Source: Gammaproteobacteria bacterium (lineage in GTDB: Bacteria > Pseudomonadota > Gammaproteobacteria > JAABTG01). From it: a stretch of DNA of 64,000 nt. Positions 1 to 64,000 of the stretch are shown here, in pieces. Where the stretch lies: assembly GCA_017999615.1 (NCBI GenBank), contig JAGNLM010000001.1, forward strand, positions 62,001 to 126,000, read 5' to 3'. Under the pieces are notes generated by a model. It searched no databases and was not told the DNA's origin. It was given only the letters and a program-made list of their open reading frames with translations. The position numbers and the translations under genes are program-made. Position 1 is the first letter of the stretch; the number at the start of each line of letters is the position of its first letter.

Positions 1-135
1 ACGCGCTTCCGGCACTACACCAACCTCGGGCGCATGGAAGGCCGCCTGCGCCGGCTCCTCGGGGACTTTTCCTGGGGCCGGATGGACGAGGTCTTTTTGA
101 GTGAACCACAGAGACACAGAGGCACAGAGAAGTAA
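1..135 (+). CDS. XrtA-system polysaccharide deacetylase, C-terminal end (partial)
   Basis: Only the last 44 codons are inside the window. The frame opens at the left edge with a basic helix (RFRHYTNLGRMEGRLRRLL) and then DFSWGRMDEVF. This resembles the end of DUF3473, the C-terminal domain of the polysaccharide deacetylases that sit next to exosortase A, and the position directly upstream of xrtA agrees with that. If right, the protein would de-N-acetylate the nascent exopolysaccharide in the periplasm. The last dozen residues (SEPQRHRGTEK) are encoded by the left arm of the intergenic hairpin repeat, so the native stop seems to have been replaced by a stop inside the repeat. The identification rests on a short stretch recognised from memory of the family; a different upstream XrtA gene remains possible. 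Confidence 0.6.
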   Translation, partial: TRFRHYTNLGRMEGRLRRLLGDFSWGRMDEVFLSEPQRHRGTEK

Positions 136-188
136 CTTTTTATTGAGTTCTGATTTTTCTCCCCTCCGTGTCTCTGTGCCTCTGTGGT
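104..188. repeat. Intergenic hairpin repeat, family A copy 1
   Basis: The left arm (AACCACAGAGACACAGAGGC, 104 onward) and right arm (ending GTGCCTCTGTGGT, to about 188) are near-perfect reverse complements separated by a T-rich loop. The same element recurs at four further junctions of this gene cluster. The left arm supplies the stop codon of the upstream gene and the right arm ends just before the xrtA start. It could act as an mRNA-stabilising or attenuating hairpin; that role is inference. Confidence 0.85.
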
Positions 189-197
189 GGACCCCCC

Positions 198-1958
198 ATG
201 AGCGCACTTCCAGCCCAACGCCTCCGCCCCCTCATGAACGAACCGACCGCCGAGTCTCCTTCGGGTGCGTTGTCGCCTGCCCGCGTGGACGAGATCCTCC
301 AGTCCGCCCGGGAGCCGGCGGCGGCCTCCGCCACCGGCACTGCAACGGCCACCGCCCCCGCCACCGCCCCTGCCACCGCCCCTGCCACCGCAAAGGGTTG
401 GCCCCCGGCGCTCGTGGTGCTTGCCGCGACGCTCGCCGCCCTCGTGTGGCTGTTCTGGGAGACGGGTCGGTCCATGGCCCACACGTGGTACACCCTCGAG
501 ACCTACGCCCACGGCTTCGTCATCGCACCCATCGTCCTCTACATGGCGTGGACGCGCCGGGCGGGGCTTGCGCGCATCGCCCCGCGCCCGGCCTGGGGTG
601 CGCTGGTGCTGGTTGCCGCAGCTGCTTTCGCGTGGCTGGCCGCGGAGCTCGTGGGGGTGCAGGCGGCCCGCCAGTTCGCGTTCGTCGCGATGTTTCCGCT
701 CGCGGTGTGGGTGGTGCTCGGCGGGCGCGTTGCGTGGGCGCTGGCGTTCCCGCTCGCGTACCTCTTCTTCTCGGTTCCGGTCGGAGAGGCGCTCACCGAG
801 CCGCTGATGGACCACACCGCGAAGTTCACGGTGTGGGCGCTCCAGCTGACCGGCATCCCGGTCTTCTCGGAGGGGCGTTACATCACCATCCCGAGCGGAA
901 ACTGGGAGGTGGCCGAGGCCTGCAGCGGGATCCGCTATCTGATCGCCTCGGTGGCCCTCGGCGCGCTCTACGCTTACCTGACCTACCGTTCTTTCTGGCG
1001 GCGCGCGCTGTTCATTGGACTCGCCATCGCCGCCCCGATCGTCGCCAACTGGGTGCGTGCCTACGGCATCGTGATGCTCGGCCACCTGAGCGACATGCGC
1101 ATCGCGACGGGCGTGGACCACATCATCTATGGCTGGTTCTTCTTCGGGCTGGTGATGCTGTTCCTGTTCTGGGTCGGCTCCTTCTGGCGCGAGGACGCGG
1201 ACGAGCCGTCTCGCGTTGTTGCCCCCATGGGGTTGGCGGGACTCCCGGACTTGCCTGGCAGTCTGTCCGCGGGCGGGCAAACCCATCGCCCGGGCTTCGA
1301 TGGAGGGGCCTCGACCTCTCCGCTCCTGTTCGTTCTGGCCGGCATGGCGGTCGCCCTCGTGGCTGCGGCCGGTCCGCTCGCCGCCGGCCTGGTCTCCGAG
1401 TGGGAGGCCCGTGCCGGCGGGGTGGAGGTCGCCCTGCCTGTGGCCACCGCGCCCTGGAAGGGGCCCGCTGCCCCCACCGAGGCGTGGTCCCCCACCTTCC
1501 CCGGCTCGGCCCAGCACCTGCACCGGGTCTACCAGCGCGAAGGCAAGGCCGTGCAGGCCTACGCGGTGCTCTATCTGCGCGAGCGCCAGGGGGAGGAGTT
1601 GATCGGGTGGGGTAACGCGCTCCTCGATCCGAAGGACTGGAAGGCGCTGCACTCTCCCCGGCGGGTTTCCGTACCCCTTCCCGGAGCGGGCCCGGCGAGC
1701 GTCCAGGAGATCGGCTACACCTCGGGCCGGGCTCAGCGCCTCGTCTGGCAGTGGTACGACATCGCCGGGCGGCGCACCGCGCGGCCCGAGATCGCCAAGC
1801 TCCTCGGCGCCTGGGCCCGCCTGACCGGCGACCGCAGCGGCTACGCCCTGGTCGCGCTCGCGGTGGACCACAACGGCAAGCCCGAGAATGCCCGGGCGGT
1901 CCTCACCGACCTCCTGGCCTCTACGCCCGCCCTGGCGAATCCTCTCGAGAGGAAATAA
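198..1958 (+). CDS. xrtA: Exosortase A fused to EpsI domain
   Basis: Inner-membrane transpeptidase-like enzyme that recognises and processes proteins ending in a PEP-CTERM tail. With the start at 198 the protein is 586 aa. After a disordered Ala/Thr/Pro-rich stretch (about 45-65) come roughly eight membrane helices carrying the exosortase triad: Cys242 in EACSGIRYL, Arg287 in WVRAYG and His308 in GVDHIIYGW. A further helix near residue 390 leads into a C-terminal EpsI-type domain (about 415-560; features such as VYQREGKAVQAYAVLYLRER and WYDIAGRRT), the usual arrangement for exosortase A. ATG 198 directly follows the hairpin repeat; ATG 234 is an alternative start. The APAT repeat is encoded by a short tandem DNA repeat near 350-390 that may vary in length. 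The surrounding genes are the standard XrtA-associated glycan genes. Confidence 0.95.
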   Translation: MSALPAQRLRPLMNEPTAESPSGALSPARVDEILQSAREPAAASATGTATATAPATAPATAPATAKGWPPALVVLAATLAALVWLFWETGRSMAHTWYTLETYAHGFVIAPIVLYMAWTRRAGLARIAPRPAWGALVLVAAAAFAWLAAELVGVQAARQFAFVAMFPLAVWVVLGGRVAWALAFPLAYLFFSVPVGEALTEPLMDHTAKFTVWALQLTGIPVFSEGRYITIPSGNWEVAEACSGIRYLIASVALGALYAYLTYRSFWRRALFIGLAIAAPIVANWVRAYGIVMLGHLSDMRIATGVDHIIYGWFFFGLVMLFLFWVGSFWREDADEPSRVVAPMGLAGLPDLPGSLSAGGQTHRPGFDGGASTSPLLFVLAGMAVALVAAAGPLAAGLVSEWEARAGGVEVALPVATAPWKGPAAPTEAWSPTFPGSAQHLHRVYQREGKAVQAYAVLYLRERQGEELIGWGNALLDPKDWKALHSPRRVSVPLPGAGPASVQEIGYTSGRAQRLVWQWYDIAGRRTARPEIAKLLGAWARLTGDRSGYALVALAVDHNGKPENARAVLTDLLASTPALANPLERK

Positions 1959-2042
1959 CCACAGAGGCACGGAGACACAGAGGTTTCTTATCCCGATACC
2001 CTCTGTGTCTCCGTGTCTCCGTGTCTCCGTGTCTCCGTGGTT
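1957..2042. repeat. Intergenic hairpin repeat, family A copy 2
   Basis: The left arm begins AACCACAGAGGCACGGAGAC at 1957, overlapping the xrtA stop codon. The right arm (1999-2042) contains the unit GTGTCTCC repeated four times before GTGGTT, so this copy has an expanded right arm. It lies between xrtA and the FemAB-like gene. Confidence 0.85.
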
Positions 2043-2054
2043 GACCCGAACCGA

Positions 2055-3122
2055 ATGCACGCCGCCGTAGCCGAGCTCCTCTCTCCCCTCGTGCAGGTCC
2101 GCGCCCTCGCGCCCGGCGACGAGTCGCGCTGGGACGCCTTCGTCGCCCGTCACCCGGCGGCGACCGTCTACCACCGCGCAGCCTGGGCGGGGCTGGTGCG
2201 GGATCTCTTCGGGCACGAGACCTACCACCTCTACGCCGCGGACCCGGCGGGGGAAGTGCGAGGTGTGCTGCCGCTCGTGCGTCTGCGGAGCCGGCTCTTC
2301 GGCGACTACCTGGTCTCGGCCCCCTACGTGAATTACGGCGGTGTCGTCGCCGACACCCCGGCGATCGCCGGCGAGTTGCTGGACGAGGCCTGCCGGATCG
2401 CGGACCTCCTCGGGGTCTCGCACCTGGAGCTGCGCCACACCGCACCCCTCGAGGGCGACTGGCCCGTGCGCACCGACAAGGTGACGATGGTGCGGGCCCT
2501 GCCCGGCAGCGCCGAGGAGCTCTGGAAGGCCCTCGGCGGCAAGCTCCGCGCCCAGGTGAAGCGCCCCCAGCGGGAGGGCGCCACGGTGGAGCGGGGCGGG
2601 GCGGGCCTGCTCCCGGACTTCTACCGCGTCTTCGCCGAGAACATGCGGGACCTCGGCACGCCGGTCTACCCGATCGAGTTCTTCCAGGCCATCGCCATGA
2701 CCTTCGCCGACGCGGTCGAGGTGGTCGTCGTGCGGGTGAAGGGCGAGCCGGCCGCCGCCGGGTTCCTGCTCGCGAACGGCAACACCCTCGAGATCCCCTG
2801 GGCCTCCTCGCTCCGCCGCCACAACCCCATCGGCGTGAACATGCTGCTCTACTGGTCGGCCCTCGAGGGGGCGGTCGCGAAGGGCTTCTCCGCCTTCGAC
2901 TTCGGCCGGTCCACCCGCGAGGGCGGCACCTACCGCTTCAAGCGCCAGTGGGGCGCCGAGGAACGGCCCCTGTACTGGCACTACTGGCTGCGGTCCGGCG
3001 TGCCGCTGCCCCAGCTCAATCCCCACAACCCCAGATACGCCCTGGCGATCAAGGTCTGGCAGCGGCTGCCCCTCGCCGTCGCCAACACCCTGGGGCCCCA
3101 CCTGGTCAAGAACCTGCCCTGA
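2055..3122 (+). CDS. FemAB-related protein of the XrtA/PEP-CTERM system
   Basis: A 355-aa soluble protein of the FemAB/peptidoglycan-bridge acyltransferase superfamily, matching the XrtA-associated subfamily TIGR03019 by its features. These include the opening DESRWDAFVARHPAATVYH, the segment YVNYGGV, the C-terminal GNAT-like half with AAAGFLLANGNTLEIPWASS, and the ending FDFGRSTREGGTYRFKRQWG. Members are thought to transfer an acyl or aminoacyl group onto a glycan or lipid-linked precursor; the substrate is unknown. ATG 2055 is chosen because the upstream in-frame codons are repeat sequence. It lies between xrtA and the TIGR03088 glycosyltransferase, the common order for this system. Confidence 0.9.
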   Translation: MHAAVAELLSPLVQVRALAPGDESRWDAFVARHPAATVYHRAAWAGLVRDLFGHETYHLYAADPAGEVRGVLPLVRLRSRLFGDYLVSAPYVNYGGVVADTPAIAGELLDEACRIADLLGVSHLELRHTAPLEGDWPVRTDKVTMVRALPGSAEELWKALGGKLRAQVKRPQREGATVERGGAGLLPDFYRVFAENMRDLGTPVYPIEFFQAIAMTFADAVEVVVVRVKGEPAAAGFLLANGNTLEIPWASSLRRHNPIGVNMLLYWSALEGAVAKGFSAFDFGRSTREGGTYRFKRQWGAEERPLYWHYWLRSGVPLPQLNPHNPRYALAIKVWQRLPLAVANTLGPHLVKNLP

Positions 3123-3128
3123 AAAGGC

Positions 3129-3199
3129 AACCACAGAGGCACGGAGGCACAGAGACTTGTTGAATCGGATCACCTCTGTGGCTCTGTGTCTCCGTGGTT
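3129..3199. repeat. Intergenic hairpin repeat, family A copy 3
   Basis: The left arm CCACAGAGGCACGGAGGCAC and right arm (CTCTGTGTCTCCGTGGTT, ending about 3199) flank a short loop between the FemAB-like gene and the next glycosyltransferase. It is the same element as copies 1 and 2. Confidence 0.85.
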
Positions 3200-3212
3200 C
3201 TCCCCGACACCC

Positions 3213-4442
3213 GTGAAGACGAGCCACGGCACCCCGCCCCTCATCGCCCACGTGATCTTCGCGCTGCGCGCCGGAGGTCTCGAAAACGGCCTGGTGAATC
3301 TCATCAACCGCATGCCGCCCGAGCGCTACCGGCACGCGGTGGTGTGCCTCACGGACCACGACGGCTTCGCCGACCGCATCGAGCGGGACGACGTCCCCAT
3401 CCTCGACCTGCACAAGAAGGACGGCCACGACCTGCCACTCTACGGCCGCCTGTGGGCGGCCTTTCGGCACCTGCGCCCGGCGATCGTCCACACCCGGAAC
3501 CTCGTGGCCCTCGAGGCCCAGCTCCCCGCGCTCGCGGCGGGCGTCCGGGGCCGAGTGCACGGCGAGCACGGCTGGGACGTCCAGGATCTCGACGGCTCGA
3601 ACCGCCGCCACCTCTGGCTGCGCCGCGTGGTCGGCCCCATCGTCCAGCGCTTCATCCCGCTCTCCGCCCACTCCGAGCGTTACCTCCTCGAGCAGGTGGG
3701 CGTGCCCGCGGGCAAGATCACCCGCATCGTGAACGGTGTTGACGCGGAGCGCTTCCACCCCGCTGGTCACGCACTTCCCGGAGACACAACAAGCCCGCGG
3801 ACGGCCCCGCTCCCCGATGCCGGTTTCCCCCCGGACGCCCTCGTCGTCGGCACCGTCCTGCGCATGGAGACCGTCAAGGACCCCATGAACCTGGCGCGAG
3901 CCTTCGTCGCGGCCCTGAAGCGACGGCCCGATCTGCGGCCCCGGCTGCGCCTCGCGATGGTCGGCAGCGGCCGCCTCCACGAGGACGTGCGCGCCTACCT
4001 CCGCGACGCCGGAGCCGAGCCGCTCGCCTGGCTCCCCGGGCACCGGGACGACACCCCCGAGGTCCTCCGGGCGCTCGATCTCTTCGTGCTTCCCTCGCGC
4101 GCCGAAGGGATCTCCAACACGGTCCTCGAAGCGATGGCGACCGGCCTTCCCGTCATCGCGACCCGCGTCGGGGGCAATCCCGACCTCGTCGTCGAAGGCG
4201 AGACCGGCACCCTGGTCCCCGCGGAGAACCCCGAGGCCCTCGCGGACGCCATCCTCACCTACGCCGCCGACCCGGCCCTGCGCCAGCGCCAGGGCGCCCG
4301 CGCCCGCCAGCTCGTCGAAGAGCGCTACACCCTCGACCGCATGGTCCAGCAATATATGGACGTCTACGACACCGTCTCAGGGAGGAGACATGAACAGCAA
4401 CGAGTCGAACCACAGAGACACGGAGACACAGACCCTCAATGA
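3213..4442 (+). CDS. XrtA-system GT4 glycosyltransferase (TIGR03088 type)
   Basis: Cytoplasmic retaining glycosyltransferase of about 409 aa that should add a sugar to the lipid-linked exopolysaccharide precursor. The N-terminus ([20 protein letters not shown]) and the context fit the PEP-CTERM-associated family TIGR03088. The C-terminal half shows the GT4 nucleotide-sugar signature around [23 protein letters not shown] 3213 is chosen because the upstream part is hairpin repeat. The last residues ([11 protein letters not shown]) are read from the left arm of the next repeat, and the gene overlaps the GxxExxY start by about 50 bp, so the original C-terminus appears to have been altered by an insertion. 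Confidence 0.88.
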
Positions 4443-4803
4443 GATCACGGATGCGATCATCGGGTCTGCCATCGAGGTTCATCAGGCGCTCGGACCGGGG
4501 CTTCTCGAGTCGGCCTATGAGGAGTGCCTCTGCTACGAGCTGGCGCATCGGGGGTTGGCCTTTCGGCGGCAAGTGCCGCTTCCAGTCGTCTACAAGGGCG
4601 TACGTCTGGAATGCGGGTATCGCATGGGCGTTGTGGTGGAACGGCGCGTCATCGTCGAGCTCAAGACCGTCGAGCGCCTCATGCCGGTCCACCAGGCCCA
4701 GTTGCTCACGTACCTGAAGCTCACCAAGATCCGTCTCGGTCTCCTGATGAACTTCCATGTTTCTGTTCTTCACTACGGGATCCGGCGCCTCATCAATGGA
4801 TGA
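4390..4803 (+). CDS. GxxExxY family protein inside a split hairpin repeat
   Basis: A 137-aa protein of the multi-copy GxxExxY family, with the signature GLLESAY at residues 37-43. The fold resembles PD-(D/E)XK nucleases, with the ELK motif at 90-92 (VIVELKTVE). The acidic residue normally seen just before it (GYR-hydrophobic-D-hydrophobic) is Gly80 here (GYRMGVVV), so catalysis may be lost. A strong ribosome-binding site (GGAGGAG, 4381-4387) precedes ATG 4390. The left arm of hairpin repeat A encodes residues 7-13 (NHRDTET), and the matching right arm lies just after the stop, so the gene occupies the position of the hairpin loop. The biological role of the family is not established. Confidence 0.88.
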
Positions 4804-4839
4804 TCTAATCCCCTCTGTGTCTCTGTGCCTCTGTGGTTT
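4408..4839. repeat. Hairpin repeat family A copy 4, arms split by the GxxExxY gene
   Basis: The left arm (AACCACAGAGACACGGAGAC) is at 4408-4432 and the right arm (CCTCTGTGTCTCTGTGCCTC, followed by TGTGGTTT) at 4811-4839. In the other four copies the arms are separated by about 15-35 bases; here they are about 380 bases apart and enclose most of a reading frame. Confidence 0.8.
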
Positions 4840-4845
4840 CCCCCT

Positions 4846-6741
4846 ATGTGCGGGATAGTTGGCATCTTCGACACCCTGGGTGAGCGTCCCATCGACCGGG
4901 ACCTGCTCCACCGCATGAACGAGTCCCAGCACCACCGGGGGCCGGACGAGGGCGGTCTGCACGTGGAGCCGGGGGTGGGCCTCGGCCACCGGCGGCTCTC
5001 GATCATCGATCTCGCCACCGGCCAGCAGCCGCTCTACAACGAGGACGGCTCGGTCGTCATCGTGTTCAACGGCGAGGCGTACAACTTCCAGTCCCTGGTC
5101 CCGGAGCTCCAGGCCCTCGGCCACACCTTCCGCACGCGCTCGGACACCGAGGTCATCGTCCACGCCTGGGAGGCCTGGGGCGAGAAGTGCGTCGAGCGCC
5201 TGCGGGGGATGTTCGCGTTCGCGATCTGGGACAGGAACCGCCGCCAGCTCTTCCTAGCCCGGGACCGGCTGGGGGTGAAGCCGCTCTACTACGCGCTCCT
5301 GCCCGACGGGCACCTCGTCTTCGGCTCGGAGCTGAAGGCGCTCACGACGCACCCCGGGCTGCCCCGCGCCGTCGACCCGCGGGCCATCGAGGACTACTTC
5401 GCCTTCGGGTACGTCCCCGAGCCCAAGACCATCTTCCAGGGCGCGCGCAAGCTCCCGCCCGGCCACACCGTGCTCCTCGAGCGCGGCGGCGGGGTGCCCG
5501 AGCCGCGCGAGTACTGGGACGTGCCCTTCAAGCCCCACGGCCCGCTCACCGACGCCGAGGCGGGCCACGAGCTGATCGAGCGCCTGCGCGAAGCCACCCG
5601 CGTGCGCCTCATCTCCGAGGTACCGCTGGGTGCCTTCCTCTCGGGTGGGGTGGACTCGAGCGCGGTGGTCGCCATGATGGCCCAGCTCTCCGAGCGGCCG
5701 GTGCAGACCTGCTCCATCGCCTTCACCGACCCGAAGTTCGACGAGGCGGTCTATGCGAAGCAGGTCTCGGACCTGCTGAAGACCGACCACTACGTGGAGC
5801 AGGTGGACCCCGACGATTTCGGCCTCATCGACCGGCTGGCCGCGCTCTACGACGAGCCCTACGCGGACAGCTCGGCGATCCCCACCTACCGGGTCTGCGA
5901 GCTCGCGCGCAAGCGCGTCACCGTGGCCCTCTCGGGGGACGCGGGCGACGAGGACCTCGCGGGCTACCGGCGCTACAAGTGGCACATGAACGAGGAGCGG
6001 GTGCGCCGGCTCTTCCCGGACGCCTTCCGCCGGATCGTCTTCGGAACCCTTGGCGAGCTCTACCCCAAGCTCGACTGGGCGCCGCGGATCTTCCGGGCCA
6101 AGACCACCTTCCAGGGCATCGCCCGGGATTCGGTCAACGCCTACTTCCACACCATTTCCATCCTGCGCGACGACTTCCGGGAACGGCTCTTCACCCCGAA
6201 GTTTCGCCAGGAGCTCCAGGGCTACCGGGCGGTCGAGGTGATGCGCGGGCACGCCGCGCGCAGTCCCACCGACGACCCGCTCTCGCTCGTGCAGTACCTG
6301 GACTACAAGACCTACCTCCCGGGCGACATCCTGACCAAGGTGGACCGGGCCAGCATGGCCCACGCCCTGGAGGTCCGCGGTCCCTTCCTCGACACCGAGC
6401 TGATCGAGTGGATCTCGGGCCTGCCGGCCTCGCTGAAGCTCCGCAACCAGGAAGGGAAGTACATCCTGAAGAAGGCGCTCGAGCCGCTCCTGCCGCACGA
6501 CATCCTGTACCGGCAGAAGATGGGCTTCGCGGTGCCGCTCGCGGCCTGGTTCCGGGGGCCGCTGAGAGAGAAGGTCCGGGACACCCTCCTCGGCGACGGG
6601 CTGGCCGCCAGCGGCTACTTCGAGCCGAAGTTCCTGGAGCACCTGGTCACCCAGCACCAGGCAGGGCTGCGGGACTACAGCGCCCCGATCTGGACGCTGT
6701 TCATGTTCGAGTCCTTCCAGCGCCAACTCGCTTCGGGATAA
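4846..6741 (+). CDS. XrtA/PEP-CTERM system amidotransferase (asparagine synthase family)
   Basis: Glutamine-dependent amidotransferase of 631 aa, of the asparagine-synthase-like family that accompanies exosortase A (TIGR03108). The N-terminal class II glutaminase starts with the catalytic Cys2 (MCGIVGIFD) and has HHRGPDEGG and VFNGEAYNF. The C-terminal ATP-pyrophosphatase half shows LSGGVDSSAV and ALSGDAGDEDLAGYRRY. It probably amidates an acidic sugar or peptide group during exopolysaccharide synthesis rather than making asparagine; that is inference from context. ATG 4846 is fixed because the cysteine must be residue 2. It is followed by another hairpin repeat and then a polysaccharide deacetylase. 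Confidence 0.93.
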   Translation: MCGIVGIFDTLGERPIDRDLLHRMNESQHHRGPDEGGLHVEPGVGLGHRRLSIIDLATGQQPLYNEDGSVVIVFNGEAYNFQSLVPELQALGHTFRTRSDTEVIVHAWEAWGEKCVERLRGMFAFAIWDRNRRQLFLARDRLGVKPLYYALLPDGHLVFGSELKALTTHPGLPRAVDPRAIEDYFAFGYVPEPKTIFQGARKLPPGHTVLLERGGGVPEPREYWDVPFKPHGPLTDAEAGHELIERLREATRVRLISEVPLGAFLSGGVDSSAVVAMMAQLSERPVQTCSIAFTDPKFDEAVYAKQVSDLLKTDHYVEQVDPDDFGLIDRLAALYDEPYADSSAIPTYRVCELARKRVTVALSGDAGDEDLAGYRRYKWHMNEERVRRLFPDAFRRIVFGTLGELYPKLDWAPRIFRAKTTFQGIARDSVNAYFHTISILRDDFRERLFTPKFRQELQGYRAVEVMRGHAARSPTDDPLSLVQYLDYKTYLPGDILTKVDRASMAHALEVRGPFLDTELIEWISGLPASLKLRNQEGKYILKKALEPLLPHDILYRQKMGFAVPLAAWFRGPLREKVRDTLLGDGLAASGYFEPKFLEHLVTQHQAGLRDYSAPIWTLFMFESFQRQLASG

Positions 6742-6814
6742 ACCACAGAGACACGGAGACACAGAGATTTTTGAAATTAATTTTTTCCTCTGTGTCTCCG
6801 TGCCTCTGTGGTTA
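6740..6814. repeat. Intergenic hairpin repeat, family A copy 5
   Basis: The left arm (AACCACAGAGACACGGAGAC) overlaps the amidotransferase stop, and the right arm ends in GTGCCTCTGTGGTTAA about ten bases before the deacetylase start. The loop is AT-rich (TTTTTGAAATTAATTTTTT). Like the others it could fold into a long stem in the transcript. Confidence 0.85.
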
Positions 6815-6824
6815 ATGGATTGAC

Positions 6825-7790
6825 ATGATGAAAGCACTGACCCGTGCCGCCGTCTCTGCCGCCTACCCCGGCGGTGCCCGTGCGCGGATGGCGATTCTGA
6901 TCTTCCACCGCGTCCTCCCGGAGCCCGACCTGCTGCTCCCGGATCTCCCCGACGTCGCGCGCTTCCGCTGGCAGATGCGGGTCCTGGCGGACTACTTCCA
7001 GCCGCTGCCGCTCGCCGAGGCCGCGGCCCGGCTCCAGGCGGGCGACCTGCCGCCCCGTTCGGTCTGCGTCACCTTCGACGACGGCTACCGGGACAACCTG
7101 GAGTGCGCGGTGCCGGTGCTGGAGGAGCTCGGGATCCCCGCGACGGTCTTCGTTGCCCCGGGCTTCCTCGGCGACGGGATGATGTTCAACGACCGGGTGA
7201 TCGAGGGGGTGCGCGCGGCGACTGGTCCCGAGCTGGACCTGAGGGAGCTGGGCCTCGGCACCTTCCCGATGCGCACGACCGAAGAGCGCCGGGCGGCGAT
7301 CGGCGAGTTGCTGCCGGCGCTGAAGTACCTGCCGGAGGCGGAGCGGGACCGGAAGGCGAGGGGGATTGCCGAGCGCGCGGGTTACCGCCCGAGTGCTCCC
7401 CTGATGCTGGACCCGGACGGTGTCCGGGCGCTCGCGGCGCGGGGTGTCACCATTGGCGCCCACACCCTGACGCACCCGATCCTGAGCGAGACGGCCGATG
7501 ACGTTGCGGCGGAGGAGATCTCCGCCAGCAAGCGGGTGCTGGAGGAGATGGCAGGCAGCCCCGTGACCCTGTTTGCCTACCCCAACGGCCGTCCCGGACG
7601 CGACTATGCCGGTCGGCACGTGGCGATGGTCCAGCAGGCGGGCTTCCGCGCCGCCGTCTCCACTCGCTGGGCACCGGCAACGCGGGACTCCGACCCCTAT
7701 CAGCTTCCCCGGTTTACGCCGTGGGACGTGACGCCGGGGCGGTTCCTCGCTCGCCTGGTCGCCAACGGTTTGGGCATGGTCCGCCCATGA
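6825..7790 (+). CDS. Polysaccharide deacetylase (CE4/NodB domain)
   Basis: A 321-aa protein with a NodB-type deacetylase fold. The metal-site motif is CVTFDDGYRDN, with the two Asp of motif 1, and GAHTLTHPIL supplies the His ligands of motif 2. It should remove N-acetyl groups from the polymer or a precursor. The N-terminus (MMKALTRAAVSAAYPGGAR) is not a clear signal peptide, so the protein may be cytoplasmic or membrane-associated. The start is ATG 6825. Its last codons overlap the next glycosyltransferase start by 4 bp (ATGA), which indicates translational coupling. Confidence 0.9.
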   Translation: MMKALTRAAVSAAYPGGARARMAILIFHRVLPEPDLLLPDLPDVARFRWQMRVLADYFQPLPLAEAAARLQAGDLPPRSVCVTFDDGYRDNLECAVPVLEELGIPATVFVAPGFLGDGMMFNDRVIEGVRAATGPELDLRELGLGTFPMRTTEERRAAIGELLPALKYLPEAERDRKARGIAERAGYRPSAPLMLDPDGVRALAARGVTIGAHTLTHPILSETADDVAAEEISASKRVLEEMAGSPVTLFAYPNGRPGRDYAGRHVAMVQQAGFRAAVSTRWAPATRDSDPYQLPRFTPWDVTPGRFLARLVANGLGMVRP

Positions 7791-9016
7791 AAGTCCTCCA
7801 CGTCTTCGACCACTCGCTGCCGATCCAGGACGGCTACTCCTACCGCAGCCGCGCGATCCTGGTGAACCAGCGGGCGCTCGGTTGGGAGACGGTGCAGGTC
7901 ACCGGCTCCAAGCACGAGGCGATCGCGGAGTGGGAGGATGTGGCCGGCTTGCGCTTCTACCGCACGGCCCCCGTCAGCGGCGTGGCGGCTCGGTTCCCGC
8001 TCCTGGGTCAGCTCCAAGTGGTCACGCGCCTGCGCCGCCGGGTGCGCGATCTCGTCCACCAGGAGCGGCCGGACCTGATCCACGCCCATTCGCCGTCGCT
8101 CGACGGGCTAGCGGCTTTGTCGGTCGCTCGGCGTGCCCACATTCCCTTGGCATACGAGGTGCGGGCGTTCTGGGAGGACGCCGCAGTGGACCATGGCACG
8201 GCGCGGGAGGGTGGGTTGCGCTACCGGCTAACGGCGGCCTCGGAGAGCTACGTCCTGCACCGGGCGGATGCGGTCACGACCATCGCGGACGGGTTGCGCC
8301 GAGAGATCGTGAAACGCGGTGTGCCAGCAGGGCGGGTGACGGTGGTCGGCAACGGCGTCGAGACCGAGGTGCCGACACCGGACCCCGCCGCGGTGGAGCG
8401 CCTGCGGCAGGAGCTGGGGCTCGGCGGCAAGTTTGTAGTCGGCTTCATCGGCTCCTTCTATGCGTGGGAGGGGTTGGACGTCCTGCTGCGCGCGTACCCG
8501 CTGCTTGCGCACGAGGTGCCGGAAGCCGAAATCCTGCTCGTCGGTGGTGGCCAGGAGGACTCTGCGCTGCGCGCTCTGGCACGCGATCTCGGCATCGAGA
8601 GCCACGTGCGGTTCACGGGCCGGGTGCCCCACGATGCGGTAGACCAGTACTACGCCCTGATGGACTTGGCATGTTTTCCCCGCAAGGCGATCCGCCTGAC
8701 TGAGCTGGTTACACCACTCAAACCGCTCGAAGCGATGGCGCGCAGACGGCTCTGTCTCGCCTCCGACGTGGGAGGGCATCGTGAGCTGATCCGGCCCGGG
8801 GAAACTGGCTTCCTTCACCGCGCGGGCGACGATGGAGAGCTGGCTCGGATGGCCGCGAGCCTTGCAGCCCGACGCGACGCGCTGGGGCCGGTCGTCGAGG
8901 CTGCACGCCGGTTCGTCGAGTCCGAGCGCACCTGGAAGGCGAGCGTGGCGCGCTACGAGCCGATCTACGAAGCACTCGTGGGTGCGCGGGCCGCAGCCTA
9001 CCCGGCGCACGCGTGA
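7787..9016 (+). CDS. XrtA-associated glycosyltransferase, Daro_2409 type
   Basis: GT4-fold glycosyltransferase of 409 aa. The opening MKVLHVFDHSLPIQDGYSYR and the middle segment PLAYEVRAFWEDAAVDHGT are hallmarks of the exosortase-A-associated family TIGR04063. The nucleotide-sugar half contains VGNGVETE, GFIGSFYAWEGLDVLL and the acidic motif KPLEAMARRR. It is translationally coupled to the deacetylase through an ATGA overlap. It is the last gene of the plus-strand core block; the next gene converges on it from the minus strand. Confidence 0.93.
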   Translation: MKVLHVFDHSLPIQDGYSYRSRAILVNQRALGWETVQVTGSKHEAIAEWEDVAGLRFYRTAPVSGVAARFPLLGQLQVVTRLRRRVRDLVHQERPDLIHAHSPSLDGLAALSVARRAHIPLAYEVRAFWEDAAVDHGTAREGGLRYRLTAASESYVLHRADAVTTIADGLRREIVKRGVPAGRVTVVGNGVETEVPTPDPAAVERLRQELGLGGKFVVGFIGSFYAWEGLDVLLRAYPLLAHEVPEAEILLVGGGQEDSALRALARDLGIESHVRFTGRVPHDAVDQYYALMDLACFPRKAIRLTELVTPLKPLEAMARRRLCLASDVGGHRELIRPGETGFLHRAGDDGELARMAASLAARRDALGPVVEAARRFVESERTWKASVARYEPIYEALVGARAAAYPAHA

Positions 9017-9103
9017 GGGCTCAGCCCCGGATGCGGGTCGGGGGGTAGGCCCAGCGGTGGGGCACCCCGGGGCGGCTAGGACGTGCGTTGGACGCCGTGC
9101 CGC

Positions 9104-10984
9104 TCAGGCAGGACCCAGGTAGGTCCGGTGCCAGATCTGGAAGGCAATCAGGGCCAACAGCGCGTCGGTGTGGTCTTCCCGCATCCGGAAGTGCGCATCC
9201 AGCATCCGCTGGACAGTCGGGTAGTGGAACAGGCCCTGTTCGCGCAGCCGCGACTCGCTCAGGAGATCGAACGTGAGCTCCTTCAGCTCATTGCGGATCC
9301 AGGTCCCGATCGGGGCGCCGAATCCCCGCTTCTTCTGCTCAAAAACGTACGGCGGGAAGCGGTTCCGGAACACCTCCTTCTGCAGGTATCGAAGGCGCAA
9401 GCCCTTGAGCTTCAGTGCGGCCGGTAGCCGCGCGGCGAACTCCACCACCCGGTGGTCGAGGTACGGCACCCGGCCCTCGAGGGACACCGCCATGGCCATC
9501 TTGTCCGTCAGCATCAGGAGCTGCTCGGGAAGCGACGTCTTGACGTCGAAGTACATGAGCCGGTCCAGCGGCTCCGGCGAGTCGCACTCGTCGAAGTAGC
9601 GCTGGTGGAAGTCCTCCAGGGCCGAATCCCTGCCCAGGAGGTCCCGCCGCACCTCGTCCGAGACGACGGAGGTGTAGGCGGCGTATTGCCGGTCGAGGGG
9701 CAGGTCGGCGGTCGTGACATACGCCCGGGCGAGCCGGACGTAATTGAACAGTGCACTGTTACGGTCGGCGGGCAGAGCTTGGAGCAGCCGCCCGAGGACC
9801 TGCTGGCGGATCCATGCAGGGATGCCGTGTGCGTACCGGCCCAGCTGGACGTTGAGGTAGCGGCGGTAGCCCCCGAAGAGCTCGTCGCCCCCGACCCCGG
9901 ACAGGATCACCTTCACGGTCTCCCGCGCGAGGCGGGACACCAGGTAGGTGACCAGGAAAGACGAATCTGCGACCGGTTCATCCAGCATCGCGATGAGCCG
10001 GGGAAACAGGTCCGCCACGTCTGGCTCCACCAGGATCTCGTGGTGGCTCGTCCCATAGTCCTCGGCAAAGCGATGGGCCGCGGCCATCTCGTTGTACGCC
10101 GCGTAGCCCTTGCCGAAGCCGATGGTGTAGGTGTTGATTCGGTCGACACCGAGGTCCTTCATCAGGTGGACGATGCCGCTCGAGTCGATGCCGCTGCTGA
10201 GGAAAGCTCCGAGAGGAACGTCCGAGACCAGTTGATAGCGCACCGCGTCCTTCAGCAACTCGAACAGCTCCTCCCGGAGCTCGGGCTCGGTTGCCGTGGC
10301 CTTCGGCAGGTAAGACAGGCGCCAGTAGGGCTCGATGTGAACCTTCGTCCCCTCGACTCGCATCCGATGCCCAGGAGGGAGCTTGGAGATGCTGCGAAAG
10401 AGGGTGTAGGGGGCCGGTGTGAAGCCGTACTTCAGGTAGATGCCCAGCGAGTCGGGCTCGAGCCCGGCGCGGACCGAGGGGAGGGCGAGGATCGCCTTGA
10501 TCTCGGACGCAAAGACGAGCTTCTCCTCGTCGCGGTAGTAATAGAGGGGCTTGATCCCGATTCGGTCGCGGGCGATGACGAGCCGCCTGGCTGGCTCGTC
10601 CCAGATCGCGAGTCCGAACATCCCGTTCGCCTGCTCGAGGAAGTCGAGCCCGTACTCGTCGTAGAGGTGGAGAACGACCTCCGTGTCGGTCCGGGTCGAA
10701 AATCGGTGTCCCCGGCGTTCAAGCTCCGGGCGGTGGTCGAGGAAGTTGTAGACTTCGCCATTGAAGACGATGACCTTGCTGCCGTCCGGGGTAAAGATGG
10801 GTTGGTGGCCCCCGGCAAGGTCGATGATGCTCAGGCGCCGCATGCCGAGGCCGACATTGCGGCGCAGGAAGAAGCCCTCGTCGTCGGGCCCGCGATGTAC
10901 GATGCGGTCCGCCATGGCCTTGACCTCCTCGGCCTGGACCGTCCGCGAGGGGTCGAAATAGTAGATGCCGACGATTCCGCACAC
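9104..10984 (-). CDS. Second asparagine-synthase-like amidotransferase
   Basis: A 626-aa glutamine-hydrolysing amidotransferase with GTG start at 10984. It has MCGIVGIYYFD with the catalytic Cys2, IVHRGPDDEGF, and synthetase motifs LSSGIDSSGIVHL and ILSGVGGDELFGGYRRY. It is clearly distinct in sequence from the XrtA amidotransferase at 4846 and closer to ordinary AsnB-like proteins of exopolysaccharide loci. It may amidate an uronic acid in the repeat unit or act as housekeeping asparagine synthetase; the location favours the first. It lies 18 bp downstream of the GT2 gene in the same orientation, so the two are likely co-transcribed from the 12.2-12.4 kb intergenic region. Confidence 0.9.
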   Translation of the reverse strand: MCGIVGIYYFDPSRTVQAEEVKAMADRIVHRGPDDEGFFLRRNVGLGMRRLSIIDLAGGHQPIFTPDGSKVIVFNGEVYNFLDHRPELERRGHRFSTRTDTEVVLHLYDEYGLDFLEQANGMFGLAIWDEPARRLVIARDRIGIKPLYYYRDEEKLVFASEIKAILALPSVRAGLEPDSLGIYLKYGFTPAPYTLFRSISKLPPGHRMRVEGTKVHIEPYWRLSYLPKATATEPELREELFELLKDAVRYQLVSDVPLGAFLSSGIDSSGIVHLMKDLGVDRINTYTIGFGKGYAAYNEMAAAHRFAEDYGTSHHEILVEPDVADLFPRLIAMLDEPVADSSFLVTYLVSRLARETVKVILSGVGGDELFGGYRRYLNVQLGRYAHGIPAWIRQQVLGRLLQALPADRNSALFNYVRLARAYVTTADLPLDRQYAAYTSVVSDEVRRDLLGRDSALEDFHQRYFDECDSPEPLDRLMYFDVKTSLPEQLLMLTDKMAMAVSLEGRVPYLDHRVVEFAARLPAALKLKGLRLRYLQKEVFRNRFPPYVFEQKKRGFGAPIGTWIRNELKELTFDLLSESRLREQGLFHYPTVQRMLDAHFRMREDHTDALLALIAFQIWHRTYLGPA

Positions 10985-11002
10985 GTGAGAATCCCTCCGG
11001 AG

Positions 11003-12181
11003 TCAACCGCTGCGCACGTGGGTCCACACCGCGTGGTGCACGCCGCGGGCCTCGTCCCAGATCCCGAGGAGTGCCGCCAGGTTGACGAGGAAGTAGTAGT
11101 AGGGCAGATAGACGAGCCTTGGCATCCGAATGCCTCGGCGATCCAGGGCGTGGCCCAGCAGGGCGAGGGCAAGGACTACCACCAAACCAGTGAGGGTGAG
11201 CAGGTAGAGGGGCTTAGGGGCCGACAGCACCAGGGCGAGGTTCGCGGTCAGCGCCACGGCAAAGATGGGCAGGCTGAACCAGCGGATCACCTTGTGGGAG
11301 ACCAGCAGGAACAGGAACCGGGTGTGCCGCTTGGGGCTCAGCAAGTGGCCGTAGCGGCGCACCGCGCGCCAGCTGCGATTGACGATCCGGCGCTTGCGCC
11401 GAAACTCCTTGGCGAAACCCTCCGCCGCGTCCTCCGTGCAGACGGCCTCGGGGTCGAAGAGGCCGCGGTAACCCTCGGCTACGATCTGCAGGGGGTTCAC
11501 GAAGTCGTTGATGTCGTCGGGCTTGAGCGGCCAGAAGAGCCGGCGGCGGATGGCGTAGATCGCGCCGTCCCCCCCCACCACGGAATCGAAGCGGGACTCG
11601 AGCCTCTTCAGCATCAGTTCCAGGCGCCAGTAGAGGCCCTCGCTCGCCGTCGCCTCGCTGTTGCCGCCAGGATTGTAGAGCTGGGCACCGACGACGTAGC
11701 CGACCTCGGGGTCCGCGAAGTGCCGGACCAGCTTGCGGAGTGCGTCCGTCCGGTACATCGCGTTGGCGTCGGAGAACACGACGACCTCCCCGTGGGCATT
11801 GCCGATGGCGAGATTCAGGCCCGAGGTCTTGCCGAGACGCTCCTCCTGGCGCACGAGCCGGATCCGAGCGTCTCGGCCCTGCCACGCCTGCACGATGTCA
11901 TCGGTGCCATCGTCGCTCGCGTCAGAGACGACCAGCACCTCGAGGCGGTCGCGGGGGTAGTCGATGGCAAGGCTGTTCGCGATCTTGCGGTCGATAACGT
12001 CTGCCTCGTTGTAGGCGGACACCACGAGGGTGATGCTCGGAACGCCGTCCAATCGGGCGGCTTCCCCGGCGCGGCGGGCATTCAGCCGGGCCAGGAGCCC
12101 AAGCAGGGGCGGGTAGACCACGTACGGGTAGACCAACAGGAAGATGGCGGACCAGAACACCACTTCGAAGAGCAAGCCCAT
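11003..12181 (-). CDS. Membrane-bound family 2 glycosyltransferase
   Basis: A 392-aa processive-type GT2. An N-terminal helix (MGLLFEVVFWSAIFLLVYPY) precedes the GT-A domain with VVSAYNEADVIDRKI, VVSDASDDGTDD, the metal-binding VVFSDANAMY and the C-terminal RKRRIVNRSWRAV. Three to four further helices follow. It probably extends the glycan on undecaprenyl-phosphate at the inner face of the membrane. ATG 12181 is preferred over the longer frame because it begins right at the first membrane helix. It is upstream of, and in line with, the amidotransferase at 9104. Confidence 0.9.
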   Translation of the reverse strand: MGLLFEVVFWSAIFLLVYPYVVYPPLLGLLARLNARRAGEAARLDGVPSITLVVSAYNEADVIDRKIANSLAIDYPRDRLEVLVVSDASDDGTDDIVQAWQGRDARIRLVRQEERLGKTSGLNLAIGNAHGEVVVFSDANAMYRTDALRKLVRHFADPEVGYVVGAQLYNPGGNSEATASEGLYWRLELMLKRLESRFDSVVGGDGAIYAIRRRLFWPLKPDDINDFVNPLQIVAEGYRGLFDPEAVCTEDAAEGFAKEFRRKRRIVNRSWRAVRRYGHLLSPKRHTRFLFLLVSHKVIRWFSLPIFAVALTANLALVLSAPKPLYLLTLTGLVVVLALALLGHALDRRGIRMPRLVYLPYYYFLVNLAALLGIWDEARGVHHAVWTHVRSG

Positions 12182-12387
12182 AGGTTTTCTCCAATTGCAG
12201 CCGGCAGGCTCGGGGCGTCGCCTGGCCGCGCCGCGCCAGTGAATGCACTGGCGTCTACCAGCGCCCTGACGAGGCCACGACACCCCGCAAGCCGCTTAAT
12301 GGCCCGGCAGAGTATAGCCGGGAGCTGTCCCCGCGTGCGCCTCGGCAGGCGTCCCCGGCCATCGATTCCCATGGGGATCCTCGACCC
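12182..12387. other. Divergent intergenic region
   Basis: These 206 bases separate the minus-strand GT2/amidotransferase pair from the plus-strand assembly genes and must hold promoters for both directions. I see no clear sigma-70 or sigma-54 consensus. Several short GC-rich dyads are present (for example GCCAGTGAATGCACTGGC near 12236). Confidence 0.4.
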
Positions 12388-13596
12388 TTGAGCGAGCGAC
12401 GTGGACCCTCGGTGCTGGTCTTCACGCAGACCTTTCCGAACGAGAAGCAGCCTCAACTCGGCCTCTTCGTCAGGGAGCGGATGTTCCGAGTGGCGGAACG
12501 AATCCCCGTCTGCTTCGTTGCCCCTGTCCCTTGGTTTCCCCTCCAAGGCTTCATCAGGCGCTCTCGCCCCTACTTCCGGCCAACGCCGAAACGGGTGGAG
12601 CAACAGGGCAGGCATGCAGTGCACCACCCCCGTTTCCTGAGTGTGCCGGGTATCCTCAAGCGGGCCGACGGATTCCTCCTCGCAGCATCCACCCTGCCCC
12701 GGGTCCGCCGACTGGTGAAGCGCCACGACGTTACCGTCATTGACGCCCACTTTGGCTATCCCGACGGCTATGGTGCGAGCCTGCTCGGGAAATGGCTCAA
12801 TCTCCCGGTAACCATCACCATTCGCGGCAACGAAGAAGTGCAGGCCCGGAACCCGTCTCTACGCCCCCTGCTGGCAAGGGCGCTCCGGCACGCACAGCGG
12901 GTGTTCGCGGTCTCCGAATCCCTGCGTACCCTGGCCGTCGAACTCGGCGTCGACCAAGGGAGGGCCGTCACCGTCAGCAACGGCGTTGCCCTCGAGACTT
13001 TTCAACCAGTTGATCGGGTCGAAGCACGCCAAGCACTGGGACTACAACTACAGTCTCCGGTGCTGGTGTCGGTTGGGGGTCTCGTAGAAGGTAAGGGTTT
13101 CCACCGGGTCATCGAACTCCTGCCCCGCCTGCGGGACACGATGCCGAACCTCGTCTACCTCATCGCAGGAGGCGCAACACCCGTCGGAGACTGGCGGCCC
13201 CGCCTGGAGCGCCAGGCGAGGGACCTCGGTCTCGACGGCGTGGTACGCTTCCTCGGGGCCGTCCCGCCACCGAGGCTCAAGTGGGTGCTATCGGCAGCCG
13301 ATGTCTTCGTGCTCGCCACCGCGCGCGAAGGCTGGGCGAATGTCCTGCTCGAGGCCATGGCATGCGGACTTCCCGTGGTGACCACGCGGGTTGGCGGCAA
13401 TCCTGAAGTAGTGAGCTCGAAGAACGTGGGTACTCTTGTGCCCCTCGGAGACCAGGCTGCACTCGAGAATGCCCTGCGGGACGCACTATCCCGACCCTGG
13501 GATCGCGCCGCCATACTCGCCTACGCCCGACAGAATGGCTGGCCCCCAAGAATCGATCGCCTTGTAGAGGAGTTCTGGAGCCTTTCGCCAGCCTGA
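12388..13596 (+). CDS. Family 4 glycosyltransferase
   Basis: GT-B fold glycosyltransferase of about 402 aa. The N-terminal acceptor domain begins VLVFTQTFPNEKQPQLGLFV. The donor domain shows VSNGVALETFQP, VGGLVEGKGFHRVIELL, FVLATAREGWANVLLEAM and GLPVVTTRVGGNPE, the standard GT4 E-x7-E arrangement. The sugar is unknown. The start is uncertain: the frame begins at TTG 12388, and GTG 12412 is also possible. It is the first gene of the plus-strand variable block. Confidence 0.88.
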   Translation: MSERRGPSVLVFTQTFPNEKQPQLGLFVRERMFRVAERIPVCFVAPVPWFPLQGFIRRSRPYFRPTPKRVEQQGRHAVHHPRFLSVPGILKRADGFLLAASTLPRVRRLVKRHDVTVIDAHFGYPDGYGASLLGKWLNLPVTITIRGNEEVQARNPSLRPLLARALRHAQRVFAVSESLRTLAVELGVDQGRAVTVSNGVALETFQPVDRVEARQALGLQLQSPVLVSVGGLVEGKGFHRVIELLPRLRDTMPNLVYLIAGGATPVGDWRPRLERQARDLGLDGVVRFLGAVPPPRLKWVLSAADVFVLATAREGWANVLLEAMACGLPVVTTRVGGNPEVVSSKNVGTLVPLGDQAALENALRDALSRPWDRAAILAYARQNGWPPRIDRLVEEFWSLSPA

Positions 13597-13741
13597 CAGG
13601 AGCCGATGCTGTAAGCGCAACAACGGAGAGTCGGCCCGACAACCGTAAGCGCCTGTCGGAGACTGGAAACATCTACCGACGGCGCAAGACCTCTCCTGCC
13701 GAAAATGGGCGTTAACGACGATACGGGATGCGGAGGAGACC

Positions 13742-14569
13742 ATGATTCGAGCGACCTGGGGTGCGAGTACGGAGCGCGGGCCCTTGCCAGCGGCATCACG
13801 AATGAACGGTTATGAACAGAGAACGCCCTTGCGCGGGATGATCGTGAAGTTCTTCGTTGCCCTGGGATTGCTCATGTCCGTTCCGGACAGTGTCTTCCCA
13901 TACGACTTCACACTCTCAGAGACAGAATTTACAGCGTGGCCGAGATGGTGTCAGGAACTCTACGTGACGACGGACGTGGGCCGTAGAAGTCCATTCGCTA
14001 CGAGAATATCCCATGAGGCCATGACTCGGGCCCGGACAAATCCGCAGATTAACGGATTCTGGCATTACTGCGCAGGAATAACGTGGCTGGCACGTGCTCG
14101 TGCAGAGCCGCACCAGGACCGGGCCGCGTATATGTACAGTAAAGCAATCGACGAAACTACTTTTTGCTACGCCCCCACGCCATCGAACCATCCCCTGCGC
14201 GGAGAGATGGGGACTACGCTGGGCCTTGCATACCGTGGCCTGAAAGACTACGAAAGAGCCAAGGAGTTTCTAGAGCGAGCCATCAAGGAAGAACCCACGC
14301 ATGAGGCGTCCTACACGGCGATGTACCTGGTTCTGCGCGAACTCGGGCGCAACGACGAGGCACGGGACGCATTGCTCCGCGGAAACGAAACTACGAAAGG
14401 CAAGTCGGCGGAGTTGAACTATTTTCTGGGGCTTGCTTACATCGATGCCGGAGACCTTCCTTCTGCCCGCAAATACGCAAACCAGGCCTACAAGCTGGGA
14501 TATCCCCTGCCGGGTCTGAGGAACAAACTCGCCCGGCTGGAAGCAACCCGAAAGAACGAAAAGGACTGA
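13742..14569 (+). CDS. Exported TPR-repeat protein of the polysaccharide locus
   Basis: A 275-aa protein with two or three TPR-like helical repeats near the C-terminus (LGLAYRGLKDYERAKEFLER, ELNYFLGLAYIDAGDLPSARKYANQ). A hydrophobic segment (MIVKFFVALGLLMSV) starts at residue 33 and could serve as a signal anchor. ATG 13742 has an excellent ribosome-binding site (GGAGG five bases upstream), so the longer N-terminus is preferred, although ATG 13838 would give a cleaner signal peptide. No enzymatic motif is visible. Its position before the polymerase suggests a scaffold in polymerisation or export. The base composition is noticeably less GC-rich than in the XrtA core. Confidence 0.75.
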   Translation: MIRATWGASTERGPLPAASRMNGYEQRTPLRGMIVKFFVALGLLMSVPDSVFPYDFTLSETEFTAWPRWCQELYVTTDVGRRSPFATRISHEAMTRARTNPQINGFWHYCAGITWLARARAEPHQDRAAYMYSKAIDETTFCYAPTPSNHPLRGEMGTTLGLAYRGLKDYERAKEFLERAIKEEPTHEASYTAMYLVLRELGRNDEARDALLRGNETTKGKSAELNYFLGLAYIDAGDLPSARKYANQAYKLGYPLPGLRNKLARLEATRKNEKD

Positions 14570-14659
14570 GGCCCTCTGTCGGGCTCTGAGCGTGCCTATC
14601 CCTGACGGCCAGCCACCTTCCCCTCGCTGGCGTTCGCGCGGCGTTGGAGTGCGGATCCC

Positions 14660-16018
14660 TTGACCCTGACGAGCGTTGCCTTTCTCATCGCGTTTCTGGG
14701 CGGCTGCATCCTGTCCCTGGTGCGTCAGCCCATCTACGGGCTTGTCACATACATAGGAGTCTTTTACCTCCACCCGCCCTCTGCGTGGTGGGGCGCAGTC
14801 TTTGGGGGAGTGAGGTGGTCGCTCATCGCCGCTGCAATCACCCTCGCAAGCGTGTGGATTCATGGCAGAAGACTTCCAGCCGTGAACGGCTTCTGGAAAC
14901 AGGGGATACCCTGGCTGTATGTGTTGCTGGTCGTCTGGCTGGGAATCCAATTTGCCTGGGCGTTGATCCCGGAGAAGCAGTGGGTACTTCTGATCTTGTA
15001 TGTGAAATACTTGGTTCTCCTCTATGTCATGTATCGCATACTCCGGACCGAGTACAGCCTGCGGGTGTTCCTATGGAGCCATGTGGCGGGATGCTTCTAT
15101 ATGGGGTGGACAGCCTTCACGGCGTACACGGGGGGTCGGTTTGAAGGCTTCAGGGGCCCCGACATCTCGGAAGCAAACGCCGGGGCCCTCACGTTGGCAA
15201 CAGGCTTCTTCGCGATCGGTGTCCTATTCCTGGCCAGCAAGTGGCGATCGCGTGTGGGATTGGCCGGCGTGGCCCCGTTCCTTCTCGACGGATTGGTGCG
15301 GACGGCCAGCCGGGGAGGGTTTCTAGCCCTCACCTTGGGGAGCGCCGCCTTCGCACTCTTCGCGCCTGCCCGCCATCGGAAGATGATCTACGGTCTCGGG
15401 GCACTTGCCGTGGTCGTTTTTCTTATGCTGGCGAACCCGCAGTTCTGGGGGCGGATAGGCACCATAAAATACCTCGGCGCCGAGGTGGAAGAGACAGACA
15501 CAGGGTCGGGCCGGCTGCGAATCATCCTGGCCCAAGCGGGCATGTTTCGAGACAACCCTCTGGGACACGGACACCGGGCGACGCCGTATCTCCTCCCGAG
15601 CTACCTTCCTGACCTTTACTGGCGGCCCACGGAAGGCCTGGCCGAGTCTGGGGCGTCCTCGCACAACACCTTTATGAGCCTCGTTTCGGAGCAGGGTGTG
15701 CCAGGCGCAGTTTTCTATGCCGCACTCGTGACGTGGACCGCAAAGAGGATTGTTCGGCTCCGGAGGGCATTGAAAGGATCGGACTCCTTCGGAGAGATTC
15801 TTCTCGCAGGTGTTGCTGCCGTCATTGTGGCGGTCTTCACAGGAGACATGTTCGTAGACTACCTGAAACTTGAAGTGCGAGTTTGGTTCATTGCGATCCT
15901 GATGATCGCAAGCGACCTCTGGCTACAGACAGATAACGAGGGCCGAGAAAGCGCCGAAGGGGGATGGGAAAGCACGGCGCACTTACCTGAGCCACGGAGT
16001 GGCGAGAGGGCGATCTAG
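14660..16018 (+). CDS. O-antigen-ligase-like polymerase (Wzy type)
   Basis: A 452-aa integral membrane protein with about ten to twelve hydrophobic segments. It has a large periplasmic loop in the C-terminal third (TGSGRLRIILAQAGMFRDN to SGASSHNTFMSLVSEQG), the hallmark of the O-antigen ligase/Wzy superfamily. It would polymerise lipid-linked repeat units at the periplasmic face. TTG 14660 is the first start in frame that keeps the first helix intact. It abuts the next gene without a gap, so the two are probably coupled. Confidence 0.82.
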   Translation: MTLTSVAFLIAFLGGCILSLVRQPIYGLVTYIGVFYLHPPSAWWGAVFGGVRWSLIAAAITLASVWIHGRRLPAVNGFWKQGIPWLYVLLVVWLGIQFAWALIPEKQWVLLILYVKYLVLLYVMYRILRTEYSLRVFLWSHVAGCFYMGWTAFTAYTGGRFEGFRGPDISEANAGALTLATGFFAIGVLFLASKWRSRVGLAGVAPFLLDGLVRTASRGGFLALTLGSAAFALFAPARHRKMIYGLGALAVVVFLMLANPQFWGRIGTIKYLGAEVEETDTGSGRLRIILAQAGMFRDNPLGHGHRATPYLLPSYLPDLYWRPTEGLAESGASSHNTFMSLVSEQGVPGAVFYAALVTWTAKRIVRLRRALKGSDSFGEILLAGVAAVIVAVFTGDMFVDYLKLEVRVWFIAILMIASDLWLQTDNEGRESAEGGWESTAHLPEPRSGERAI

Positions 16019-17101
16019 GTGGGGATGCGTAGGGGGTCCGGCGTATTGGGCCGGCAGGCTGGCGGAGAGCGCAGGTTGGACCCGAGCCGTCGGAGCCGTG
16101 TTGCCGCGATACTGGTGCTTTTGCTCGCGTGGGCCGGATCGCTCTCGTGGCTGGTTTCGTTTTCAGCCGACCCGCAGAAGCTTCTTCAGGTCCGGAATGC
16201 ACTCCTCGCGAGGGTGGCGCCGAAGTCGGAGTTTCTCTGGACCCCAGAGAATGCGCCCAGAAGCTTCCAACAGGAGGCTGGGCCAGGCCCTGCGGCGTTC
16301 AGCGAGGTAGTGAATGAGCTGTTGGGTAATGGTGGCGCCCATCTGAATGAGTGGGACAAGGCGCTTAGGCTCGCCAGGCACCTCAGCGATGGAACGAAGG
16401 TCAAGGGAGGTGCCATTCAGACGGACACGGTGAGCGCTTACCTAGCGATTCGCCGGACGGGCGGCGGATACTGCTCTGACTACTCGCAGGTGCTGAATGG
16501 CCTCGCGTACGCGGCAGGGATCGCCGTGCGTGAGTGGGGTATGTCCTTCGGAGACTTCAGCGGGGACGGTCATGCATTCAACGAAATCTACGACACCGCG
16601 CGCGGGAAATGGATGTTTCTGGATTCGTTCTTTTCCTTTTACGTGTTAGACGCAAATACCGGGATCCCGCTTTCAGTCCTGGAGCTCGTAGAGACGCTTC
16701 GAGGTGGCTCAGGAAGGGAGCGCGTAAGGGTCGAGGTCATCGACGAGGAGGCATTCTCGTTTCCGGACCGGGATACGGCGCTGAACTACTACCGGAGAGG
16801 CGCAGACCGGCTGTTTTTGGGTCTGGCGAATAATGTGCTCGAGTACGACAGACATCCCGTGGTGAGGTGGGCGGCGCAGTTCGGGCGGTCGGCTGAGCAG
16901 GTTGCCGCAATGCTGTGTGGAATGGCGCCGCGACTCCTTATTATGAAGACTGAAACCAATGGTGACGCCATTTGGGCCCTGAGACTCACGGCGGCCGGAT
17001 TCTTCCTTTCGTTCCTGGTGTTTTTGTCTACGACGGCTGGTCTTGGGTTGGTGGGTGTGCGAGCGCTGCGCAGACAGGGCGTTCGAAGGGGAGCCGTCTA
17101 G
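16019..17101 (+). CDS. Membrane-anchored transglutaminase-like protein
   Basis: A 360-aa protein with an N-terminal membrane helix (about 27-50) and a C-terminal one (about 320-345). In between is a transglutaminase/cysteine-protease-like domain: the nucleophile in GGGYCSDYSQVLNGLAYAAG, His in SGDGHAFNEIY and Asp in MFLDSFFSFYVLD, all in the expected order and spacing. Such proteins recur in exopolysaccharide loci, but their substrate is not known. GTG 16019 follows the polymerase stop directly; ATG 16025 is equally possible. Two flanking helices place the domain in the periplasm. Confidence 0.8.
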   Translation: MGMRRGSGVLGRQAGGERRLDPSRRSRVAAILVLLLAWAGSLSWLVSFSADPQKLLQVRNALLARVAPKSEFLWTPENAPRSFQQEAGPGPAAFSEVVNELLGNGGAHLNEWDKALRLARHLSDGTKVKGGAIQTDTVSAYLAIRRTGGGYCSDYSQVLNGLAYAAGIAVREWGMSFGDFSGDGHAFNEIYDTARGKWMFLDSFFSFYVLDANTGIPLSVLELVETLRGGSGRERVRVEVIDEEAFSFPDRDTALNYYRRGADRLFLGLANNVLEYDRHPVVRWAAQFGRSAEQVAAMLCGMAPRLLIMKTETNGDAIWALRLTAAGFFLSFLVFLSTTAGLGLVGVRALRRQGVRRGAV

Positions 17102-17190
17102 CCGAGGGGGGGTGCGAGGATGGTAGACGGGTGTAATTAGGTGCGGGCGTGGATATCCATGGGAATGAACGTCCTGGAGATTCTGGTCGC

Positions 17191-18132
17191 ATGAGTGCCA
17201 AGAGGCCACTCGTATCCGTAGTGATTCCGGCGCACAACTGCGAGCGGTTCATCGGGCAGACGATAGAGAGTGTATTGGGGCAGTCGCTCAACGACCTGGA
17301 GGTCATTGTAGTCGACGATGGCTCCGTGGATGGGACGGGACGCTTGGCGTTGAGATTCGGTAAGCCCGTTCGAGTGGTGACCCAGGATAATGCGGGTGTA
17401 TGCGTCGCCCGGAATCGGGGGATTGGCGAGGCAACGGGGTTGTACATCGCGCTACTGGATCAAGACGACTATTGGTTTCCGGAAAAGTTGGAGCAGCAAG
17501 TTGGGCTGCTCGAAAGAGAGGCAGGCTTTGGGGTTGCGTATACGAGTTTTATGCCTTGGGAGGTTGATGCCGAAGGGGTGTATCCGGCGCCCCTGAGCAT
17601 GGACCGCTCACGCTTCGGAGAGGGTATCGAGCAGGCGTTTTCCGGATGGATTTATCACCAGTTTCTTCTGGACTGCTGGATGCTGACTAGCACGGCCGTG
17701 TTTCGGAAGGAGGCGTTCGAGAAGTGCGGGACGTTCGACCCATCTCTCCCATATGGGGAGGACTGGGATTTGTGGCTCAGGCTGTCACGCGAATACAGGT
17801 TCGTCAAGCTTTCGAGTGCTAGCACTCTCTACCGACAACATCCGGGACAGGGCAACAGAAAGGTCAGAGACTTCGACTATAGAACGGATATTCTACGGAG
17901 GGCGGCAAACAGGTGGGGCCTATGCAGCCCCGATGGAAAGTGTCTCACGCGTAGGGCGTTTTATGGGCAGCTCGCGAAGTATCACGTGGACTTTGCCTTC
18001 AGCCATGCGCGTGTTGGAGACAAGGCCACGGCATTAGGGGCGCTGCTCAGGGCTGGTGCTCTGGAGCCGTGGAACATCAGGACGCTCGCGTATATCGGGG
18101 CGGTCGTGCTGGGCTGGAGGCCGAGTTGGTAA
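17191..18132 (+). CDS. Family 2 glycosyltransferase
   Basis: A 313-aa soluble GT-A glycosyltransferase. It has VSVVIPAHNCERFIGQTIES, VIVVDDGSVDGT, the metal-binding region YIALLDQDDYWFP, and the acceptor-side motif PYGEDWDLWLRL with the catalytic-base Asp. It should add one sugar to the repeat unit. ATG 17191 starts immediately before the Rossmann strand; the longer frame upstream (from 17149) reads through non-conserved sequence. It lies 19 bp upstream of the flippase gene. Confidence 0.9.
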   Translation: MSAKRPLVSVVIPAHNCERFIGQTIESVLGQSLNDLEVIVVDDGSVDGTGRLALRFGKPVRVVTQDNAGVCVARNRGIGEATGLYIALLDQDDYWFPEKLEQQVGLLEREAGFGVAYTSFMPWEVDAEGVYPAPLSMDRSRFGEGIEQAFSGWIYHQFLLDCWMLTSTAVFRKEAFEKCGTFDPSLPYGEDWDLWLRLSREYRFVKLSSASTLYRQHPGQGNRKVRDFDYRTDILRRAANRWGLCSPDGKCLTRRAFYGQLAKYHVDFAFSHARVGDKATALGALLRAGALEPWNIRTLAYIGAVVLGWRPSW

Positions 18133-18151
18133 GTGTTCGGATGGGCGAGCG

Positions 18152-19615
18152 ATGAGCGCCGTCCGGCGGTCGCTTGTGTACTCGGCCCTGGAGGGTTGGG
18201 TCGCGATCTTCTTTCAATTAGCCGGGACGGTGGTGATTGCCCGGTTGTTGACTCCGGAGCAAATGGGGGTGTTTGCGGTGGCGGCGGTGTTCGCGTCGCT
18301 TGCTAGCACCGTCCGGGATTTCGGGGTTGCGGAGTATTTGATACAGGAGAGCGAGCTTGGAGAGGAGTCATTTCGGGCGGCATTGACGGTAAATATCGGG
18401 ATTTCGTGGCTGATGGCGGGCGCTCTGTTCTTCAGCGCGTCTTCGGCGGCGGAGTTCTACAGGCAGGAGGGCGTTGCGGATGTGATGAGGGTTCAGTCGC
18501 TGAGCTTCGTGCTCATACCCTTCGGCGCGGTGACCATGGCGTGGTTTCGAAGGGAACTGAATTTCCTCCCGATTTTCATTGCGAATGTTTTTGCGAGCGT
18601 GTTGTCATTCGTTGTTTCCGTGGGCTTGGCGCTTCGGGGCCATGGGCACATGAGCCTCGCGTGGTCGTCGGTTGCCGGTGTCGCGGTAGCGGTCGCGATC
18701 ACGGTTTATCTCCGGCCAGAGAAGCTTCCGCGCTGGCCTGGCCTGAAGGGGATACGGAGGGTGTTTCAGTTTGGAAGGTTTGTGAGCGGAATTTATATCG
18801 TGGGTGAAATTGGAAGGGGCGCTCCGGAGTTGATTATTGGTAGGGCGGAGGGGGCCGCCGCGGTCGGGATGTTCGGTCGGGCTTATGGGGTCGTGGAAAT
18901 CTTTCATCGGTTGGTGCTGCGGTCGATTATGCGGGTGTGTCTTCCGTACTTCGCCTCCGGGGTGAGGGTGGAGGGAACTCCGGTAAGGGGGCTGCTCAGG
19001 ACGATGTCCTACCTGACGGGGGTGGGGTGGGCGTTCCTTTTGTTTATGGCCGTCGCGTCATTCTCAGTGATTCGGCTGGTTTATGGGCCGCAGTGGTTGG
19101 AGGCGGTGGGGCTTGCCAGGATTCTTTGTGCTGCCGCTGCGGTGGAGTTGTTGTATTTTCCAGCGAAGGAGGCGCTGCTCGCGGTCGGTAAGGCGCGGGA
19201 GAGTAGCTCGCTGCAGGTCTGGACGCAGCTTGCCCGGGTAGTGGGGTTGCTCGGGGCGATTCCCTTTGGGCTCGCCGGGGCGGGTTGGGGTTTGCTCGGC
19301 GCGGCGTTGGTGGGTGCAGGGTTGGCGCAGTGGTATCTCGGGACAGGCGTCAATCTTCTGTTCGGGGACGTCGTTCGGGCGGTTCGGCCGAGCGCGGAGG
19401 TGGCTTTCTTTGCGGTGCTGCCCGTCTGGGGTTGGTCCATGGTGGCGCCCTTGGGAGAGGAGAATTATGTGGGGTTTGGGCTCTTCGGGGGCGTTCTGAC
19501 GGGTGTGTGTTGGTTGCTGGGGCTGAAGATGAGGAGGCATGCTCTCTGGGATGAGGTGACGGGGCTGGTAGGGGGGCTCAGGGGGCGTTTGTTCGGTGTG
19601 AGTGGTGCAAGGTGA
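18152..19615 (+). CDS. Polysaccharide flippase (Wzx, MOP superfamily)
   Basis: A 487-aa membrane protein with about twelve hydrophobic segments. It begins SLVYSALEGWVAIFFQLAGT, followed by VVIARLLTPEQMGVFAVAAV, the typical N-terminal signature of lipopolysaccharide flippases, with the ELNFLPIFIANVFAS segment later on. It translocates lipid-linked repeat units to the periplasm for the polymerase. ATG 18152 is chosen because the signature begins right after it. Codon use is G-rich with frequent GTG and GGG runs, as in the next few genes, and differs from the C-rich XrtA core. Confidence 0.9.
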   Translation: MSAVRRSLVYSALEGWVAIFFQLAGTVVIARLLTPEQMGVFAVAAVFASLASTVRDFGVAEYLIQESELGEESFRAALTVNIGISWLMAGALFFSASSAAEFYRQEGVADVMRVQSLSFVLIPFGAVTMAWFRRELNFLPIFIANVFASVLSFVVSVGLALRGHGHMSLAWSSVAGVAVAVAITVYLRPEKLPRWPGLKGIRRVFQFGRFVSGIYIVGEIGRGAPELIIGRAEGAAAVGMFGRAYGVVEIFHRLVLRSIMRVCLPYFASGVRVEGTPVRGLLRTMSYLTGVGWAFLLFMAVASFSVIRLVYGPQWLEAVGLARILCAAAAVELLYFPAKEALLAVGKARESSSLQVWTQLARVVGLLGAIPFGLAGAGWGLLGAALVGAGLAQWYLGTGVNLLFGDVVRAVRPSAEVAFFAVLPVWGWSMVAPLGEENYVGFGLFGGVLTGVCWLLGLKMRRHALWDEVTGLVGGLRGRLFGVSGAR

Positions 19616-19664
19616 GGGCTGGCGGTGATTGAGGCTGAGGAACGGGGAAATGGGGCGGTAGGTC

Positions 19665-20852
19665 GTGCGTGAGGTTTCCTTTCAGGAGTTGGATGCGGAG
19701 GCGGGGCTTTTTCCGCGGTCGCGCTTCGAGATGACGCCGGTTTGGTTTGGACGCGGAGCGGGTGACCGGGGCAGGGGGAGGTACAGCAGGTTTCTCGGTC
19801 CACGGTGCAGGAGCGTTGCGGCAGGCCGATATGCGATCGGGCTCGCGATGAGGGGCGCCGGTGTTGGGCCGGGCGATCGGGTTCTGCTCCCAGCCTACCA
19901 TTGCGGCTCGATGGTCGAGCCAGCGTTATGGCTCGGGGCGGAAGTGGAGTTCTATCACCTGCGGGACGACCTTCAGGTGGACCTGGGGGACTTGACGGCG
20001 CGCCTGAGGAAGGGAGCAAAGGCTGTGCTGGCGACGCGTTTTTTCGGTTTTCCGGAAGGGCTTTCCGGGGTCCGGCCGCTTTGTGATGAGCATGGGGCGG
20101 TCCTCATCGAGGACTGTGCCCATGCACTGGCGGGTGATGGCAACGATGACCCGCCCGGATGCGTGGGGCATTTCGCGGTTGGCAGCACCTGGAAGTTCTG
20201 TCCCGGGCCCGACGGTGGGGTGGTGTGCAGCAACGCGGGGCCCGTGAATTGGCCAGCCATGGCGCGGCCCGGACTGGGGCGGCAAGCACGGGCGCTGTAC
20301 CGCGTCGTCGAGAGAGCCGTGCGGCACGTGTATCGAGGCTCTGGGGACCCCGGGGGGGAGACCCCCGACGTCATGAGGGTGGAGGGCGTGGAGACTCCGC
20401 CGATGGCGAGGGATAGCGGGGAGTCTCAGGCTGGTGTGGGCCGCTCCCTGCGGTGGTTCGATGCGGCGGATGCGCGCGCGGACATGACGTGGGTCGCGAA
20501 GGCCGCATTTCGGCTGGTGGATTTTCGGCGGATGGCGGCTGTCCGGAGGGAGAATTACCGACTACTGCTGGAACGCTGTTCGGCGCTCGGGCGCGCCAGG
20601 CCGCTCTACGGGGACCTGGCCGAGGGGGTGGTGCCGTACGCGTTCCCAGTGCTGCTCCATCATCCGGCAGAGGACTTCCGAAGGCTGAAGTACCGGGGAA
20701 TGCCGATCTGGCGATGGGACGAGCTCGCGGCGTCCGACTGCGCGGTCAGTCAGTCGTATCGTCACTCCCTTCTGCAGTTGCCGTGTCACGAGGATCTTCG
20801 CCCGGCGGACAGGGAGTGGATGGCGGAGACTTTGGCAGCGGTTCTGGCATGA
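19665..20852 (+). CDS. DegT/DnrJ/EryC1/StrS-type aminotransferase
   Basis: A PLP-dependent aminotransferase-like protein of 395 aa starting at GTG 19665. The fold signature is visible: GDRVLLPAYHCGSMVEPALW, the acidic PLP contact VLIEDCAHALAGD, and a lysine in STWKFCPGPDGG at the place of the Schiff-base Lys. It differs from sugar aminotransferases such as the one at 31008 by atypical segments and a long insertion near residue 220-250, so the substrate could be an unusual keto-sugar or another carbonyl compound. It is followed closely by two acyltransferases and an acyl carrier protein, which suggests amine formation followed by acylation. Confidence 0.8.
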   Translation: MREVSFQELDAEAGLFPRSRFEMTPVWFGRGAGDRGRGRYSRFLGPRCRSVAAGRYAIGLAMRGAGVGPGDRVLLPAYHCGSMVEPALWLGAEVEFYHLRDDLQVDLGDLTARLRKGAKAVLATRFFGFPEGLSGVRPLCDEHGAVLIEDCAHALAGDGNDDPPGCVGHFAVGSTWKFCPGPDGGVVCSNAGPVNWPAMARPGLGRQARALYRVVERAVRHVYRGSGDPGGETPDVMRVEGVETPPMARDSGESQAGVGRSLRWFDAADARADMTWVAKAAFRLVDFRRMAAVRRENYRLLLERCSALGRARPLYGDLAEGVVPYAFPVLLHHPAEDFRRLKYRGMPIWRWDELAASDCAVSQSYRHSLLQLPCHEDLRPADREWMAETLAAVLA

Positions 20853-20874
20853 CGCGATCCGCAGGGGCTTGTCC

Positions 20875-21957
20875 ATGAGGGGGGCGTCTGGTGACTGGTC
20901 CTTTTTCCCCGCGCGGGAGGCAACGGGTGCGTTCTGGGGAGAATGGGACGAGCTGAACCGACGGCTCTGGGCTGGACACCCGTTTCTCGACCGGAGATTC
21001 GTAGAGCCTCTTCTGGATTATTGGGGCACCGGCGACGAACAGATAGTCGCGTGCCGAGGCGGGGAGGGACTAGTGGCTGCCGCGATCCTCGTGCGCCGGC
21101 GCCCTGGGTTCTGGCAAACGTTCTTGCCGGCTCAGACGCAGATGGCGCCCGTTCTGGTGGGGGAGTATGCGGTGGCGAGGGAGATGCTGGCCGCGATTCA
21201 GGATCCTGCGGTGGCGATTGATTTCCTCTGTCAGGATCCTCGATACAGCCCGTTTGCCCCCGGCGAAGACAGAAAAGAAATGCTTGGGGTTCCGTACGCC
21301 GTGACGATGGCGATGAACCTGGACGGAGGCTTCCAGGAGTATTCCGAGGGGCGTTCACGAAATTTGCGGAAGAACATCGGGAAGTATCGTCGCCGAGCAG
21401 AAGCTCTGGGAGGGTCTCCGGAGCTTCGTCGGGTCTCTGCGGTCACCGAGTTGCGCGAGGCGGTGGCGCGGTATGGGGAGATCGAAAGCCGGGGCTGGAA
21501 GGGGCAGCAGGGAACCGCGCTGAATGAGAATAATGCCCAGGGAAAATTCTATGCGGCGGTGATGGAGTTGTTCGGGGCGGGCGGAAGGGCTGATGTGTTC
21601 GAGCTGTGGATAGGTGGTCGCTTGGCTGCATCGAGGCTTCTGATCGGCAACGAGGGCTTCCGAATCGTTTTGAAGACCACCTACGACGAGGAGATGTCCG
21701 AGTACGCGCCCGGCCGCCTTCTTTTGTATGAGATGCTGAAGCACCTGGCTGGGTTACCGGGACCCAAGCGGGTGGAGTTCTACACCAAGGCAACGAGGGA
21801 ACAGTTGGCCTGGGCTACGGAGCAACGCACAGTCTTCCACGCCGGGCTGTACAGGTGGGCGGCTCTGAGACGGGTGGCGGAAGTCGTGAGGGGAATTCGT
21901 CGGAATGTCTGGGCCGTGTCTGAACCTGGAGAAGCATCCGATGGGACGGAGGACTGA
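20875..21957 (+). CDS. BioF2/FemAB-like GNAT acyltransferase 1
   Basis: A 360-aa protein with the CelD/BioF2-like GNAT pattern: the N-terminal half with HPFLDRRFVEPLLDYWG, a basic helix RNLRKNIGKYRRRAEALGG, and the C-terminal acetyltransferase core with ELWIGGRLAASRLLIGNEGF and KTTYDEEMSEYAPGRLL. It probably transfers an acyl group to an amine on a sugar precursor in the cytoplasm. The gene starts 22 bases after the aminotransferase stop and ends just before a homologous second copy, so these form one operon. Confidence 0.8.
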   Translation: MRGASGDWSFFPAREATGAFWGEWDELNRRLWAGHPFLDRRFVEPLLDYWGTGDEQIVACRGGEGLVAAAILVRRRPGFWQTFLPAQTQMAPVLVGEYAVAREMLAAIQDPAVAIDFLCQDPRYSPFAPGEDRKEMLGVPYAVTMAMNLDGGFQEYSEGRSRNLRKNIGKYRRRAEALGGSPELRRVSAVTELREAVARYGEIESRGWKGQQGTALNENNAQGKFYAAVMELFGAGGRADVFELWIGGRLAASRLLIGNEGFRIVLKTTYDEEMSEYAPGRLLLYEMLKHLAGLPGPKRVEFYTKATREQLAWATEQRTVFHAGLYRWAALRRVAEVVRGIRRNVWAVSEPGEASDGTED

Positions 21958-21964
21958 AGGGAGT

Positions 21965-23107
21965 ATGCGGGGCGGCGATCTTTCCGGCGCTCGGAGTTCC
22001 GGCGCCCGCCTGGTCGATCTGGCTTGGCGCGATGTCGGTAGTTCCTCGCGGAAACAGTGGACGGCTCTGGTCGAGGGGGGAGGTAACAATCCGTCGTTGC
22101 GCCCCGATTGGCTGGAGTGTGCGGCAGAGGCTTGGGGGGTTCTGGAGCAGGTTCGGGTGTGCTTGTTCACCCGAAACGATGCGCTGGTGGCGGTCGTGCC
22201 TTTCCTGCTGCGCCGCAGGCAGATGGGCGGGCTCCCCGTTCGGACCCTCGAGCTTGTCGGCAACCTGGTCTCCTACCATCAGGAGGTCCTCGCCCTGAAT
22301 GCGGGGGCTGAGTATCTGGATGCTTTTCTGCGGCACGCAGGGAGATATGTTTGGGACGCGCTGGTGGTGGACAACGTCGTCGTTGGAGGTCGCACGGACA
22401 GGGACCTGCGGGCACTGACTTCGCCGGCAGTGGGCGTCAGGCTGATGCACCCTGGAGAGCTGTCCCCTTTTCTGAGTTTACCGTTGGAGTGGGAGCCTTT
22501 CGTCGTGGCTCGAAAGAAGAGTTTCCGCTACGGTCTGCGAAGGGCGGAGCGCCATCTCGACGACCATGACGGGGACGAGATGCGATGGTATCGGGGTCTG
22601 GATGACTGGCGGACCCTCCTGGAGCAGATGGTCGCGATTGAGGACCGGAGCTGGAAAGCCCAGGAGGGAATGAACATCTCGGCGCGGCCGGAGGAGTTGC
22701 GCTACTACGAGCTTCTCCTCCCCGTCCTGGCCCAGGCAGGTATTCTGTTCGCGAACGTGCTCGTCCGGGAGGGCAGGCCTATTGCGTACAGCCTCTGTTA
22801 CGCCGCTGGGGGGCAGGTAGGGCAGATGAAGACCTCTTTTGACGAAGCGCTCGCCAAGGAGAGGCCCGGGTTTGTCAGTATCGCTGCGTCGGTCCGCAGG
22901 GCGGTGGAGGAGGGTTTCGCGGAGTACGACTTTCTCGGGGACAGGATGCGGCACAAGAGCGACTGGACAAGCAGCGTGCGGAAGCACGTCACGCATATCG
23001 TGTTCCGCCGTTCGCCGAGGGGGCTCTTGCTCGGGGCGACCAAGCGGTTCATGCGGGCGATCCGCGGTGTGCGGTCCCAGGCCTCGCCCGAGTCGGGGGA
23101 GATATGA
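21965..23107 (+). CDS. BioF2/FemAB-like GNAT acyltransferase 2
   Basis: A 380-aa relative of the preceding gene, with matching landmarks NPSLRPDWLECAAEAWG, KKSFRYGLRRAERHLDD, AIEDRSWKAQEGMNIS and LVREGRPIAYSLCYAAGGQ. It is divergent enough that this is not a recent duplication. ATG 21965 has a good ribosome-binding site (AAGGGA) made by the end of the previous gene. Together with the acyl carrier protein immediately downstream it could use an ACP-bound acyl group; that is inference. Confidence 0.8.
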   Translation: MRGGDLSGARSSGARLVDLAWRDVGSSSRKQWTALVEGGGNNPSLRPDWLECAAEAWGVLEQVRVCLFTRNDALVAVVPFLLRRRQMGGLPVRTLELVGNLVSYHQEVLALNAGAEYLDAFLRHAGRYVWDALVVDNVVVGGRTDRDLRALTSPAVGVRLMHPGELSPFLSLPLEWEPFVVARKKSFRYGLRRAERHLDDHDGDEMRWYRGLDDWRTLLEQMVAIEDRSWKAQEGMNISARPEELRYYELLLPVLAQAGILFANVLVREGRPIAYSLCYAAGGQVGQMKTSFDEALAKERPGFVSIAASVRRAVEEGFAEYDFLGDRMRHKSDWTSSVRKHVTHIVFRRSPRGLLLGATKRFMRAIRGVRSQASPESGEI

Positions 23108-23126
23108 GCGCAAGGAGTCAGCCGGT

Positions 23127-23384
23127 ATGAACGCAACAGATACGGTGGTCGCGGTCATCGACATCATCGCGTCGAGCCTTCAACTGGGCGAGCGCGCTCG
23201 ATCGTTGACTTCGGAATCGCGGTTGCTTGGCTCCATTCCCGAGTTCGATTCCATGGCGGTGGTGGTGGTGGTTACCAGTCTGGAGGAGCGATTCGGGTTT
23301 GCCGTGGATGACGACGAGATCGATGCGGAGGTGTTCCAGACGGTCGGAAGTCTGGCCGATTTCGTGGAGCGGAAGCTTGCCTGA
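23127..23384 (+). CDS. Acyl carrier protein
   Basis: An 85-aa acidic four-helix carrier protein. The phosphopantetheine attachment Ser lies in IPEFDSMAVV (the DSM/DSL motif), followed by the helix-III region FGFAVDDDEIDAEVFQTVGS. ATG 23127 is the only good start. It is a dedicated carrier rather than the fatty-acid AcpP, given the EPS-locus setting. Acyl carrier proteins are frequent in XrtA loci, usually beside an acyl-CoA ligase, which is absent here; the neighbours are instead two GNAT acyltransferases and two hydrolases. Confidence 0.92.
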   Translation: MNATDTVVAVIDIIASSLQLGERARSLTSESRLLGSIPEFDSMAVVVVVTSLEERFGFAVDDDEIDAEVFQTVGSLADFVERKLA

Positions 23385-23505
23385 GCGGGCGAGGGAAGAG
23401 GGGGCTGAAGATGCGGCGAGGGGGCCTGCCCTGGCGGTCTTCGGCGGTTTTCTGGGGACCATCGTGCTGACCGCGACGAAACTCCGTCGGGGGGTCTCCG
23501 CCTGA
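23377..23505 (+). CDS. Possible small single-helix membrane peptide
   Basis: A 42-codon frame from TTG 23377 to a TGA that overlaps the next ATG. It would encode a charged N-terminus followed by one hydrophobic segment (LAVFGGFLGTIVLTA) and a basic tail. It overlaps the acyl carrier protein stop and the hydrolase start by a few bases, as coupled genes do. The weak start codon and lack of recognisable homology make it uncertain; it otherwise just fills the gap. Confidence 0.25.
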   Translation: MPERAREEGAEDAARGPALAVFGGFLGTIVLTATKLRRGVSA

Positions 23506-24323
23506 TGAGGCCTTTCTATCTGGCAGGGGAGTTCGGGCCGCTCTTTGCGGTGTACGTTCCGCCGGCCACGGGTGCAGATCCGCGCGCGATCGTGGTCCAT
23601 TGCCCTGCTTTCGCCGAGGAGATGAACAAGAGTCGGCGCATGGTCGCACTCCAGACCCGGGCTCTTGCGAGAGACGGTTTCGGGACCCTGGTGTTCGACC
23701 TCTTCGGCACGGGCGACAGCGCGGGGGATTTCGGGGACGCTACCTGGGACGCGTGGCTGGCGGACGTTCGCGTGGCTCTTGCCTGGGCAGGGTCACACTG
23801 CGATCGGGTGACCCTTTGGGGCTTGCGGGGCGGGGCGCTGCTGGCGGGAGCCGCCGCGCGCGAGGCGGGGGCGGTCGTGGAACGACTCCTGCTCTGGCAG
23901 CCGGTCCCGAAGGGGGAGGTCTGGCTCACTCAGTTCCTTCGGCTCCGGACGGCAGGCGCCCTGTTCCGGGGCGGGGAAAAGGAGACCGTCAGGGACCTGC
24001 AGACCCGTCTCCTTGCCGGGGAGACCCTGGAGGTGGCGGGCTACCGGATCGCGCCCGGACTCGCCAGGGGACTCCTCGGCTGCTCGCTAGCCGAGGACCT
24101 GTTGGCCGCTGGCCGGCCAGTGGCCTGGCTCGAGGTCTCGGGCGGTGAAGTCCGGGAGCTCCCGCCCGGCCCGGCCCGGGTAACCACCGGCCTGGCGGAA
24201 GGGGGCGTTCCCATCACCACCTCGGTTGTGGCAGGCGAGCCGTTCTGGTCCACACAGGAGATCGCGGTGGCGCCGGAGCTGGTTGGTGCTACCGTGGCAC
24301 TCCTTCGGACACCGCCACGATGA
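23505..24323 (+). CDS. Exosortase A system-associated hydrolase 2
   Basis: A 272-aa alpha/beta-hydrolase-like protein matching TIGR03101 by its opening (FYLAGEFGPLFAVYVPPA), HCPAFAEEMNKSRRMVALQ, VFDLFGTGDSAGDF and TLWGLRGGALLAGAAAREA. The usual nucleophile Ser position reads G-L-R-G-G, so, as in other members, classical serine-hydrolase activity is doubtful. It is overlapped by hydrolase 1 through ATGA, the usual tandem arrangement in XrtA loci. The role is unknown; editing of acyl groups from the adjacent carrier protein is one possibility. Confidence 0.9.
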   Translation: MRPFYLAGEFGPLFAVYVPPATGADPRAIVVHCPAFAEEMNKSRRMVALQTRALARDGFGTLVFDLFGTGDSAGDFGDATWDAWLADVRVALAWAGSHCDRVTLWGLRGGALLAGAAAREAGAVVERLLLWQPVPKGEVWLTQFLRLRTAGALFRGGEKETVRDLQTRLLAGETLEVAGYRIAPGLARGLLGCSLAEDLLAAGRPVAWLEVSGGEVRELPPGPARVTTGLAEGGVPITTSVVAGEPFWSTQEIAVAPELVGATVALLRTPPR

Positions 24324-25264
24324 ACACGGCGGGCTCACCAGCGCAGGCCCCTGTCCAGGGCCCCTCTGGCGAGCGGCCGGTGCAATTCGCGTGCGGCGCT
24401 GATCTCCTCCTGGGCATCCTGCACCCCAGCTCCGAGCCAAGCCCACGCGGTGTCCTGATCGTGGTCGGCGGTCCCCAGTATCGGGTGGGGAGCCACCGCC
24501 AGTTCGTCCTTCTCGCCCGTGCGCTCGCGGCGTCCGGTATCCCCGTCTTGCGGTTCGACTACCGCGGCATGGGGGACAGCGAAGGGGCACCTCGCACGTT
24601 TGAGGCGGTCGGAGACGACCTGCGGGCGGCTATCGATGCATTCCAGCACGAGTTGCCGGAGTTGCAGGAGGTGGTGATCTGGGGTCTTTGTGACGCGGCC
24701 TCGGCGGCCCTGTTCTACGCTCACACGGACGCCCGAGTGCGAGGGCTGGTCCTGCTGAATCCCTGGGTTCGCACCGAGGCCGGCGCGGCCCGGGCCTATG
24801 TGAAGCACTACTACCTGGCTCGGCTCTTCAACCGGGACCTGTGGCGAAAACTCCTGACAGGAACGTTCGACTACCGCGGGTCATTGCGCTCCCTGTGGGA
24901 GAACCTCGCGGCAGCCTTTCACGTGACGCCCCGCTCCGCCGGACAAGAGGCAACAACAGTCCGAGCTCAATCTGCCGCTGCGGACGACGGCGGGGCACCG
25001 CTCCCCGAGCGCATGGCGAGTAGCTTTGCGCGCTTCCGCGGCCCAGTGCTGATCATCCTGAGCGGCCGCGACCTGACGGCCGACGAGTTCCGGGACACGA
25101 TCCGCACCTCTCCCGGCTGGCGGCGGCTGATGAAGGAGCCGCGGGTGTCGACCCATGAGCTCGCGGAGGCTGACCACACGTTCTCTTCCGCCATGTGGCG
25201 GTCACAGGTTGACGCATGGACGCTACAATGGACGATAAGCGCGGAGGCTATTCGCTGCGCGTAA
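24320..25264 (+). CDS. Exosortase A system-associated hydrolase 1
   Basis: A 314-aa alpha/beta hydrolase of the TIGR03100 type, with GVLIVVGGPQYRVGSHRQFV, PVLRFDYRGMGDSEG, VIWGLCDAASAALFYA (a Cys in the nucleophile elbow G-L-C-D-A) and VLLNPWVRTEAG. A His candidate lies near the end in EADHTFSS. The Cys in place of Ser at the elbow is a visible peculiarity. It is translationally coupled to hydrolase 2. Confidence 0.92.
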   Translation: MNTAGSPAQAPVQGPSGERPVQFACGADLLLGILHPSSEPSPRGVLIVVGGPQYRVGSHRQFVLLARALAASGIPVLRFDYRGMGDSEGAPRTFEAVGDDLRAAIDAFQHELPELQEVVIWGLCDAASAALFYAHTDARVRGLVLLNPWVRTEAGAARAYVKHYYLARLFNRDLWRKLLTGTFDYRGSLRSLWENLAAAFHVTPRSAGQEATTVRAQSAAADDGGAPLPERMASSFARFRGPVLIILSGRDLTADEFRDTIRTSPGWRRLMKEPRVSTHELAEADHTFSSAMWRSQVDAWTLQWTISAEAIRCA

Positions 25265-25291
25265 ATTTGCCAGAGGCCCCGTAGCCAACTC

Positions 25292-26860
25292 ATGTGGCAC
25301 TACATCAGACAGGTCGCTCTGGCGGCATTCTCAGCTGCCGGCCTGACACTGCTGGCTCTCGAAGGCTATGTACTGTATGACCTGCGTGCCTTCGAGTACG
25401 AGCCGTTACTTGACCTATTCGGCTGGAACGGGATCGCGTTCATTCTGTTCCTGAACCTCGGGCTAACTGTCGCCCTGTATACGTGCCTCACGCTCTTAAC
25501 CCAGGGAAGCAACGGCGTCGACCCCGTCGGCATCCTCCGCAAGCTGTTCCTCACCTCATGGGCAATAGCCGCGCTCTGGATGCTTGAGTGGACCTTCATG
25601 GAACGACCGCTAACGGTACGACTCCATGAATTATTCCTCTCGGAGGACGACAAGGCTGCTGCAGCCCAGGACGCCCTCCAAAGCCTCGAGGCCTCGGGGG
25701 ACCTCGCGGCGCTTTTGGGGGCCCAGGAGCACGCCGACCGTCGCCGCACTGCCATCATCCTCCAACGCATTCGTCTCAACGCGCCGAGCGTATATGAGAA
25801 GTACCCCATCGGCATCACGATCGCAAAGTATGCGAAGAAGTATGACGTAAGCCCAATCCTCCTCACATACTGGGCATATGTCACGAGCTTCTATGGAGAG
25901 GCCGTCTCAGGCAGAATGCCGTTTTTCAAAGCGGTCACGAGCGAGACCCTGCGCGATATCATCCAGGCCCACCTGCCGTGGTGGTTCGTGGAAAGTCGGC
26001 TTCGTCGTTGGCTTGTCGAAACCGACGCTCTTGAAAGACTGGCAGGTGCAACCCGTGGACATAAGCTGCGCTATGCCTTACACAAGGCTACGTACGATCT
26101 CTCGCAGGATCCGTTCTCAGCAAATACCTACACCGACGCACTTGTCGTCCTCAATCAGTATCCAAATGAGTTTCCTGAGCTTGGCATCACGGAATCCGAA
26201 ACTGACCCACTAATTCATACATTCCTCGCACTGAAAGATGCCCTCCCGGGAACGCCCCTTCACGACCCATACTCCGCGACGCCTCGGGCAGAGGAGTATT
26301 ACAGGAAGTACCGGGAAGACCTAATATCTTTCGCCAGGGCTCTCCTATACCGACTATCCCGGGATTTTGATTTCTCAGCCAAGCTGCACGCTCTATCGAT
26401 CCGTTATTACAGCGAGCATTTCGCAGCGCAGCTCGGAGAGGCCTGGGCACAAATGAGCGACGGGCAGCGCGCAGTTCTCATTGCGATGTCGAGAGACGTC
26501 TACATCCCAAATATCGGGCGACTCTCTGCCGATGTGTATGCCCTGCCGGAACTGACGTGGGGTGGGTTTCTGTACGTTGCGAGCGAGGCAAGGCGAGCCG
26601 GTGCTGTGGTACACGCCCGTGCCACCATCTGGAGACCAGCCGAGACCGCAAGACTCTGGGCGGGAGGGGGTGCGTTACTCAAAATGTTGAGCGAGACGGC
26701 GCAGGTGATGACAGGACAGTCCCTCCCAGACGTGCGGCCATACGACACCATGGGCGACGCGCTAATGGTCATTGCACGGCTGACGAGCGGAAAGCCTTTA
26801 GATCACAAGACAACAGAGCGCGAGAACAAAATGAAGGACAGGGGCAGGACAAATGACTGA
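25292..26860 (+). CDS. Unrecognised membrane-anchored protein
   Basis: A 522-aa protein I do not recognise. Three hydrophobic segments lie in the first 105 residues (around 8-30, 45-72 and 85-102), followed by a long, mostly helical soluble part. Residues 165-240 contain KYPIGITIAKYAKKYDVSPI and LTYWAYVTSFYGEAVSG, vaguely reminiscent of the helical core of lytic transglycosylases (a motif of the type Y-x-V-x-P-x-L-L), but no convincing catalytic Glu is apparent. The base composition is clearly less GC-rich than the core genes. It follows the hydrolases by 27 bp and is probably in their operon. It could be a polymer-modifying or scaffold protein. Confidence 0.7.
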   Translation: MWHYIRQVALAAFSAAGLTLLALEGYVLYDLRAFEYEPLLDLFGWNGIAFILFLNLGLTVALYTCLTLLTQGSNGVDPVGILRKLFLTSWAIAALWMLEWTFMERPLTVRLHELFLSEDDKAAAAQDALQSLEASGDLAALLGAQEHADRRRTAIILQRIRLNAPSVYEKYPIGITIAKYAKKYDVSPILLTYWAYVTSFYGEAVSGRMPFFKAVTSETLRDIIQAHLPWWFVESRLRRWLVETDALERLAGATRGHKLRYALHKATYDLSQDPFSANTYTDALVVLNQYPNEFPELGITESETDPLIHTFLALKDALPGTPLHDPYSATPRAEEYYRKYREDLISFARALLYRLSRDFDFSAKLHALSIRYYSEHFAAQLGEAWAQMSDGQRAVLIAMSRDVYIPNIGRLSADVYALPELTWGGFLYVASEARRAGAVVHARATIWRPAETARLWAGGGALLKMLSETAQVMTGQSLPDVRPYDTMGDALMVIARLTSGKPLDHKTTERENKMKDRGRTND

Positions 26861-26942
26861 CACAACGCCAGAACGCGCGTCGCTTCCACAGGCGGTCAAT
26901 GACCTCGGGCGCCTCGCTGTATCAATACAGGCTGAGAGCTAG
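26853..26942 (+). CDS. Possible 29-aa peptide or decayed gene start
   Basis: An ATG at 26853 overlaps the stop of the preceding gene and opens a 29-codon frame ending TAG at 26942 (MTDTTPERASLPQAVNDLGR and nine more residues). It looks like the N-terminus of a coupled gene that was truncated rather than an obvious functional peptide. The 92 bases that follow, before the acyltransferase, hold nothing I can identify. Confidence 0.2.
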   Translation: MTDTTPERASLPQAVNDLGRLAVSIQAES

Positions 26943-27034
26943 GATGCCATTTCCAAAGTTGTCCCAATTGGTTGGTGCACAGTAACACCGTCGTTGGTAA
27001 AGCCGCATACTAACGCGTAGGCGCAGGTCGGCGC

Positions 27035-28198
27035 GTGAAGGAAGTTTCTGACAAGCGACATGCGCGTGCGCCTTTGGCTCTTTGGGTGACGGCGGTGGAA
27101 TGGCTGAGGGCAAGGTTTGAGTTGTCGCGTGGGGGTGCGGGGCAGAATATTCGCCCGATGGAGGGGTTGCGCGGTTTTGCAGTCTTTCTCGTGTTTCTTG
27201 TTCATTATTCAAACTTGATCAGGCCGTGGCTTTTGCCGGAGTCGTCGCTTCTCGAGTTCGCAAAGGCATTGCGGCTTGTGGGAAGCAGTGGAGTTGATCT
27301 GTTTTTCGTTCTGAGCGGTTACGTAATATATGGGTCCTTGATTTCTCGGGCGCAACCTCTTGGGCGCTTTGTTCTGAGGCGCGTCAGACGAATTTATCCG
27401 GCATTTATCGTGGTACTCTCGGGTTATGTTGTCTTGTCGCTTTTGGCCGGGAGGGAAAGCAAGATTCCAGACGGTGCGGGAGCGGGGGTGGTTTATATTG
27501 TCTCGAATGTCCTCCTCCTTCCGGGGCTCTTTCCGATCGAGCCGTTGGTTGCGGTAGCCTGGTCTCTCAGTTATGAGATGTTCTATTACTTCACAATCCC
27601 CCTTGTTATTACGGTGTTTGGGCTACGGGACCGCGAGAGGGGATTTCGGTTCGGGTTCTTTCTCGCTCTTGCCGCCTTGATTACAGGGTATGGTGCTGCC
27701 TATGGAGGGCACCTCAGGCTGGTTATGTTTATTGCTGGGATCGTTGTGTGGGAGGCGGTGAAATGCAGCAAGCTTCCGGGGCCCGGCTCAGGAGTTGGTC
27801 TTCTGGCGTTGGCTGTTGGACTGGTGTCGGTGTTGTTGCCTTTCCATGGCACGGGGGGTTATGCATTCAAGGTTGGGTTGATGTTTTGGTCTTTCGGCAT
27901 ACTTTGTTGGGTGTGTTTTCGGAATGCCGATAGTTGGCTGGCGCGTGTCTTCTCGCGGACGCCTCTACGCTGGCTTGGTAATATGAGCTATTCGTATTAC
28001 CTGCTTCATAATCTGGTTCTTCAGGTTGGCTTTCTCGGGCTTGGTACACTCGCCCCTGCCGGTCGCTATGAGGGTTGGTTCTTCTGGGCGGTGTTGCCGG
28101 TGATGTTTGCTGTTACTTTGTTTCCCACAGGGCTGCTCTTTCTGGCTGTCGAGCGTCCATTGTCCCTTGCGCCCGGGTCTTCGAGAGAGAGGGGGTAG
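27035..28198 (+). CDS. Acyltransferase 3 family O-acyltransferase
   Basis: A 387-aa integral membrane O-acyltransferase (OafA/NodX superfamily) with ten or so helices. The signature NIRPMEGLRGFAVFLVFLVH carries the conserved R-x10-H pair, followed by LVGSSGVDLFFVLSGYVIYG and RRVRRIYPAF. It would acetylate or acylate sugars of the exopolysaccharide across the inner membrane. The start is a GTG-type codon at 27035; the ATG at the start of MEGLRG would lose the N-terminal cytoplasmic tail only. Base composition is relatively AT-rich for this genome, as in the previous gene. Confidence 0.92.
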   Translation: MKEVSDKRHARAPLALWVTAVEWLRARFELSRGGAGQNIRPMEGLRGFAVFLVFLVHYSNLIRPWLLPESSLLEFAKALRLVGSSGVDLFFVLSGYVIYGSLISRAQPLGRFVLRRVRRIYPAFIVVLSGYVVLSLLAGRESKIPDGAGAGVVYIVSNVLLLPGLFPIEPLVAVAWSLSYEMFYYFTIPLVITVFGLRDRERGFRFGFFLALAALITGYGAAYGGHLRLVMFIAGIVVWEAVKCSKLPGPGSGVGLLALAVGLVSVLLPFHGTGGYAFKVGLMFWSFGILCWVCFRNADSWLARVFSRTPLRWLGNMSYSYYLLHNLVLQVGFLGLGTLAPAGRYEGWFFWAVLPVMFAVTLFPTGLLFLAVERPLSLAPGSSRERG

Positions 28199-28222
28199 GG
28201 GCTTTACCCAGGGGTTGGTCGG

Positions 28223-28530
28223 CACGTGTGCGCTGGGGATGGAGCTATCGTGACCGTGCGAGTTGTCAGTCGATAGGCCGAGCAGGGGTCTCTGCATTCG
28301 TCGCGACGAGGATCTTGTCGTGGAGGGCAAACGCGAATGGCTTGGTGTGCGAGGGTGTCTCATTGGTGTTATAGGGCGTGAAACCAAGCCCGACGGTGGG
28401 GATGTCGCTGGCGCTCGCGCCAGCCCATGCGCACCGGAGAATCGTAGATGAGCGAGAGTCGAGGTGGTTCTGATGCTTGAGTCAGTAACGAATGGCTGCC
28501 CCTGAGTCATCGTCTGTGAGGTAGTGAGGG
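28223..28530 (-). pseudogene. Decayed copy of the 3-prime end of the 32394 fusion gene
   Basis: The plus-strand sequence 28223-28530 aligns by eye with 32345-32660, for example GGAGGGTGTCTCGTTGGTG versus GAGGGTGTCTCATTGGTG and GTTGTCAGTCAATAGGCC versus GTTGTCAGTCGATAGGCC. The similarity continues past the stop codon into the downstream flank. In the copy the reading frame has a deletion and in-frame stops, so it is a remnant. It lies convergent to the acyltransferase gene and at the far side of the amino-sugar cassette, in direct orientation with the intact copy. Confidence 0.85.
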
Positions 28531-28685
28531 GCCTGGTTGGACCATTTTGTTACTTTCTCCGATGCGGCCGCCAGCAAGGGGTATGGCGCAGCAGGTAGTC
28601 GAACACAGTCTGAGTGGCGAGTTCCGCTGAGGCGTGCCGTGGGTTGCGTATCGGTCGGGCTTTTTCGACGCCCCTGGTTGGCAGC
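28531..28685. other. Spacer with no recognisable gene
   Basis: Sequence between the pseudogene and the GtrA-like gene. A minus-strand stretch at about 28560-28650 reads HASAELATQTVFDYLLRHTP and looks like coding debris of an unidentified gene, but no start or full domain is present. Confidence 0.3.
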
Positions 28686-29105
28686 TCAGTCCTGGGGCCG
28701 AGACGGGTCGGGCGGTGCTGCCTCTGCTGCATGACGTTCAGCCGGTGCGCCAGTCAGTATCCTCCGGCTCAAGAGGAACGTGACGGGGATCGACACTGCG
28801 ACGGCGGCAATCGGGCCGAGCGACGCGGGGACGCCGAGGCCGTCTACGACGGCGACCACGACGGCGACGCCCAGGATGTACTGGACTCCGTACACCAATG
28901 GGAATCGGCTAAGCTTGGACCACGATCCGCGCTCCCGGAAGACGAACCGCAGCCCGATCCAGTAGGCGAGCAGGACTCCCGACGCATAGGCTGCGGTATA
29001 CGCGAGCCGGTAGTCGAGGATGGTCAGAAGGGCAAGGTAGAGTGCGTACGTGGCCAGGGTGTTGCCAATACCCCCGAGCAGGAATCGCGCGAATTGCGCC
29101 GGCAT
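28686..29105 (-). CDS. GtrA-like membrane protein
   Basis: A 139-aa protein with four predicted helices and the GtrA/DPMS-like signature: FARFLLGGIGNTLATYALYL, AYASGVLLAYWIGLRFVF and the C-terminal LGPIAAVAVSIPVTFLLSR. GtrA-like proteins are thought to help flip polyprenyl-phosphate-linked sugars. ATG 29105 is chosen because the longer frame only reads through the neighbouring gene in another phase. It pairs functionally with the GtrB-like glycosyltransferase at 30058, two genes upstream in the same operon. Confidence 0.88.
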   Translation of the reverse strand: MPAQFARFLLGGIGNTLATYALYLALLTILDYRLAYTAAYASGVLLAYWIGLRFVFRERGSWSKLSRFPLVYGVQYILGVAVVVAVVDGLGVPASLGPIAAVAVSIPVTFLLSRRILTGAPAERHAAEAAPPDPSRPQD

Positions 29106-29115
29106 CGTCGGCGGC

Positions 29116-30054
29116 TCAGCGCGCGGCCCCGAGCTCTGCCAGCCAGGTGTCGTAGTCGCGGATGTAGTCCGCAGAGTCGTAGGGGTGCGAGGCGTACACG
29201 AGCAACGCGGCGTCCGGCGTGTACTTGTACTGGATGCCCCACACCATCGGCGGCAGGTAGAGTCCGAGCTCGGGCGCGTCCAGTTGGAACTCTTGGCGGT
29301 GCTGGCCATCGTCGGCGACGACCGCGCACGATCCCCGGACCGAGATGAGAAACTGGTGGCAGGTGCGGTGGGCGTGCGCGCCGCGGGTCTTGGTGCTCGG
29401 GACGTCGTAGACGATGAACCAGCGATGCGGCTGAAAGGGAAGGTCGCGATCGATCTCCCCGACCGTGATGCTGCCGCGGAGATCGGTGACGGCTTTGAGC
29501 CGGTGCAGCGTAACTCCGCGCACGGCGGTTGGGATCGTTGCCAGACCGGCAGGTTGCGAGGGCTGGGGCTCCGCGTCCCGGTACTTATCCCCGTCGACGT
29601 AGCCGATGATCCGGGCAGGGTTGCCCACGACGATGGCGTTCGGCGGTACGTCGTGGGTGACCACGGCGCCAGCGCCGACCATCGCCCGCCGGCCGATGGT
29701 CACGCCCGGCAGGATCGTGGCATTGGCTCCGATGGACGCACCCTTGCAGACGCGCGACTCTCCAAAGCGCTCGGGGTACCGTTTGCTCCGAGGGAAGGGG
29801 TCGTTGGTGAAGGTGGCGTTCGGGCCCACGAAGACGTCGTCTTCAAGCGTTACGCCGTCCCAGAGTTGGACGCCGGATTTGATCGTGACGCGGTCGCCTA
29901 CGACCACGTCGTTCTCGACGAAGACGTGATCGCACAGGTTGCAGTCGGTGCCGATGCGAGCGCCTGGAAGCACGTGGGCAAAGGCCCAGATCCGCGTCCC
30001 TTTCCCAACATGCTCGGACTCGCATATGCCTTGCGCATGCACAAAATGGCTCAT
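29116..30054 (-). CDS. WxcM-like fusion: sugar N-acetyltransferase plus dTDP-ketohexose isomerase
   Basis: A 312-aa bifunctional protein. Residues 1-165 form a left-handed beta-helix acetyltransferase with hexapeptide repeats ([51 protein letters not shown]). Residues 180-312 form a small cupin of the FdtA/WxcM type, with [38 protein letters not shown] and [20 protein letters not shown]. Together with the DegT aminotransferase at 31008 this gives the three activities needed to make dTDP-3-acetamido-3,6-dideoxyhexose from the dTDP-4-keto-6-deoxyglucose pool. RmlA and RmlB are not in the window. Confidence 0.9.
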
Positions 30055-30057
30055 GCC

Positions 30058-31020
30058 TCAATCTCCTCTGACCGTGCGGGCATCGCCCGCTTCCGGCGCA
30101 TAGGTGGTCGTCCTCATCACGATGGCGTTGGGACGCCCCTTCGAGTTCTCGTACGTCCGCCAGACGTAGGACCCGACAAGCCCGTTGGCGAGGAGCCCCA
30201 GTGCCCCGAAGAAAAGGACCAGGATGGCCGTGGCTGCGTAACCGGGTACCCCGATGCCACCCGTCAGGCGCGCCGCCACCACCAGGAGGCCCAGCACCAT
30301 GCTTAGACCCACCCCGAGCGCACCGATGCCGGTCAGCACCCGAAGCGGGAGGTCAGTGAACGCGAAGACACTGTCCAGCAGGTATCGGAACTTGCGCCGG
30401 AACGTCCACGCCGAGCTTCCGTGCCGGCGCGCCAGCCGCCGGTAGGGGACCACGGTGCGCCGGAAGCCGAGCCAGAAAAGGAGGCCGACGAGCGAGGTGT
30501 GGGTCTCCTCGAGGCGCAGTAGCTCATTGCGGAACGCGAGGTTGCAGCCGAACACGTCGACGCCGCCGGGGGGCATGTCCGGAAGCACGAGCTTGCGGTA
30601 GAGTCCCCAGAACGTGCCGGCCGCGATGCGGCTCAAAAATGGGTCGTCGCGGCCCTCGCGCGTCCCGATAACAACGTCCGCCTCCCCCTTTGAGAGGATC
30701 CGAAAGAACTCCTCGGCAAGCTCAGGCGGCTCCTGCAGATCGGCGGCCATGACCGCGAAGAATGGCCCTTCCGCCGCCGCGAGCCCGGCGCGAATGGCAG
30801 GGAAGGAGCCGAAGTTTCTGGAGAGCGCGAGGAGTTGGGCGCGGACGCCAGACTCCTTCAGGGCGGCCTCGAGGAGCGCGTAGCTCCGGTCCGGACTCCC
30901 ATCAACGACGAAGACAACCTCCAACTTATAGGTGAGGCGGGCATTCAGTCGGGCGACGGCGTCGAGGAGCTCCGGGATGGAACCCTCGTTCTTGTAGACC
31001 GGGATGATCAGGGAGTACAC
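30058..31020 (-). CDS. GtrB/ArnC-like polyprenyl-phosphate glycosyltransferase
   Basis: A 320-aa membrane GT2. GTG 31020 opens directly onto VYSLIIPVYKNEGSIPELLD; the GT-A domain has VFVVDGSPDRSYALLE, FFAVMAADLQEPPELAEEFF with the D-L-Q-E-P motif of this subfamily, and SSAWTFRRKFRYLLDSVFAF. Two C-terminal helices follow. It should load a sugar onto undecaprenyl phosphate for transfer after flipping by GtrA. It overlaps the aminotransferase gene upstream by 13 bp and ends 3 bp before the WxcM-like gene, so the cassette is one operon. Confidence 0.9.
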   Translation of the reverse strand: MYSLIIPVYKNEGSIPELLDAVARLNARLTYKLEVVFVVDGSPDRSYALLEAALKESGVRAQLLALSRNFGSFPAIRAGLAAAEGPFFAVMAADLQEPPELAEEFFRILSKGEADVVIGTREGRDDPFLSRIAAGTFWGLYRKLVLPDMPPGGVDVFGCNLAFRNELLRLEETHTSLVGLLFWLGFRRTVVPYRRLARRHGSSAWTFRRKFRYLLDSVFAFTDLPLRVLTGIGALGVGLSMVLGLLVVAARLTGGIGVPGYAATAILVLFFGALGLLANGLVGSYVWRTYENSKGRPNAIVMRTTTYAPEAGDARTVRGD

Positions 31021-32111
31021 GGGGGCTCCCAGCGGTTGACAGCCTCGGCCACGGTGTCTACCTCCTCGTCGGACATCTCCGGGAAGCAGGGCAGGGAGAG
31101 GACCTCCCGGCAGGCCGCCTCGGTCGCGGGAAGCGCTTCGGAGGGTGCGCGTCCGGCGAGGGCCGGCTGGCGGTAGTCTGGCACCGGGTAATGCACCTCG
31201 GAGGCGATTCCGGCCGCGGAGAGGTGGCTCCGCAGCGCATCGCGCTCGGCCGTGCGTACGACATAGAGGTGCGCGACGTAGGCCGGGTCCGAGGGGGGTG
31301 GGAGTTCCAGGGCAGCATTCCGGATGGCCCCGTGATAACGGTCCGCGATCGCCCTGCGTCGCACGTTCCATCCGGCGAGGTAGGGGAGCTTCGCTCGCAG
31401 CACGGCGGACTGCAGCTCGTCGAGGCGGCTGTTTCGGCCCGCGGGGATTGTCGCCTCGTACTTGCGGGTCCAGCCATACTGGCGAAGGGCCCGCATGCGT
31501 TCGGCGACACGCTCATCGCGGGCGAGCATCGCCCCGCCGTCGCCAATGGCCCCAAGGTTCTTCGTGGGATAGAAGCTGAAACACCCGACGTCGCCCCAGG
31601 CACCCGCCGGCGTGCCGTCAATCTCGGCGCCAATCGCTTGGGCGCAGTCTTCGACGAGCGGGACCCCAGCCGCCCGACAGAGGTGGAGGATAGCGGGCAT
31701 GCTGGCCATCCGACCGTAGAGATGCGTCACAATGACCGCCCTGACACCACGACCGAGGACCTTCTCGAGTGCCGATGGCGACATCGTCAGCCTTTCGTCC
31801 ACGTCGACGTAGTGTGGGATTGCCCCGGTCGCGACGATAGCGGTCGACGAGTACATCCCAGCATTCGCTACGGTGGCGACTATGTCGCCTGGCGCAACAC
31901 CGAGGGCTCGAAGACCGAGTTCCAGCGCGTCGGTACCGTTCCCCACGCCGACGCAATAGGGCATGCGGCAGTAGGCGGCAAGCTCTTGCTCAAAGGCCCG
32001 TACCTCGGGCCCGAGCACATACCAACCACTGTCCACCACGCGCCGCATGGCTGCGTGGATGTCGTTGGCAAAGGACGCAGAGTGGCGGCCCAAGTCGTTG
32101 ATCAGCAGCAT
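31008..32111 (-). CDS. Sugar aminotransferase, DegT family (FdtB-like)
   Basis: A 367-aa PLP enzyme with all family landmarks: GVGNGTDALELGLRALG, VEDCAQAIGAEIDG with the PLP-contacting Asp, and the Schiff-base Lys in GCFSFYPTKNLGAIGDGG. The adjacent FdtA-type isomerase and acetyltransferase fusion point to dTDP-3-keto-6-deoxyhexose as substrate. ATG 32111 is chosen because MLLINDLGRH is the normal beginning of the family; the longer frame to 32150 adds unconserved residues. It is the first gene of the minus-strand cassette. Confidence 0.92.
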   Translation of the reverse strand: MLLINDLGRHSASFANDIHAAMRRVVDSGWYVLGPEVRAFEQELAAYCRMPYCVGVGNGTDALELGLRALGVAPGDIVATVANAGMYSSTAIVATGAIPHYVDVDERLTMSPSALEKVLGRGVRAVIVTHLYGRMASMPAILHLCRAAGVPLVEDCAQAIGAEIDGTPAGAWGDVGCFSFYPTKNLGAIGDGGAMLARDERVAERMRALRQYGWTRKYEATIPAGRNSRLDELQSAVLRAKLPYLAGWNVRRRAIADRYHGAIRNAALELPPPSDPAYVAHLYVVRTAERDALRSHLSAAGIASEVHYPVPDYRQPALAGRAPSEALPATEAACREVLSLPCFPEMSDEEVDTVAEAVNRWEPPCTP

Positions 32112-32393
32112 GATCGTCCTATTGAGGCTGCAAGGCCTTGGTGGTTGCACCTGTATCGACCGTAACGAAGGGCTCTTGATGAGCGTTCGCTCATAGGTAA
32201 CAAGGGGCTCTCTTGAATTTCACGTGGGTGCGGGCTAACGGATTGCCCCGTGGCCATTATCCACGACGGAGGCCTGGGGTAAGAGTGAGGTGGACCCCGA
32301 CCGCTGGACAGGATTCAAGGCCATATACCTTAAGGGAGCAGGTGCGCTGGCAAGTGTGCGATGGGGATGGAGCGGCCTTGAGCGGGCGCGTTG
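32112..32393. other. Promoter region of the amino-sugar cassette, with palindrome
   Basis: A 282-base gap between the cassette and the fusion gene. It holds a palindrome (ATGAGCGTTCGCTCAT, 32179-32194) between two near-identical direct repeats (TAACGAAGGGCTCTTGA at 32163 and TAACAAGGGGCTCTCTTGA at 32198). This is a plausible operator or insertion scar in the region that must contain the minus-strand promoter. Bases from about 32345 are the flank shared with the pseudogene at 28223. Confidence 0.45.
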
Positions 32394-35300
32394 TCAGTCA
32401 ATAGGCCAGGGAGGGGTTCTGGGATTCTTCGCGACGAAGATGTCGTCGTAGAGGACGAACGCGGACGGCTTGTTGTTGGAGGGTGTCTCGTTGGTGTTGT
32501 AGGGTGTGAAGCCAAAGCGGCCGTAGCGCCCGTTGTGGCCCTCGCGCCAGCGCATGGGCATCGGAAAATCGTAGACGAGCCAGGGTCGAGGGTCTTCCTG
32601 ATACTTGACCCAGTAACGAATGCGGGCCGCGGAGTCTCCGTGCGTGAGGTTCTGACAGGCGGGAGGGATCCGCCCCGTCCAGGGCTCGGGGCAGAAGACG
32701 AGGGTGACCTCCAGTCGGAAGGTCATCCACTGGGCTGGCTTCCATCCGATGCAGCCGTGGTAGCGGCCCGGTACGACGGGTTTGTGGAACCCCGGCACGG
32801 TGAGAAGGTCCGGTGGGTCTGTCGGAAACAGATAGGCGACGTTGGGCAGATTGCGGTCGTGTGACACATAGCGGTAACGACAGGCGTTGTCGCCCCCGGG
32901 CTGGATGTCGTAATCGTAGGGGTCGGTGCCGGTGGGGTCGGGGACGTTGGGCGTGGCCCACAGTCCGCAGCCGTGGTAGAGGCCGACAGGCCCATTCCAG
33001 CTGGTATTAGCAACGATCTGGCCAAAGGAGCAGCCGGCGGGGTCGCCGATTTCGTTGATGATGAGTTGCTTCGCACCATCGCCTCCGACGGCGGACTTTA
33101 TAGGGCGGCGCTCGGAATCGAATGTCGTAACGAGCTCCGGGGAGAACCACTGGCGCCACTGGACGACGATGGTGTCGCCTTCGCGAAACTCATTGAGCGT
33201 GAAGGTGAGACCGCCGTGGTCGGGCCCGTCGCTGGGGAGAAAGTCCATGCGCACGGCGCCCCCGCCGCGGGTCTCTGGGCCACGATAGAGGTAGGCCTTT
33301 GCCGGGCGGTCGCGGGTGGCACCAAGGGATGCCGTGAGGGTGCCGACACGGCTGGCTAACGGGCGCTCGCCGTCGAAATCAAAGCAGGCGAGTACCCCCG
33401 GTTCCTCGCACAATTCGGCGAACGTGCGCGCGTGGCGGATGGGCCGGGTGCCGCGCTCGCCTTGGGGTGGGCTCGCGGTTGTGACGTTGGCGGCGACGAA
33501 GCCGGCCCGTGCGGGGGCGGGGTGTGCAGCCGTTTCGGGGGCGGGCGCGGCCAGTGCCTCCAGCGGGAAAGGGAGTGGTCCTAGCGCGAGAACAGGCAGG
33601 AGCAGCAGTCCTGCGAGCTGCCTGCGGTGTGGCTGCGTCGAGGCAGGCTGAGCTGACAAGCCAGTCCGCGTGTCGACGCGTGCCGGTGCTCCGGTGGGCG
33701 GTTCATGAACCGGTGGGCGCTGGGTGGGCAGCATGACGAACCACGTCAGGAGGAAGAAGAGCAAGGATATCCGCGGGTCATCAAAGCTGCTGTCAAACAG
33801 GCCGACGGCCAGGAGGCCCGCGAAGGCAATCGCGAGTACCAGGGCCATGGGGTCACCGTGACTCACGCGGGTGGCGAGCCGTACCACCCAGAAAACCTGA
33901 AGGATGAGGAGGGCAGCGAGGCCAAGCCAGCCACCCTCGAAGAAGGCATCGACCCAGAGGTTCAGGGCATGCCAGAGCCGGTGCTCGCCGGACCACAGGT
34001 GCCACCGGTCTAGCCCTGAGCTGAAGTCGCCGTTCACTATCAGGTCCCGTCCGGCAGGGGTGAGCACGCGCACGGCGTCGATGTCCACGCCGACCGCGAG
34101 GCCGCGGTGCAGGAGTGCGACCTCTACGGGCCTCGCGCCGAGCCAGGAGTCCCCGCCGAGGTGCGAGACGTCGAAGGACCACTCGAATTGCTCCCAGGCA
34201 CCGGGCTCGGCAGCGGTTCGGAAGCTGGTCCAGAAACATTCCCGGTAGGGGCTAAGGATGTTTCGCTCGCAGATCTCCACCAGGAAGCTGGTGGGCGCGG
34301 CGCTGACGGGTCGGAGATTGACCGTGAGTCGGTAGGGGCCCGGCTCGGTGACCGTGAACCGTTGCCGTAGGACGAGGTTTCCTGCCCCACTCTTGCCGAA
34401 GCGCAAGACTGTATTCTCGCCCTCGGTCACCAGCCCGTAAGTCGAGGGTCGATCCTGGTCCGTCGCTATCCAGACAAAGGTGCGTGGATAGGCACCCTTG
34501 CCCATGCCGAGAGCTCGGGCGGCCGGGTCGGAGGTGATCTGCTGCACCAGGCGCGACCAGTGTGCCAGTCGGCCCTTGAGGTCTGGTAGCGCGTCGGCCA
34601 AGCGGGACTGGATGAAGGCGCCGCCGAGGACCGGCACGGCCAGCGCCAGGGCGAGTAGGCTCGCGAGCCCTGCTGACCACGCCCAACGGCGTGCCGGAGA
34701 GCCGGAAGCGCGCGCGAGCAGCAGGGCGCCCGCAACGAGGGTGGTGGCCATCGCAGCCAGTGCCAGGTAATTGGTGCGGGTGAAGGTCACGAGGAGCGCG
34801 TAGATGCCACCTGCGAAGAGGACCAGCCCGGCGGCGCGTACGGGCACCCGTCTCCAAAGCAAGAACGCACTGGCCGTAAAGGCGATAGTGGTCACCAGGT
34901 ACGCGTCCACCGGCGCCCCGCCAGTGTGCATGCCGGAAAACATACCGGTGACGCGGTACTCCTGATCGAAGTCCAGGAGGCCGGTAAACACGGCCCGCTC
35001 CCAGAGGACAGATAGGGTCGCGCCAGCGAGCCCGAGCAGCATGCCCGCGGAGAGCCGGCGCTCGGCCGAGTCATCCCGGGCGCGTGCCTGACCGAGCAGG
35101 GGCAGGAGCAGGACGGCCCAGAGGAACCCGCGGGCCAGGCGCAGACTGTTCCAATGGCTGTAGTACCCGGCGAGGGCATTGGCGTCGAGGGGCTGGATCG
35201 GCAGGAGTCCGCGCAGGGTGGTGAGCGTCTGCCAGACGACCACGAGCGCCAGGACCAGGACCGGAGGGCGGCTCAGGCGCAGGGTGCGAAACCAGGGTTG

Positions 35301-35639
35301 CGGGTGCCAGAGCGCAGAGGCCACTGTGACCAGCAGGAAGAAGTCCAGCTCGTTTACGTAGAGGCGTCCTGACCAAGGGGTCAGGTCCAGCACCGGGATG
35401 AGCGCGGGTACGACTACGAGCCAGGCCGAGGGCGCCCAGGCCAGCAGGAGCGCGTAGGCAGCGAGTCCCCCGACCAGCCAGCCCGGCGCGACCGGGAAGG
35501 TGTGGCCGGCGCAGAGGGCGGCGGCCAGAAGGCCGAGCGCGAGTGCCCGGCGCACCAGAAGAAGGGGATGAGGCGGATTGGCTGGTTGCCGACCCGCCTC
35601 ATCCCCTTTGTTGCTTACAGACCCCGTGATCACGGCCAT
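32394..35639 (-). CDS. Fusion of O-antigen-ligase-like polymerase with secreted lectin/lyase-like domain
   Basis: A 1081-aa fusion protein. Residues 30-360 are about ten helices of the O-antigen ligase/polymerase type (TFTRTNYLALAAMATTLVAG; periplasmic loop around SRLADALPDLKGRLAHWSRL). Residues 425-545 form a beta-rich carbohydrate-binding-like insert (PGPYRLTVNLRPVSAAPTSF, IVNGDFSSGLDRWHLWSG), followed by closing helices at 570-640. Residues 672-698 look like a second signal or anchor helix, and 740-1081 form a beta-sandwich resembling polysaccharide-lyase-like domains (TFTLNEFREGDTIVVQWRQW, QLIINEIGDPAG). Such a fusion would tether a glycan-binding or cleaving domain to the polymerase in the periplasm. 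ATG 35639 is used, but a perfect hairpin covers the first codons and GTG 35555 is possible. Family assignment of the last domain is tentative. Confidence 0.8.
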   Translation of the reverse strand: MAVITGSVSNKGDEAGRQPANPPHPLLLVRRALALGLLAAALCAGHTFPVAPGWLVGGLAAYALLLAWAPSAWLVVVPALIPVLDLTPWSGRLYVNELDFFLLVTVASALWHPQPWFRTLRLSRPPVLVLALVVVWQTLTTLRGLLPIQPLDANALAGYYSHWNSLRLARGFLWAVLLLPLLGQARARDDSAERRLSAGMLLGLAGATLSVLWERAVFTGLLDFDQEYRVTGMFSGMHTGGAPVDAYLVTTIAFTASAFLLWRRVPVRAAGLVLFAGGIYALLVTFTRTNYLALAAMATTLVAGALLLARASGSPARRWAWSAGLASLLALALAVPVLGGAFIQSRLADALPDLKGRLAHWSRLVQQITSDPAARALGMGKGAYPRTFVWIATDQDRPSTYGLVTEGENTVLRFGKSGAGNLVLRQRFTVTEPGPYRLTVNLRPVSAAPTSFLVEICERNILSPYRECFWTSFRTAAEPGAWEQFEWSFDVSHLGGDSWLGARPVEVALLHRGLAVGVDIDAVRVLTPAGRDLIVNGDFSSGLDRWHLWSGEHRLWHALNLWVDAFFEGGWLGLAALLILQVFWVVRLATRVSHGDPMALVLAIAFAGLLAVGLFDSSFDDPRISLLFFLLTWFVMLPTQRPPVHEPPTGAPARVDTRTGLSAQPASTQPHRRQLAGLLLLPVLALGPLPFPLEALAAPAPETAAHPAPARAGFVAANVTTASPPQGERGTRPIRHARTFAELCEEPGVLACFDFDGERPLASRVGTLTASLGATRDRPAKAYLYRGPETRGGGAVRMDFLPSDGPDHGGLTFTLNEFREGDTIVVQWRQWFSPELVTTFDSERRPIKSAVGGDGAKQLIINEIGDPAGCSFGQIVANTSWNGPVGLYHGCGLWATPNVPDPTGTDPYDYDIQPGGDNACRYRYVSHDRNLPNVAYLFPTDPPDLLTVPGFHKPVVPGRYHGCIGWKPAQWMTFRLEVTLVFCPEPWTGRIPPACQNLTHGDSAARIRYWVKYQEDPRPWLVYDFPMPMRWREGHNGRYGRFGFTPYNTNETPSNNKPSAFVLYDDIFVAKNPRTPPWPID
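35562..35608. promoter_or_regulatory. Perfect 15-bp inverted repeat at the fusion gene start
   Basis: AAGGGGATGAGGCGG (35562-35576) and its exact reverse complement (35594-35608) surround a 17-base loop. If translation starts at 35639 this is coding sequence; if it starts at GTG 35555 it is a leader hairpin immediately upstream of the start. It could be a terminator-like or attenuating element. Confidence 0.6.
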
Positions 35640-35689
35640 CGGTCTGAGGTCGAGCAAGAAAACCCGCTCTCCAGCATAGCGTCAGGGAA

Positions 35690-35800
35690 ACGGAAACGGG
35701 GACATTGGAAATGGGGAAATGGGGAAATGGGGAAATGGGGACATTGTGCTTTTCCGGAAAGCCAAGCAGGGCGCGGCTTTCCACGAACGCCCTACGCGGC
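35690..35800. repeat. REP-like repeat family B copy 1 with GGGGAAAT microsatellite
   Basis: The core GGGGACATTGTGCTTTTCCG (about 35737 onward), then GAAAGCCAAGCAGGGCGCGG, is shared with 36480. It is preceded by nearly four tandem copies of the 8-mer GGGGAAAT (35707-35740). It overlaps the end of the nuclease remnant. Confidence 0.8.
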
Positions 35801-36475
35801 GATGCCCCGGAGCCGTGCGAGAAGGTCCTCAGGGGCCTCGCAGTCGATGACCCATTCGCCGACCTGCCCGAGTCGCTCGGGGCTGTCGATGCCCGCCAGC
35901 AGCGGCTCGGCGGCGTCGGCCGTGGCCGCGCCGAAGCGGCGGTCCACTTGGCGCAGTAACATGTGGCGCCCGGCGCTCAGCCCCTGCTCCAGGCCTTCCT
36001 GGCGCCACACCCGGGTCCAGTCGCGAACACGCTCGGCAAGCATCGCTTCGTCCTCCGGCAAATCCAGTCTTTCAGACCATTGTAGGCCGGGGAAGCGCCC
36101 CGGCAGGAGCACCCGGCGCAGCCAGGTGAGAAATCCCTCCCGAGCCTCGGCGTAACGCGGCTCGTGCAGCGTGCGCAGGGCGAGCGCCATCGCCCGGACC
36201 AGGCCGTCGCTCCCGGAGCTCCCCTCCAGCCGGAATACCGCAGCCACCAGACTGCGCAGCGGTGCGAGCTCCTCCTCGGTGTAGCGGCTCTCGTCCAACA
36301 ACAGATAGCGGAGCTGCGGGCGGTAGTGCTCGAGCCCGGCCTGCCCCGGGGAGACCAGTTCGGCGAGCTCGCGGGCTGCCATCCAGCGGTCGACGGTGGA
36401 TTGGAACTCGATCAGGAGGTAGACGTAGAGCCAGCCGTCGGTGCTGCGAGCGCGCCAGATGACGTCGGGAAACGG
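35792..36475 (-). pseudogene. Rpn/DUF4351-type PD-(D/E)XK nuclease, truncated
   Basis: The frame contains the core of the Rpn-like transposase/nuclease family: DVIWRARSTDGWLYVYLLIE, FQSTVDRWMAARELAEL, LEHYRPQLRYLLLDESRY and the C-terminal GQVGEWVIDCEAPEDLLARL. The N-terminus is replaced by repeat B sequence just before DVIWRAR. In addition, the segment of about 40 residues that normally follows the E-F-Q-S-x-V-D motif (containing L-P-P-V-L-P-x-V-L-Y-N-G) is missing. It is therefore an internally deleted and 5-prime-truncated remnant between two copies of repeat B. Family members act as DNA endonucleases promoting recombination; this one is likely inactive. Confidence 0.75.
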
Positions 36476-36632
36476 GGGGAAACGGGGACATTCTGCTTTT
36501 CCGGAAAGCCAAGCAGGGCGCGGCTTTCCGCGGGCCGGCAGGGTAGGTCCTGGAGACCGCGCCGCGCCTCGTTCTCCGGAAAAGCAGAATGTCCCCGTTT
36601 TCTTTCCCGTTTTCTTTCCAGAATGTCCCGGT
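36465..36632. repeat. REP-like palindromic repeat family B copy 2
   Basis: An inverted pair: GGGGACATTCTGCTTTTCCG starts near 36485 and its reverse complement ends near 36597, with a second internal pair formed by GCGCGGCTTTCCGCGGGCC and GACCGCGCCGCGCC. It separates the nuclease remnant from the transposase gene and lies 45-50 bases upstream of the transposase start. Confidence 0.85.
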
Positions 36633-36675
36633 TTTCCCATGGACGGCGTGCGCGGGGGCGCCTACGCTTCGGAGC

Positions 36676-37341
36676 ATGCCAAGGACGGCACGGGCGTCGG
36701 TCGGCGGCGTCATCTATCACGTCATCAATCGCGGCAACCGGAGGGCGACGGTCTACCACGGCCCCCCGGACTACACCGCGTTCCTCCGTCTCGTCGCGCG
36801 TGCCGACGAGCGCATTCCGATGCGCCTGCTCGCGTACTGCCTGATGCCGAACCACTTTCACCTGGTGCTCTGGCCGCACGAAGACGGCGACCTGAGCCGG
36901 TGGATGCAGTGGCTCCTGACTGCGCACGTGCGCCGCTACCACCGGGTGCGCGGTACCAGCGGCCGCGTCTGGCAGGGGCGGTTCAAGGCCTTCCCCATTC
37001 AGGGGGACGCCCACCTCCTCGCGGTCCTGCGCTACGTCGAAGCCAACCCGCTGCGGGCGGGCCTGGTGCAGCGGGCCGAGGAGTGGGCCTGGTCGAGCGG
37101 GGCAGCCCACCGGCCTGCGAAAAGCGGCGTTCGACTCGATGAGTGGCCAGTCCCGCGCCCGGCCGACTGGCTCCGGCGCGTGAACGAAGGCGTCGAGACC
37201 CCCGAATTCCTCAGCCGGCTGCGCGAGTGCGTCAACCGAGGGGCTCCCTACGGGGACGGCGACTGGGTCCAGGAGACCGCCGCGCGCCTGGGCCTCGGGT
37301 CCTCCCTCCGGCCGCTGGGCCGGCCACAGCACACCGGCTGA
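36676..37341 (+). mobile_element. REP-associated tyrosine transposase 1 (Y1/IS200-like domain)
   Basis: A 221-aa single-strand DNA transposase of the RAYT group. It has the start VGGVIYHVINRGNRR, the HUH motif in CLMPNHFHLVLWP, a catalytic Tyr candidate in MQWLLTAHVRRYHR, and the conserved WQGRFKAFPIQ and YVEANPLRAGLV. It is flanked by inverted copies of REP-like repeat B on both sides (36465-36632 and 37342-37487), the classical arrangement of a RAYT inside its palindromes. ATG 36676 is chosen since upstream codons are repeat sequence. All key residues are intact, so it could be active on the B repeats. Confidence 0.9.
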
Positions 37342-37487
37342 TAACGGAAACGGAAATGGGGACATTGTGCTTTACCGGAGAACGAGGCGCGGCGCGGTTC
37401 TCCCGCGCCTCGCTCAGGGCTCCGGAAAGCCGCGCCCTGTCTGGCTTTCCGGAAAAGCAGAATGTCCCCTTTATCTCCCCTTTATCT
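37342..37487. repeat. REP-like palindromic repeat family B copy 3
   Basis: An inverted pair: GGGGACATTGTGCTTTACCG (from about 37357) and TCCGGAAAAGCAGAATGTCC (ending about 37469), with internal GCGCGGCGCGGTTCTCCCGC. It is followed by two TTTATCTC units, one of which supplies the stop codon of the minus-strand gene at 37482. Confidence 0.85.
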
Positions 37488-38873
37488 CAGGGCCGCACGC
37501 CCGATGCCGCGCTCGGTGAGACTCCCCAGATACAGCCAGCGCCCGGCCTGGCGGGCGCTGGAAATGGGGGCGTAGGTGCCCGCGGGGTCGCGGAGGTCGT
37601 GGACGACCCGCCCCTCGCTGTCCAGGCCCAGCACCCGGCCGTAGCGCTCGGGCGCCGGGAGTAGGGCGGCGGGCAGCCAGGCCAGCAACCGGCGCAATGA
37701 GGGCCAGTCGGCGAGCGCGTCCAGCAGTCGGCTGCGCGGGGCGAAGAGGGCGAGCCAGTAGATGCCCTCACCGTTGAAGATGCCCTCGCCGCTGTAAGAG
37801 ACCCCGTCCGGCAATCCCGGCAGGTCCTCGATGAACGGCTCGGCCCGGCCGGCCTGGGGCCCGCGGAGCCAGTACCGCGTGACCCGGTAGGCGAAGGTCT
37901 CGGCGACCAGTACGAACCGCTCCTCGGGGTCCACCGCGACCCCGTTGGCGAAGAAGAGGCCGTCGAGCAGGCGGTCCACCGCCCCCGTGACGGGGTCATA
38001 GCGCAGGAGTCGGCCACTCGGCCGGGCTTCCAGGGCCTCCCGGTGGACCGCCTCGGGCCTGTGGCGCCGGGAACTGTCGGAAAAGTAGACGGCTCCGCTC
38101 GCACCGACGGCCACGCCGTTCGTGAAACGGAGCGCCGCCCCACCTTCTTCCGTGACGAGTTGTCGGACCTCGCCCCCGGGCGCCAGGGCGTGACGCTCTC
38201 GACGCTCGTCCAGGGCCTCAGGCCCGCGGCGCTCGTCCAGGGCCAACTGCTCTCGGTGCTCGTCCGAGGCCGGAAGCCCCTGGCGCTGGTGCACGGCCTC
38301 ACGCCCCTGCCGCGCGTCCAGGCCCAGAAGCCCCCGGCGCGCGTCGGCGATCAGCAAGTTGCCTTGCCGGTCGAGGGCCAGACCGAGGGGATACCCGCCG
38401 GTCCGCGCGAGTTCCTCGACCCGCCCGTCCGCCACCCGGACGCGGAGGATGCGGCCGTCGGCGGTGCCGCAGAGGAGGTCACCCGAGGGCTCAATGGCGA
38501 AATCCTCGGGGCCAACCACCGACTCAGCGACGTACCGCTCGATGAAGAGCCGATGGCTGCCCGAGTCGGTGGTTTCGGCCCGACCATCCCGTTCGCCGAC
38601 CTGGTTGTCGCCCAGTCCGACCACTGGGTCGGCCGCTGGGGCGGCTGCAGCAGTGGCGAGGGTTTCGAGACCTGCCGGCATCACGAGACCTGCCGGCATC
38701 ACGAGACCTGCCGGCATCATGAGCACTTCGGGCATCACGAGAACTGCCAGAGCCAGCGTTACGAAAGCCGCGAGGGTTACGAGCGTCGTGACCGCTGCGA
38801 AGGCGCTGCGCGTGAGGAGTGCGAAGGCGCGACGCGCGAGGGGGGACAGAGGGCTGTGGGGGCGTGGAGACAT
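37482..38873 (-). CDS. SMP-30/strictosidine-synthase-like beta-propeller protein with internal repeats
   Basis: A 463-aa protein. A hydrophobic N-terminal region (about 15-80) acts as signal or anchor and contains a tandem LVMPAG repeat. The propeller follows: GPEDFAIEPSGDLLCGTADG, YPLGLALDRQGNLLIADARR, ALRFTNGVAVGASGAVYFSD and FFANGVAVDPEERFVLVAET. Members of the superfamily hydrolyse lactones or similar small molecules; the substrate is unknown. Residues about 184-232 are a hydrophilic insertion made of degenerate repeats (ALDERRGPEALDERRERHAL) in a place where the family normally has a short loop. The stop codon lies inside repeat B copy 3. Confidence 0.8.
   Translation of the reverse strand: MSPRPHSPLSPLARRAFALLTRSAFAAVTTLVTLAAFVTLALAVLVMPEVLMMPAGLVMPAGLVMPAGLETLATAAAAPAADPVVGLGDNQVGERDGRAETTDSGSHRLFIERYVAESVVGPEDFAIEPSGDLLCGTADGRILRVRVADGRVEELARTGGYPLGLALDRQGNLLIADARRGLLGLDARQGREAVHQRQGLPASDEHREQLALDERRGPEALDERRERHALAPGGEVRQLVTEEGGAALRFTNGVAVGASGAVYFSDSSRRHRPEAVHREALEARPSGRLLRYDPVTGAVDRLLDGLFFANGVAVDPEERFVLVAETFAYRVTRYWLRGPQAGRAEPFIEDLPGLPDGVSYSGEGIFNGEGIYWLALFAPRSRLLDALADWPSLRRLLAWLPAALLPAPERYGRVLGLDSEGRVVHDLRDPAGTYAPISSARQAGRWLYLGSLTERGIGRAALR
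38666..38737. repeat. 18-bp tandem repeat inside the propeller gene
   Basis: Three perfect units CGAGACCTGCCGGCATCA (38666-38719) and a degenerate fourth. On the minus strand they encode LVMPAG in the hydrophobic N-terminal region, so copy-number change would alter the signal or anchor length without a frameshift. Confidence 0.9.
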
Positions 38874-38914
38874 CGAGGGTCAAACCAGCTTGTCCGAGGA
38901 GGTCCGACAGAGGG

Positions 38915-39874
38915 TCACCCGCCTTCCTTTTCCTGTATCCGCTCGAAAGACTGATGGGGAAAGACCTGACCCCCCTGTTGGTGACCCCCCTGCTTGGTGT
39001 GCCCCCCCTGTTTGGTGCGCGCCTCATGGACCCCCTTGACCGCCTTGCTGACGGTCGTGTAGTGCACACCGGCCGCACGGGCGATCTCGACCAGCGTGTA
39101 GCCGTGCTCGACGTGCGCGGTTGTGAACGCCTGGTCTCGCTCCGCCCGGTTGGCTGTCGCAACCTGCCCGAGCAGGGTTTCGAGGGATGGTCGAACGGCG
39201 TGCCGTTGCGCCCGTGGGACTTCCGGGCTGAGGTTCTCAGCAGGCATTTCCTGTCGCAGGCGCTCCGCGAAGCTCTCGTCCCCGAGCAGGACCTGCCCGC
39301 GCAGGTGCTCCCAAGGACCCGTCTCGCCGATGCCACGATAAACGAATGTGCTGTAACGCCGTCGCGCGCGCTCGGGCGTCGGGCCGAACTGCCTCAGAAC
39401 GGTCTCGACGTCCAGCCACGCCGGCGCCCGCTCGAGGCCCATGGTGGCGCGGAAACTGCTCCAGGGGTGCCGCTCGGGGGAGGCGAGCAATCCGGCGCGC
39501 ACGGGGTTCAGCACGACGTAGCGGCAGAGTTCGAGCAGGTACGAGTCGCGATCGACCACGATGGCCTTGAATCGTCCCTGGAAGAGGTGCCCCACGCGGT
39601 CGTGGCGCCGGTTGAATCGTTGTGTGTAGACCCCGTTCAACTGTCGCATACCGCGAGAGAGGTTGGGCTCCGGGGTCTCGAGGAGCAGGTGATAGTGATT
39701 GCCCATCAGGCAGTAGGCGTACATGCGCCAACGGAACTGGCCGACGGTCGAGGCGAGGACATCGAGGAAAACCACTCGGTCTTGGTCGTCTGCGTAGACC
39801 GCCTCGCGCGCGTTGCCGCGGCTGGTGGCGTGATAGAGTGCACCGGGGTACTCGAGGCGGAGAGGCCGGGCCAT
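38915..39874 (-). mobile_element. REP-associated tyrosine transposase 2
   Basis: A 319-aa RAYT with ARPLRLEYPGALYHATSRGN, the HUH motif in MGNHYHLLLETPEP, a catalytic Tyr in MRQLNGVYTQRFNRRH, FQGRFKAIVVDRD and YVVLNPVRAG. It also has a C-terminal helix-turn-helix (YTLVEIARAAGVHYTTVSKA). It is only distantly related to the transposase at 36676. The final residues (KQGGHTKQGGHQQGG) read into a tandemly repeated flank. The direct motif AAGACCTGACCCC occurs on both sides of the gene (38961-38973 and 39906-39918), a motif typical of the surroundings of this group. Confidence 0.9.
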
Positions 39875-39980
39875 GCAGAGAGTCTAGTCTAAGATGTGAT
39901 GAACCAAGACCTGACCCCATCAACCCCGGGGTGGGCGAGTCGCTAATTCCAGAGTCCTGCGGCCCTTCGAGGTTTCGACT

Positions 39981-42839
39981 ATGCCCCGCATCCACGACCT
40001 GCGCCATCCGCGCCCGAACTTTCCCCTTCGCACGACGCTCACCGTGACGGCCCTTGCCGTGACGCTCACTCTGCTGGGCTGTAGTGGGCCGAGCGCCGAG
40101 GAGCACGTACGGCGAGCCCGATCGCAGCACGAGAAGGGTGAGACCCAGGCGGCGCTCATCGAGTTGAAGAACGCCTTGCAGAAGGCCCCGAACAATGCGG
40201 AGGCCCGGCAACTGGCGGGGCTCCTCTATCTCGAGGTCGGGGACGGCCCGGCGGCGGAGAAGGAACTGAAGAGCGCGGAGCGGCTGGGCGTTCCCGAGGC
40301 CGCCCGCCGAGTGCCGCTGACGCGGGCGGCGCTCCTGCAGGGGCGCTACCAGGACATCGTCCAGGCGGCCATCGAGGATGCGGCCCGGGGTAAGACGGGG
40401 TCGGATGACCTCTCTGCCGAGGACGCGGCCACGCTCGACGCCCTTCGCGGTGCGGCGTACGCGGGCCTGGGGAACATCGAGCAGGCGCGGCGCCTCTTCG
40501 ATGCCGCTCTGGCGCGCCAGCCGGGGCAAATCGATGCTCTTGTCGGCACGGCGGTTCTGCACGCGGTGAAGCAGGAGTATGACGAAGCGCGCGAGGCCCT
40601 GAAGCGGGCGCTGGACGCCCAGCCTTCCTCCGCGGAGGCGTGGGCTGTGCTGGGGGAGGTCGAGTTGGTGCAGGGTAATCCAGCTCTGGCCGAAGAGGCC
40701 TTCGGCAAGGCCATCGAGCGGCAGCGTTACGTCAGTCTGGTTCAGGCGAAGCGCGCGCTCGCGCGGGTGCAGCTCAAGAAGTTCGCCGAGGCGGAGGCCG
40801 ACATCAAGTCGCTGAAGGCGGCGGGGCTGAAGGACCACCCCTACGTGGCCTTCGTGGAAGGGGTGGCGTACTCCGCTCAGGGCAAGCACAAGGAGGCGCT
40901 TCTGGCGCTCCAGGCTGCTTCCGCAGCGGCCCCGTCGGACCCGGCGGTCCAGTTTTACCTGGGGGTCACGCACTTGGCGCTCGGCAACCGGGAGCAGGCG
41001 CTCGCCGCCTCGGAGAGCCTCTATGCCCAGGCGCCGAAGTCGGGCGCGGCGCGGAGGGTTCTGGGGGCCGTCCAGATGAGCCGCTCGGACTACGGGAGCG
41101 CGGCGGAGGTGCTCGACGCCGCCCTGCGCGATGCGCCCGACGACCCTGTCCTGCTGCGCATGCTGGCCACGGCGTCGCTGTTCAAGGGGGACGCGGCCAG
41201 GGGACTGGAGTACGCCCGGCGGCTCGCTGCTGCGGAGCCCGGGTCCCGGGTGGCGGCCGATCTGCTGCGCGTCGCCAAGCTGATGGCGGGGGAGAAGCTC
41301 GACGAGCCTGCGACGGTGGCTGGCGGCGGGCTGGGAGGCGGGGGAACCGACGACCCGGACAAGCGGGAGTTCCTGGAGGCCCTGTCGGCTCTGCGCGCGG
41401 GCAAGGTGGCCGAGGCCCTGGAGGCCGCAAAGAAGATGCAGGAGCGCCGCCCCCGGGACGTGGAGGTTCTCAAGCTCCTCGCGTTGGGTCACATGCTCTC
41501 CGGCAAGGGAGACCTGGCGAAGGGCGAGCTGGAGGAGGCACTGAAGATCAAGCCGAACGAGCCCTCCGCCGCCCGTAATCTGGCCCTCCTGGAGGCGCAG
41601 GCCGGGAATCTGGAACGCGCCCGGACCCTTCTGGTATCCGTAACGAAGGCGCATCCCCGTGACGAGCAGGCGGCCCTGCTCCTGGCGGAGGTCGAAGCCC
41701 GCCGCACCGGGCGGGAGGCAGGAGTCGAAGTCCTTAAGGCGGCGCTGGCTCGTCTCCCGTCTTCCCTTGCCGTGCGCGCCGCGCTGGCTCAGGCATACCT
41801 CGGTGCCGGACACCCCGCCTCGGCCCTGACGGTCACCCGGGAGCTGAGCGAGGATCAGCTGGCGGGCCGGCCCGACCTCCTTCTGGTCCACGCCAAGTCC
41901 CAGATGGCCACCGGAGACGTCGTCGCGGCCCAGCGTTCGTTCCAGCGGCTGACCGAGGTCACGCCCCGCTCGGCCGAGGCACGATTCCTCTACGGGGAGA
42001 GCCTGGCGCGTGGCGGGGAGGCGGCGAAAGCCGAGGCGGAGCTCAAGCGTGCCATCGAGATCGACCGCTCCTACCTCCCGGCCCGGGTGGGCGAGGTCAA
42101 CCTGCTGGTCCATCGTGGCCAGGCGGGCAAGGCCCGGGAGATGCTGGCGGGGCTGAGGCAGGAGTTCGGTGAGCGGCCCGAGTTCCTGGAGGTCGAAGGC
42201 TGGGTCGCCTTCCGGTCGGGAGACTACGCGACCGCCACGGAGCGTTTCACCGCCGTCGCCGGCAGCAAGTCGGACTCGGAGTTGACGCTCGGTCTGGCCA
42301 GGTCGCTATGGGCGCAACGGGAGCAGGAGAAGGCCCTGGAGGTCCTGCGGGCTCGGTTGCAGGTCCAGGCAGCCGACCTCCCGGTGCTCATGCAGCTGGC
42401 GGCGAGCTATGTGGCGATGGACCGCCGGCCCGAGGGCATCTCTACCTTCCGCAAAGTGCTCGAATCGTATCCGGACCACGTGCCGGCCCTGAACGACCTT
42501 GCCTGGGTGCTTCAGGACCAGGACCTCAAGCAGGCGCTGACGCTGGCAGAGCGCGCCCATCGCCTGCAGCCAAACAACCCGGCTGTCCTCGACACCCTCG
42601 GCACGCTCCGGGCGAAGGGCGGCGACCTCTCGGGCGGAGCGCAGTTGGTCCGCCGAGCGGTGGAGCTGGCCCCGGACCACCCGCAGATCCAGCTGAACCT
42701 GGGCCGCATCCTCGTCCAGCAGAAGAAGCACGCCGAAGCCCGCGCCGTGCTGGAGGCATTGCTCGCGAAGGTGCCGGAGGCGGGAGTGGAGACGGAGGCG
42801 AGGGCGCTCCTCGGGTCGATTCCCGCGGCCTCGCCCTGA
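39981..42839 (+). CDS. prsT: PEP-CTERM system TPR-repeat lipoprotein PrsT
   Basis: A 952-aa lipoprotein. The signal peptide ends in a lipobox with Cys34 (TLTLLGCSG), followed by more than twenty TPR units through to the C-terminus (for example QAALIELKNALQKAPNNAEA, PNNPAVLDTLGTLRAKGGDL). Length, lipobox and opening (EEHVRRARSQHEKGETQAAL) match TIGR02917, a marker of XrtA/PEP-CTERM genomes. It probably sits in the outer or inner membrane as a scaffold in exopolysaccharide export. Transposase 2 lies directly upstream on the other strand, so a native promoter must fit in about 100 bases. Confidence 0.93.
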   Translation: MPRIHDLRHPRPNFPLRTTLTVTALAVTLTLLGCSGPSAEEHVRRARSQHEKGETQAALIELKNALQKAPNNAEARQLAGLLYLEVGDGPAAEKELKSAERLGVPEAARRVPLTRAALLQGRYQDIVQAAIEDAARGKTGSDDLSAEDAATLDALRGAAYAGLGNIEQARRLFDAALARQPGQIDALVGTAVLHAVKQEYDEAREALKRALDAQPSSAEAWAVLGEVELVQGNPALAEEAFGKAIERQRYVSLVQAKRALARVQLKKFAEAEADIKSLKAAGLKDHPYVAFVEGVAYSAQGKHKEALLALQAASAAAPSDPAVQFYLGVTHLALGNREQALAASESLYAQAPKSGAARRVLGAVQMSRSDYGSAAEVLDAALRDAPDDPVLLRMLATASLFKGDAARGLEYARRLAAAEPGSRVAADLLRVAKLMAGEKLDEPATVAGGGLGGGGTDDPDKREFLEALSALRAGKVAEALEAAKKMQERRPRDVEVLKLLALGHMLSGKGDLAKGELEEALKIKPNEPSAARNLALLEAQAGNLERARTLLVSVTKAHPRDEQAALLLAEVEARRTGREAGVEVLKAALARLPSSLAVRAALAQAYLGAGHPASALTVTRELSEDQLAGRPDLLLVHAKSQMATGDVVAAQRSFQRLTEVTPRSAEARFLYGESLARGGEAAKAEAELKRAIEIDRSYLPARVGEVNLLVHRGQAGKAREMLAGLRQEFGERPEFLEVEGWVAFRSGDYATATERFTAVAGSKSDSELTLGLARSLWAQREQEKALEVLRARLQVQAADLPVLMQLAASYVAMDRRPEGISTFRKVLESYPDHVPALNDLAWVLQDQDLKQALTLAERAHRLQPNNPAVLDTLGTLRAKGGDLSGGAQLVRRAVELAPDHPQIQLNLGRILVQQKKHAEARAVLEALLAKVPEAGVETEARALLGSIPAASP

Positions 42840-42851
42840 GGGGATAGGCTG

Positions 42852-43967
42852 ATGCGCGAGATGCGCAACACGCACGAGGCGCAGGAGGTGCACGAGATGG
42901 ACGAGATGCAAGGCAGGATCCGTGAAGTGCTCCGGCTCGGCACACTGGCCCCGTCCGGGGACAACAGCCAGCCCTGGCGGTTCGTGATGCGGGGAGCGGA
43001 GGTCGACCTCTTCAACGTCCCGAGCCGGGACACCTCCCTCTACAACCACCGCCAGCGCGCCTCGCTGCTCGGTCATGGGGCGCTCGTGGAGAATGTCACC
43101 ATCGCTGGGAGGGCACTCGGGCTCGGCGTGTCGGTCGAGCTGTTTCCCGACACCGGCCAGCCGGACTGGGTCTGCCGCTTCGCCTTCACGCCTTCGAAAC
43201 CGGTTGAGGACCCTCTCTTCTCGGCCATTCCCGCCCGGATCACCCACCGTGGGCCGTACACCGGAACGCCGCTGACCCCTGCCCAAGCCGAATCCCTGAA
43301 GGTCGCAGGTGCTGCCGTCCCGGGGGCCGTGCTCCACCTCGTGACCGGGTCCGAGGAAAGGGCGGCGCTCGCCCATCTGCTGCGCTGGAACGAACGAGTC
43401 GTGTTCGAGAACCCGAACCTTCATCGCTTTCTCTTTGACCACGTGCGCTGGACCCGGGAAGAGGAGGAGCGCACCGGGGACGGGATCCCGATCGACACGC
43501 TGGGCCTGAATCCCCCTCAGAGGCTCGGTTTCCCCGCGCTATCGCGCTGGGGTGTGGTTCGGGCGCTCAATCACGTCGGGTTGTCGGCGGTGGTGGCTCT
43601 CGAGTCGTTGCGGAAGCTGCGTGCCTCGTCCGCGCTGGGGCTAGTGTCGGCCGGCGGCGGTGAGGACCGCGATTTCGTGGTGGCCGGGCGGGCCATGGAG
43701 CGTGTGTGGCTCGAGGCCACCCGGCTCGGGCTGGCCTTCCAGCCCGTCACCGGGATCATCTGCCTGATGGAGCGGGTGGCGGCCGGCGAGCTCGATGGGA
43801 TACCCGCGGGGCACGTGGAGCGCCTCCGGGAGCTTCGGCCGGCCGTGTCGGAGGCCTTCGGGCTGGGCAACAGAACCCCGGCGATGGCGTTTCGTCTCGG
43901 TCCCCCCGTAAAGCCGGGCCGGCTTTCGGCGCGCTTCCCTCTGGAGAGGGTGGTCGACGTTTCCTAG
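42852..43967 (+). CDS. Nitroreductase-family protein
   Basis: A 371-aa flavoprotein-like sequence of the nitroreductase fold. The FMN-binding opening is LRLGTLAPSGDNSQPWRF, with SLYNHRQRASLLGHGALVEN and ITHRGPYTGTPLTPAQ. The C-terminal half has ALNHVGLSAVVALESLRKLR and LGLAFQPVTGIICLMERVAAG. It is longer than classical nitroreductases and looks like a tandem of two half-domains, as in Acg-like proteins. It starts 12 bases after prsT and probably shares its transcript. A redox substrate cannot be deduced. Confidence 0.8.
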   Translation: MREMRNTHEAQEVHEMDEMQGRIREVLRLGTLAPSGDNSQPWRFVMRGAEVDLFNVPSRDTSLYNHRQRASLLGHGALVENVTIAGRALGLGVSVELFPDTGQPDWVCRFAFTPSKPVEDPLFSAIPARITHRGPYTGTPLTPAQAESLKVAGAAVPGAVLHLVTGSEERAALAHLLRWNERVVFENPNLHRFLFDHVRWTREEEERTGDGIPIDTLGLNPPQRLGFPALSRWGVVRALNHVGLSAVVALESLRKLRASSALGLVSAGGGEDRDFVVAGRAMERVWLEATRLGLAFQPVTGIICLMERVAAGELDGIPAGHVERLRELRPAVSEAFGLGNRTPAMAFRLGPPVKPGRLSARFPLERVVDVS

Positions 43968-44367
43968 AAGAGCGGCGAGCCGGGCCTGTCCGTGTCTGCG
44001 GGTGCTGGGGCAGCGCGGTGTCGGGCCGGTTCACAGGGCACCTTGCGCGCTAAGTCGTGGAGGTCGTTGGACTTCGGCCGTGCTTCGGCTGGCCGGGAGG
44101 ACCGGCAGGCGGGCGGGGGAGTCGGGCAAGGTGTCGGGAAGCTTTACAATCGGGGTCCGGGCGGCGTTCTTCGGGCCGAGAAGTCATCTCGAACCGGCTG
44201 TTCTGAAAGGAAAATGTCTTCCGTGGCATGGGGTGTGCTAACGCTTAGGGCACGGAACGTGGGCAACACTCCGCACCGAGAGACGAAAAGCGAGAGTTGT
44301 ATGTCCGGTGCCGAACAGTTACCCCTTACGCTTACGTGATCGACAGCACCTCAACGGAGGCAACCCA
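43968..44367. other. Intergenic region upstream of the PEP-CTERM gene
   Basis: These 400 bases contain no convincing gene. They hold the sigma-54 promoter at 44224-44239, a leader of about 120 bases and a strong ribosome-binding site (GGAGG, 44356-44360, seven bases before the ATG). Confidence 0.6.
44224..44239 (+). promoter_or_regulatory. Sigma-54 promoter of the PEP-CTERM gene
   Basis: TGGCATGGGGTGTGCT has the invariant GG (44225-44226) and GC (44237-44238) exactly ten bases apart and matches TGGCA at -24 and TGC at -12. PEP-CTERM genes are known to be controlled by RpoN together with the PrsK/PrsR two-component system, so the assignment fits its target. Confidence 0.7.
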
Positions 44368-45318
44368 ATGAAGACTTTCCGGAAAAGGGCGCTGACGGTG
44401 GCCGTGACTGCCCTCGTCGCCGGCGTGATGAGCGCACCCGCCCAGGCCTATGTGATGGGCAGTTCCGTCGTCGAGATGACGAACTTCCAGATCAAGGACA
44501 GCGCTGGTGCAGTGCTGGATCACGCGACCGATTTCACGTTCCTGACCTTTACCAGTTCAGCGGACCAGTCCGTTGATCTGACGGGTTACGAGCCCGTCAG
44601 CATTTCCAGCATCTCCGCGCCGATCGATTTCGCCCCCATTTGCCTTGGGGCGGCGTGTAATCCCATTTTGCCGAACAACTCGTTCCCGCACCCCTTGGCG
44701 CCTCCCGCCACCGGAAACTATGTGGCCGCTGATCAGCAGGAATTCGGGGCCCCGATCGACAGCCTTCCCAATTTTCCGGTGGGAGCGACCGTTGCGAGCG
44801 GCTCGTATGTCGGACTCGACACCGGGTTAGAGGTTGCCGGCTCTGCCAACTCGAACAACAATTTGAACTCGAGTTTTGTTTTCGCCGTCAACAACTCACA
44901 GGCTCTGACGTTCACCTTTGACGTTGACGCGTACCTGCAGGTGGCAATCAGCGCGGCTCCCACCGAGACCTATCCGGCCTTCGCGACGGCCAGTTACCAG
45001 ATGGACTTCAGCATCCGCGATCTGGGGACCAACACGCTCGTGTGGACGTATGCACCAGACCTGTTCGGCAACGGTGTTCACACGCTGAGCCTGAATGCCC
45101 CCCTGCCGGCCGACGTGCAGAGCATAGAGCAGACTGCCGGTAACGTGTCGTTTGCCAGCGTAGCGACCCCGGTACTGGCGGCGGGAACGCTCTATCAGCT
45201 TTCTGCGCGTATTCAGACGAATGCAGACGCAGCCCGTGTTCCGGAGCCTGCGATACTCGGTCTGCTGGGGGTCGGCCTGATCGGTCTCGGGGCCGCCCGC
45301 CGGAGCCGCAAGGCCTGA
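44368..45318 (+). CDS. PEP-CTERM sorting-signal protein (exosortase A substrate)
   Basis: A 316-aa secreted protein. It has a signal peptide (RKRALTVAVTALVAGVMSAPAQA) in its first 28 residues and a low-complexity, Ser/Asn/Thr-rich extracellular domain with few basic residues. The C-terminal sorting tail is the motif VPEP at about 294-297, a hydrophobic helix (AILGLLGVGLIGLGAA) and the final RRSRKA. It should be cleaved or processed by exosortase A at the inner membrane and delivered to the surface or the exopolymer matrix. A strong ribosome-binding site, an upstream sigma-54 promoter and a downstream terminator make it a single-gene unit. It is the only substrate seen in this window. Confidence 0.95.
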   Translation: MKTFRKRALTVAVTALVAGVMSAPAQAYVMGSSVVEMTNFQIKDSAGAVLDHATDFTFLTFTSSADQSVDLTGYEPVSISSISAPIDFAPICLGAACNPILPNNSFPHPLAPPATGNYVAADQQEFGAPIDSLPNFPVGATVASGSYVGLDTGLEVAGSANSNNNLNSSFVFAVNNSQALTFTFDVDAYLQVAISAAPTETYPAFATASYQMDFSIRDLGTNTLVWTYAPDLFGNGVHTLSLNAPLPADVQSIEQTAGNVSFASVATPVLAAGTLYQLSARIQTNADAARVPEPAILGLLGVGLIGLGAARRSRKA

Positions 45319-45357
45319 CGACGACCCGCAGTCTCTGAAGTCGGATAGCAGTGCAAA

Positions 45358-45383
45358 GGAAGGGGGCCAACTGGCCCCCTTCC
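45358..45383 (+). terminator. Strong hairpin terminator
   Basis: An 11-bp perfect stem GGAAGGGGGCC / GGCCCCCTTCC with an AACT loop, 40 bases after the PEP-CTERM stop. No long U-run follows, so it may be bidirectional or partly Rho-assisted. Confidence 0.75.
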
Positions 45384-45603
45384 TGCGTGTGCGCGGTGCC
45401 CCGCGGCGCGAGGAGCGGTCTGACGCCCCGGGGCACGTCGAGCGCCCGGAGAGGGCGGCACCCCGGGAGCGGTGAGTCAAGGAAACGACTTCAGGTGCCG
45501 ATCAACCTCCAGCCGGACACCGGTGCCTTTCCCCGGCCCTGACCGCGTCGGGCCCCGCCCCCGCGTCCGTCCCGGTCTCTCCCAGTCTCGAGTGAGGTGT
45601 GCC

Positions 45604-46485
45604 ATGCCCAGCCTGCCCGTCCTGAAGACCCTGGCTCGTGAGCTCGTGAGCCGTGAGCGCAGTCCTCGCCGCACCGAGCCGGACCTGGTGATGGACGACC
45701 CCGAGAAGGTGGCCGCCTACACCCGGGCCGGCCGGGAGGACGGGGTCATGGCCCCGGTCTACCTGTTCCACTGCGCCCAGGTGTGTGAGGTGATCCGGCC
45801 CGGGGACACGGTCGTGGACCTGGGGTGCGGGCCGGCGACCCAGCTGGCGATGGTCGCGCGCCTGAGCCCGGACGTGCGCTTCGTCGGGGTGGACCTCTCG
45901 GAGGAGATGCTGGAGCGGGCCCGGGCCTATGTGACCGAGCAGGGTCTCGGCAATGTCGCCTTCCAGCAGGCCGACGTCACCGATCTCGGGTTCCTCGGCG
46001 ACGCCAGCGTGGACGCGGTCTTCTCGACGGTCGCCCTGCACCACCTGCCCGACGTGGGCCACCTGGAACGGACCTTCGCGGAGGTCGCCCGAGTCCTGCG
46101 GCCGGGCGGTGGGCTGTACCTGGTGGACTTCGGGCACCTGAAGTCCGAGAAGTCGATCGAGTACTTCGCTTACCAGTACAGCGACCGGCAGCCCGAGCTG
46201 TTCACGCTCGACTACCTCTACTCCCTGCGGGCGGCGTTCCCGCTCGCGGACTTCCAGCGTCTGGCAGACCGTTACCTGGCGGGCCGGGCCCGGGTGTATT
46301 CCACCTTCCTGATGCCGTTCATGGTCGTGGTGAAGAGCCCGCCGCGGGCCGGCGAGGTGCCGCCGGGGGTTCGTGCCGGGCTGGCCGCGCTGCGCGAGGC
46401 GTTACCCTCCTACCACCGGACGGACCTGAAGGACCTGCGGACCTTCTTCCGTCTGGGCGGGCTCGGAAGTCCCCTGCTGGCCTGA
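45604..46485 (+). CDS. SAM-dependent methyltransferase (class I)
   Basis: A 293-aa methyltransferase with motif I VVDLGCGPATQ, motif II RFVGVDLSEEMLERARAY, and FSTVALHHLPDVGHLERTFA with VLRPGGGLYLVDFGHL, the methyltransferase-11/25 pattern. A basic N-terminal extension (about 1-60) precedes the Rossmann domain. ATG 45604 is the first ATG after the terminator. The substrate is unknown; it converges on the ThiF-like gene and may be unrelated to the polysaccharide genes. Bases 45384-45603 before it hold nothing I recognise. Confidence 0.85.
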   Translation: MPSLPVLKTLARELVSRERSPRRTEPDLVMDDPEKVAAYTRAGREDGVMAPVYLFHCAQVCEVIRPGDTVVDLGCGPATQLAMVARLSPDVRFVGVDLSEEMLERARAYVTEQGLGNVAFQQADVTDLGFLGDASVDAVFSTVALHHLPDVGHLERTFAEVARVLRPGGGLYLVDFGHLKSEKSIEYFAYQYSDRQPELFTLDYLYSLRAAFPLADFQRLADRYLAGRARVYSTFLMPFMVVVKSPPRAGEVPPGVRAGLAALREALPSYHRTDLKDLRTFFRLGGLGSPLLA

Positions 46486-46524
46486 GGCGAGCCCCGCGGC
46501 CGGGGCGGGGTGCCCGTGCGGTGC

Positions 46525-47382
46525 TCAGCGGGCGAGCTTGCGTCGGGCGACGGCCAGGGCGACGCGCTGCAGCGGGTTCCGGCTGCCCCACGGGCGCCAG
46601 GTCTGCACCATGCGGTTGCGGTAGGCGTCGAAGTGCAGCCCTCGCGGCGCGGCCACGAGCTCACCGCGTCCCAGCAGGAGCTTCAGGACGTGGGTCGCCG
46701 CCACCCCGGCGCACAGATCGCAGGCCATCGGGGTGGACGGCCCGCGGTGCCGGGCCAGATCGACCGCGGAGGGGTCCGCGAGATAGCCCACCTGGAGCAT
46801 CGCGGGGGAGAGGCCCAGCAGGAAGCGCAGCAGCTGCTCGCGCTCGGGCACGCCGGCCCAGCCGAAGTAATCGTCGGGTGTCATGTGGCCCGGGAGGAAG
46901 GTGAGGAGCGCGACGCCCATCCCCAGGGGGGCGGCGGTGACGACCGGGATGCCCTCCGCCAGCGCGGCGGAGAAGACCCGCCGGCGCATGTCGATGGCGA
47001 AGAAGTCGAGTGCGTCCAGGTAGACGTCGGCCCCCTCGAGGAACTCCCGCACGTTCTCGGTCGTCAGCCCCTGGGGGAATCGGCGCAACTGAAGCTCCGG
47101 GTTGACGTCGAGGGCGAGCTCCGCGAGGACGTCGAGCTTCGGCCGGCCGAGGCTGCGCAGCGTGGCGCCGGCCTGGCGGTTGAAGTTCACGAGCTCGAAG
47201 GTGTCGAGCTCGGCCAGGTTGAACGCGCCGATGCCGAGGCGTGTCAGGGTCAGGAGGTGGCTGCCGCCGACGCCGCCGAGGCCGGCGATGGCGATGCGCT
47301 TGCCGCGCAGGAGCGCCAGCTCCTCCCTCGTGACCCAGCCGATGTTGCGGTCGAAGGCCGTCTCGTAGTCGAAGTCGCCCAT
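46525..47382 (-). CDS. ThiF/MoeB-family (E1-like) adenylyltransferase
   Basis: A 285-aa E1-like protein. It opens DYETAFDRNIGWVTREELAL and carries the ATP-binding Rossmann loop IAIAGLGGVGGSHLLTLTRL, NFNRQAGATLRSLGRPK and DALDFFAIDMRR. A CDLC pair is present near residue 230 but not the full four-Cys zinc site. This subtype lacks an obvious sulfur-carrier partner next to it. It could adenylate a small carrier or peptide; specificity is unknown. ATG 47382 matches the usual beginning of the family, the upstream extension being non-conserved. Confidence 0.85.
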   Translation of the reverse strand: MGDFDYETAFDRNIGWVTREELALLRGKRIAIAGLGGVGGSHLLTLTRLGIGAFNLAELDTFELVNFNRQAGATLRSLGRPKLDVLAELALDVNPELQLRRFPQGLTTENVREFLEGADVYLDALDFFAIDMRRRVFSAALAEGIPVVTAAPLGMGVALLTFLPGHMTPDDYFGWAGVPEREQLLRFLLGLSPAMLQVGYLADPSAVDLARHRGPSTPMACDLCAGVAATHVLKLLLGRGELVAAPRGLHFDAYRNRMVQTWRPWGSRNPLQRVALAVARRKLAR

Positions 47383-47518
47383 CGCTTCTCGCTCCGCTCC
47401 CTGTCGGTGCGCCCCGCCGGCGCTCTTCCCTGTTCCCTGAAATCGGCCGCCGGGGCGTGTTACTGTAGCACGCGCGGAGGCGGCGCCCCCCGGGCCGCCC
47501 CGGGCCGCTGCCTTGCCC

Positions 47519-49021
47519 ATGTACGCTGAGTGCCCTCACTGCCACGCCGTCCACCGGGTCCGGGCCGCGGACCTGCAACTCGCGATGGGCAAGGTCCGCT
47601 GCGGGCGGTGCCACACCGTGTTCGACGGCCTCTCGGCCCTGTGCGACGAGCCCGGGGGCGGGGCGCAGTCTGCGCCGCGGCCCGCGCCGGCTCGCGCCCG
47701 GGCGGAGCGGCAGCGGGAGACCCGTGTCGGCGGCGCCCCCGCGGAGCCGGCGTCCCTCGCCCAGCGGGCCGCCGGGGGGCTTGGCCAGTTCCTGCCCGGC
47801 ATCCTCACCCTCGCCCTGCGCAGCCTCTCGCGCAACCGCGGGCGGACCGCGCTCGGCCTCGCGGCGGTCGCCTTCGGCGTGGTCGCCCTGCTGCTCGCGG
47901 GCGGCTTCATGGAGTGGATCTTCTGGGCGATGCGGGAGAGCTACATCCAGTCCCGTCTGGGCCACATCCAGGTCGCCCGCGAGGGGTACTTCGAGGGCGG
48001 CGTCGCCGAGCCCTTCGCCTACCTGCTCCCCGGGGACTCGCCGGCGCTCGGTGCCGTGTCCCGCGCTCCCCACGTGCAGGCCGTCGCCTCGCGGCTCGCC
48101 TTCGGAGGGCTCGCGAGCCACGGGGAGACCACCATCGCGTTCCTCGGCGAGGGCGTGGAGCCCGACCGGGAACAGGCGGTCTCGCGCCAGCTCACCATCG
48201 AGGAGGGCGAGAATCTCGCCGAATCCGCCGCCGACGGAGTCATCCTGGGGGCCGGCCTCGCGGAGAACCTCGGGGTGAAGCCCGGCGACGCTCTGGTGTT
48301 GCTCGCCACGACCCGAACCGGTGGCGTCTCCGGCGTGGAGGCGCGCGTCCGGGGCCTCTTCCGGACCTCGACCAAGGCCTTCGACGACAGCGTGCTGCGC
48401 GCCCCCATCGAGCTCGCGCGCCGGCTCCTGCAGGTCTCGGGGGCGCACACCTGGGTGCTGCTCCTGGACCGCACGGAGCACACCGACCGGGTGGCGGCGG
48501 ACCTTGCGCGGCGCATCGAGGAGACGGGTGCCTCGGGCCTCACGCTGCGGCCCTGGCACGCCATGACCGACTTCTACCACAAGACCGTGGAGCTCTTCTC
48601 CCGGCAGGTGAACGTCGTGCGGGTGGTGATCGCGCTCATCGTCCTGATCAGCATCTCCAACACCCAGGTGATGAGCGTGCTGGAGCGCACCTCCGAGATC
48701 GGAACGGTGATGGCCATCGGCCACAGCCGCCGGTACGTGATGCAGCTCTTCCTGCTCGAGGGGCTGCTGCTCGGCATCGTCGGGGGGCTGTTGGGACTTG
48801 CGGTGGGCGCCGGTCTTGCCAGGCTCCTTTCGGCGGTCGGCATCCCCATGCCGCCTCCCCCCGGAATGGACGTGGGCTTCTCCGGGGAGATCCTGCTGAC
48901 GCCGGACCTCATGGCCGGGACCCTGGCCGTGGCCGTGGCCAGCACCGCGCTCGCGAGCCTGTACCCCGCCTGGAGGGCCTCCCGCATGGTCATCGTCGAC
49001 GCGCTCCGCCAGGCCCGGTGA
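47519..49021 (+). CDS. Zinc-ribbon fused to FtsX/LolE-type ABC permease
   Basis: A 500-aa inner-membrane protein. Residues 1-40 are an MJ0042-type zinc ribbon (CPHCHAVHRV and GKVRCGRCHTVFDG), followed by a Pro/Ala/Arg-rich linker to about residue 85. The permease has a first helix (about 110-135), a large periplasmic domain (about 140-360) and three C-terminal helices (VVIALIVLISISNTQVMSVL, FLLEGLLLGIVGGLLGLAVG and a last one near 460-480). The permease half belongs to the FtsX/MacB/LolCE group. A zinc ribbon on such a permease is unusual; the same ribbon normally fronts DUF3426 proteins. ATG 47519 places the ribbon at the exact N-terminus. Confidence 0.85.
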   Translation: MYAECPHCHAVHRVRAADLQLAMGKVRCGRCHTVFDGLSALCDEPGGGAQSAPRPAPARARAERQRETRVGGAPAEPASLAQRAAGGLGQFLPGILTLALRSLSRNRGRTALGLAAVAFGVVALLLAGGFMEWIFWAMRESYIQSRLGHIQVAREGYFEGGVAEPFAYLLPGDSPALGAVSRAPHVQAVASRLAFGGLASHGETTIAFLGEGVEPDREQAVSRQLTIEEGENLAESAADGVILGAGLAENLGVKPGDALVLLATTRTGGVSGVEARVRGLFRTSTKAFDDSVLRAPIELARRLLQVSGAHTWVLLLDRTEHTDRVAADLARRIEETGASGLTLRPWHAMTDFYHKTVELFSRQVNVVRVVIALIVLISISNTQVMSVLERTSEIGTVMAIGHSRRYVMQLFLLEGLLLGIVGGLLGLAVGAGLARLLSAVGIPMPPPPGMDVGFSGEILLTPDLMAGTLAVAVASTALASLYPAWRASRMVIVDALRQAR

Positions 49022-49037
49022 GCGCCGGGGCCGCGCG

Positions 49038-50249
49038 ATGCTGAAGCTCGCCTTCCGCAACCTCCTCCGCCACAAAGGGCGCACCGCCCTGACCCTGGGG
49101 GCCATCCTGCTCGGCGTCGTGGGGCTCATCCTGAGCGGCGGCTTCGTGCAGGACATCTACGTGCAGCTCCGGGAGTGGACCATCCACTCCCGCCTCGGAC
49201 ACCTGCAGGTCTATGCCGAGGGCCACTTCCACTACGGCCGCCGGCAGCCCTACCAGTACATGGTCGCGGAGCCGGACAGGGTCGCAGAGGGCATCGCGGG
49301 GGTGCCGCACGTGGTCGACGTGCTCCGGCGCGTCAACTTCGACGCCCTGGTCAACAACGGGCGCGGGGACCTTCCGGTGATGGGGGAGGGGGTGGAGCCC
49401 GACAAGGAGGCCCGGCTCGGCAGTGCCCTGCGGATCGTGAGCGGCCGCCAGCTGGCGGCGTCGGACCGGCTGGGGGTCCTGGTCGGGCAGGGGGTCGCCT
49501 CGTCGCTGCAGCTGCAGCCCGGGGACTACGTGACGCTGGTCGCGACGACCGCGGCCGGCTCCATGAACAGCCTGGAGCTCGAGGTCGTCGGGTCTTTCGC
49601 GTCCGTCTCGAAGGACTACGACGCTCGCGCCGTGCGCATCCCCCTCGATGCGGCGCGCGAGCTCCTGGACACCGACGCCGTGCACGCCCTGGTCGTCTCG
49701 CTCGACGACACCCTCGCCACGGAAGCGGTCCGCTCCGCCCTGTCCGCGGTGCTGCCCGCCGGGACCTACGAGGTGAAGTCGTGGGAGGAGCTCGACGACT
49801 TCTACCGCAAGACGGTCGCCCTGTACCGGCGGCAGTTCGGGTTCTTCCAGGTGGTCATCCTGCTCATGGTCCTGCTGAGCGTGGCAAACAGCGTGAACAT
49901 GAGTGCCTACGAGCGCACGGGGGAGTTCGGCACCCTGCGGGCCCTCGGGGAGCGCTCGAGCGGCGTCGTGCGCCTGATCGTGACGGAGAACGTGATGCTC
50001 GGACTGGCGGGGGCGTTGCTCGGAGCGGCCCTGGGGCTCCTTCTCGCCTGGGCCATCTCGCTCGTGGGCATCCCCATGCCCCCCCCACCGAACTCCGACC
50101 TGGGTTACACCGCACTCATCCGCATCGAGCCCCAGAGCGTGCTGCTCGCCCTCGCCATCGGTTTCGGCGCGACCGTGCTCTCCGCCCTGCTGGCGGCCTT
50201 CCGGGCCGCCCGTGTGCCGGTGGTGGACGGACTGCGCTGGAACGTGTGA
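49038..50249 (+). CDS. FtsX/LolC-type ABC permease
   Basis: A 403-aa permease paralogous to the previous gene, without the zinc ribbon. It has an N-terminal helix (LLRHKGRTALTLGAILLGVV), a periplasmic domain (about 50-275) with MGEGVEPDKEARLG corresponding to LGEGVEPDREQAVS of its partner, and C-terminal helices at 275-300, 320-350 and 370-395. The two would form a heterodimeric transporter core with the ATPase at 51248. It starts 17 bases after its partner. Confidence 0.92.
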   Translation: MLKLAFRNLLRHKGRTALTLGAILLGVVGLILSGGFVQDIYVQLREWTIHSRLGHLQVYAEGHFHYGRRQPYQYMVAEPDRVAEGIAGVPHVVDVLRRVNFDALVNNGRGDLPVMGEGVEPDKEARLGSALRIVSGRQLAASDRLGVLVGQGVASSLQLQPGDYVTLVATTAAGSMNSLELEVVGSFASVSKDYDARAVRIPLDAARELLDTDAVHALVVSLDDTLATEAVRSALSAVLPAGTYEVKSWEELDDFYRKTVALYRRQFGFFQVVILLMVLLSVANSVNMSAYERTGEFGTLRALGERSSGVVRLIVTENVMLGLAGALLGAALGLLLAWAISLVGIPMPPPPNSDLGYTALIRIEPQSVLLALAIGFGATVLSALLAAFRAARVPVVDGLRWNV

Positions 50250-50265
50250 GCGTTCGGGCGGCGGG

Positions 50266-51078
50266 CTACTGAAGCTTCTTCAGGTAGTCCTTGGTGAAGA
50301 CCTCGTCCGGCAGGTTGCGGCGCTGCATGTTCCGGTACTCCATCACCGAGCGGCTGCCCTTGCGCAGGGCGTCCTCCATCACGAGGCGCGCCGGCCGGGA
50401 CTCGCCCTCCATGGCGCGGAAGTCCTCGTAGCGGCAGGTCTTGAGGAGCCGGTTCGAGAGTGTGTAGAACTCGGCCTTGAAGGGCCGGAAGGAGCCTTTT
50501 TCGACCCAGTAGGTGACCTTGGGGTAGGTCACGCCGCGCTGCGAGGCCTTGAGCTCGAGGACGAAGAGTTCCTTGCGCTCCAGGGTCTCGGTGCGGAGCA
50601 GCGTGGCGTCGTAGTCGCCGGAGAAGTTCGCGCGGGCGAGGTCGCCGTTCGCGACCTGGCCGGTCAACTTCTGTGACAGGGGGAGTCTCACGGGCTGCGA
50701 GACGCTGGGCAGGAAGACCCAGAGGTCGCGCTGGCGCATCAGCATCATCTGACCCTTTTCCGAGGCCGGCGCGGTGGTGAGCACGACCGTGCTCTCCTTC
50801 CCCTTGGAGAGGACGCGGTACTCGTGGACGTCGGTCGTGCTGTCGCCCGGACTCGTCGTCGAGACGTGCACGTCGACCTGGAAGCCGTCCGCCGGGAAAC
50901 GGATGCGGTCGGCCATCTCGACGATGTGGCCGGGGTCCGGGTCCGCCGCGCCCGCCGTGGCCGCCGCGCCCGCTGTGGCCGCCGTGGCCGCTGGCACGGT
51001 GAGAACGGCGACTGCCCCCAGGAGGCACAGGCGGAGAGGGAGTCGGTATGTGAGTGACGCGCTAAATCCGGTTCGCAT
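50266..51078 (-). CDS. Outer-membrane lipoprotein-sorting (LolA-like) protein
   Basis: A 270-aa periplasmic protein. A signal peptide covers about the first 35 residues (LCLLGAVAVLTVPAATAA). It is followed by a LolA/LppX-like half-barrel: VVLTTAPASEKGQMMLMRQR, DLWVFLPSVSQPVRLPLSQK, NGDLARANFSGDYDATLL and ELKASQRGVTYPKVTYWVE. It should carry a lipid or lipoprotein through the periplasm from the ABC transporter to the barrel. It is encoded opposite to, and between, the permease and ATPase genes, an arrangement that leaves one exporter set split by an antisense gene. Confidence 0.9.
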   Translation of the reverse strand: MRTGFSASLTYRLPLRLCLLGAVAVLTVPAATAATAGAAATAGAADPDPGHIVEMADRIRFPADGFQVDVHVSTTSPGDSTTDVHEYRVLSKGKESTVVLTTAPASEKGQMMLMRQRDLWVFLPSVSQPVRLPLSQKLTGQVANGDLARANFSGDYDATLLRTETLERKELFVLELKASQRGVTYPKVTYWVEKGSFRPFKAEFYTLSNRLLKTCRYEDFRAMEGESRPARLVMEDALRKGSRSVMEYRNMQRRNLPDEVFTKDYLKKLQ

Positions 51079-51247
51079 GGCGTGCTCCTGGGGGATGTGT
51101 GCCGCCGTCCGGGGCAGGGTGCCGCTCGGGACTGTCCGTGCTGGCGCTGCGTGGCATTCGAAGGCCTATGTACCTATACTTCCCCGACGCGCACAAGGAG
51201 TTATCGAGGTTTTGCGAGATCGACTCGAGGGACATTTTGACGCCCCC

Positions 51248-51949
51248 ATGAGCGTCGTCCGTGTCGACCACGTCTCCAAGGACTACCGCCTCGGCCGGCA
51301 GACGTTCCGTGCGCTGCACGATGTCTCCCTGGCCGTCGCCAAGGGCCGGTTCCTCGCGATCGCCGGCCCGTCGGGGAGCGGGAAGTCCACCCTGCTCAAC
51401 CTGATCGGTTGCATCGATACGCCCACGGAAGGCCAAGTCTATATCGGCAAGGAAGAGGTGAGCCGTAAGACCCCCGACGAGCTCGCCGATCTGCGGGCCA
51501 GCGCCCTCGGGTTCATCTTCCAGACCTTCAACCTCCTGCCCGTGCTCTCCGCGCGGGAGAACGTCGAGTACCCGCTGCTGCACCGCAAGGAGATCTCACG
51601 CAAGGAGCGCCGGGAGCGGGTCGAGCACTATCTCGGGGTGGTGGGGCTCTCGCGCTACGCTCACCACCGGCCGAACGAGCTCTCCGGAGGCCAACGCCAG
51701 CGGGTCGCGATCGCCCGGGCGCTCGCGGGGAGCCCAGCCATCGTGCTGGCCGACGAGCCCACGGCGAATCTGGACTCGAAGACCGGCGAAGGGGTGCTCC
51801 GGCTGATGAAGAAGATCAACGAGTCCGAGGGGACGACCTTCATCTTTTCGACGCATGACTTCCGGGTCATGGAAATGGCGGACCGTGTGGTGAACATCAG
51901 CGACGGTCGGTTGGTGGGGACTGGGACGGAGGATTCGGGGCATGAGTAG
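51248..51949 (+). CDS. ABC transporter ATPase (LolD/MacB type)
   Basis: A 233-aa ATPase with Walker A GPSGSGKST, Q-loop FQTFNLLPVLSA, signature LSGGQRQRVAIARAL, Walker B IVLADEPTANLDS and the H-loop FSTHD. It is of the LolD/MacB/FtsE class, which fits the two FtsX-type permeases. ATG 51248 is preferred because the longer frame reads through the intergenic region. A possible promoter element TATACT lies at about 51174. It overlaps the next gene by 8 bp. Confidence 0.95.
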   Translation: MSVVRVDHVSKDYRLGRQTFRALHDVSLAVAKGRFLAIAGPSGSGKSTLLNLIGCIDTPTEGQVYIGKEEVSRKTPDELADLRASALGFIFQTFNLLPVLSARENVEYPLLHRKEISRKERRERVEHYLGVVGLSRYAHHRPNELSGGQRQRVAIARALAGSPAIVLADEPTANLDSKTGEGVLRLMKKINESEGTTFIFSTHDFRVMEMADRVVNISDGRLVGTGTEDSGHE

Positions 51950-53426
51950 AACGCAACACACGCTGCTGCCGCTCGCGCTCCTGTGCCTCGCCGCCGGCCC
52001 CGCCCGGGCCGAGGGCCCGTTGTCCCGCGAGGCCCTGTTTGGCCTGCCGCCGGCCGGCACGGCGGCGCCTGCACCCGCACCTGCACCCGCTTCCGCGCCC
52101 GCGCCCGCACCCGCGCCCGTTGCCGGTGCTCCCGCCCTCACCCCGCCGGGTGGAGACGAGAGCCCCGTGACTGCTGAACCTGGCGGACTCGCCGGACCTG
52201 GCGGGTCCGGTGGCCCGAAGGTCTCCGGTTTCCTCCACAGTCAGCTCGCCTACACCTACGGCGGCACGGGGCACTGGTCCCTCTTCCAGAACATGGCTCA
52301 GGTCTCCGCAAGCGGTCGGACCGATGGGGGGATAGGCTGGAAGGTGGGGGCGCGGGCCCAGGTCGACCCGGTCTACGCGGGCAACGACTACTTTCCCGGC
52401 GAGGTCCGCGACAACCAGAAGCATGATGCCTGGGTCTGGGAGAGCTACCTGGACTTCGCCACCGGCCCCGTCGAGTGGAGGGTGGGGCGCCAGCACATCG
52501 TGTGGGGCGAGGTCGTCGCCTTCTACTTCGCCGACGTGGTCTCGTCCTTCGACCAGCGCCAGTTCATCCTGCCCGACTTCGAGCTGAGCCGGCTGCCGCA
52601 GTGGGCCGCGCGCGCCGAGTGGTTCCAGGGGGATTTCCACGCCGAGGCCGTGTGGGTTCCGGTGATGACCTATGACGAGATCGGCAAGCCGGGGGCGGAT
52701 TTCTACCCGTTCCAGCCGGGTGAAACGCCTGGATTCACCACCACGATCCGCGATGAGCGCTTTCCGGACGAGGACCTGGGCAACTCGGGCTATGGCCTGC
52801 GCGCCAACTACCTGACCGGCGGGTGGGACGCCTCGTTGTTCTTCTGGAGCTCTCCGGACCGTTTCCCGGTGTTCAAGCGCAGCGTGAGCCTTGCGCCCAC
52901 GCCGACCATCGCCTACCGGCCGATCCACGAGCGGATCCACCAGTACGGTGGCACGGTGGCCAAGGACCTGGGGCCGTTCGTGGTGAAGGGCGAGGCGATC
53001 TACACCCGGGGCCAGCTCTACGAGACTGCGGACCCGGGGGAGTCGGATGGATTGCTGCGCAGCGACGCGCTCGATTGGATCGCGAGCGTCGAGTTCGCCT
53101 TCGAAAACGAGACGCGGCTCAATCTGCAGTACATCCAGGCCCGCGTCTTCGACCGTGAGCCCGGGATGGTGCAGGATGCCCTGACCAGCGTGGCCACGGT
53201 ATTGTTGAGCACGAAGGCGTTCCACCCCAAGGTGGCGCCCGAGATCCTCTACGCCACGGCGCTCGGCGACACCGACTGGAATCTGCAGGGGCGCGTGACC
53301 TGGGCGTTCCAGCCGAACTGGAGCCTGGTCGGGGGTGTCGACGTCTTCGGCGGAGGCTCGGACGGCTACTTCGGCCGGTTCGAGCACCAGGACCGCGTCT
53401 ACGGGGAGGTCTGGTATCGCTTCTGA
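51942..53426 (+). CDS. DUF1302-like outer-membrane barrel protein
   Basis: A 494-aa protein. A signal peptide (residues 1-23) is followed by an Ala/Pro repeat (PAPAPAPASAPAPAPAPV, about 42-60) and Gly-rich linker, then a beta-barrel. Typical DUF1302 features are SGFLHSQLAYTYGGTGHWSL, WESYLDFATGPVEWRVGRQH, IVWGEVVAFYFADVVS and a C-terminal aromatic residue (WYRF) for BAM recognition. Encoded in one operon with the ATPase, it is probably the outer-membrane receiver of the exporter. The Ala/Pro stretch comes from a DNA tandem repeat near 52065-52125. Confidence 0.88.
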   Translation: MSRTQHTLLPLALLCLAAGPARAEGPLSREALFGLPPAGTAAPAPAPAPASAPAPAPAPVAGAPALTPPGGDESPVTAEPGGLAGPGGSGGPKVSGFLHSQLAYTYGGTGHWSLFQNMAQVSASGRTDGGIGWKVGARAQVDPVYAGNDYFPGEVRDNQKHDAWVWESYLDFATGPVEWRVGRQHIVWGEVVAFYFADVVSSFDQRQFILPDFELSRLPQWAARAEWFQGDFHAEAVWVPVMTYDEIGKPGADFYPFQPGETPGFTTTIRDERFPDEDLGNSGYGLRANYLTGGWDASLFFWSSPDRFPVFKRSVSLAPTPTIAYRPIHERIHQYGGTVAKDLGPFVVKGEAIYTRGQLYETADPGESDGLLRSDALDWIASVEFAFENETRLNLQYIQARVFDREPGMVQDALTSVATVLLSTKAFHPKVAPEILYATALGDTDWNLQGRVTWAFQPNWSLVGGVDVFGGGSDGYFGRFEHQDRVYGEVWYRF

Positions 53427-53467
53427 CCGCGCTCCCGTTGGCCGGGGGCTTTCCCCGGGGCTCCGGT

Positions 53468-54265
53468 CTAACGGCCGGCGGAGGCCCGAGCGGTCTCCCG
53501 TTCGGAGAACATCCGGCCCCCGTCGGTGAGGAAGTCCCAGATCGCCGGCTGCTCCGTCCGGACCTGCTCCAGGAGCTCGACGCCGTCCCGATAGCACGGT
53601 TGCCGCCGGCCGTGGTACTGCACCGGGGGCCCGGCGGGATGGAAATGGATCCCGAGGCGCCCGAGCAGGCGCAGCAGCGCCGGCATCATCACCGCGCACC
53701 AGTGGGTCACGCCCCGCTCGGTGCTCATGCGGGCGATCTCGCGCATCAGGCCGATAGCCATCGTGGGGATGAGGCGCTGGTCGGTGGGTCCGGAGGTGTC
53801 GTCGCGCGCGACGCTGTGCTCGTCCGGGTAGAGCCCCTCCGACTGCCGGCGGCGGAAGTCCTTGGAGATGGCGAAGCGGGAGATCTCCGCCGTGCTGCCC
53901 GGGGGGAAGGGGGCCCGGCTGCGGCAGACGGCGTGAAACGGCAGGTCGCTCGGCCGGCTGCCATCCGGCAGGATCAGTCGCACGGTGCCCGCGACGTTGC
54001 CCGTGGGGCGGTGCACCAGTAGGGCATGGACCGCGCGCTGGTCGTAGGCGTCGTACTCCATGCGGTCAGGGAAATGCGAGGGGTCTTCGAAGGCGTTCTC
54101 GACGCAGTACACCTGGTAACGCAGGCGGAACGCGGCCTCGCGCAAAGCCGGGGTGTCCGCGCGGACCATGGTGAAATACTGCTCGTACACCTCCGCGAGA
54201 CTGGGGGGTGCGGGGCTCGGGTTCGTCGTCACAGCGTGCTCCGGTGCGGGACGGTCGCCTCTCAT
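53468..54265 (-). CDS. PEP-CTERM/exosortase system-associated acyltransferase 1
   Basis: A 265-aa acyltransferase of the autoinducer-synthase/FeeM-like GNAT group; its features match the exosortase-associated family TIGR03694. These are LREAAFRLRYQVYCVENAFE, ERGVTHWCAVMMPALLRLLG and RFAISKDFRRRQSEG. Such enzymes probably link a fatty acyl group, possibly from an ACP, to an amino compound. The start is ATG 54265; a shorter start is possible since the first 20 residues are non-conserved. It is divergent from a second member at 54711. Confidence 0.9.
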   Translation of the reverse strand: MRGDRPAPEHAVTTNPSPAPPSLAEVYEQYFTMVRADTPALREAAFRLRYQVYCVENAFEDPSHFPDRMEYDAYDQRAVHALLVHRPTGNVAGTVRLILPDGSRPSDLPFHAVCRSRAPFPPGSTAEISRFAISKDFRRRQSEGLYPDEHSVARDDTSGPTDQRLIPTMAIGLMREIARMSTERGVTHWCAVMMPALLRLLGRLGIHFHPAGPPVQYHGRRQPCYRDGVELLEQVRTEQPAIWDFLTDGGRMFSERETARASAGR

Positions 54266-54435
54266 GACCTGTTTGCGTGCGGTTGTCGGCGTTCTTTACA
54301 GGAGTTCTGACCCTTGCGGGCCGGATGCCCACGTCCGGGGCGGTTTGCCAATCTTGCCGCAAAATGGTAGAGTTAGGCTGTTTTGCTTAGTCTTAACCTC
54401 AGGAAACTCCGCGTCGGCTGTTCTTACGTTTGTCG

Positions 54436-54463
54436 GCAGTCCCTGGTGGTTCGCGGGGACTGC
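54436..54463. promoter_or_regulatory. Inverted repeat, candidate activator site
   Basis: A perfect 8-bp dyad GCAGTCCC...GGGACTGC with a 12-base spacer, located about 100 bases upstream of the sigma-54 promoter at 54560, the usual distance for an enhancer-binding activator such as PrsR. The function is inferred from position only. Confidence 0.45.
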
Positions 54464-54559
54464 GGCCTCAGAAGTCTCCCATCCGGTGGATAGCGCCGGG
54501 CCCCAAAGACAGTGAGATAGGGCCATTCGCTGATGACCTGTCCAAGCTTTTGTGACGCA

Positions 54560-54575
54560 TGGCGCATTTTTTGCC
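54560..54575 (+). promoter_or_regulatory. Sigma-54 promoter of acyltransferase 2
   Basis: TGGCGCATTTTTTGCC has GG (54561-54562) and GC (54573-54574) ten bases apart and the typical T-run before TTGC. It lies 135 bases upstream of ATG 54711 and excludes the longer frame starting at 54552. Confidence 0.75.
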
Positions 54576-54710
54576 TATATTCTGCTGCCCGGTGCCGGGG
54601 AGGGGCGCGCGATCCGCGTCGCTGGGGAGCCTCGGGCGGTGACCGGTGCGTTGCAGTGCGGTCACGGCGTGGGTGAATCGGTGAGAGTGCGGGGCAAGAG
54701 GGGGTGCCGC

Positions 54711-55475
54711 ATGGAGACCAAGCCAGCATTGGGGGCATTTGCGCTGAATGCTCATCCCTACGAGGCGGTCATCGCGGACACCGAGCCGAGCAGAAGTATT
54801 GCGTACCGCCTGCGGTATCAGGTCTATTGCCTCGAAACGGGCTTCGAAGACCCGCTGCACTTCGATACGAAGGAGGAGTCGGACGAGTTCGACGCCCACT
54901 CCATCCATTTCCTGATCCGCTGCACCAACACCGGTGGATGGCTCGCCAGCGCCCGTCTGGTGATCCGGCAGGAGCAGGGACCTCTCCCCGTGGAGAGTCA
55001 CTGCCGGATTGATCCGGCCCGTCTGGGCGCGCTCAGCCGCCCCGATGGCGAGGTCTCTCGGCTCCTGATCGTGCGTCGCGACCCCCTGGTCGGGCCGGTG
55101 AGCCGGTTCGAGGCGGAGGGACTCCTGAGCGCCCGTACCGAGATGCTGCGCCGCCTGTTGATCGGGCTCTGCTCGCGAGCCCGAGACCTGGGTCTTCAGA
55201 ACCTCGGGTTCTTCCTGGCTCCATCGCTGAAGCGCGTGTTGACCCGGCTGGGGATCGAGGCCCGCCTGATTGGGGACGCCTGTCATCACCGGGGGGTGCG
55301 CCATCCCTACCTCGGAAACGTCACCCAGGCGCTTGAGGCCCTCTACGCACACGGGCCGGCGACACCCGGCGTCGAAGAGGTCAACGAGCCCTATCGCCTG
55401 TATTCCCAGCTGGACCTGCCGTTGGCTCGCGCCGTGCCGTTCGCGGCGGCACGCCTGGGGTCGACCTCGGTCTGA
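54711..55475 (+). CDS. PEP-CTERM/exosortase system-associated acyltransferase 2
   Basis: A 254-aa second member of the TIGR03694-like group: RSIAYRLRYQVYCLETGFED, SARLVIRQEQGPLPVESHC, GEVSRLLIVRRDPL and LGFFLAPSLKRVLTRLGIEA, with LPLARAVPF at the end. It is moderately similar to the divergent gene at 53468, including the shared RLRYQVYC core and the following Glu. The start at 54711 is supported by the sigma-54 promoter upstream. Having two family members under apparent RpoN control links them to PEP-CTERM expression. Confidence 0.88.
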   Translation: METKPALGAFALNAHPYEAVIADTEPSRSIAYRLRYQVYCLETGFEDPLHFDTKEESDEFDAHSIHFLIRCTNTGGWLASARLVIRQEQGPLPVESHCRIDPARLGALSRPDGEVSRLLIVRRDPLVGPVSRFEAEGLLSARTEMLRRLLIGLCSRARDLGLQNLGFFLAPSLKRVLTRLGIEARLIGDACHHRGVRHPYLGNVTQALEALYAHGPATPGVEEVNEPYRLYSQLDLPLARAVPFAAARLGSTSV

Positions 55476-55614
55476 GGGTTGGAGTGCGGCCGCGCGGGGC
55501 GCGGCGCGCCTGGGAGTCGTTCGTCCCCCAGGGGTGGGGGCGCCCGGGTCACGTTTGCGGCCCCGGGGGCGCGGGGAGGGGTGCTGGCCCGGCCTGGACC
55601 GGTGCGGTGACCGC

Positions 55615-56079
55615 TCATCCCGGTGACGGAAACCCCTGCTGTCTCCAGGCCTCGTAGACCACCACCGCCACCGCATTCGAGAGGTTCAAGCTCCGGCTCC
55701 CGGGCACCATCGGGAGGCGCAGCACGTTCCCCGGCCCGATCGCGGCCAGGAGCTCCCCGGGCAACCCCCGGGTCTCCGGCCCGAAGAGCAGCGCGTCCCA
55801 CGGCCGGTAGTCGGCGTCGGCGTAGGACCCGGTGCCCCGGGTCGAGAAGGCAAGCACTCGCCCCGGGCGCTCCTTCTCCAGGTACGCCTCCCAGCTCGCG
55901 TGCTCCCGCACCTGCGCCCACTCCCGGTAGTCGAGCCCCGCGCGGCGGAGCTTTGCGTCCTCGAGCTGGAAGCCGAGCGGGTGGATGAGGTGCAGCGTTG
56001 CCCCCGTGTTGGCGCAGAGGCGGATGACGTTCCCCGTGTTGGGCGGGATTTCGGGCTGGTAGAGGACGACGTGGAACAT
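55615..56079 (-). CDS. trmL: tRNA (cytidine/uridine-34 2-prime-O)-methyltransferase
   Basis: A 154-aa SPOUT methyltransferase that modifies the wobble base of leucine tRNAs. The three family motifs are present: VLYQPEIPPNTGNVIRLCAN, LLFGPETRGLP and PGSRSLNLSNAVAVVVYEAW. The length is normal for TrmL (YibK). Gene order here is not informative. Bases 55476-55614 and 56080-56258 hold nothing I can identify. Confidence 0.95.
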   Translation of the reverse strand: MFHVVLYQPEIPPNTGNVIRLCANTGATLHLIHPLGFQLEDAKLRRAGLDYREWAQVREHASWEAYLEKERPGRVLAFSTRGTGSYADADYRPWDALLFGPETRGLPGELLAAIGPGNVLRLPMVPGSRSLNLSNAVAVVVYEAWRQQGFPSPG

Positions 56080-56258
56080 GGTGAGCGGGCCTGGCTGCGA
56101 GTGGACGCGCGGGGGAGCGGAAGCACACAGGTTACCCGGAACGCCCGCGTGACGCGGCTCGCGCCGCGATGGTCCCGTGTTTTGCCGCCGAGTTGCGCTC
56201 GTTCACGCTGAACCATAAAGTGGGTCCACTTTCTGGTTTGTTCCTCACCAGGCTTCCG

Positions 56259-56378
56259 ATGATCACCGTCAACATCCACGAGGCCAAGGCGAAGCTCTCC
56301 GAATGCGTGGCCGCCCTGGAGCGTGGGGAAGCGGTCCTGCTCGCGCGCCGGAACGTTCCGGTGGTGGTGCGATGGTGA
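56259..56378 (+). pseudogene. Truncated Phd/YefM-type antitoxin start
   Basis: ATG 56259 opens MITVNIHEAKAKLSECVAAL and continues to ARRNVPVVVRW, the typical first 38 residues of a Phd/YefM antitoxin (DNA-binding half). It stops where pyrD begins. The C-terminal toxin-binding part and the toxin gene are gone, so this is a remnant. Its end overlaps the pyrD start by 7 bp, so it may still supply translational coupling. Confidence 0.75.
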
Positions 56379-57337
56379 GCGAGCGTCTCGCGGTCGAGTT
56401 CTGCGGTCTGCGCCTGCAGAGCCCGCTGGTGCTGCTCTCGGGCTGCGTCGGCTTCGGCGACGAGTACACGCGGGTCGAGGGCTTCGACCACCGGGAGGTG
56501 GGGGCGGTGTGCCTGAAGGGCACGACGCTCGAGCCGCGGCTCGGCAACGCCCCGCACCGGGTCTACGAGACGCCCATGGGGATGCTGAACGCCATCGGGC
56601 TGCAGAATCCGGGGGCGCGCTACGTCGTGGAGAAGATCCTGCCCCGGCTCGACTTCTCCGAGACCCGCTTCATCGCCAACATCGCCGGCTCCACGGTGGA
56701 GGACTACCGCGAGGTCGCGCGCGTCTTCGACGACTCCCCGGTCGACGCCATCGAGATCAACATCTCCTGCCCGAACGTGAAGGCGGGCGGGGCGGCCTTC
56801 GGCAACGATCCGGACGTGTCCGCGCGGGTGGTCGCTGCCTGCCGGGCGGTGACCAGGAAGCCCCTCATCACCAAGCTCTCCCCGAACCAGACCGACATCC
56901 GCGAGAACGCGCGCCGCTGCATCGAGGCGGGTACGGACGGGCTCTCGGTCATCAACACGCTGATGGGGATGGCTATCGACGTGGAGACCCGCCGGCCCGT
57001 GCTCGGGAACAACCAGGGCGGGCTCTCGGGGCCGGCCATCAAGCCGATCGCGCTCCTCAAGGTGCACGAGGTCCACCAGGTGGCGGCGCCCCACGGCGTG
57101 CCCATCATCGGCCAGGGCGGGGTCACCTGCGCGGAGGACGCGCTCGAGTTCCTCATCGCGGGGGCGAGCGCCGTAGGCATCGGTACTGCGCTCTTCTACG
57201 ATCCTCTCGTGTGCGCCGGGATCAACGCCGGGATCCTTTCCTACCTGGACCGCCACGGCCTTGGGCGCGTGGGCGAGCTGACCGGGTCGCTCGTGCGCCA
57301 CGACGCGGTGTCGGCGTGCGAGGTCTGCATCGACTGA
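56372..57337 (+). CDS. pyrD: Dihydroorotate dehydrogenase, class 1B catalytic subunit
   Basis: A 321-aa FMN enzyme of pyrimidine synthesis. The active-site Cys is in IEINISCPNVKAGGAAFG, the FMN and orotate contacts include GLQNPGARYVVEKILPRL and TKLSPNQTDI, and the C-terminal phosphate-binding loop is IIGQGGVTCAEDALEFLIAG. A Cys base indicates a class 1 enzyme; the class 1B type would need a PyrK electron-transfer subunit, which is not seen nearby. The start at ATG 56372 overlaps the antitoxin remnant; the genuine family start (VSERLAVEFCGLRLQSPL) agrees with it. Confidence 0.95.
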   Translation: MVSERLAVEFCGLRLQSPLVLLSGCVGFGDEYTRVEGFDHREVGAVCLKGTTLEPRLGNAPHRVYETPMGMLNAIGLQNPGARYVVEKILPRLDFSETRFIANIAGSTVEDYREVARVFDDSPVDAIEINISCPNVKAGGAAFGNDPDVSARVVAACRAVTRKPLITKLSPNQTDIRENARRCIEAGTDGLSVINTLMGMAIDVETRRPVLGNNQGGLSGPAIKPIALLKVHEVHQVAAPHGVPIIGQGGVTCAEDALEFLIAGASAVGIGTALFYDPLVCAGINAGILSYLDRHGLGRVGELTGSLVRHDAVSACEVCID

Positions 57338-57341
57338 GGGG

Positions 57342-58988
57342 ATGATGGGCTGGACTCCCTTCTCGATCATCGACCGGACCCTCACCGTCTGCGAGGCCGC
57401 GCCGGTGCTGGGCCGGCCTCGCTACCTCGCGCGGTTCGTGGAGCAGGGGCTCTGCCGTGTTCGTTGGCTCGCGGCCGCCGTCATCCCGTTCTGGATCGCG
57501 ACCATCTTTCTCCATCTGTGGTTCGCGCCGGAGCGAGCAGACAGTGTGGCGGGCCTGGGGGGAGGCGCCCTCGGGCCGCGGCTCGCGGTCATTCTGCCGC
57601 TGGTCCTGGCTGTCGCGGGGGCGCTCCTCGTGCTGGTCTTCCCCCGCCGCGCGGCTCCGCTCTCCACCGTGCGGTTTGTGGTTGCGGTCTGCGCGCTGGC
57701 GGCGCTCGGGGGCGAGGGCCTGCAGCTCGGGCTCTCCCACGGGGCGGGCTACCACATGCCGAGCTACGTGCTCGCGAATCTGGTCGTGTTGACGATCTTC
57801 CCCCTGTCCTCCACCCAGCTCATGGCGCTGGCCGCCTGTTCCCTGCTGGTGCCGCTGGTGGCAGGCGCCGCCACGGGCATGGAGCCCCAGGCACTCCTGC
57901 AACTCTCCGCCAAACTCACGCTGCCGGCCGCGGCGGCCGTGTTCGGGGTCGTGCTGAACCTCTGGTATCTGCGCAACTATCGCCAGCGCAGCATGGCGGA
58001 GCTGCGCCTGCGCCGGCGCACGGTGGAGCTCGAGCTGCAGCGGGCGGAGACCGAGCGCGAGCGTGCCGAAGCCGTCCGCCAGCACGCCGAGGCCGAGCGT
58101 CAGCGCCAGATCGCCGAAGGCCAGCGCGAGGAGGCGGAGCTCCAGCGCGAGCGGGCGATGCAGCTGCTCTCGAGCGCGTTGACGGGCCCCGTCGCGGAGC
58201 GCTACGCGCGCCAGGGCTTCGTCGAGCCCTCGACGCGCCACGTGGTGCTGCTCTTCTGCGACGCGGTGGGGTTCAGCCAGTCCTGCGAGAAGATGCTCCC
58301 CGAGCGGATTGTCGCCGCCATGCGCGAGTTCTGGCTGCGCTTCGACGACGCCTGCCTCAGCGTCGGGGTGGAGCCCCTGCGCGCGGAGGGCGACGCCCGC
58401 ATCGCCATTGCGGGGCTCGGGATGGAGGGCGGCCCCGTGCACATGCACCGGGCGGCGATCGGGGCGCTGCTGGCGATGCTCCGGTTCCGGCGCTCGCTGC
58501 CCCCGCTCGGGGACGCCGAGGAGGTGCTGCGCAAGGTCCGGGACGGCGGCTACGTGATGTGGCCCGCGCGGATCGGGATCACCATCGGCCCGGTCGCGGC
58601 CGGGGTCATCGACACGAGCCACGTGCTCCCCGACGCCTCGGGGCGCACCCGCGCCGGGCGGCTCTGGTTCGACGTCTGGGGCGACACCCTGAACGTCGCC
58701 GCGCGGCTCGCCCAGAGCGCCCGGCCGAACCAGATCATCACCCGCGAGCGGGTGCTCTGGGAGGCGGGCGGGCTCTTCGAGCACGGCCCGCTGCACGGGC
58801 GCCGGGTGAAGAAGAGCGTGCTCCCCGACTGCACCGAGGTCTTTGGCATCCGCCCCGAGTACCGGGACGCCGAGGGCGAGCCGAACGAGGCCTTCTGGGA
58901 GGTCTACAACAGCGAGAGCTACCGCCCCGCCCGCCCCGACCCCCGCGGAACCGGCAATGAAAATGGGGACATTGTGGGTTTCCGCTAA
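57342..58988 (+). CDS. Membrane adenylate/guanylate cyclase (class III)
   Basis: A 548-aa protein. About five to six hydrophobic segments lie in residues 40-215, followed by a long coiled coil (about 220-280, rich in RAEAVRQHAEAERQRQ) and a class III cyclase domain (about 300-500). The catalytic domain has the first metal Asp in VVLLFCDAVGFSQ, the second in LRAEGDARIAIAG and the transition-state region WFDVWGDTLNVAARLAQSA. It should make cAMP from ATP; the membrane part may sense something in the envelope. The end of the protein (GNENGDIVGFR) is read from a B-family repeat, so its natural C-terminus was probably altered. Confidence 0.9.
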   Translation: MMGWTPFSIIDRTLTVCEAAPVLGRPRYLARFVEQGLCRVRWLAAAVIPFWIATIFLHLWFAPERADSVAGLGGGALGPRLAVILPLVLAVAGALLVLVFPRRAAPLSTVRFVVAVCALAALGGEGLQLGLSHGAGYHMPSYVLANLVVLTIFPLSSTQLMALAACSLLVPLVAGAATGMEPQALLQLSAKLTLPAAAAVFGVVLNLWYLRNYRQRSMAELRLRRRTVELELQRAETERERAEAVRQHAEAERQRQIAEGQREEAELQRERAMQLLSSALTGPVAERYARQGFVEPSTRHVVLLFCDAVGFSQSCEKMLPERIVAAMREFWLRFDDACLSVGVEPLRAEGDARIAIAGLGMEGGPVHMHRAAIGALLAMLRFRRSLPPLGDAEEVLRKVRDGGYVMWPARIGITIGPVAAGVIDTSHVLPDASGRTRAGRLWFDVWGDTLNVAARLAQSARPNQIITRERVLWEAGGLFEHGPLHGRRVKKSVLPDCTEVFGIRPEYRDAEGEPNEAFWEVYNSESYRPARPDPRGTGNENGDIVGFR

Positions 58989-59072
58989 GCCGCGCCGCGC
59001 CTACGTTCCAGGGACGTCCCGTGAAGCCGCGCCCCGCCTGGGGTTGCGGAAACCCACAATGTCCCCATTTTC
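58957..59072. repeat. REP-like palindromic repeat family B copy 4
   Basis: A perfect inverted pair: AAAATGGGGACATTGTGGGT starts near 58960 and its reverse complement ends near 59071, with GCGCGCC/CGCGCCCC core sequence inside. It shares the GGGGACATT outer arm with the copies around transposase 1, 22 kb away, but has TGTGGGTTTCCG instead of TCTGCTTTTCCG. Confidence 0.85.
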
Positions 59073-59075
59073 AGG

Positions 59076-60146
59076 TCAGAAGTCGAAGGCCACCGAGGCG
59101 GTGAGCAGGTCCATCCGCCCGAACTCGCGGTGGATCTCGGGGGCGGCGTTGCGCTGCACCGCGAGGTCCACCCGCACGCCCTTCGTGGGGTAGAGCCCGA
59201 GGCCGGCGCTGAGGGTGCTCTCGGACTCCGTGTCGAGCGTCCAGCCTGCCCGCAGGGCGAGCCAGGCCGGTCCCGGGCGGGACTCCACCCCGAGCGCGAA
59301 GCGCCCGATGTCCGCGTGGCCGCCCACGCGGCTGTGCACCCGGTCGTACGTCGCGTCGGCGAAGACTCCCAGGGCGGGCGAGGGCAGGTAGGCGGCGCCC
59401 ACCCCTGCCGACCCCGTGTAGATGGTGTCGTCGAACCGGTCGAGCTCGGTGCCCGAGGGGATGACGACGAACGGTGGAAAGACGGGGATGGGGGCGAGGT
59501 TCTGGACCGTGTCCGTCGTCGTGCCGCGCCCGACGTTCGCCATGGCGCCGAGGCGCACGCTGTCTGTGAGGTCCGTCTGCACCCCGAGGGTCAGGTCGAC
59601 GGAGCGCACGTCGACCTCGAGCCGGGCCGGGATGTTCAACGCCGCGCGGGACTCCTCGTCGATGGTGGAATCCACCACCCGCACCTGGCCGCCCACGGAG
59701 GTCGCCGGCGTCAGGCGCCGCGCGAGACCGAGGAAGAATTCGTTGGACCGGATGTGGTTCTCGAGGCCCTGCCGGGTGTCGGCGTCCGGGGTGTCGGTGT
59801 AGGCGTAGGCGAACGAGAGCACTGTGTTCTCGTCGGTCGGCACCGCCAGGGTCGCCGGGAAGGCGAGGAGCGTGGACCCGTGGTCACCGGTCGCGCCAAT
59901 CCCGGTGAGCGTCACCTCGGTGCGCTGACGGGGCCGTGCCGCGTCGCCCGCGGGGTTCACGGAGGAGCCCCCCGGAAAGGCGATGGAGGCCTGGCGGCCG
60001 GCGGTGTCGGCGTAGTTGCTGGCGCGGTCGAGTCCGAGGAACAGGCGCAGCAGATAGGGCTCGCTCGAGAAGTCGGCCGCCCAGGAGAGCGGCGCCACGC
60101 CCGCGGCGAGCACCGCGGCAACGACCTTGCGCAGGGCGGATGTCAT
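59076..60146 (-). CDS. OmpP1/FadL-like outer-membrane barrel protein
   Basis: A 356-aa protein with signal peptide (VVAAVLAAGVAPLSWAADFS, cleavage about residue 24), alternating beta-strand pattern throughout and the C-terminal aromatic ending SVAFDF recognised by the BAM machinery. Strands such as GVGAAYLPSPALGVFADATY and SESTLSAGLGLYPTKGV suggest a FadL-like or autotransporter-like barrel, but no specific transport motif is visible. ATG 60146 matches the signal peptide start. It lies between the cyclase and trkA with repeat B on both sides. Confidence 0.7.
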   Translation of the reverse strand: MTSALRKVVAAVLAAGVAPLSWAADFSSEPYLLRLFLGLDRASNYADTAGRQASIAFPGGSSVNPAGDAARPRQRTEVTLTGIGATGDHGSTLLAFPATLAVPTDENTVLSFAYAYTDTPDADTRQGLENHIRSNEFFLGLARRLTPATSVGGQVRVVDSTIDEESRAALNIPARLEVDVRSVDLTLGVQTDLTDSVRLGAMANVGRGTTTDTVQNLAPIPVFPPFVVIPSGTELDRFDDTIYTGSAGVGAAYLPSPALGVFADATYDRVHSRVGGHADIGRFALGVESRPGPAWLALRAGWTLDTESESTLSAGLGLYPTKGVRVDLAVQRNAAPEIHREFGRMDLLTASVAFDF

Positions 60147-60227
60147 GTGACTCTCACCTCCCTCTCGATCGGAAGTCCGGATCGTTCCCATCTCGCCCAT
60201 CCTCGGCCCCACCCCCCGAAACCCGCG

Positions 60228-60266
60228 CCCCGCCTGGCTCTGCGGAAAAGCAGAATGTCCCCATTT
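60228..60266. repeat. Half copy of REP-like repeat family B
   Basis: CGCGCCCCGCCTGGCTCTGC followed by GGAAAAGCAGAATGTCCCCA is the right half of the palindrome seen at 36.5 kb. It abuts the trkA stop. Only a single arm is present, so this is a solo remnant. Confidence 0.75.
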
Positions 60267-61640
60267 TTAAATGAAGGTCACGCCCACCTGGAACAGCCGC
60301 TCCACGTCGGCGACGCGGCGCTTGTCCACGAGGAACAGGATGACGTGGTCTTCGGACTCGATGAGCGTGTCGTGGTGGGCGATGAGGACCGTGTCGCCGC
60401 GCACCACGGCGGCGATGGTGGTGCCGGGGGGGAGCGGGATCTGGTCGACGCGCCGGCCCACGACCCGGGAGGTCTTGGGGTCGCCGTGGGCGATGGCCTC
60501 GATGGCCTCGGCCGCGCCCCGGCGCAGGCTGTGCACCATCACCACGTCGCCCCGGCGCACGTGGGCGAGGAGCGTGCCGATGGTGGCCTGCTGGGGCGAG
60601 ATGGCGATGTCGATCGCCCCGCCCTGCACCAGGTCCACGTAAGCCGCCCGGTTGATGAGCGCCATCACCCGGCGCGCGCCCATGCGCTTGGCGAGCATCG
60701 CCGCGAGGATGTTCACCTCGTCGTCGTTGGTGACCGCGCAGAAGACGTCCGCCGAGTCCACGTGCTCCTCGCTCATCAGGTCCTGGTCCGCGGCGTCGCC
60801 CGTGAGCACGATGGTGCGGTCGAGCTGCTCGGAGAGGAACCGCGCCCGCGCCGGGTCGCGCTCGACGAGCCTGACCTGGTAGTGGCCCTCGAGCGCGCGC
60901 GCGAGGCGAAGCCCAATGTTGCCGCCGCCGGCCAGCAGCACGCGCTTCACGGGCTTGTCCATCTCGCGCAGCTCGCTCATCACCTTGCGGATGTTCTCGC
61001 GGGCGGCGATGAAGAAGACCTCGTCGTCGGCCTCGATGACGGTGGCCCCCTCGGGGATGATCGGACGGCCCTGGCGGAAGATGGCCGCGACCCGCGCGTC
61101 GACCCGCGGCATGTGCTCGCGCAGGGTGCGCAGCTCCTGGCCGACCAGCGGCCCGCCGTGGTAGGCCTTGACCGCGACCAGGCGCACCCGGCCGCCGGTG
61201 AAGTCGAGCACCTGCATCGCGCCCGGGGTCTCCACCAGGCTCTGGATGTATTCGGTGACGAGCTGCTCGGGGCTGATCATCACGTCGACCGGCAGCGCCT
61301 CCTGGCCGAAGAGCTCCTGGTGGCTCAGGTACTCCCCGGCGCGCACGCGCGCGATCTTGGTGGGGGTGTGGAAGAGGGTGTAGGCCACCTGGCAGGCGAT
61401 CATGTTCGTCTCGTCGCTGTTGGTGACCGCGAGGATCATGTCGGCGTCCTCGGCCCCCGCCTGCTCCAGCACGTCGGGGTGGGAGCCGCGCCCGAGCACG
61501 GTGCGGATGTCGAGCCGGTCGCGCAGGCGCTCGAGCCCCGCCGGGTCGGAGTCGACCACGGTGATGTCGTTCGCCTCGCTCGCCAGGTTCTCGGCGACCG
61601 AGCTGCCGACCTGGCCCGCGCCGAGGATGATGATCTTCAT
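60267..61640 (-). CDS. trkA: Trk potassium-uptake regulatory protein TrkA
   Basis: A 457-aa NAD-binding subunit that gates the TrkH/G potassium channel. Two RCK units are visible: the first with [20 protein letters not shown] at the N-terminus and the C-domain [20 protein letters not shown]; the second with [20 protein letters not shown] and [23 protein letters not shown] 61640 overlaps the ntrX stop by 4 bp. The ntrY-ntrX-trkA order is conserved in many gammaproteobacteria. Confidence 0.96.
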
Positions 61641-63007
61641 GGGCCGCCCGTGACCTTCTTGGTGTCTACCCCGAGGGCGCGTAGCTTGCGGTAGAGGTGG
61701 GTGCGCTCGAGCCCCGCGCGCTGGGCGACCTTGGAGACGTTGCCCCCGGAGATCTGCAGCAGGTGCTCGAGGTAGGCCTTCTCGAAGAGGTCGCGCGCCT
61801 CGCGGAGCGGCAGGTCGAAGCCCGGGAGCTGCCCGGGGACGGTCTTGCGCGGCATGGCGCCGAGCGCGGTCTCCACCTCCTCCTGGTCGATCTCGTCCTC
61901 GGTGCCGAGGATGAGGAGGCGCTGGACGAGGTTCTTCAGCTCGCGCACGTTGCCGGGCCAGCTGTACTGGCGCAGATAGTTCTGCGCCGCCATCGCGAAG
62001 CGCCGGTACGGCAGCTTGTCCTGCACCGCGAACTGGTTGACGTAGAACTCGAGGAGCTCGGGGATGTCCTCGGCGTGCTCGCGCAGGGCCGGGACCTGCA
62101 GCGGGACCACGTTCAGGTGGTAGTAGAGGTCCTCGCGGAAGCGCCGGGCGGCGACCTCCTCGCCGAGGTTGCGGCTGGTCGCGGCGACGATCCGCACGTC
62201 GATCTGCACCGGCTCCTTGGCCCCCACCCGCAGGAGCGCGCGCTGCTGCAGCGCCCCGAGGAGCCGGGCCTGGGTGGCGAGGTCCATGTCGGCGATGTCG
62301 TTCAGGAAGAGCGTGCCGGCGCTCGCCTGCTCGAGCCAGCCGTAGTGCACGCGGCTGCCGTCCTCGCTGCCGAAGAGCTCGACCGCCGAGCCGTCCCAGG
62401 TCATGCCCGCGACGCCCACGTCGACGAACGGCCCCGCGGCCCGGGAGCTGTTGGCGTGCAGGAAGCGCGCCACCACCTGGCGGCCGCTGCCGGGCTCGCC
62501 GGTCACCAGCACGGCGGCGTCGTGCTGGCCGATGCGGCGCACCTGCTGGCGCAGGGCCTGCATCACGGAGCTCCGCCCGATGGGCTCGGCCTCGGGCTGG
62601 GCCTGGCGCTTCAGGCCGATGTTCTCGTGCTTCAGGCGCGCGGACTCGAGGGCGTGCTTCACCGTGAGGAGCAGCTTCGCCATCGAGAGGGGCTTCTCGA
62701 TGAAGTCGTAGGCCCCGAGGCGCGTGGCCTCCACCGCGGTCTCCACCGTGCCGTGGCCCGACATCATGATGATGGGGGTGTCGTTCTCGCCGCTCTCGGA
62801 CCACTCCTTGAGCAGCGTGATGCCGTCGGTGTCCGGCATCCAGATGTCGAGCAGCGTGGCGTCGGGGCGGCGCGCGCGGCGGGACTCGCGGGCCGCGGCG
62901 GCGTTCTCTGCGAGGCCCACCTGGTAGCCCTCGTCTTCCAGGATCTCGCGGACGATCTCGCGGATGTCCGGCTCGTCGTCGACCACCAGGATGTAGGGTG
63001 CGCTCAT
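61637..63007 (-). CDS. ntrX: NtrX-like response regulator with degenerate AAA+ domain
   Basis: A 456-aa protein: receiver domain (residues 1-120, phospho-acceptor Asp54 in [11 protein letters not shown]), central AAA+-like domain (145-375) and a C-terminal Fis-type helix-turn-helix ([20 protein letters not shown]). The AAA+ part is degenerate: Walker A reads GEPGSGRQ (Arg176 instead of Lys), the GAFTGA loop needed for sigma-54 activation is replaced by GSRVHYG (about 217-223), and Walker B reads FLND. It is therefore unlikely to be a classical sigma-54 activator, even though the neighbour is NtrY-like. It overlaps trkA by 4 bp and ntrY by 1 bp. Confidence 0.92.
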
Positions 63008-64000
63008 CAGCCCTCCTTCGGCTCCGTCTCACGCCGGGCTGCCCCGCTCGCCGCGGGCAGCCGTGCCAGCACGCGGGCCCCGCCCTCGGCGCGGGCCTGG
63101 GCGCGGACCATGCCGCCGTGCTCTTCCACGATCTTCTTCACGATCGCGAGCCCGAGGCCGGTGCCCCGGCTCTTGGTGGTGACGTAGGGGTCGAAGACCC
63201 GCTCGAGCACGTCCGGGGTGAAGCCCGGCCCGTTGTCCTCGACGGCGATCTCCACCTGCCGCTTGCCCTTCTCCTCGACGAGCCGGGTGCGCACGGCGAC
63301 CGCGCACCCCTCGCGGCCCTCGCAGGCCTCGAGGGCATTCTTGATCAGATTGTGCAGGACCTGACGCACCCGGCCGGTGTCGAGCTCGAGCGTCGGGACC
63401 CGGGGGTCGAGGGTGGCCTCGATGGGGGTGGCCCCCCGATTGTACCGGTAGAGCTCCACCACCTCCCGGGCGAGGTCGTTCAGGCTCGCGGGCTCGAGGC
63501 GGACCTGGGGGCTGCGGGCGTAGCTCGAGAAGGCGTTCACCATCTCCTTCATCGAGTCCACCTGCTGGATGATGGTGTGGGTGAGGCGGTCCATGACCTC
63601 CCGGTCCTTGTCCTGCATCTTGTCCAGGTACTTGTGGCGCAGGCGCTCGGCCGAGAGCTGGATGGGGGTGAGCGGGTTCTTGATCTCGTGGGCGAGGCGC
63701 CGGGCCACCTCGCTCCAGGCGGCGTCGCGCTGGGCCTGGATGACCGCGGTGATGTCGTCGAAGACCACCACGTGCTCGCCGCCGAGGCCCGCGAGCGGGG
63801 TGCCCCGGCACATGAGCACCTGCCGGCCCACCGGCCCGAACAGCGTCACCTCCTCGCGCCACTCGGTGGCCTCGCCCTCCAGGTGGCGCTCGAAGGCGTC
63901 GATGACCGGCTGCAGGTGGGCGTGGGTCTCGGCGATGGCGCGCAGGGGGCGGCCGGTCTCGGCCTCGAGGTCCAGGTCGAGGATCTGGCCCGCCGCGTTG
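63007..64000 (-). CDS. ntrY: NtrY-like sensor histidine kinase (partial, N-terminus outside)
   Basis: The C-terminal 330 residues are in the window; the membrane-spanning N-terminus lies to the right of base 64000. A PAS-like segment ([20 protein letters not shown] onward) precedes the dimerisation H-box ([20 protein letters not shown] with the phospho-His), then the ATPase domain with N-box ([13 protein letters not shown]), G1 (VEDNGPGF) and G2 ([14 protein letters not shown]) motifs. It should phosphorylate the NtrX-like regulator encoded immediately downstream. Confidence 0.95.

Follow-up and report, generated by a model that had tools for sequence, protein, structure and literature searches.

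How Wzy-type polymerisation is coupled to trimming, release and length control of the polysaccharide is an open question, usually studied via separate Wzz-type proteins. The stretch of DNA analyzed here (64,000 nucleotides from a Gammaproteobacteria bacterium, hereafter the window) raises this question within a single gene, which an initial annotation had read as a polymerase continuing into a secreted, lyase-like domain. Is this fusion genuine, and would it unite building and processing of a glycan chain in one molecule? The interpretation to which we give cautious preference, at slightly better than even confidence, is that of a lipid-carrier-dependent glycan transferase of WaaL/Wzy fold, with a CBM4-like module in its loop and an exported C-terminal domain that would process the nascent polysaccharide.

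The frame of about 1080 codons was confirmed as an uninterrupted minus-strand frame of 1081 codons between an ATG at 35639 and a stop at 32394-32396 (an alternative TTG start at 35657 would lengthen the protein by six residues); the frame on the opposite strand is interrupted by stops. The window genome (2.47 Mb in 21 contigs, 99% complete) was compared with that of an uncultured Ectothiorhodospiraceae (G001), the only other genome of the same genus examined. The same domain order is found there twice, on separate contigs and in frame through the junction: as a full-length fusion with 84% identity to the window protein (locus L003), and as a copy with 94% identity (L005), which extends from aa 285 to the end and has its 5' end cut off by the contig edge. 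All three non-decayed copies of the window C-terminal domain, counting the 5'-truncated one, are fused, and the separate genes that the initial annotation had envisaged for relatives were not encountered for this domain. The fusion gene is real and not an artefact of assembly or read-through. It is also conserved: dN/dS relative to L003 is 0.22-0.25 for the membrane part with the insert, 0.14 for the C-terminal domain (0.11 relative to L005) and 0.7-0.9 for the two linkers, so that the C-terminal domain, where the ratio is lowest, is under strong purifying selection while the near-neutral linkers drift. Coordinates of the fusion gene, its parts and its neighbors are collected in Table 1.

Table 1. 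Features of the fusion gene and of the surrounding locus (window positions).
Feature	Position	Strand	Basis or remark
Fusion gene: WaaL/Wzy-fold membrane enzyme, CBM4-like insert, second export helix, beta-rich C-terminal domain	32394..35639	-	1081 aa
Membrane core, aa 27-400, WaaL-like fold; nearly invariant R229, R288, R346, R357	34440..35561	-	AlphaFold, WaaL 7tpg match, conservation over 82 relatives
CBM4-like beta-sandwich in periplasmic loop, about aa 395-545; C457, C468	34005..34457	-	AlphaFold, profile and structure matches, conservation
Post-insert motif (H553, W556, N560, G570) and last membrane helices, aa 546-645	33705..34004	-	Conservation, AlphaFold model
Second signal-like helix, about aa 674-705	33525..33620	-	Hydropathy, sequence
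C-terminal beta-rich domain, aa 736-1081, 8 cysteines, dN/dS 0.11-0.14	32397..33434	-	Orphan outside genus in all searched sets
DegT-type sugar aminotransferase, next gene downstream	31008..32150	-	PF01041, 323 bits
GT2 glycosyltransferase like ArnC/PgfS/GtrB (polyprenyl-phosphate type)	30058..31005	-	
Hexapeptide acetyltransferase and FdtA (WxcM-like) fusion	29116..30054	-	PF05523, 163 bits; Hexapep
GtrA-like flippase	28686..29309	-	PF04138, 70 bits
Decayed 3' end of another fusion-gene allele	28221..28522	-	77.6% nt identity to 32349-32650
Second, canonical Wzy_C protein	14660..16015	+	PF04932, 55.7 bits; TIGR03097, 70.6 bits (below cut-off)

The membrane part is predicted to adopt the fold of the O-antigen ligase WaaL, in agreement with its earlier description as O-antigen-ligase-like. 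For aa 27-740, an AlphaFold model based on an alignment of 56 sequences (pLDDT 87) matches WaaL (7tpg) in VIA-align with Z 22.4 (rmsd 4.8 over 359 aligned residues), the next-best membrane fold being FtsW with Z 13.1. The Pfam model Wzy_C, whose domain is divided by the insert, scores 17.4 bits on the window protein, under its cut-off of 31.7, and 36.7 on a relative (L053); because of this sub-threshold score, membership in the WaaL/Wzy_C superfamily is based on fold and family alignment and not on Pfam. Arginines of the periplasmic loop are conserved and accompanied by a His motif, as expected of this superfamily, with R288, R346 and R357 each present in 81 of 82 aligned relatives, N560 in 77 and H553 in 70. 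The conserved Arg and His residues we take to be the counterparts of the catalytic residues of WaaL.

The carbohydrate-binding-like insert previously noticed in the periplasmic region is well resolved within the same model as a CBM4-type sandwich, with beta strands at aa 401-526 located between a GMGxGxxPR motif and the H553-W556-N560 motif. Its closest structural match is the CBM of 4mgq (Z 12.8), several other CBM4 modules reaching Z 10-11, and a profile of 59 relatives retrieves the same 4mgq module by sequence (E 7.7e-8); at E values up to 1, Pfam models CBM_4_9 and CBM_4_9_1 are detected in 11/59 and 16/59 family members, respectively. The insert is common to the whole transferase family (82 aligned members), and its C457 and C468 are retained in 81 of them. 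Most likely, it would hold the growing or acceptor chain beside the active-site His motif.

Genomic context bears on the type of reaction. The locus is classified as an exopolysaccharide locus of the exosortase-A (XrtA) type from the co-occurrence of genes for hydrolase 1 (TIGR03100, 360 bits), hydrolase 2 (TIGR03101, 281 bits), PrsT (TIGR02917, 548 bits) and a PEP-CTERM protein of the EDSAP-1 kind (PEP_EDSA_1, 197 bits); hydrolase 2 or PrsT-like genes also adjoin several family relatives. The unqualified designation of the fusion protein as a polymerase, as opposed to a ligase or another transferase, is weakened by the second, canonical Wzy_C protein, encoded about 16 kb away. One alternative is therefore that the protein acts as a ligase or side-branch transferase which, together with the downstream genes, adds 3-acetamido-3,6-dideoxyhexose or a finished chain to an acceptor. 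This would fit the operon-like order with GtrB/GtrA-type and sugar-nucleotide genes, the presence of that separate Wzy_C protein, and a ligase, WaaL, as the best structural match; however, the gene downstream of L003 is different and lies on the other strand, so that the cassette is no constant partner, and the fact that no solved structure is closer than WaaL does not prove ligation. We regard this alternative as rather unlikely, if still a serious contender, and infer that a polymerase is more likely than a ligase.

The role of the fused tail can be approached via the wider transferase family, which was gathered by one scan of species genomes (80 loci). In most members (about 1100 aa in total) a VanZ domain is fused before the transferase; this domain is absent from the window protein, and no such VanZ relative was found in the window genome by a search run without a positive control. 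A long tail after the transferase occurs in six distinct members and belongs to three kinds: the beta-rich orphan domain (window gene and L003), a heparinase-II/III-like toroid (L012 and L013, both incomplete, L013 running off its contig and L012 ending close to a contig end), and beta-helices, namely those of L065 (840 aa) and of L128 (1190 aa in all), the latter following a helix that ends in ALPGSARA. Several of these tails have counterparts encoded as separate genes next to relatives of the transferase. The toroid tails of L012 and L013 are homologous to a heparinase-II/III-like gene (phmmer with the L012 tail, 1.5e-67) that in locus L014 is the immediate, divergently oriented neighbor of the transferase; this gene is recognized by Hepar_II_III_C and by the HepB model (E 5.6e-27). 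In L132, a homologue of the L065 beta-helix (4.4e-89) is encoded on its own, some 260 bp downstream of the transferase, and the L128 beta-helix has homologues in separate genes directly upstream of the transferase in L129, L079 and L083. Roughly 20 more loci carry a beta-helix gene no farther than 4.4 kb from the transferase gene, a plain count and not an enrichment test, as the queries were drawn from such neighbors. The family scores of these beta-helices are generic (Beta_helix, NosD), and such domains may be epimerases, hydrolases, lyases or non-catalytic.

A careful IQ-TREE phylogeny of 32 family members unites five fused proteins with all three kinds of tail (window, L003, L012, L013, L065) in one clade (bootstrap 100, SH-aLRT 99), which is recovered in two further trees, and places L014, with its separate toroid, as the sister of this clade (99/98). 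Given these relationships, the partner domain must have changed at least twice within the five-member clade. L128 lies on a distant branch (both L065 and L128 have long branches), and therefore the C-terminal fusion arose at least two times. On no fewer than two independent occasions, then, transferases whose catalytic loop contains a CBM were joined to domains of the processing type, and these domains differ in fold. The toroid and beta-helix folds are familiar from enzymes that cut or modify glycan chains. Such partner swaps, along with the adjacent separate forms, suggest that chain building and processing are coupled in one molecule. The earlier notion that a polymerase works together with an enzyme processing its chain thus gains indirect support from the toroid and beta-helix partners within the clade and from the adjacent separate genes in relatives.

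The existence of the second signal-like helix was borne out by hydropathy. A stretch containing Arg comes before this helix and an A-x-A motif after it (ALA|AP in the window gene, ARA|AP in L003), which introduces another alternative, namely that the fusion is a matter of gene compaction only, with signal peptidase cutting after A-x-A to yield two independent proteins. The near-neutral linkers would be in keeping with such a cut, as would the A-x-A that the window gene, L003 and L128 have right behind the helix, but the helix of L012, L013 and L065 has no such site, as expected of a tethered domain, and we consider compaction alone a possible but improbable explanation.

The C-terminal domain itself is the least tractable part. 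Strands are predicted for the last approximately 340 residues, described earlier as a beta-sandwich. The suggested likeness to polysaccharide lyases gained no support, no similarity to any lyase family being found; the AlphaFold model of the domain alone, from an alignment of three near-identical sequences, has a pLDDT of 33. Searches of Pfam, NCBIfam and PDB sequences with this domain returned no match. A viral fold library yielded weak matches that were uninformative. Standalone homologues were found neither in 369 genomes of the class (save a 19.8-bit, stop-riddled match, read as chance) nor in 398 genomes of the phylum, viral contigs, plasmids or phages; a search of 50 genomes with transferase relatives, run without a positive control, likewise gave no homologues. 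An assignment to the lyase family PF14099 found no support: hhalign gave a probability of 0.1, with a query profile of only three close sequences, and in a separate test the score lay within the range of 2000 shuffles. These observations leave room for a further alternative, in which the domain is a second lectin, i.e., a non-catalytic carbohydrate-binding or anchoring domain keeping the chain at the site of synthesis. Its beta-rich pattern (in a low-confidence model), the lack of a lyase family match, the eight cysteines as in exported domains and the CBM already carried by the protein are all compatible with this idea; against it, other members of the clade have a heparinase-II/III-like toroid or a beta-helix at the same position, and proteins of these folds are mostly enzymes. 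Overall, we deem a second lectin unlikely, and the partner folds in relatives suggest that the domain may act on polysaccharide. Finally, a joining of two genes by assembly error or accidental read-through, for which the unusual architecture alone would speak, is practically eliminated by the in-frame copies L003 and L005.

Under the preferred interpretation of a transferase fused to a processing domain, we infer that the membrane part would transfer lipid-linked repeat units and thereby polymerize them, that the CBM4-like module in the catalytic loop would hold a chain at the active site, either the growing one or the acceptor, that the second helix would export the C-terminal domain to the periplasm, and that this domain would act there on the nascent polysaccharide by cleaving, trimming or another modification. 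The putative processing enzyme, often beside or fused to the transferase, has been exchanged for unrelated folds within one clade, presumably as the polymer changed. Length control would be a plausible further role of the fusion protein. A bolder version, in which a self-editing polymerase senses or holds the chain by its CBM and cuts it with the fused domain at a set distance, the cutter being swapped with polymer chemistry, appears to us less probable than any of the alternatives discussed above save the assembly error. Genes that fuse a CBM-bearing transferase to a processing-type domain represent one-gene objects for testing the coupling by domain removal or exchange, and the partner swap within one clade suggests a route to pair transferases with enzymes acting on their product.

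Known systems share some of these features. With the WaaL/Wzy superfamily (Wzy_C, 7tpg) the window protein has in common the membrane fold, the Arg residues and His motif of the periplasmic loop and the location in a polysaccharide locus; it differs by the sub-cut-off Pfam score, the CBM4-like module in the loop and the fused C-terminal domain that follows the additional export helix. The VanZ-Wzy_C fusions of Methylococcaceae, Nitrosospira and others belong to the same transferase family and have the CBM insert, but carry an N-terminal VanZ, instead of which the window protein has a C-terminal partner; an association of VanZ-1 with WaaL-like genes has been described (PMC12419801). The alginate lyase AlgL is a polysaccharide-processing enzyme that belongs to a biosynthetic operon, works in the periplasm and has a toroid fold like the heparinase-like partner of L012-L014 (PMC8829089); it is unlike the window protein in being a separate protein of a synthase-dependent pathway, where its task is to remove stray alginate from the periplasm. 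WceF, the loss of which lengthens stewartan chains (PMC7949094), is similarly an exopolysaccharide-cleaving, tailspike-like enzyme from a Wzy-dependent cluster, albeit a separate exported protein and not a fusion. The heparinase II/III family (Hepar_II_III_C, HepB) resembles the L014 neighbor and the L012/L013 tails and, as far as can be told, not the window domain. In the open-licence literature, we found no paper on such a transferase-processing fusion.

Additional observations concern relatives of the gene. The toroid gene of L014 (1886-4402, Candidatus Contendobacter odensis) encodes a membrane-anchored heparinase II/III-like enzyme divergent to a VanZ-Wzy fusion, the two frames overlapping slightly as listed stop to stop. 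In the independent transferase and beta-helix fusion of L128 (1554-5126), the transferase has extra inserted membrane helices. Downstream of the (VanZ-)Wzy gene, a trypsin-like serine protease gene recurs in 17 loci (L015, L021, L022 and others), and a membrane sugar-transferase-like gene recurs in 17 loci as well.

The locus also bears traces of its history. A decayed copy of the last domain had been reported nearby, and it was recovered as a 304-bp repeat of the last approximately 300 bp of the fusion gene (77.6% nucleotide identity) with an in-frame stop. The match to L003 starts 4 bp ahead of the ATG and stops close to the gene end, the flanks being different, and dS relative to L003 is about twice as high in the C-terminal domain (0.58) as in the membrane part (0.27-0.31), a contrast suggestive of mosaic alleles. 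The decayed copy, the L003 flanks and the dS contrast together point to whole or partial allele exchange at this locus. Contig L011 of G001 is colinear with the window over 6.2 kb at 94%, as far as the GtrA-like gene. The direct repeat 28221-28522/32349-32650 flanks the DegT-GT2-WxcM-GtrA cassette, as after allele or cassette replacement; this cassette (28686-32150), on the minus strand opposite the main exopolysaccharide locus, would combine putative 3-acetamido-3,6-dideoxyhexose synthesis with GtrA/GtrB-like transfer. Directly upstream of the fusion gene lie a YhgA/Rpn-like gene (35792-36640) and, within 35500-39900, REP-like repeats along with two Y1/IS200-like (RayT-type) transposase genes (36589-37341 and 38915-39874).

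Follow-up and report, generated by a model that had tools for sequence, protein, structure and literature searches.

An MJ0042-type zinc ribbon fused to a LolC/LolE-like permease in an exosortase A/PEP-CTERM locus

Type VII ABC proteins use ATP hydrolysed in the cytoplasm to drive work in the periplasm; within this superfamily LolCDE hands lipoproteins to LolA, and MacB bears an N-terminal ATPase that lies on the cytoplasmic side (PMC5985334). Here we analyse perm1, a permease of this kind that is joined to an N-terminal MJ0042-type zinc ribbon. A ribbon ahead of a membrane segment has a reported counterpart in GltJ/AgmX of Myxococcus, which is said to carry a cytoplasmic N-terminal MJ0042-like ribbon, then a tether and a membrane helix, and to use the ribbon for docking; our literature search gave no confirmation of this docking ribbon. 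The fusion offers a conserved, checkable case in which a LolC/E-like transporter carries a small adaptor domain. It also draws attention to a transport cassette linked with the exosortase A/PEP-CTERM surface system, the export steps of which are, to our knowledge, poorly understood.

The DNA analysed (the window) is a 64,000-nucleotide stretch of a gammaproteobacterial contig and is an exosortase A/PEP-CTERM locus (Table 1). The XrtA/PEP-CTERM locus markers TIGR03109, NF041538 and TIGR02917 all score above their cut-offs in it, and XrtA amidotransferase and hydrolases 1 and 2 are also encoded. The fusion gene is accompanied by perm2, the presumed partner of perm1, which adjoins perm1 in relatives as well; by a LolA-like protein closely related to NE2245 (PDB 3buu; E 4.9e-85); by an ATPase whose best NCBIfam match, LolD, reaches 215.6 bits, below the cut-off of 307.75; and by a DUF1302 protein that we take to be an outer-membrane barrel.

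Table 1. Features of the window around the fusion gene, with the evidence for each assignment (model scores in bits against the model cut-off)
Feature	Position	Strand	Evidence
Exosortase A (core region)	483-1190	+	TIGR03109, 340.5 vs 208
PrsT, XrtA/PEP-CTERM system TPR protein	39981-42839	+	TIGR02917, 548 vs 312.2
Acg/Rv1355c-like nitroreductase	42852-43967
PEP-CTERM protein, EDSAP-1 family	44308-45318	+	NF041538, 197.5 vs 100
Methyltransferase	45472-46485
Divergent E1-like ThiF family protein (PRK08223)	46525-47382	-	NF006077, 422.9 vs 266; start inferred from model match at residue 47
perm1 fusion ORF	47519-49021	+	500 aa, one frame
MJ0042-type zinc ribbon	47519-47638 (residues 1-40)	+	TIGR02098 and PF13717 above cut-off
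Linker, Ala/Pro/Arg-rich, flexible	47639-47800 (residues 41-94)	+	pLDDT, low identity
perm1, LolC/LolE-like permease	47801-49021	+	PF12704, PF02687, hydropathy, Foldseek
perm2, second permease, no ribbon	49038-50249	+	PF12704, PF02687
LolA-like protein	50266-51078	-	PF17131, 170
ABC ATPase, LolD/DevA-like	51254-51949	+	PF00005; start inferred from model match
DUF1302 protein	51942-53426	+	PF06980, 62.6 vs 23.2
PEP-CTERM/exosortase-associated acyltransferase	53468-54265	-	TIGR03694, 256 vs 111.95
Second PEP-CTERM/exosortase-associated acyltransferase	54552-55475	+	TIGR03694, 123.3 vs 111.95

The association of these genes extends beyond the window. Of 33 distinct stretches from relatives, 22 contain the genes for both permeases, the LolA-like protein and the ATPase, sometimes in a different order; in several f92 genomes, and likewise at the Dechloromonas, Azonexus and Thauera loci, the stretch showed only part of this set, in some cases owing to contig ends. 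The stretch from Dechloromonas denitrificans ATCC BAA-841, for example, showed neither the ATPase gene nor the LolA-like one, whereas Plasticicumulans lactativorans DSM 25287 has every member of the cassette. An exosortase (TIGR02602, E<=0.001) is encoded by all 13 carriers of perm1 and by 105 of the 356 other genomes (Fisher 2.3e-7), a test that is descriptive because related genomes are not independent; judged by size and genome handles, the exosortase and perm1 counts apparently come from one sample. In the window the LolA-like gene runs on one strand and the ATPase gene on the other, and the same holds for 24 of 24 stretches in which both are present (two places counted twice). Genes for the ThiF-like protein (PRK08223) and the nitroreductase are found near perm1 in many relatives, and both proteins match parts of PRK14851, which hints at a shared pathway.

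The ribbon–permease fusion is confirmed as a genuine single protein. Its ribbon passes the cut-offs of TIGR02098 (MJ0042_CXXC; 46.9 bits versus 20.9, residues 1-37, NCBIfam scan) and of Pfam Zn_ribbon_4 (PF13717; 37.2 versus 30.3, residues 1-36) and falls under that of Zn_ribbon_5 (27.2 versus 29.3). Cysteines 5, 8, 28 and 31 form two knuckles of presumed metal ligands, and from its sequence the ribbon probably binds zinc. The permease part matches MacB_PCD (PF12704, residues 110-331) and FtsX (PF02687, residues 367-490), both above cut-off, and hydropathy analysis gives four hydrophobic stretches (108-138, 359-389, 406-443 and 464-482), the first two of which flank the periplasmic core domain, as in the topology of MacB and Lol permeases. 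The single frame and these model scores bear out the first-pass annotation, which had described a four-Cys MJ0042 ribbon fused before an FtsX/LolE-like permease. In an AlphaFold2 model of the fusion (17 alignment rows; mean pLDDT 79.0, pTM 0.62) the permease part is mostly confident, and the ribbon consists of four short strands with pLDDT 67-78 by blocks, from an alignment with only three other ribbon rows. The model supports the disorder that had been proposed for the linker (pLDDT <50 at residues 47-90), but the linker is about 54 residues long, counted from residue 41 to where homology with unfused orthologues begins, rather than the 45 claimed.

The pairing of the two domains had been described as absent from standard families, and among the Pfam and NCBIfam models matched in our scans none spans both ribbon and permease. 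The DUF3426 model PF11906 has no match in the fusion protein at E<=0.1, and the best solved structure for the ribbon reached an E value of 0.25, which is no useful match. Searches of the titles and abstract starts of open-licence PubMed Central papers returned nothing on a ribbon–permease fusion and likewise nothing on exosortase systems with a Lol-like cassette. The fusion is thus a known ribbon and a known fold in a pairing not found in the matched models or the searched literature.

Ribbon and permease share one frame, but translation could start downstream so that the ribbon is absent from the mature protein. In-frame CTG codons at 92 and 100 (another lies at codon 41) could serve such a start, and by eye no Shine-Dalgarno sequence was seen close to the ATG. 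Against this, the starts available before the permease are a TTG two codons ahead of ATG 1, ATG 1 itself, ATG 23 and GTG 34, and after codon 34 there is no in-frame ATG, GTG or TTG until GTG 121, which sits within the first hydrophobic stretch; moreover, the ribbon codons are under selection. We consider a downstream start very improbable. An annotation or frame artefact is ruled out by the start-codon layout, selection and conservation.

We compared pairs of fused genes to assess selection on the ribbon. In three pairs, ribbon codons 1-40 show 0 nonsynonymous and 5+2+9 = 16 synonymous changes. In the first of these, the window against its same-genus relative G001, codons 1-40 hold 5 synonymous and 0 nonsynonymous changes and codons 1-47 hold 8 and 0, the synonymous codons 41, 45 and 47 lying outside the ribbon and so not being counted; codons 48 and 49, where the G001 contig ends, show nonsynonymous differences. 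In the two other pairs the linker has a dN/dS of about 0.76 and about 0.27 and the permease of about 0.1 and about 0.03. Across 11 fused sequences (one of each near-identical pair, G286 and G074, left out) mean pairwise identity is 0.57 for the ribbon, 0.56 for the permease and 0.23 for the linker, the length of which ranges from 54 to 135 residues in these sequences (55 to 136 by another reckoning). The linker part directly after the ribbon is nevertheless alike in several fused proteins, which favours common descent.

The four ribbon cysteines are invariant in 13 of 13 fused proteins, the first knuckle being Cx4C in two of them (G291 and G292). Also invariant in the alignment of 11 are Met1 (GTG-coded in some), Leu19, Met23-Gly24, Phe35 and Leu38. 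The Met-Gly pair ahead of the third cysteine is present in all 13 fused ribbons and in none of 42 distinct other MJ0042 ribbons among the matches listed (43 loci, of which L056 and L096 are one place), and this exclusiveness points to a specialized surface. In library scans of 10 fused relatives every one exceeds the cut-off of a ribbon model in one library or more (5 of 6 in Pfam, where L120 fails both ribbon models, and 8 of 8 for TIGR02098), and both permease domains are above cut-off in 6 of 6 (Pfam). The ribbon is thus kept by selection in several bacterial families. A functionless fusion, left by a rearrangement and carried along passively, would suit the patchy distribution described below, but it is largely refuted already by the selection data: the ribbon codons accept no nonsynonymous change while the linker changes, and the four cysteines and Met-Gly are retained across three family groups. 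We regard it as scarcely credible.

A search for the domain pair in other genomes, as the first-pass annotation had proposed, found the pair in one open frame in 12 genomes besides that of the window (G000), giving 13 intact fusions in three family groups. Within a class sample of 369 genomes, a close perm1 (E<=1e-105) occurs in 13: six are ribbon-fused (G000, G003, G074, G203, G095 and G279), six lack the ribbon (G025, G085, G209, G313, G345 and G346) and one, G339, has an RND extension. The order to which G095 belongs has 36 genomes in the sample; matches at E<=1e-60 occur in 9, every one of them fused. The window's own order is represented by five genomes. Two of these, G000 and G003, carry the fusion, and two, G002 and G004, lack a close orthologue (best E 1.5e-23 and 6.0e-29). 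In the fifth, G001, perm1 is split between contig ends, with the ribbon at one and the last 24 permease residues at another; a fusion is likely here too. In a phylum sample of 398 genomes only G000 and G654 have matches at E<=1e-60, and perm1 of G654 has no in-frame ribbon. A scan of 84,980 species, one genome each, used exact short peptides and so reaches close relatives only; it returned 18 loci, three of them ribbon matches (one being the G001 contig end) and 15 with permease, comprising 13 whole perm1 genes (12 without extension and one RND-fused) and two cut ones.

The tree was built from 31 complete perm1 sequences, 13 ribbon-fused, two RND-fused and 16 neither; it left out L051 and L053 (perm1 cut by a contig end), L058 (ribbon end only), and L041 and L044, which duplicate L149 and L065. 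On this tree two changes are needed to explain the fused label, but a single fused clade is not rejected (p-AU 0.359), so the fusion may have arisen once or more than once. Two findings had been named in advance as speaking against the fusion, orthologues that start near residue 95 and the ribbon as a separate gene in relatives, and the outcome is mixed. In the 16 unfused orthologues, and in G654 as a 17th, the permease frame is without a Cys4 ribbon, and the 16 have little or no room before residue 95. A profile of the 13 fused ribbons, however, found no separate ribbon gene at E<=1 in 22 unfused neighbourhood stretches (frames of at least 30 residues in 302,409 bases; the set includes both RND-fused loci, two loci where perm1 is cut and two places counted twice, L041/L155 and L044/L146). 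A separate neighbouring ribbon gene where the fusion is absent is thereby ruled out for these stretches, and 13 genomes keep the fusion.

The RND fusions are single frames of 1603 residues in Plasticicumulans lactativorans (L042:2401-7209) and 1618 residues in G339 (L153:5400-10253), with RND parts that are 41% identical over 1029 columns; L042 alone has an extra segment with weak TPR similarity (17.6 bits versus a cut-off of 25). Since the ribbon is missing from at least 16 orthologues and an AcrB-type RND transporter stands in its place in two, it is an accessory, and the perm1 N-terminus looks like a site for accessory modules. Ribbon-less orthologues are at least as common as fused ones, so the ribbon is dispensable for basic function.

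The fused ribbon was probably drawn from the pool of DUF3426-type proteins. Of the 42 other ribbons, those of G001 and G003 were scanned, and both belong to separately encoded DUF3426 proteins. Each of these two genomes has two MJ0042 matches, and at least two are listed for each of G074, G203, G095 and G279. In G000 the fused ribbon is the one MJ0042 match at E<=0.001. The missing match for the DUF3426 protein of G001 and G003 could reflect loss or an assembly gap.

By sequence, perm1 is a type VII ABC (MacB superfamily) permease of the LolC/LolE-like kind. The best solved match in Foldseek is LolE of LolCDE (9rld_E, E 4.3e-24), the best PDB match by phmmer is again LolE (2.1e-15), and LolF is also among the best by sequence. 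LolC/E proper is ruled out: perm1 reaches 107.4 bits against the TIGR02212 (LolC/LolE equivalogs) cut-off of 362.45, and another permease of the genome passes it with 478.9 bits. Because the genome also has this canonical LolC/E-type permease, the perm1 cassette is a second, Lol-like system. The model of FtsX, a cell-division protein, gives perm1 35.2 bits versus a cut-off of 255 (TIGR00439).

On the reading that we prefer, perm1 would be one of two permeases in a Lol-like type VII ABC transporter of the exosortase A/PEP-CTERM surface system, and in some lineages an MJ0042 ribbon has been joined to its predicted cytoplasmic N-terminus. Given the homology to type VII proteins and LolCDE, the cassette is expected to extract a lipid-linked substance from the inner membrane, and the ribbon, on a flexible tether on the ATPase side, may bring a partner from the cytoplasm to the transporter. 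Since the domain is short and conserved while its long tether drifts, a docking arm is the best reading, and the free length of the linker suggests docking rather than levering. From such sequence features, docking of a partner protein is probable; the complete proposal, a structural Cys4-zinc docking module on perm1 of an exosortase-linked Lol-like transporter, we hold to be evenly poised.

Among the functions first suggested, partner recruitment is retained, and sensing of zinc or redox state that gates export is less supported, the linker being variable and weakly conserved. As a switch, the ribbon would unfold on loss of zinc or oxidation of its cysteines and so alter transporter activity. 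The invariance of all four cysteines would fit, as would the gene for a nitroreductase-family flavoprotein near perm1 in the window and in many relatives, but the long, variable linker speaks against a direct conformational link, no gene for metal handling is prominent among the scanned neighbours, and Cys4 ribbons are usually structural; we judge a switch to be quite unlikely. The ribbon might alternatively stabilize or position the transporter as an assembly aid by binding its own ATPase or perm2. It is conserved as strongly as the permease, and the ATPase of MacB is likewise N-terminal and cytoplasmic (PMC5985334); unfused orthologues with a related ATPase and perm2 nevertheless do without a ribbon, and an assembly role seems unlikely to us.

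For the preferred docking module, a possible partner, and at this stage a lead, is the methyltransferase. Of 20 window genes traced in relatives none tracks the fusion fully, and the methyltransferase comes nearest: it lies near 7 of the 13 fused perm1 genes (the window, G095, G278, G281, G286, G287 and G292) and also occurs in G001, it was found in none of the 22 unfused stretches, and it was not seen in the stretches of G003, G279, G280 (3.3 kb only), G291, G074 and G203.

A broader and more speculative possibility, which we advance with considerable doubt, is that exosortase A systems own a Lol-like outer-membrane route, on which the ribbon arm captures an enzyme and so couples synthesis to export. 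Such a route would comprise the two permeases, the ATPase, the NE2245-type LolA-like carrier and the DUF1302 protein. Its cargo would be an acylated surface product of the neighbouring acyltransferase, E1-like and nitroreductase-like enzymes, and the enzyme captured in some lineages would be one of these cytoplasmic enzymes or the methyltransferase near some fused genes.

Compared with known systems, perm1 shares the PF12704 and PF02687 domains and the four hydrophobic stretches of MacB and FtsX but scores far below the cut-offs of both models. With LolCDE and LolDF it has in common the permease fold and topology, and its locus encodes a LolD-like ATPase and a LolA-like protein; unlike these systems, it has an N-terminal ribbon, an exosortase locus and a DUF1302 protein. 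The MJ0042-DUF3426 proteins of G001 and G003 carry a ribbon of the same family at their extreme N-terminus, as the fusion does, but are without the Met-Gly of the fused ribbons and end in DUF3426 where the fusion has a whole ABC permease. The RND-FtsX fusions share the perm1 orthologue, extended N-terminally in one open frame, but the added part, some 1200 residues in total, is an AcrB-type transporter, with the TPR-like segment in L042 only, and has no ribbon. GltJ/AgmX, with its ribbon, tether and membrane helix, belongs to a gliding machinery, whereas the ribbon described here is fused to a transporter.
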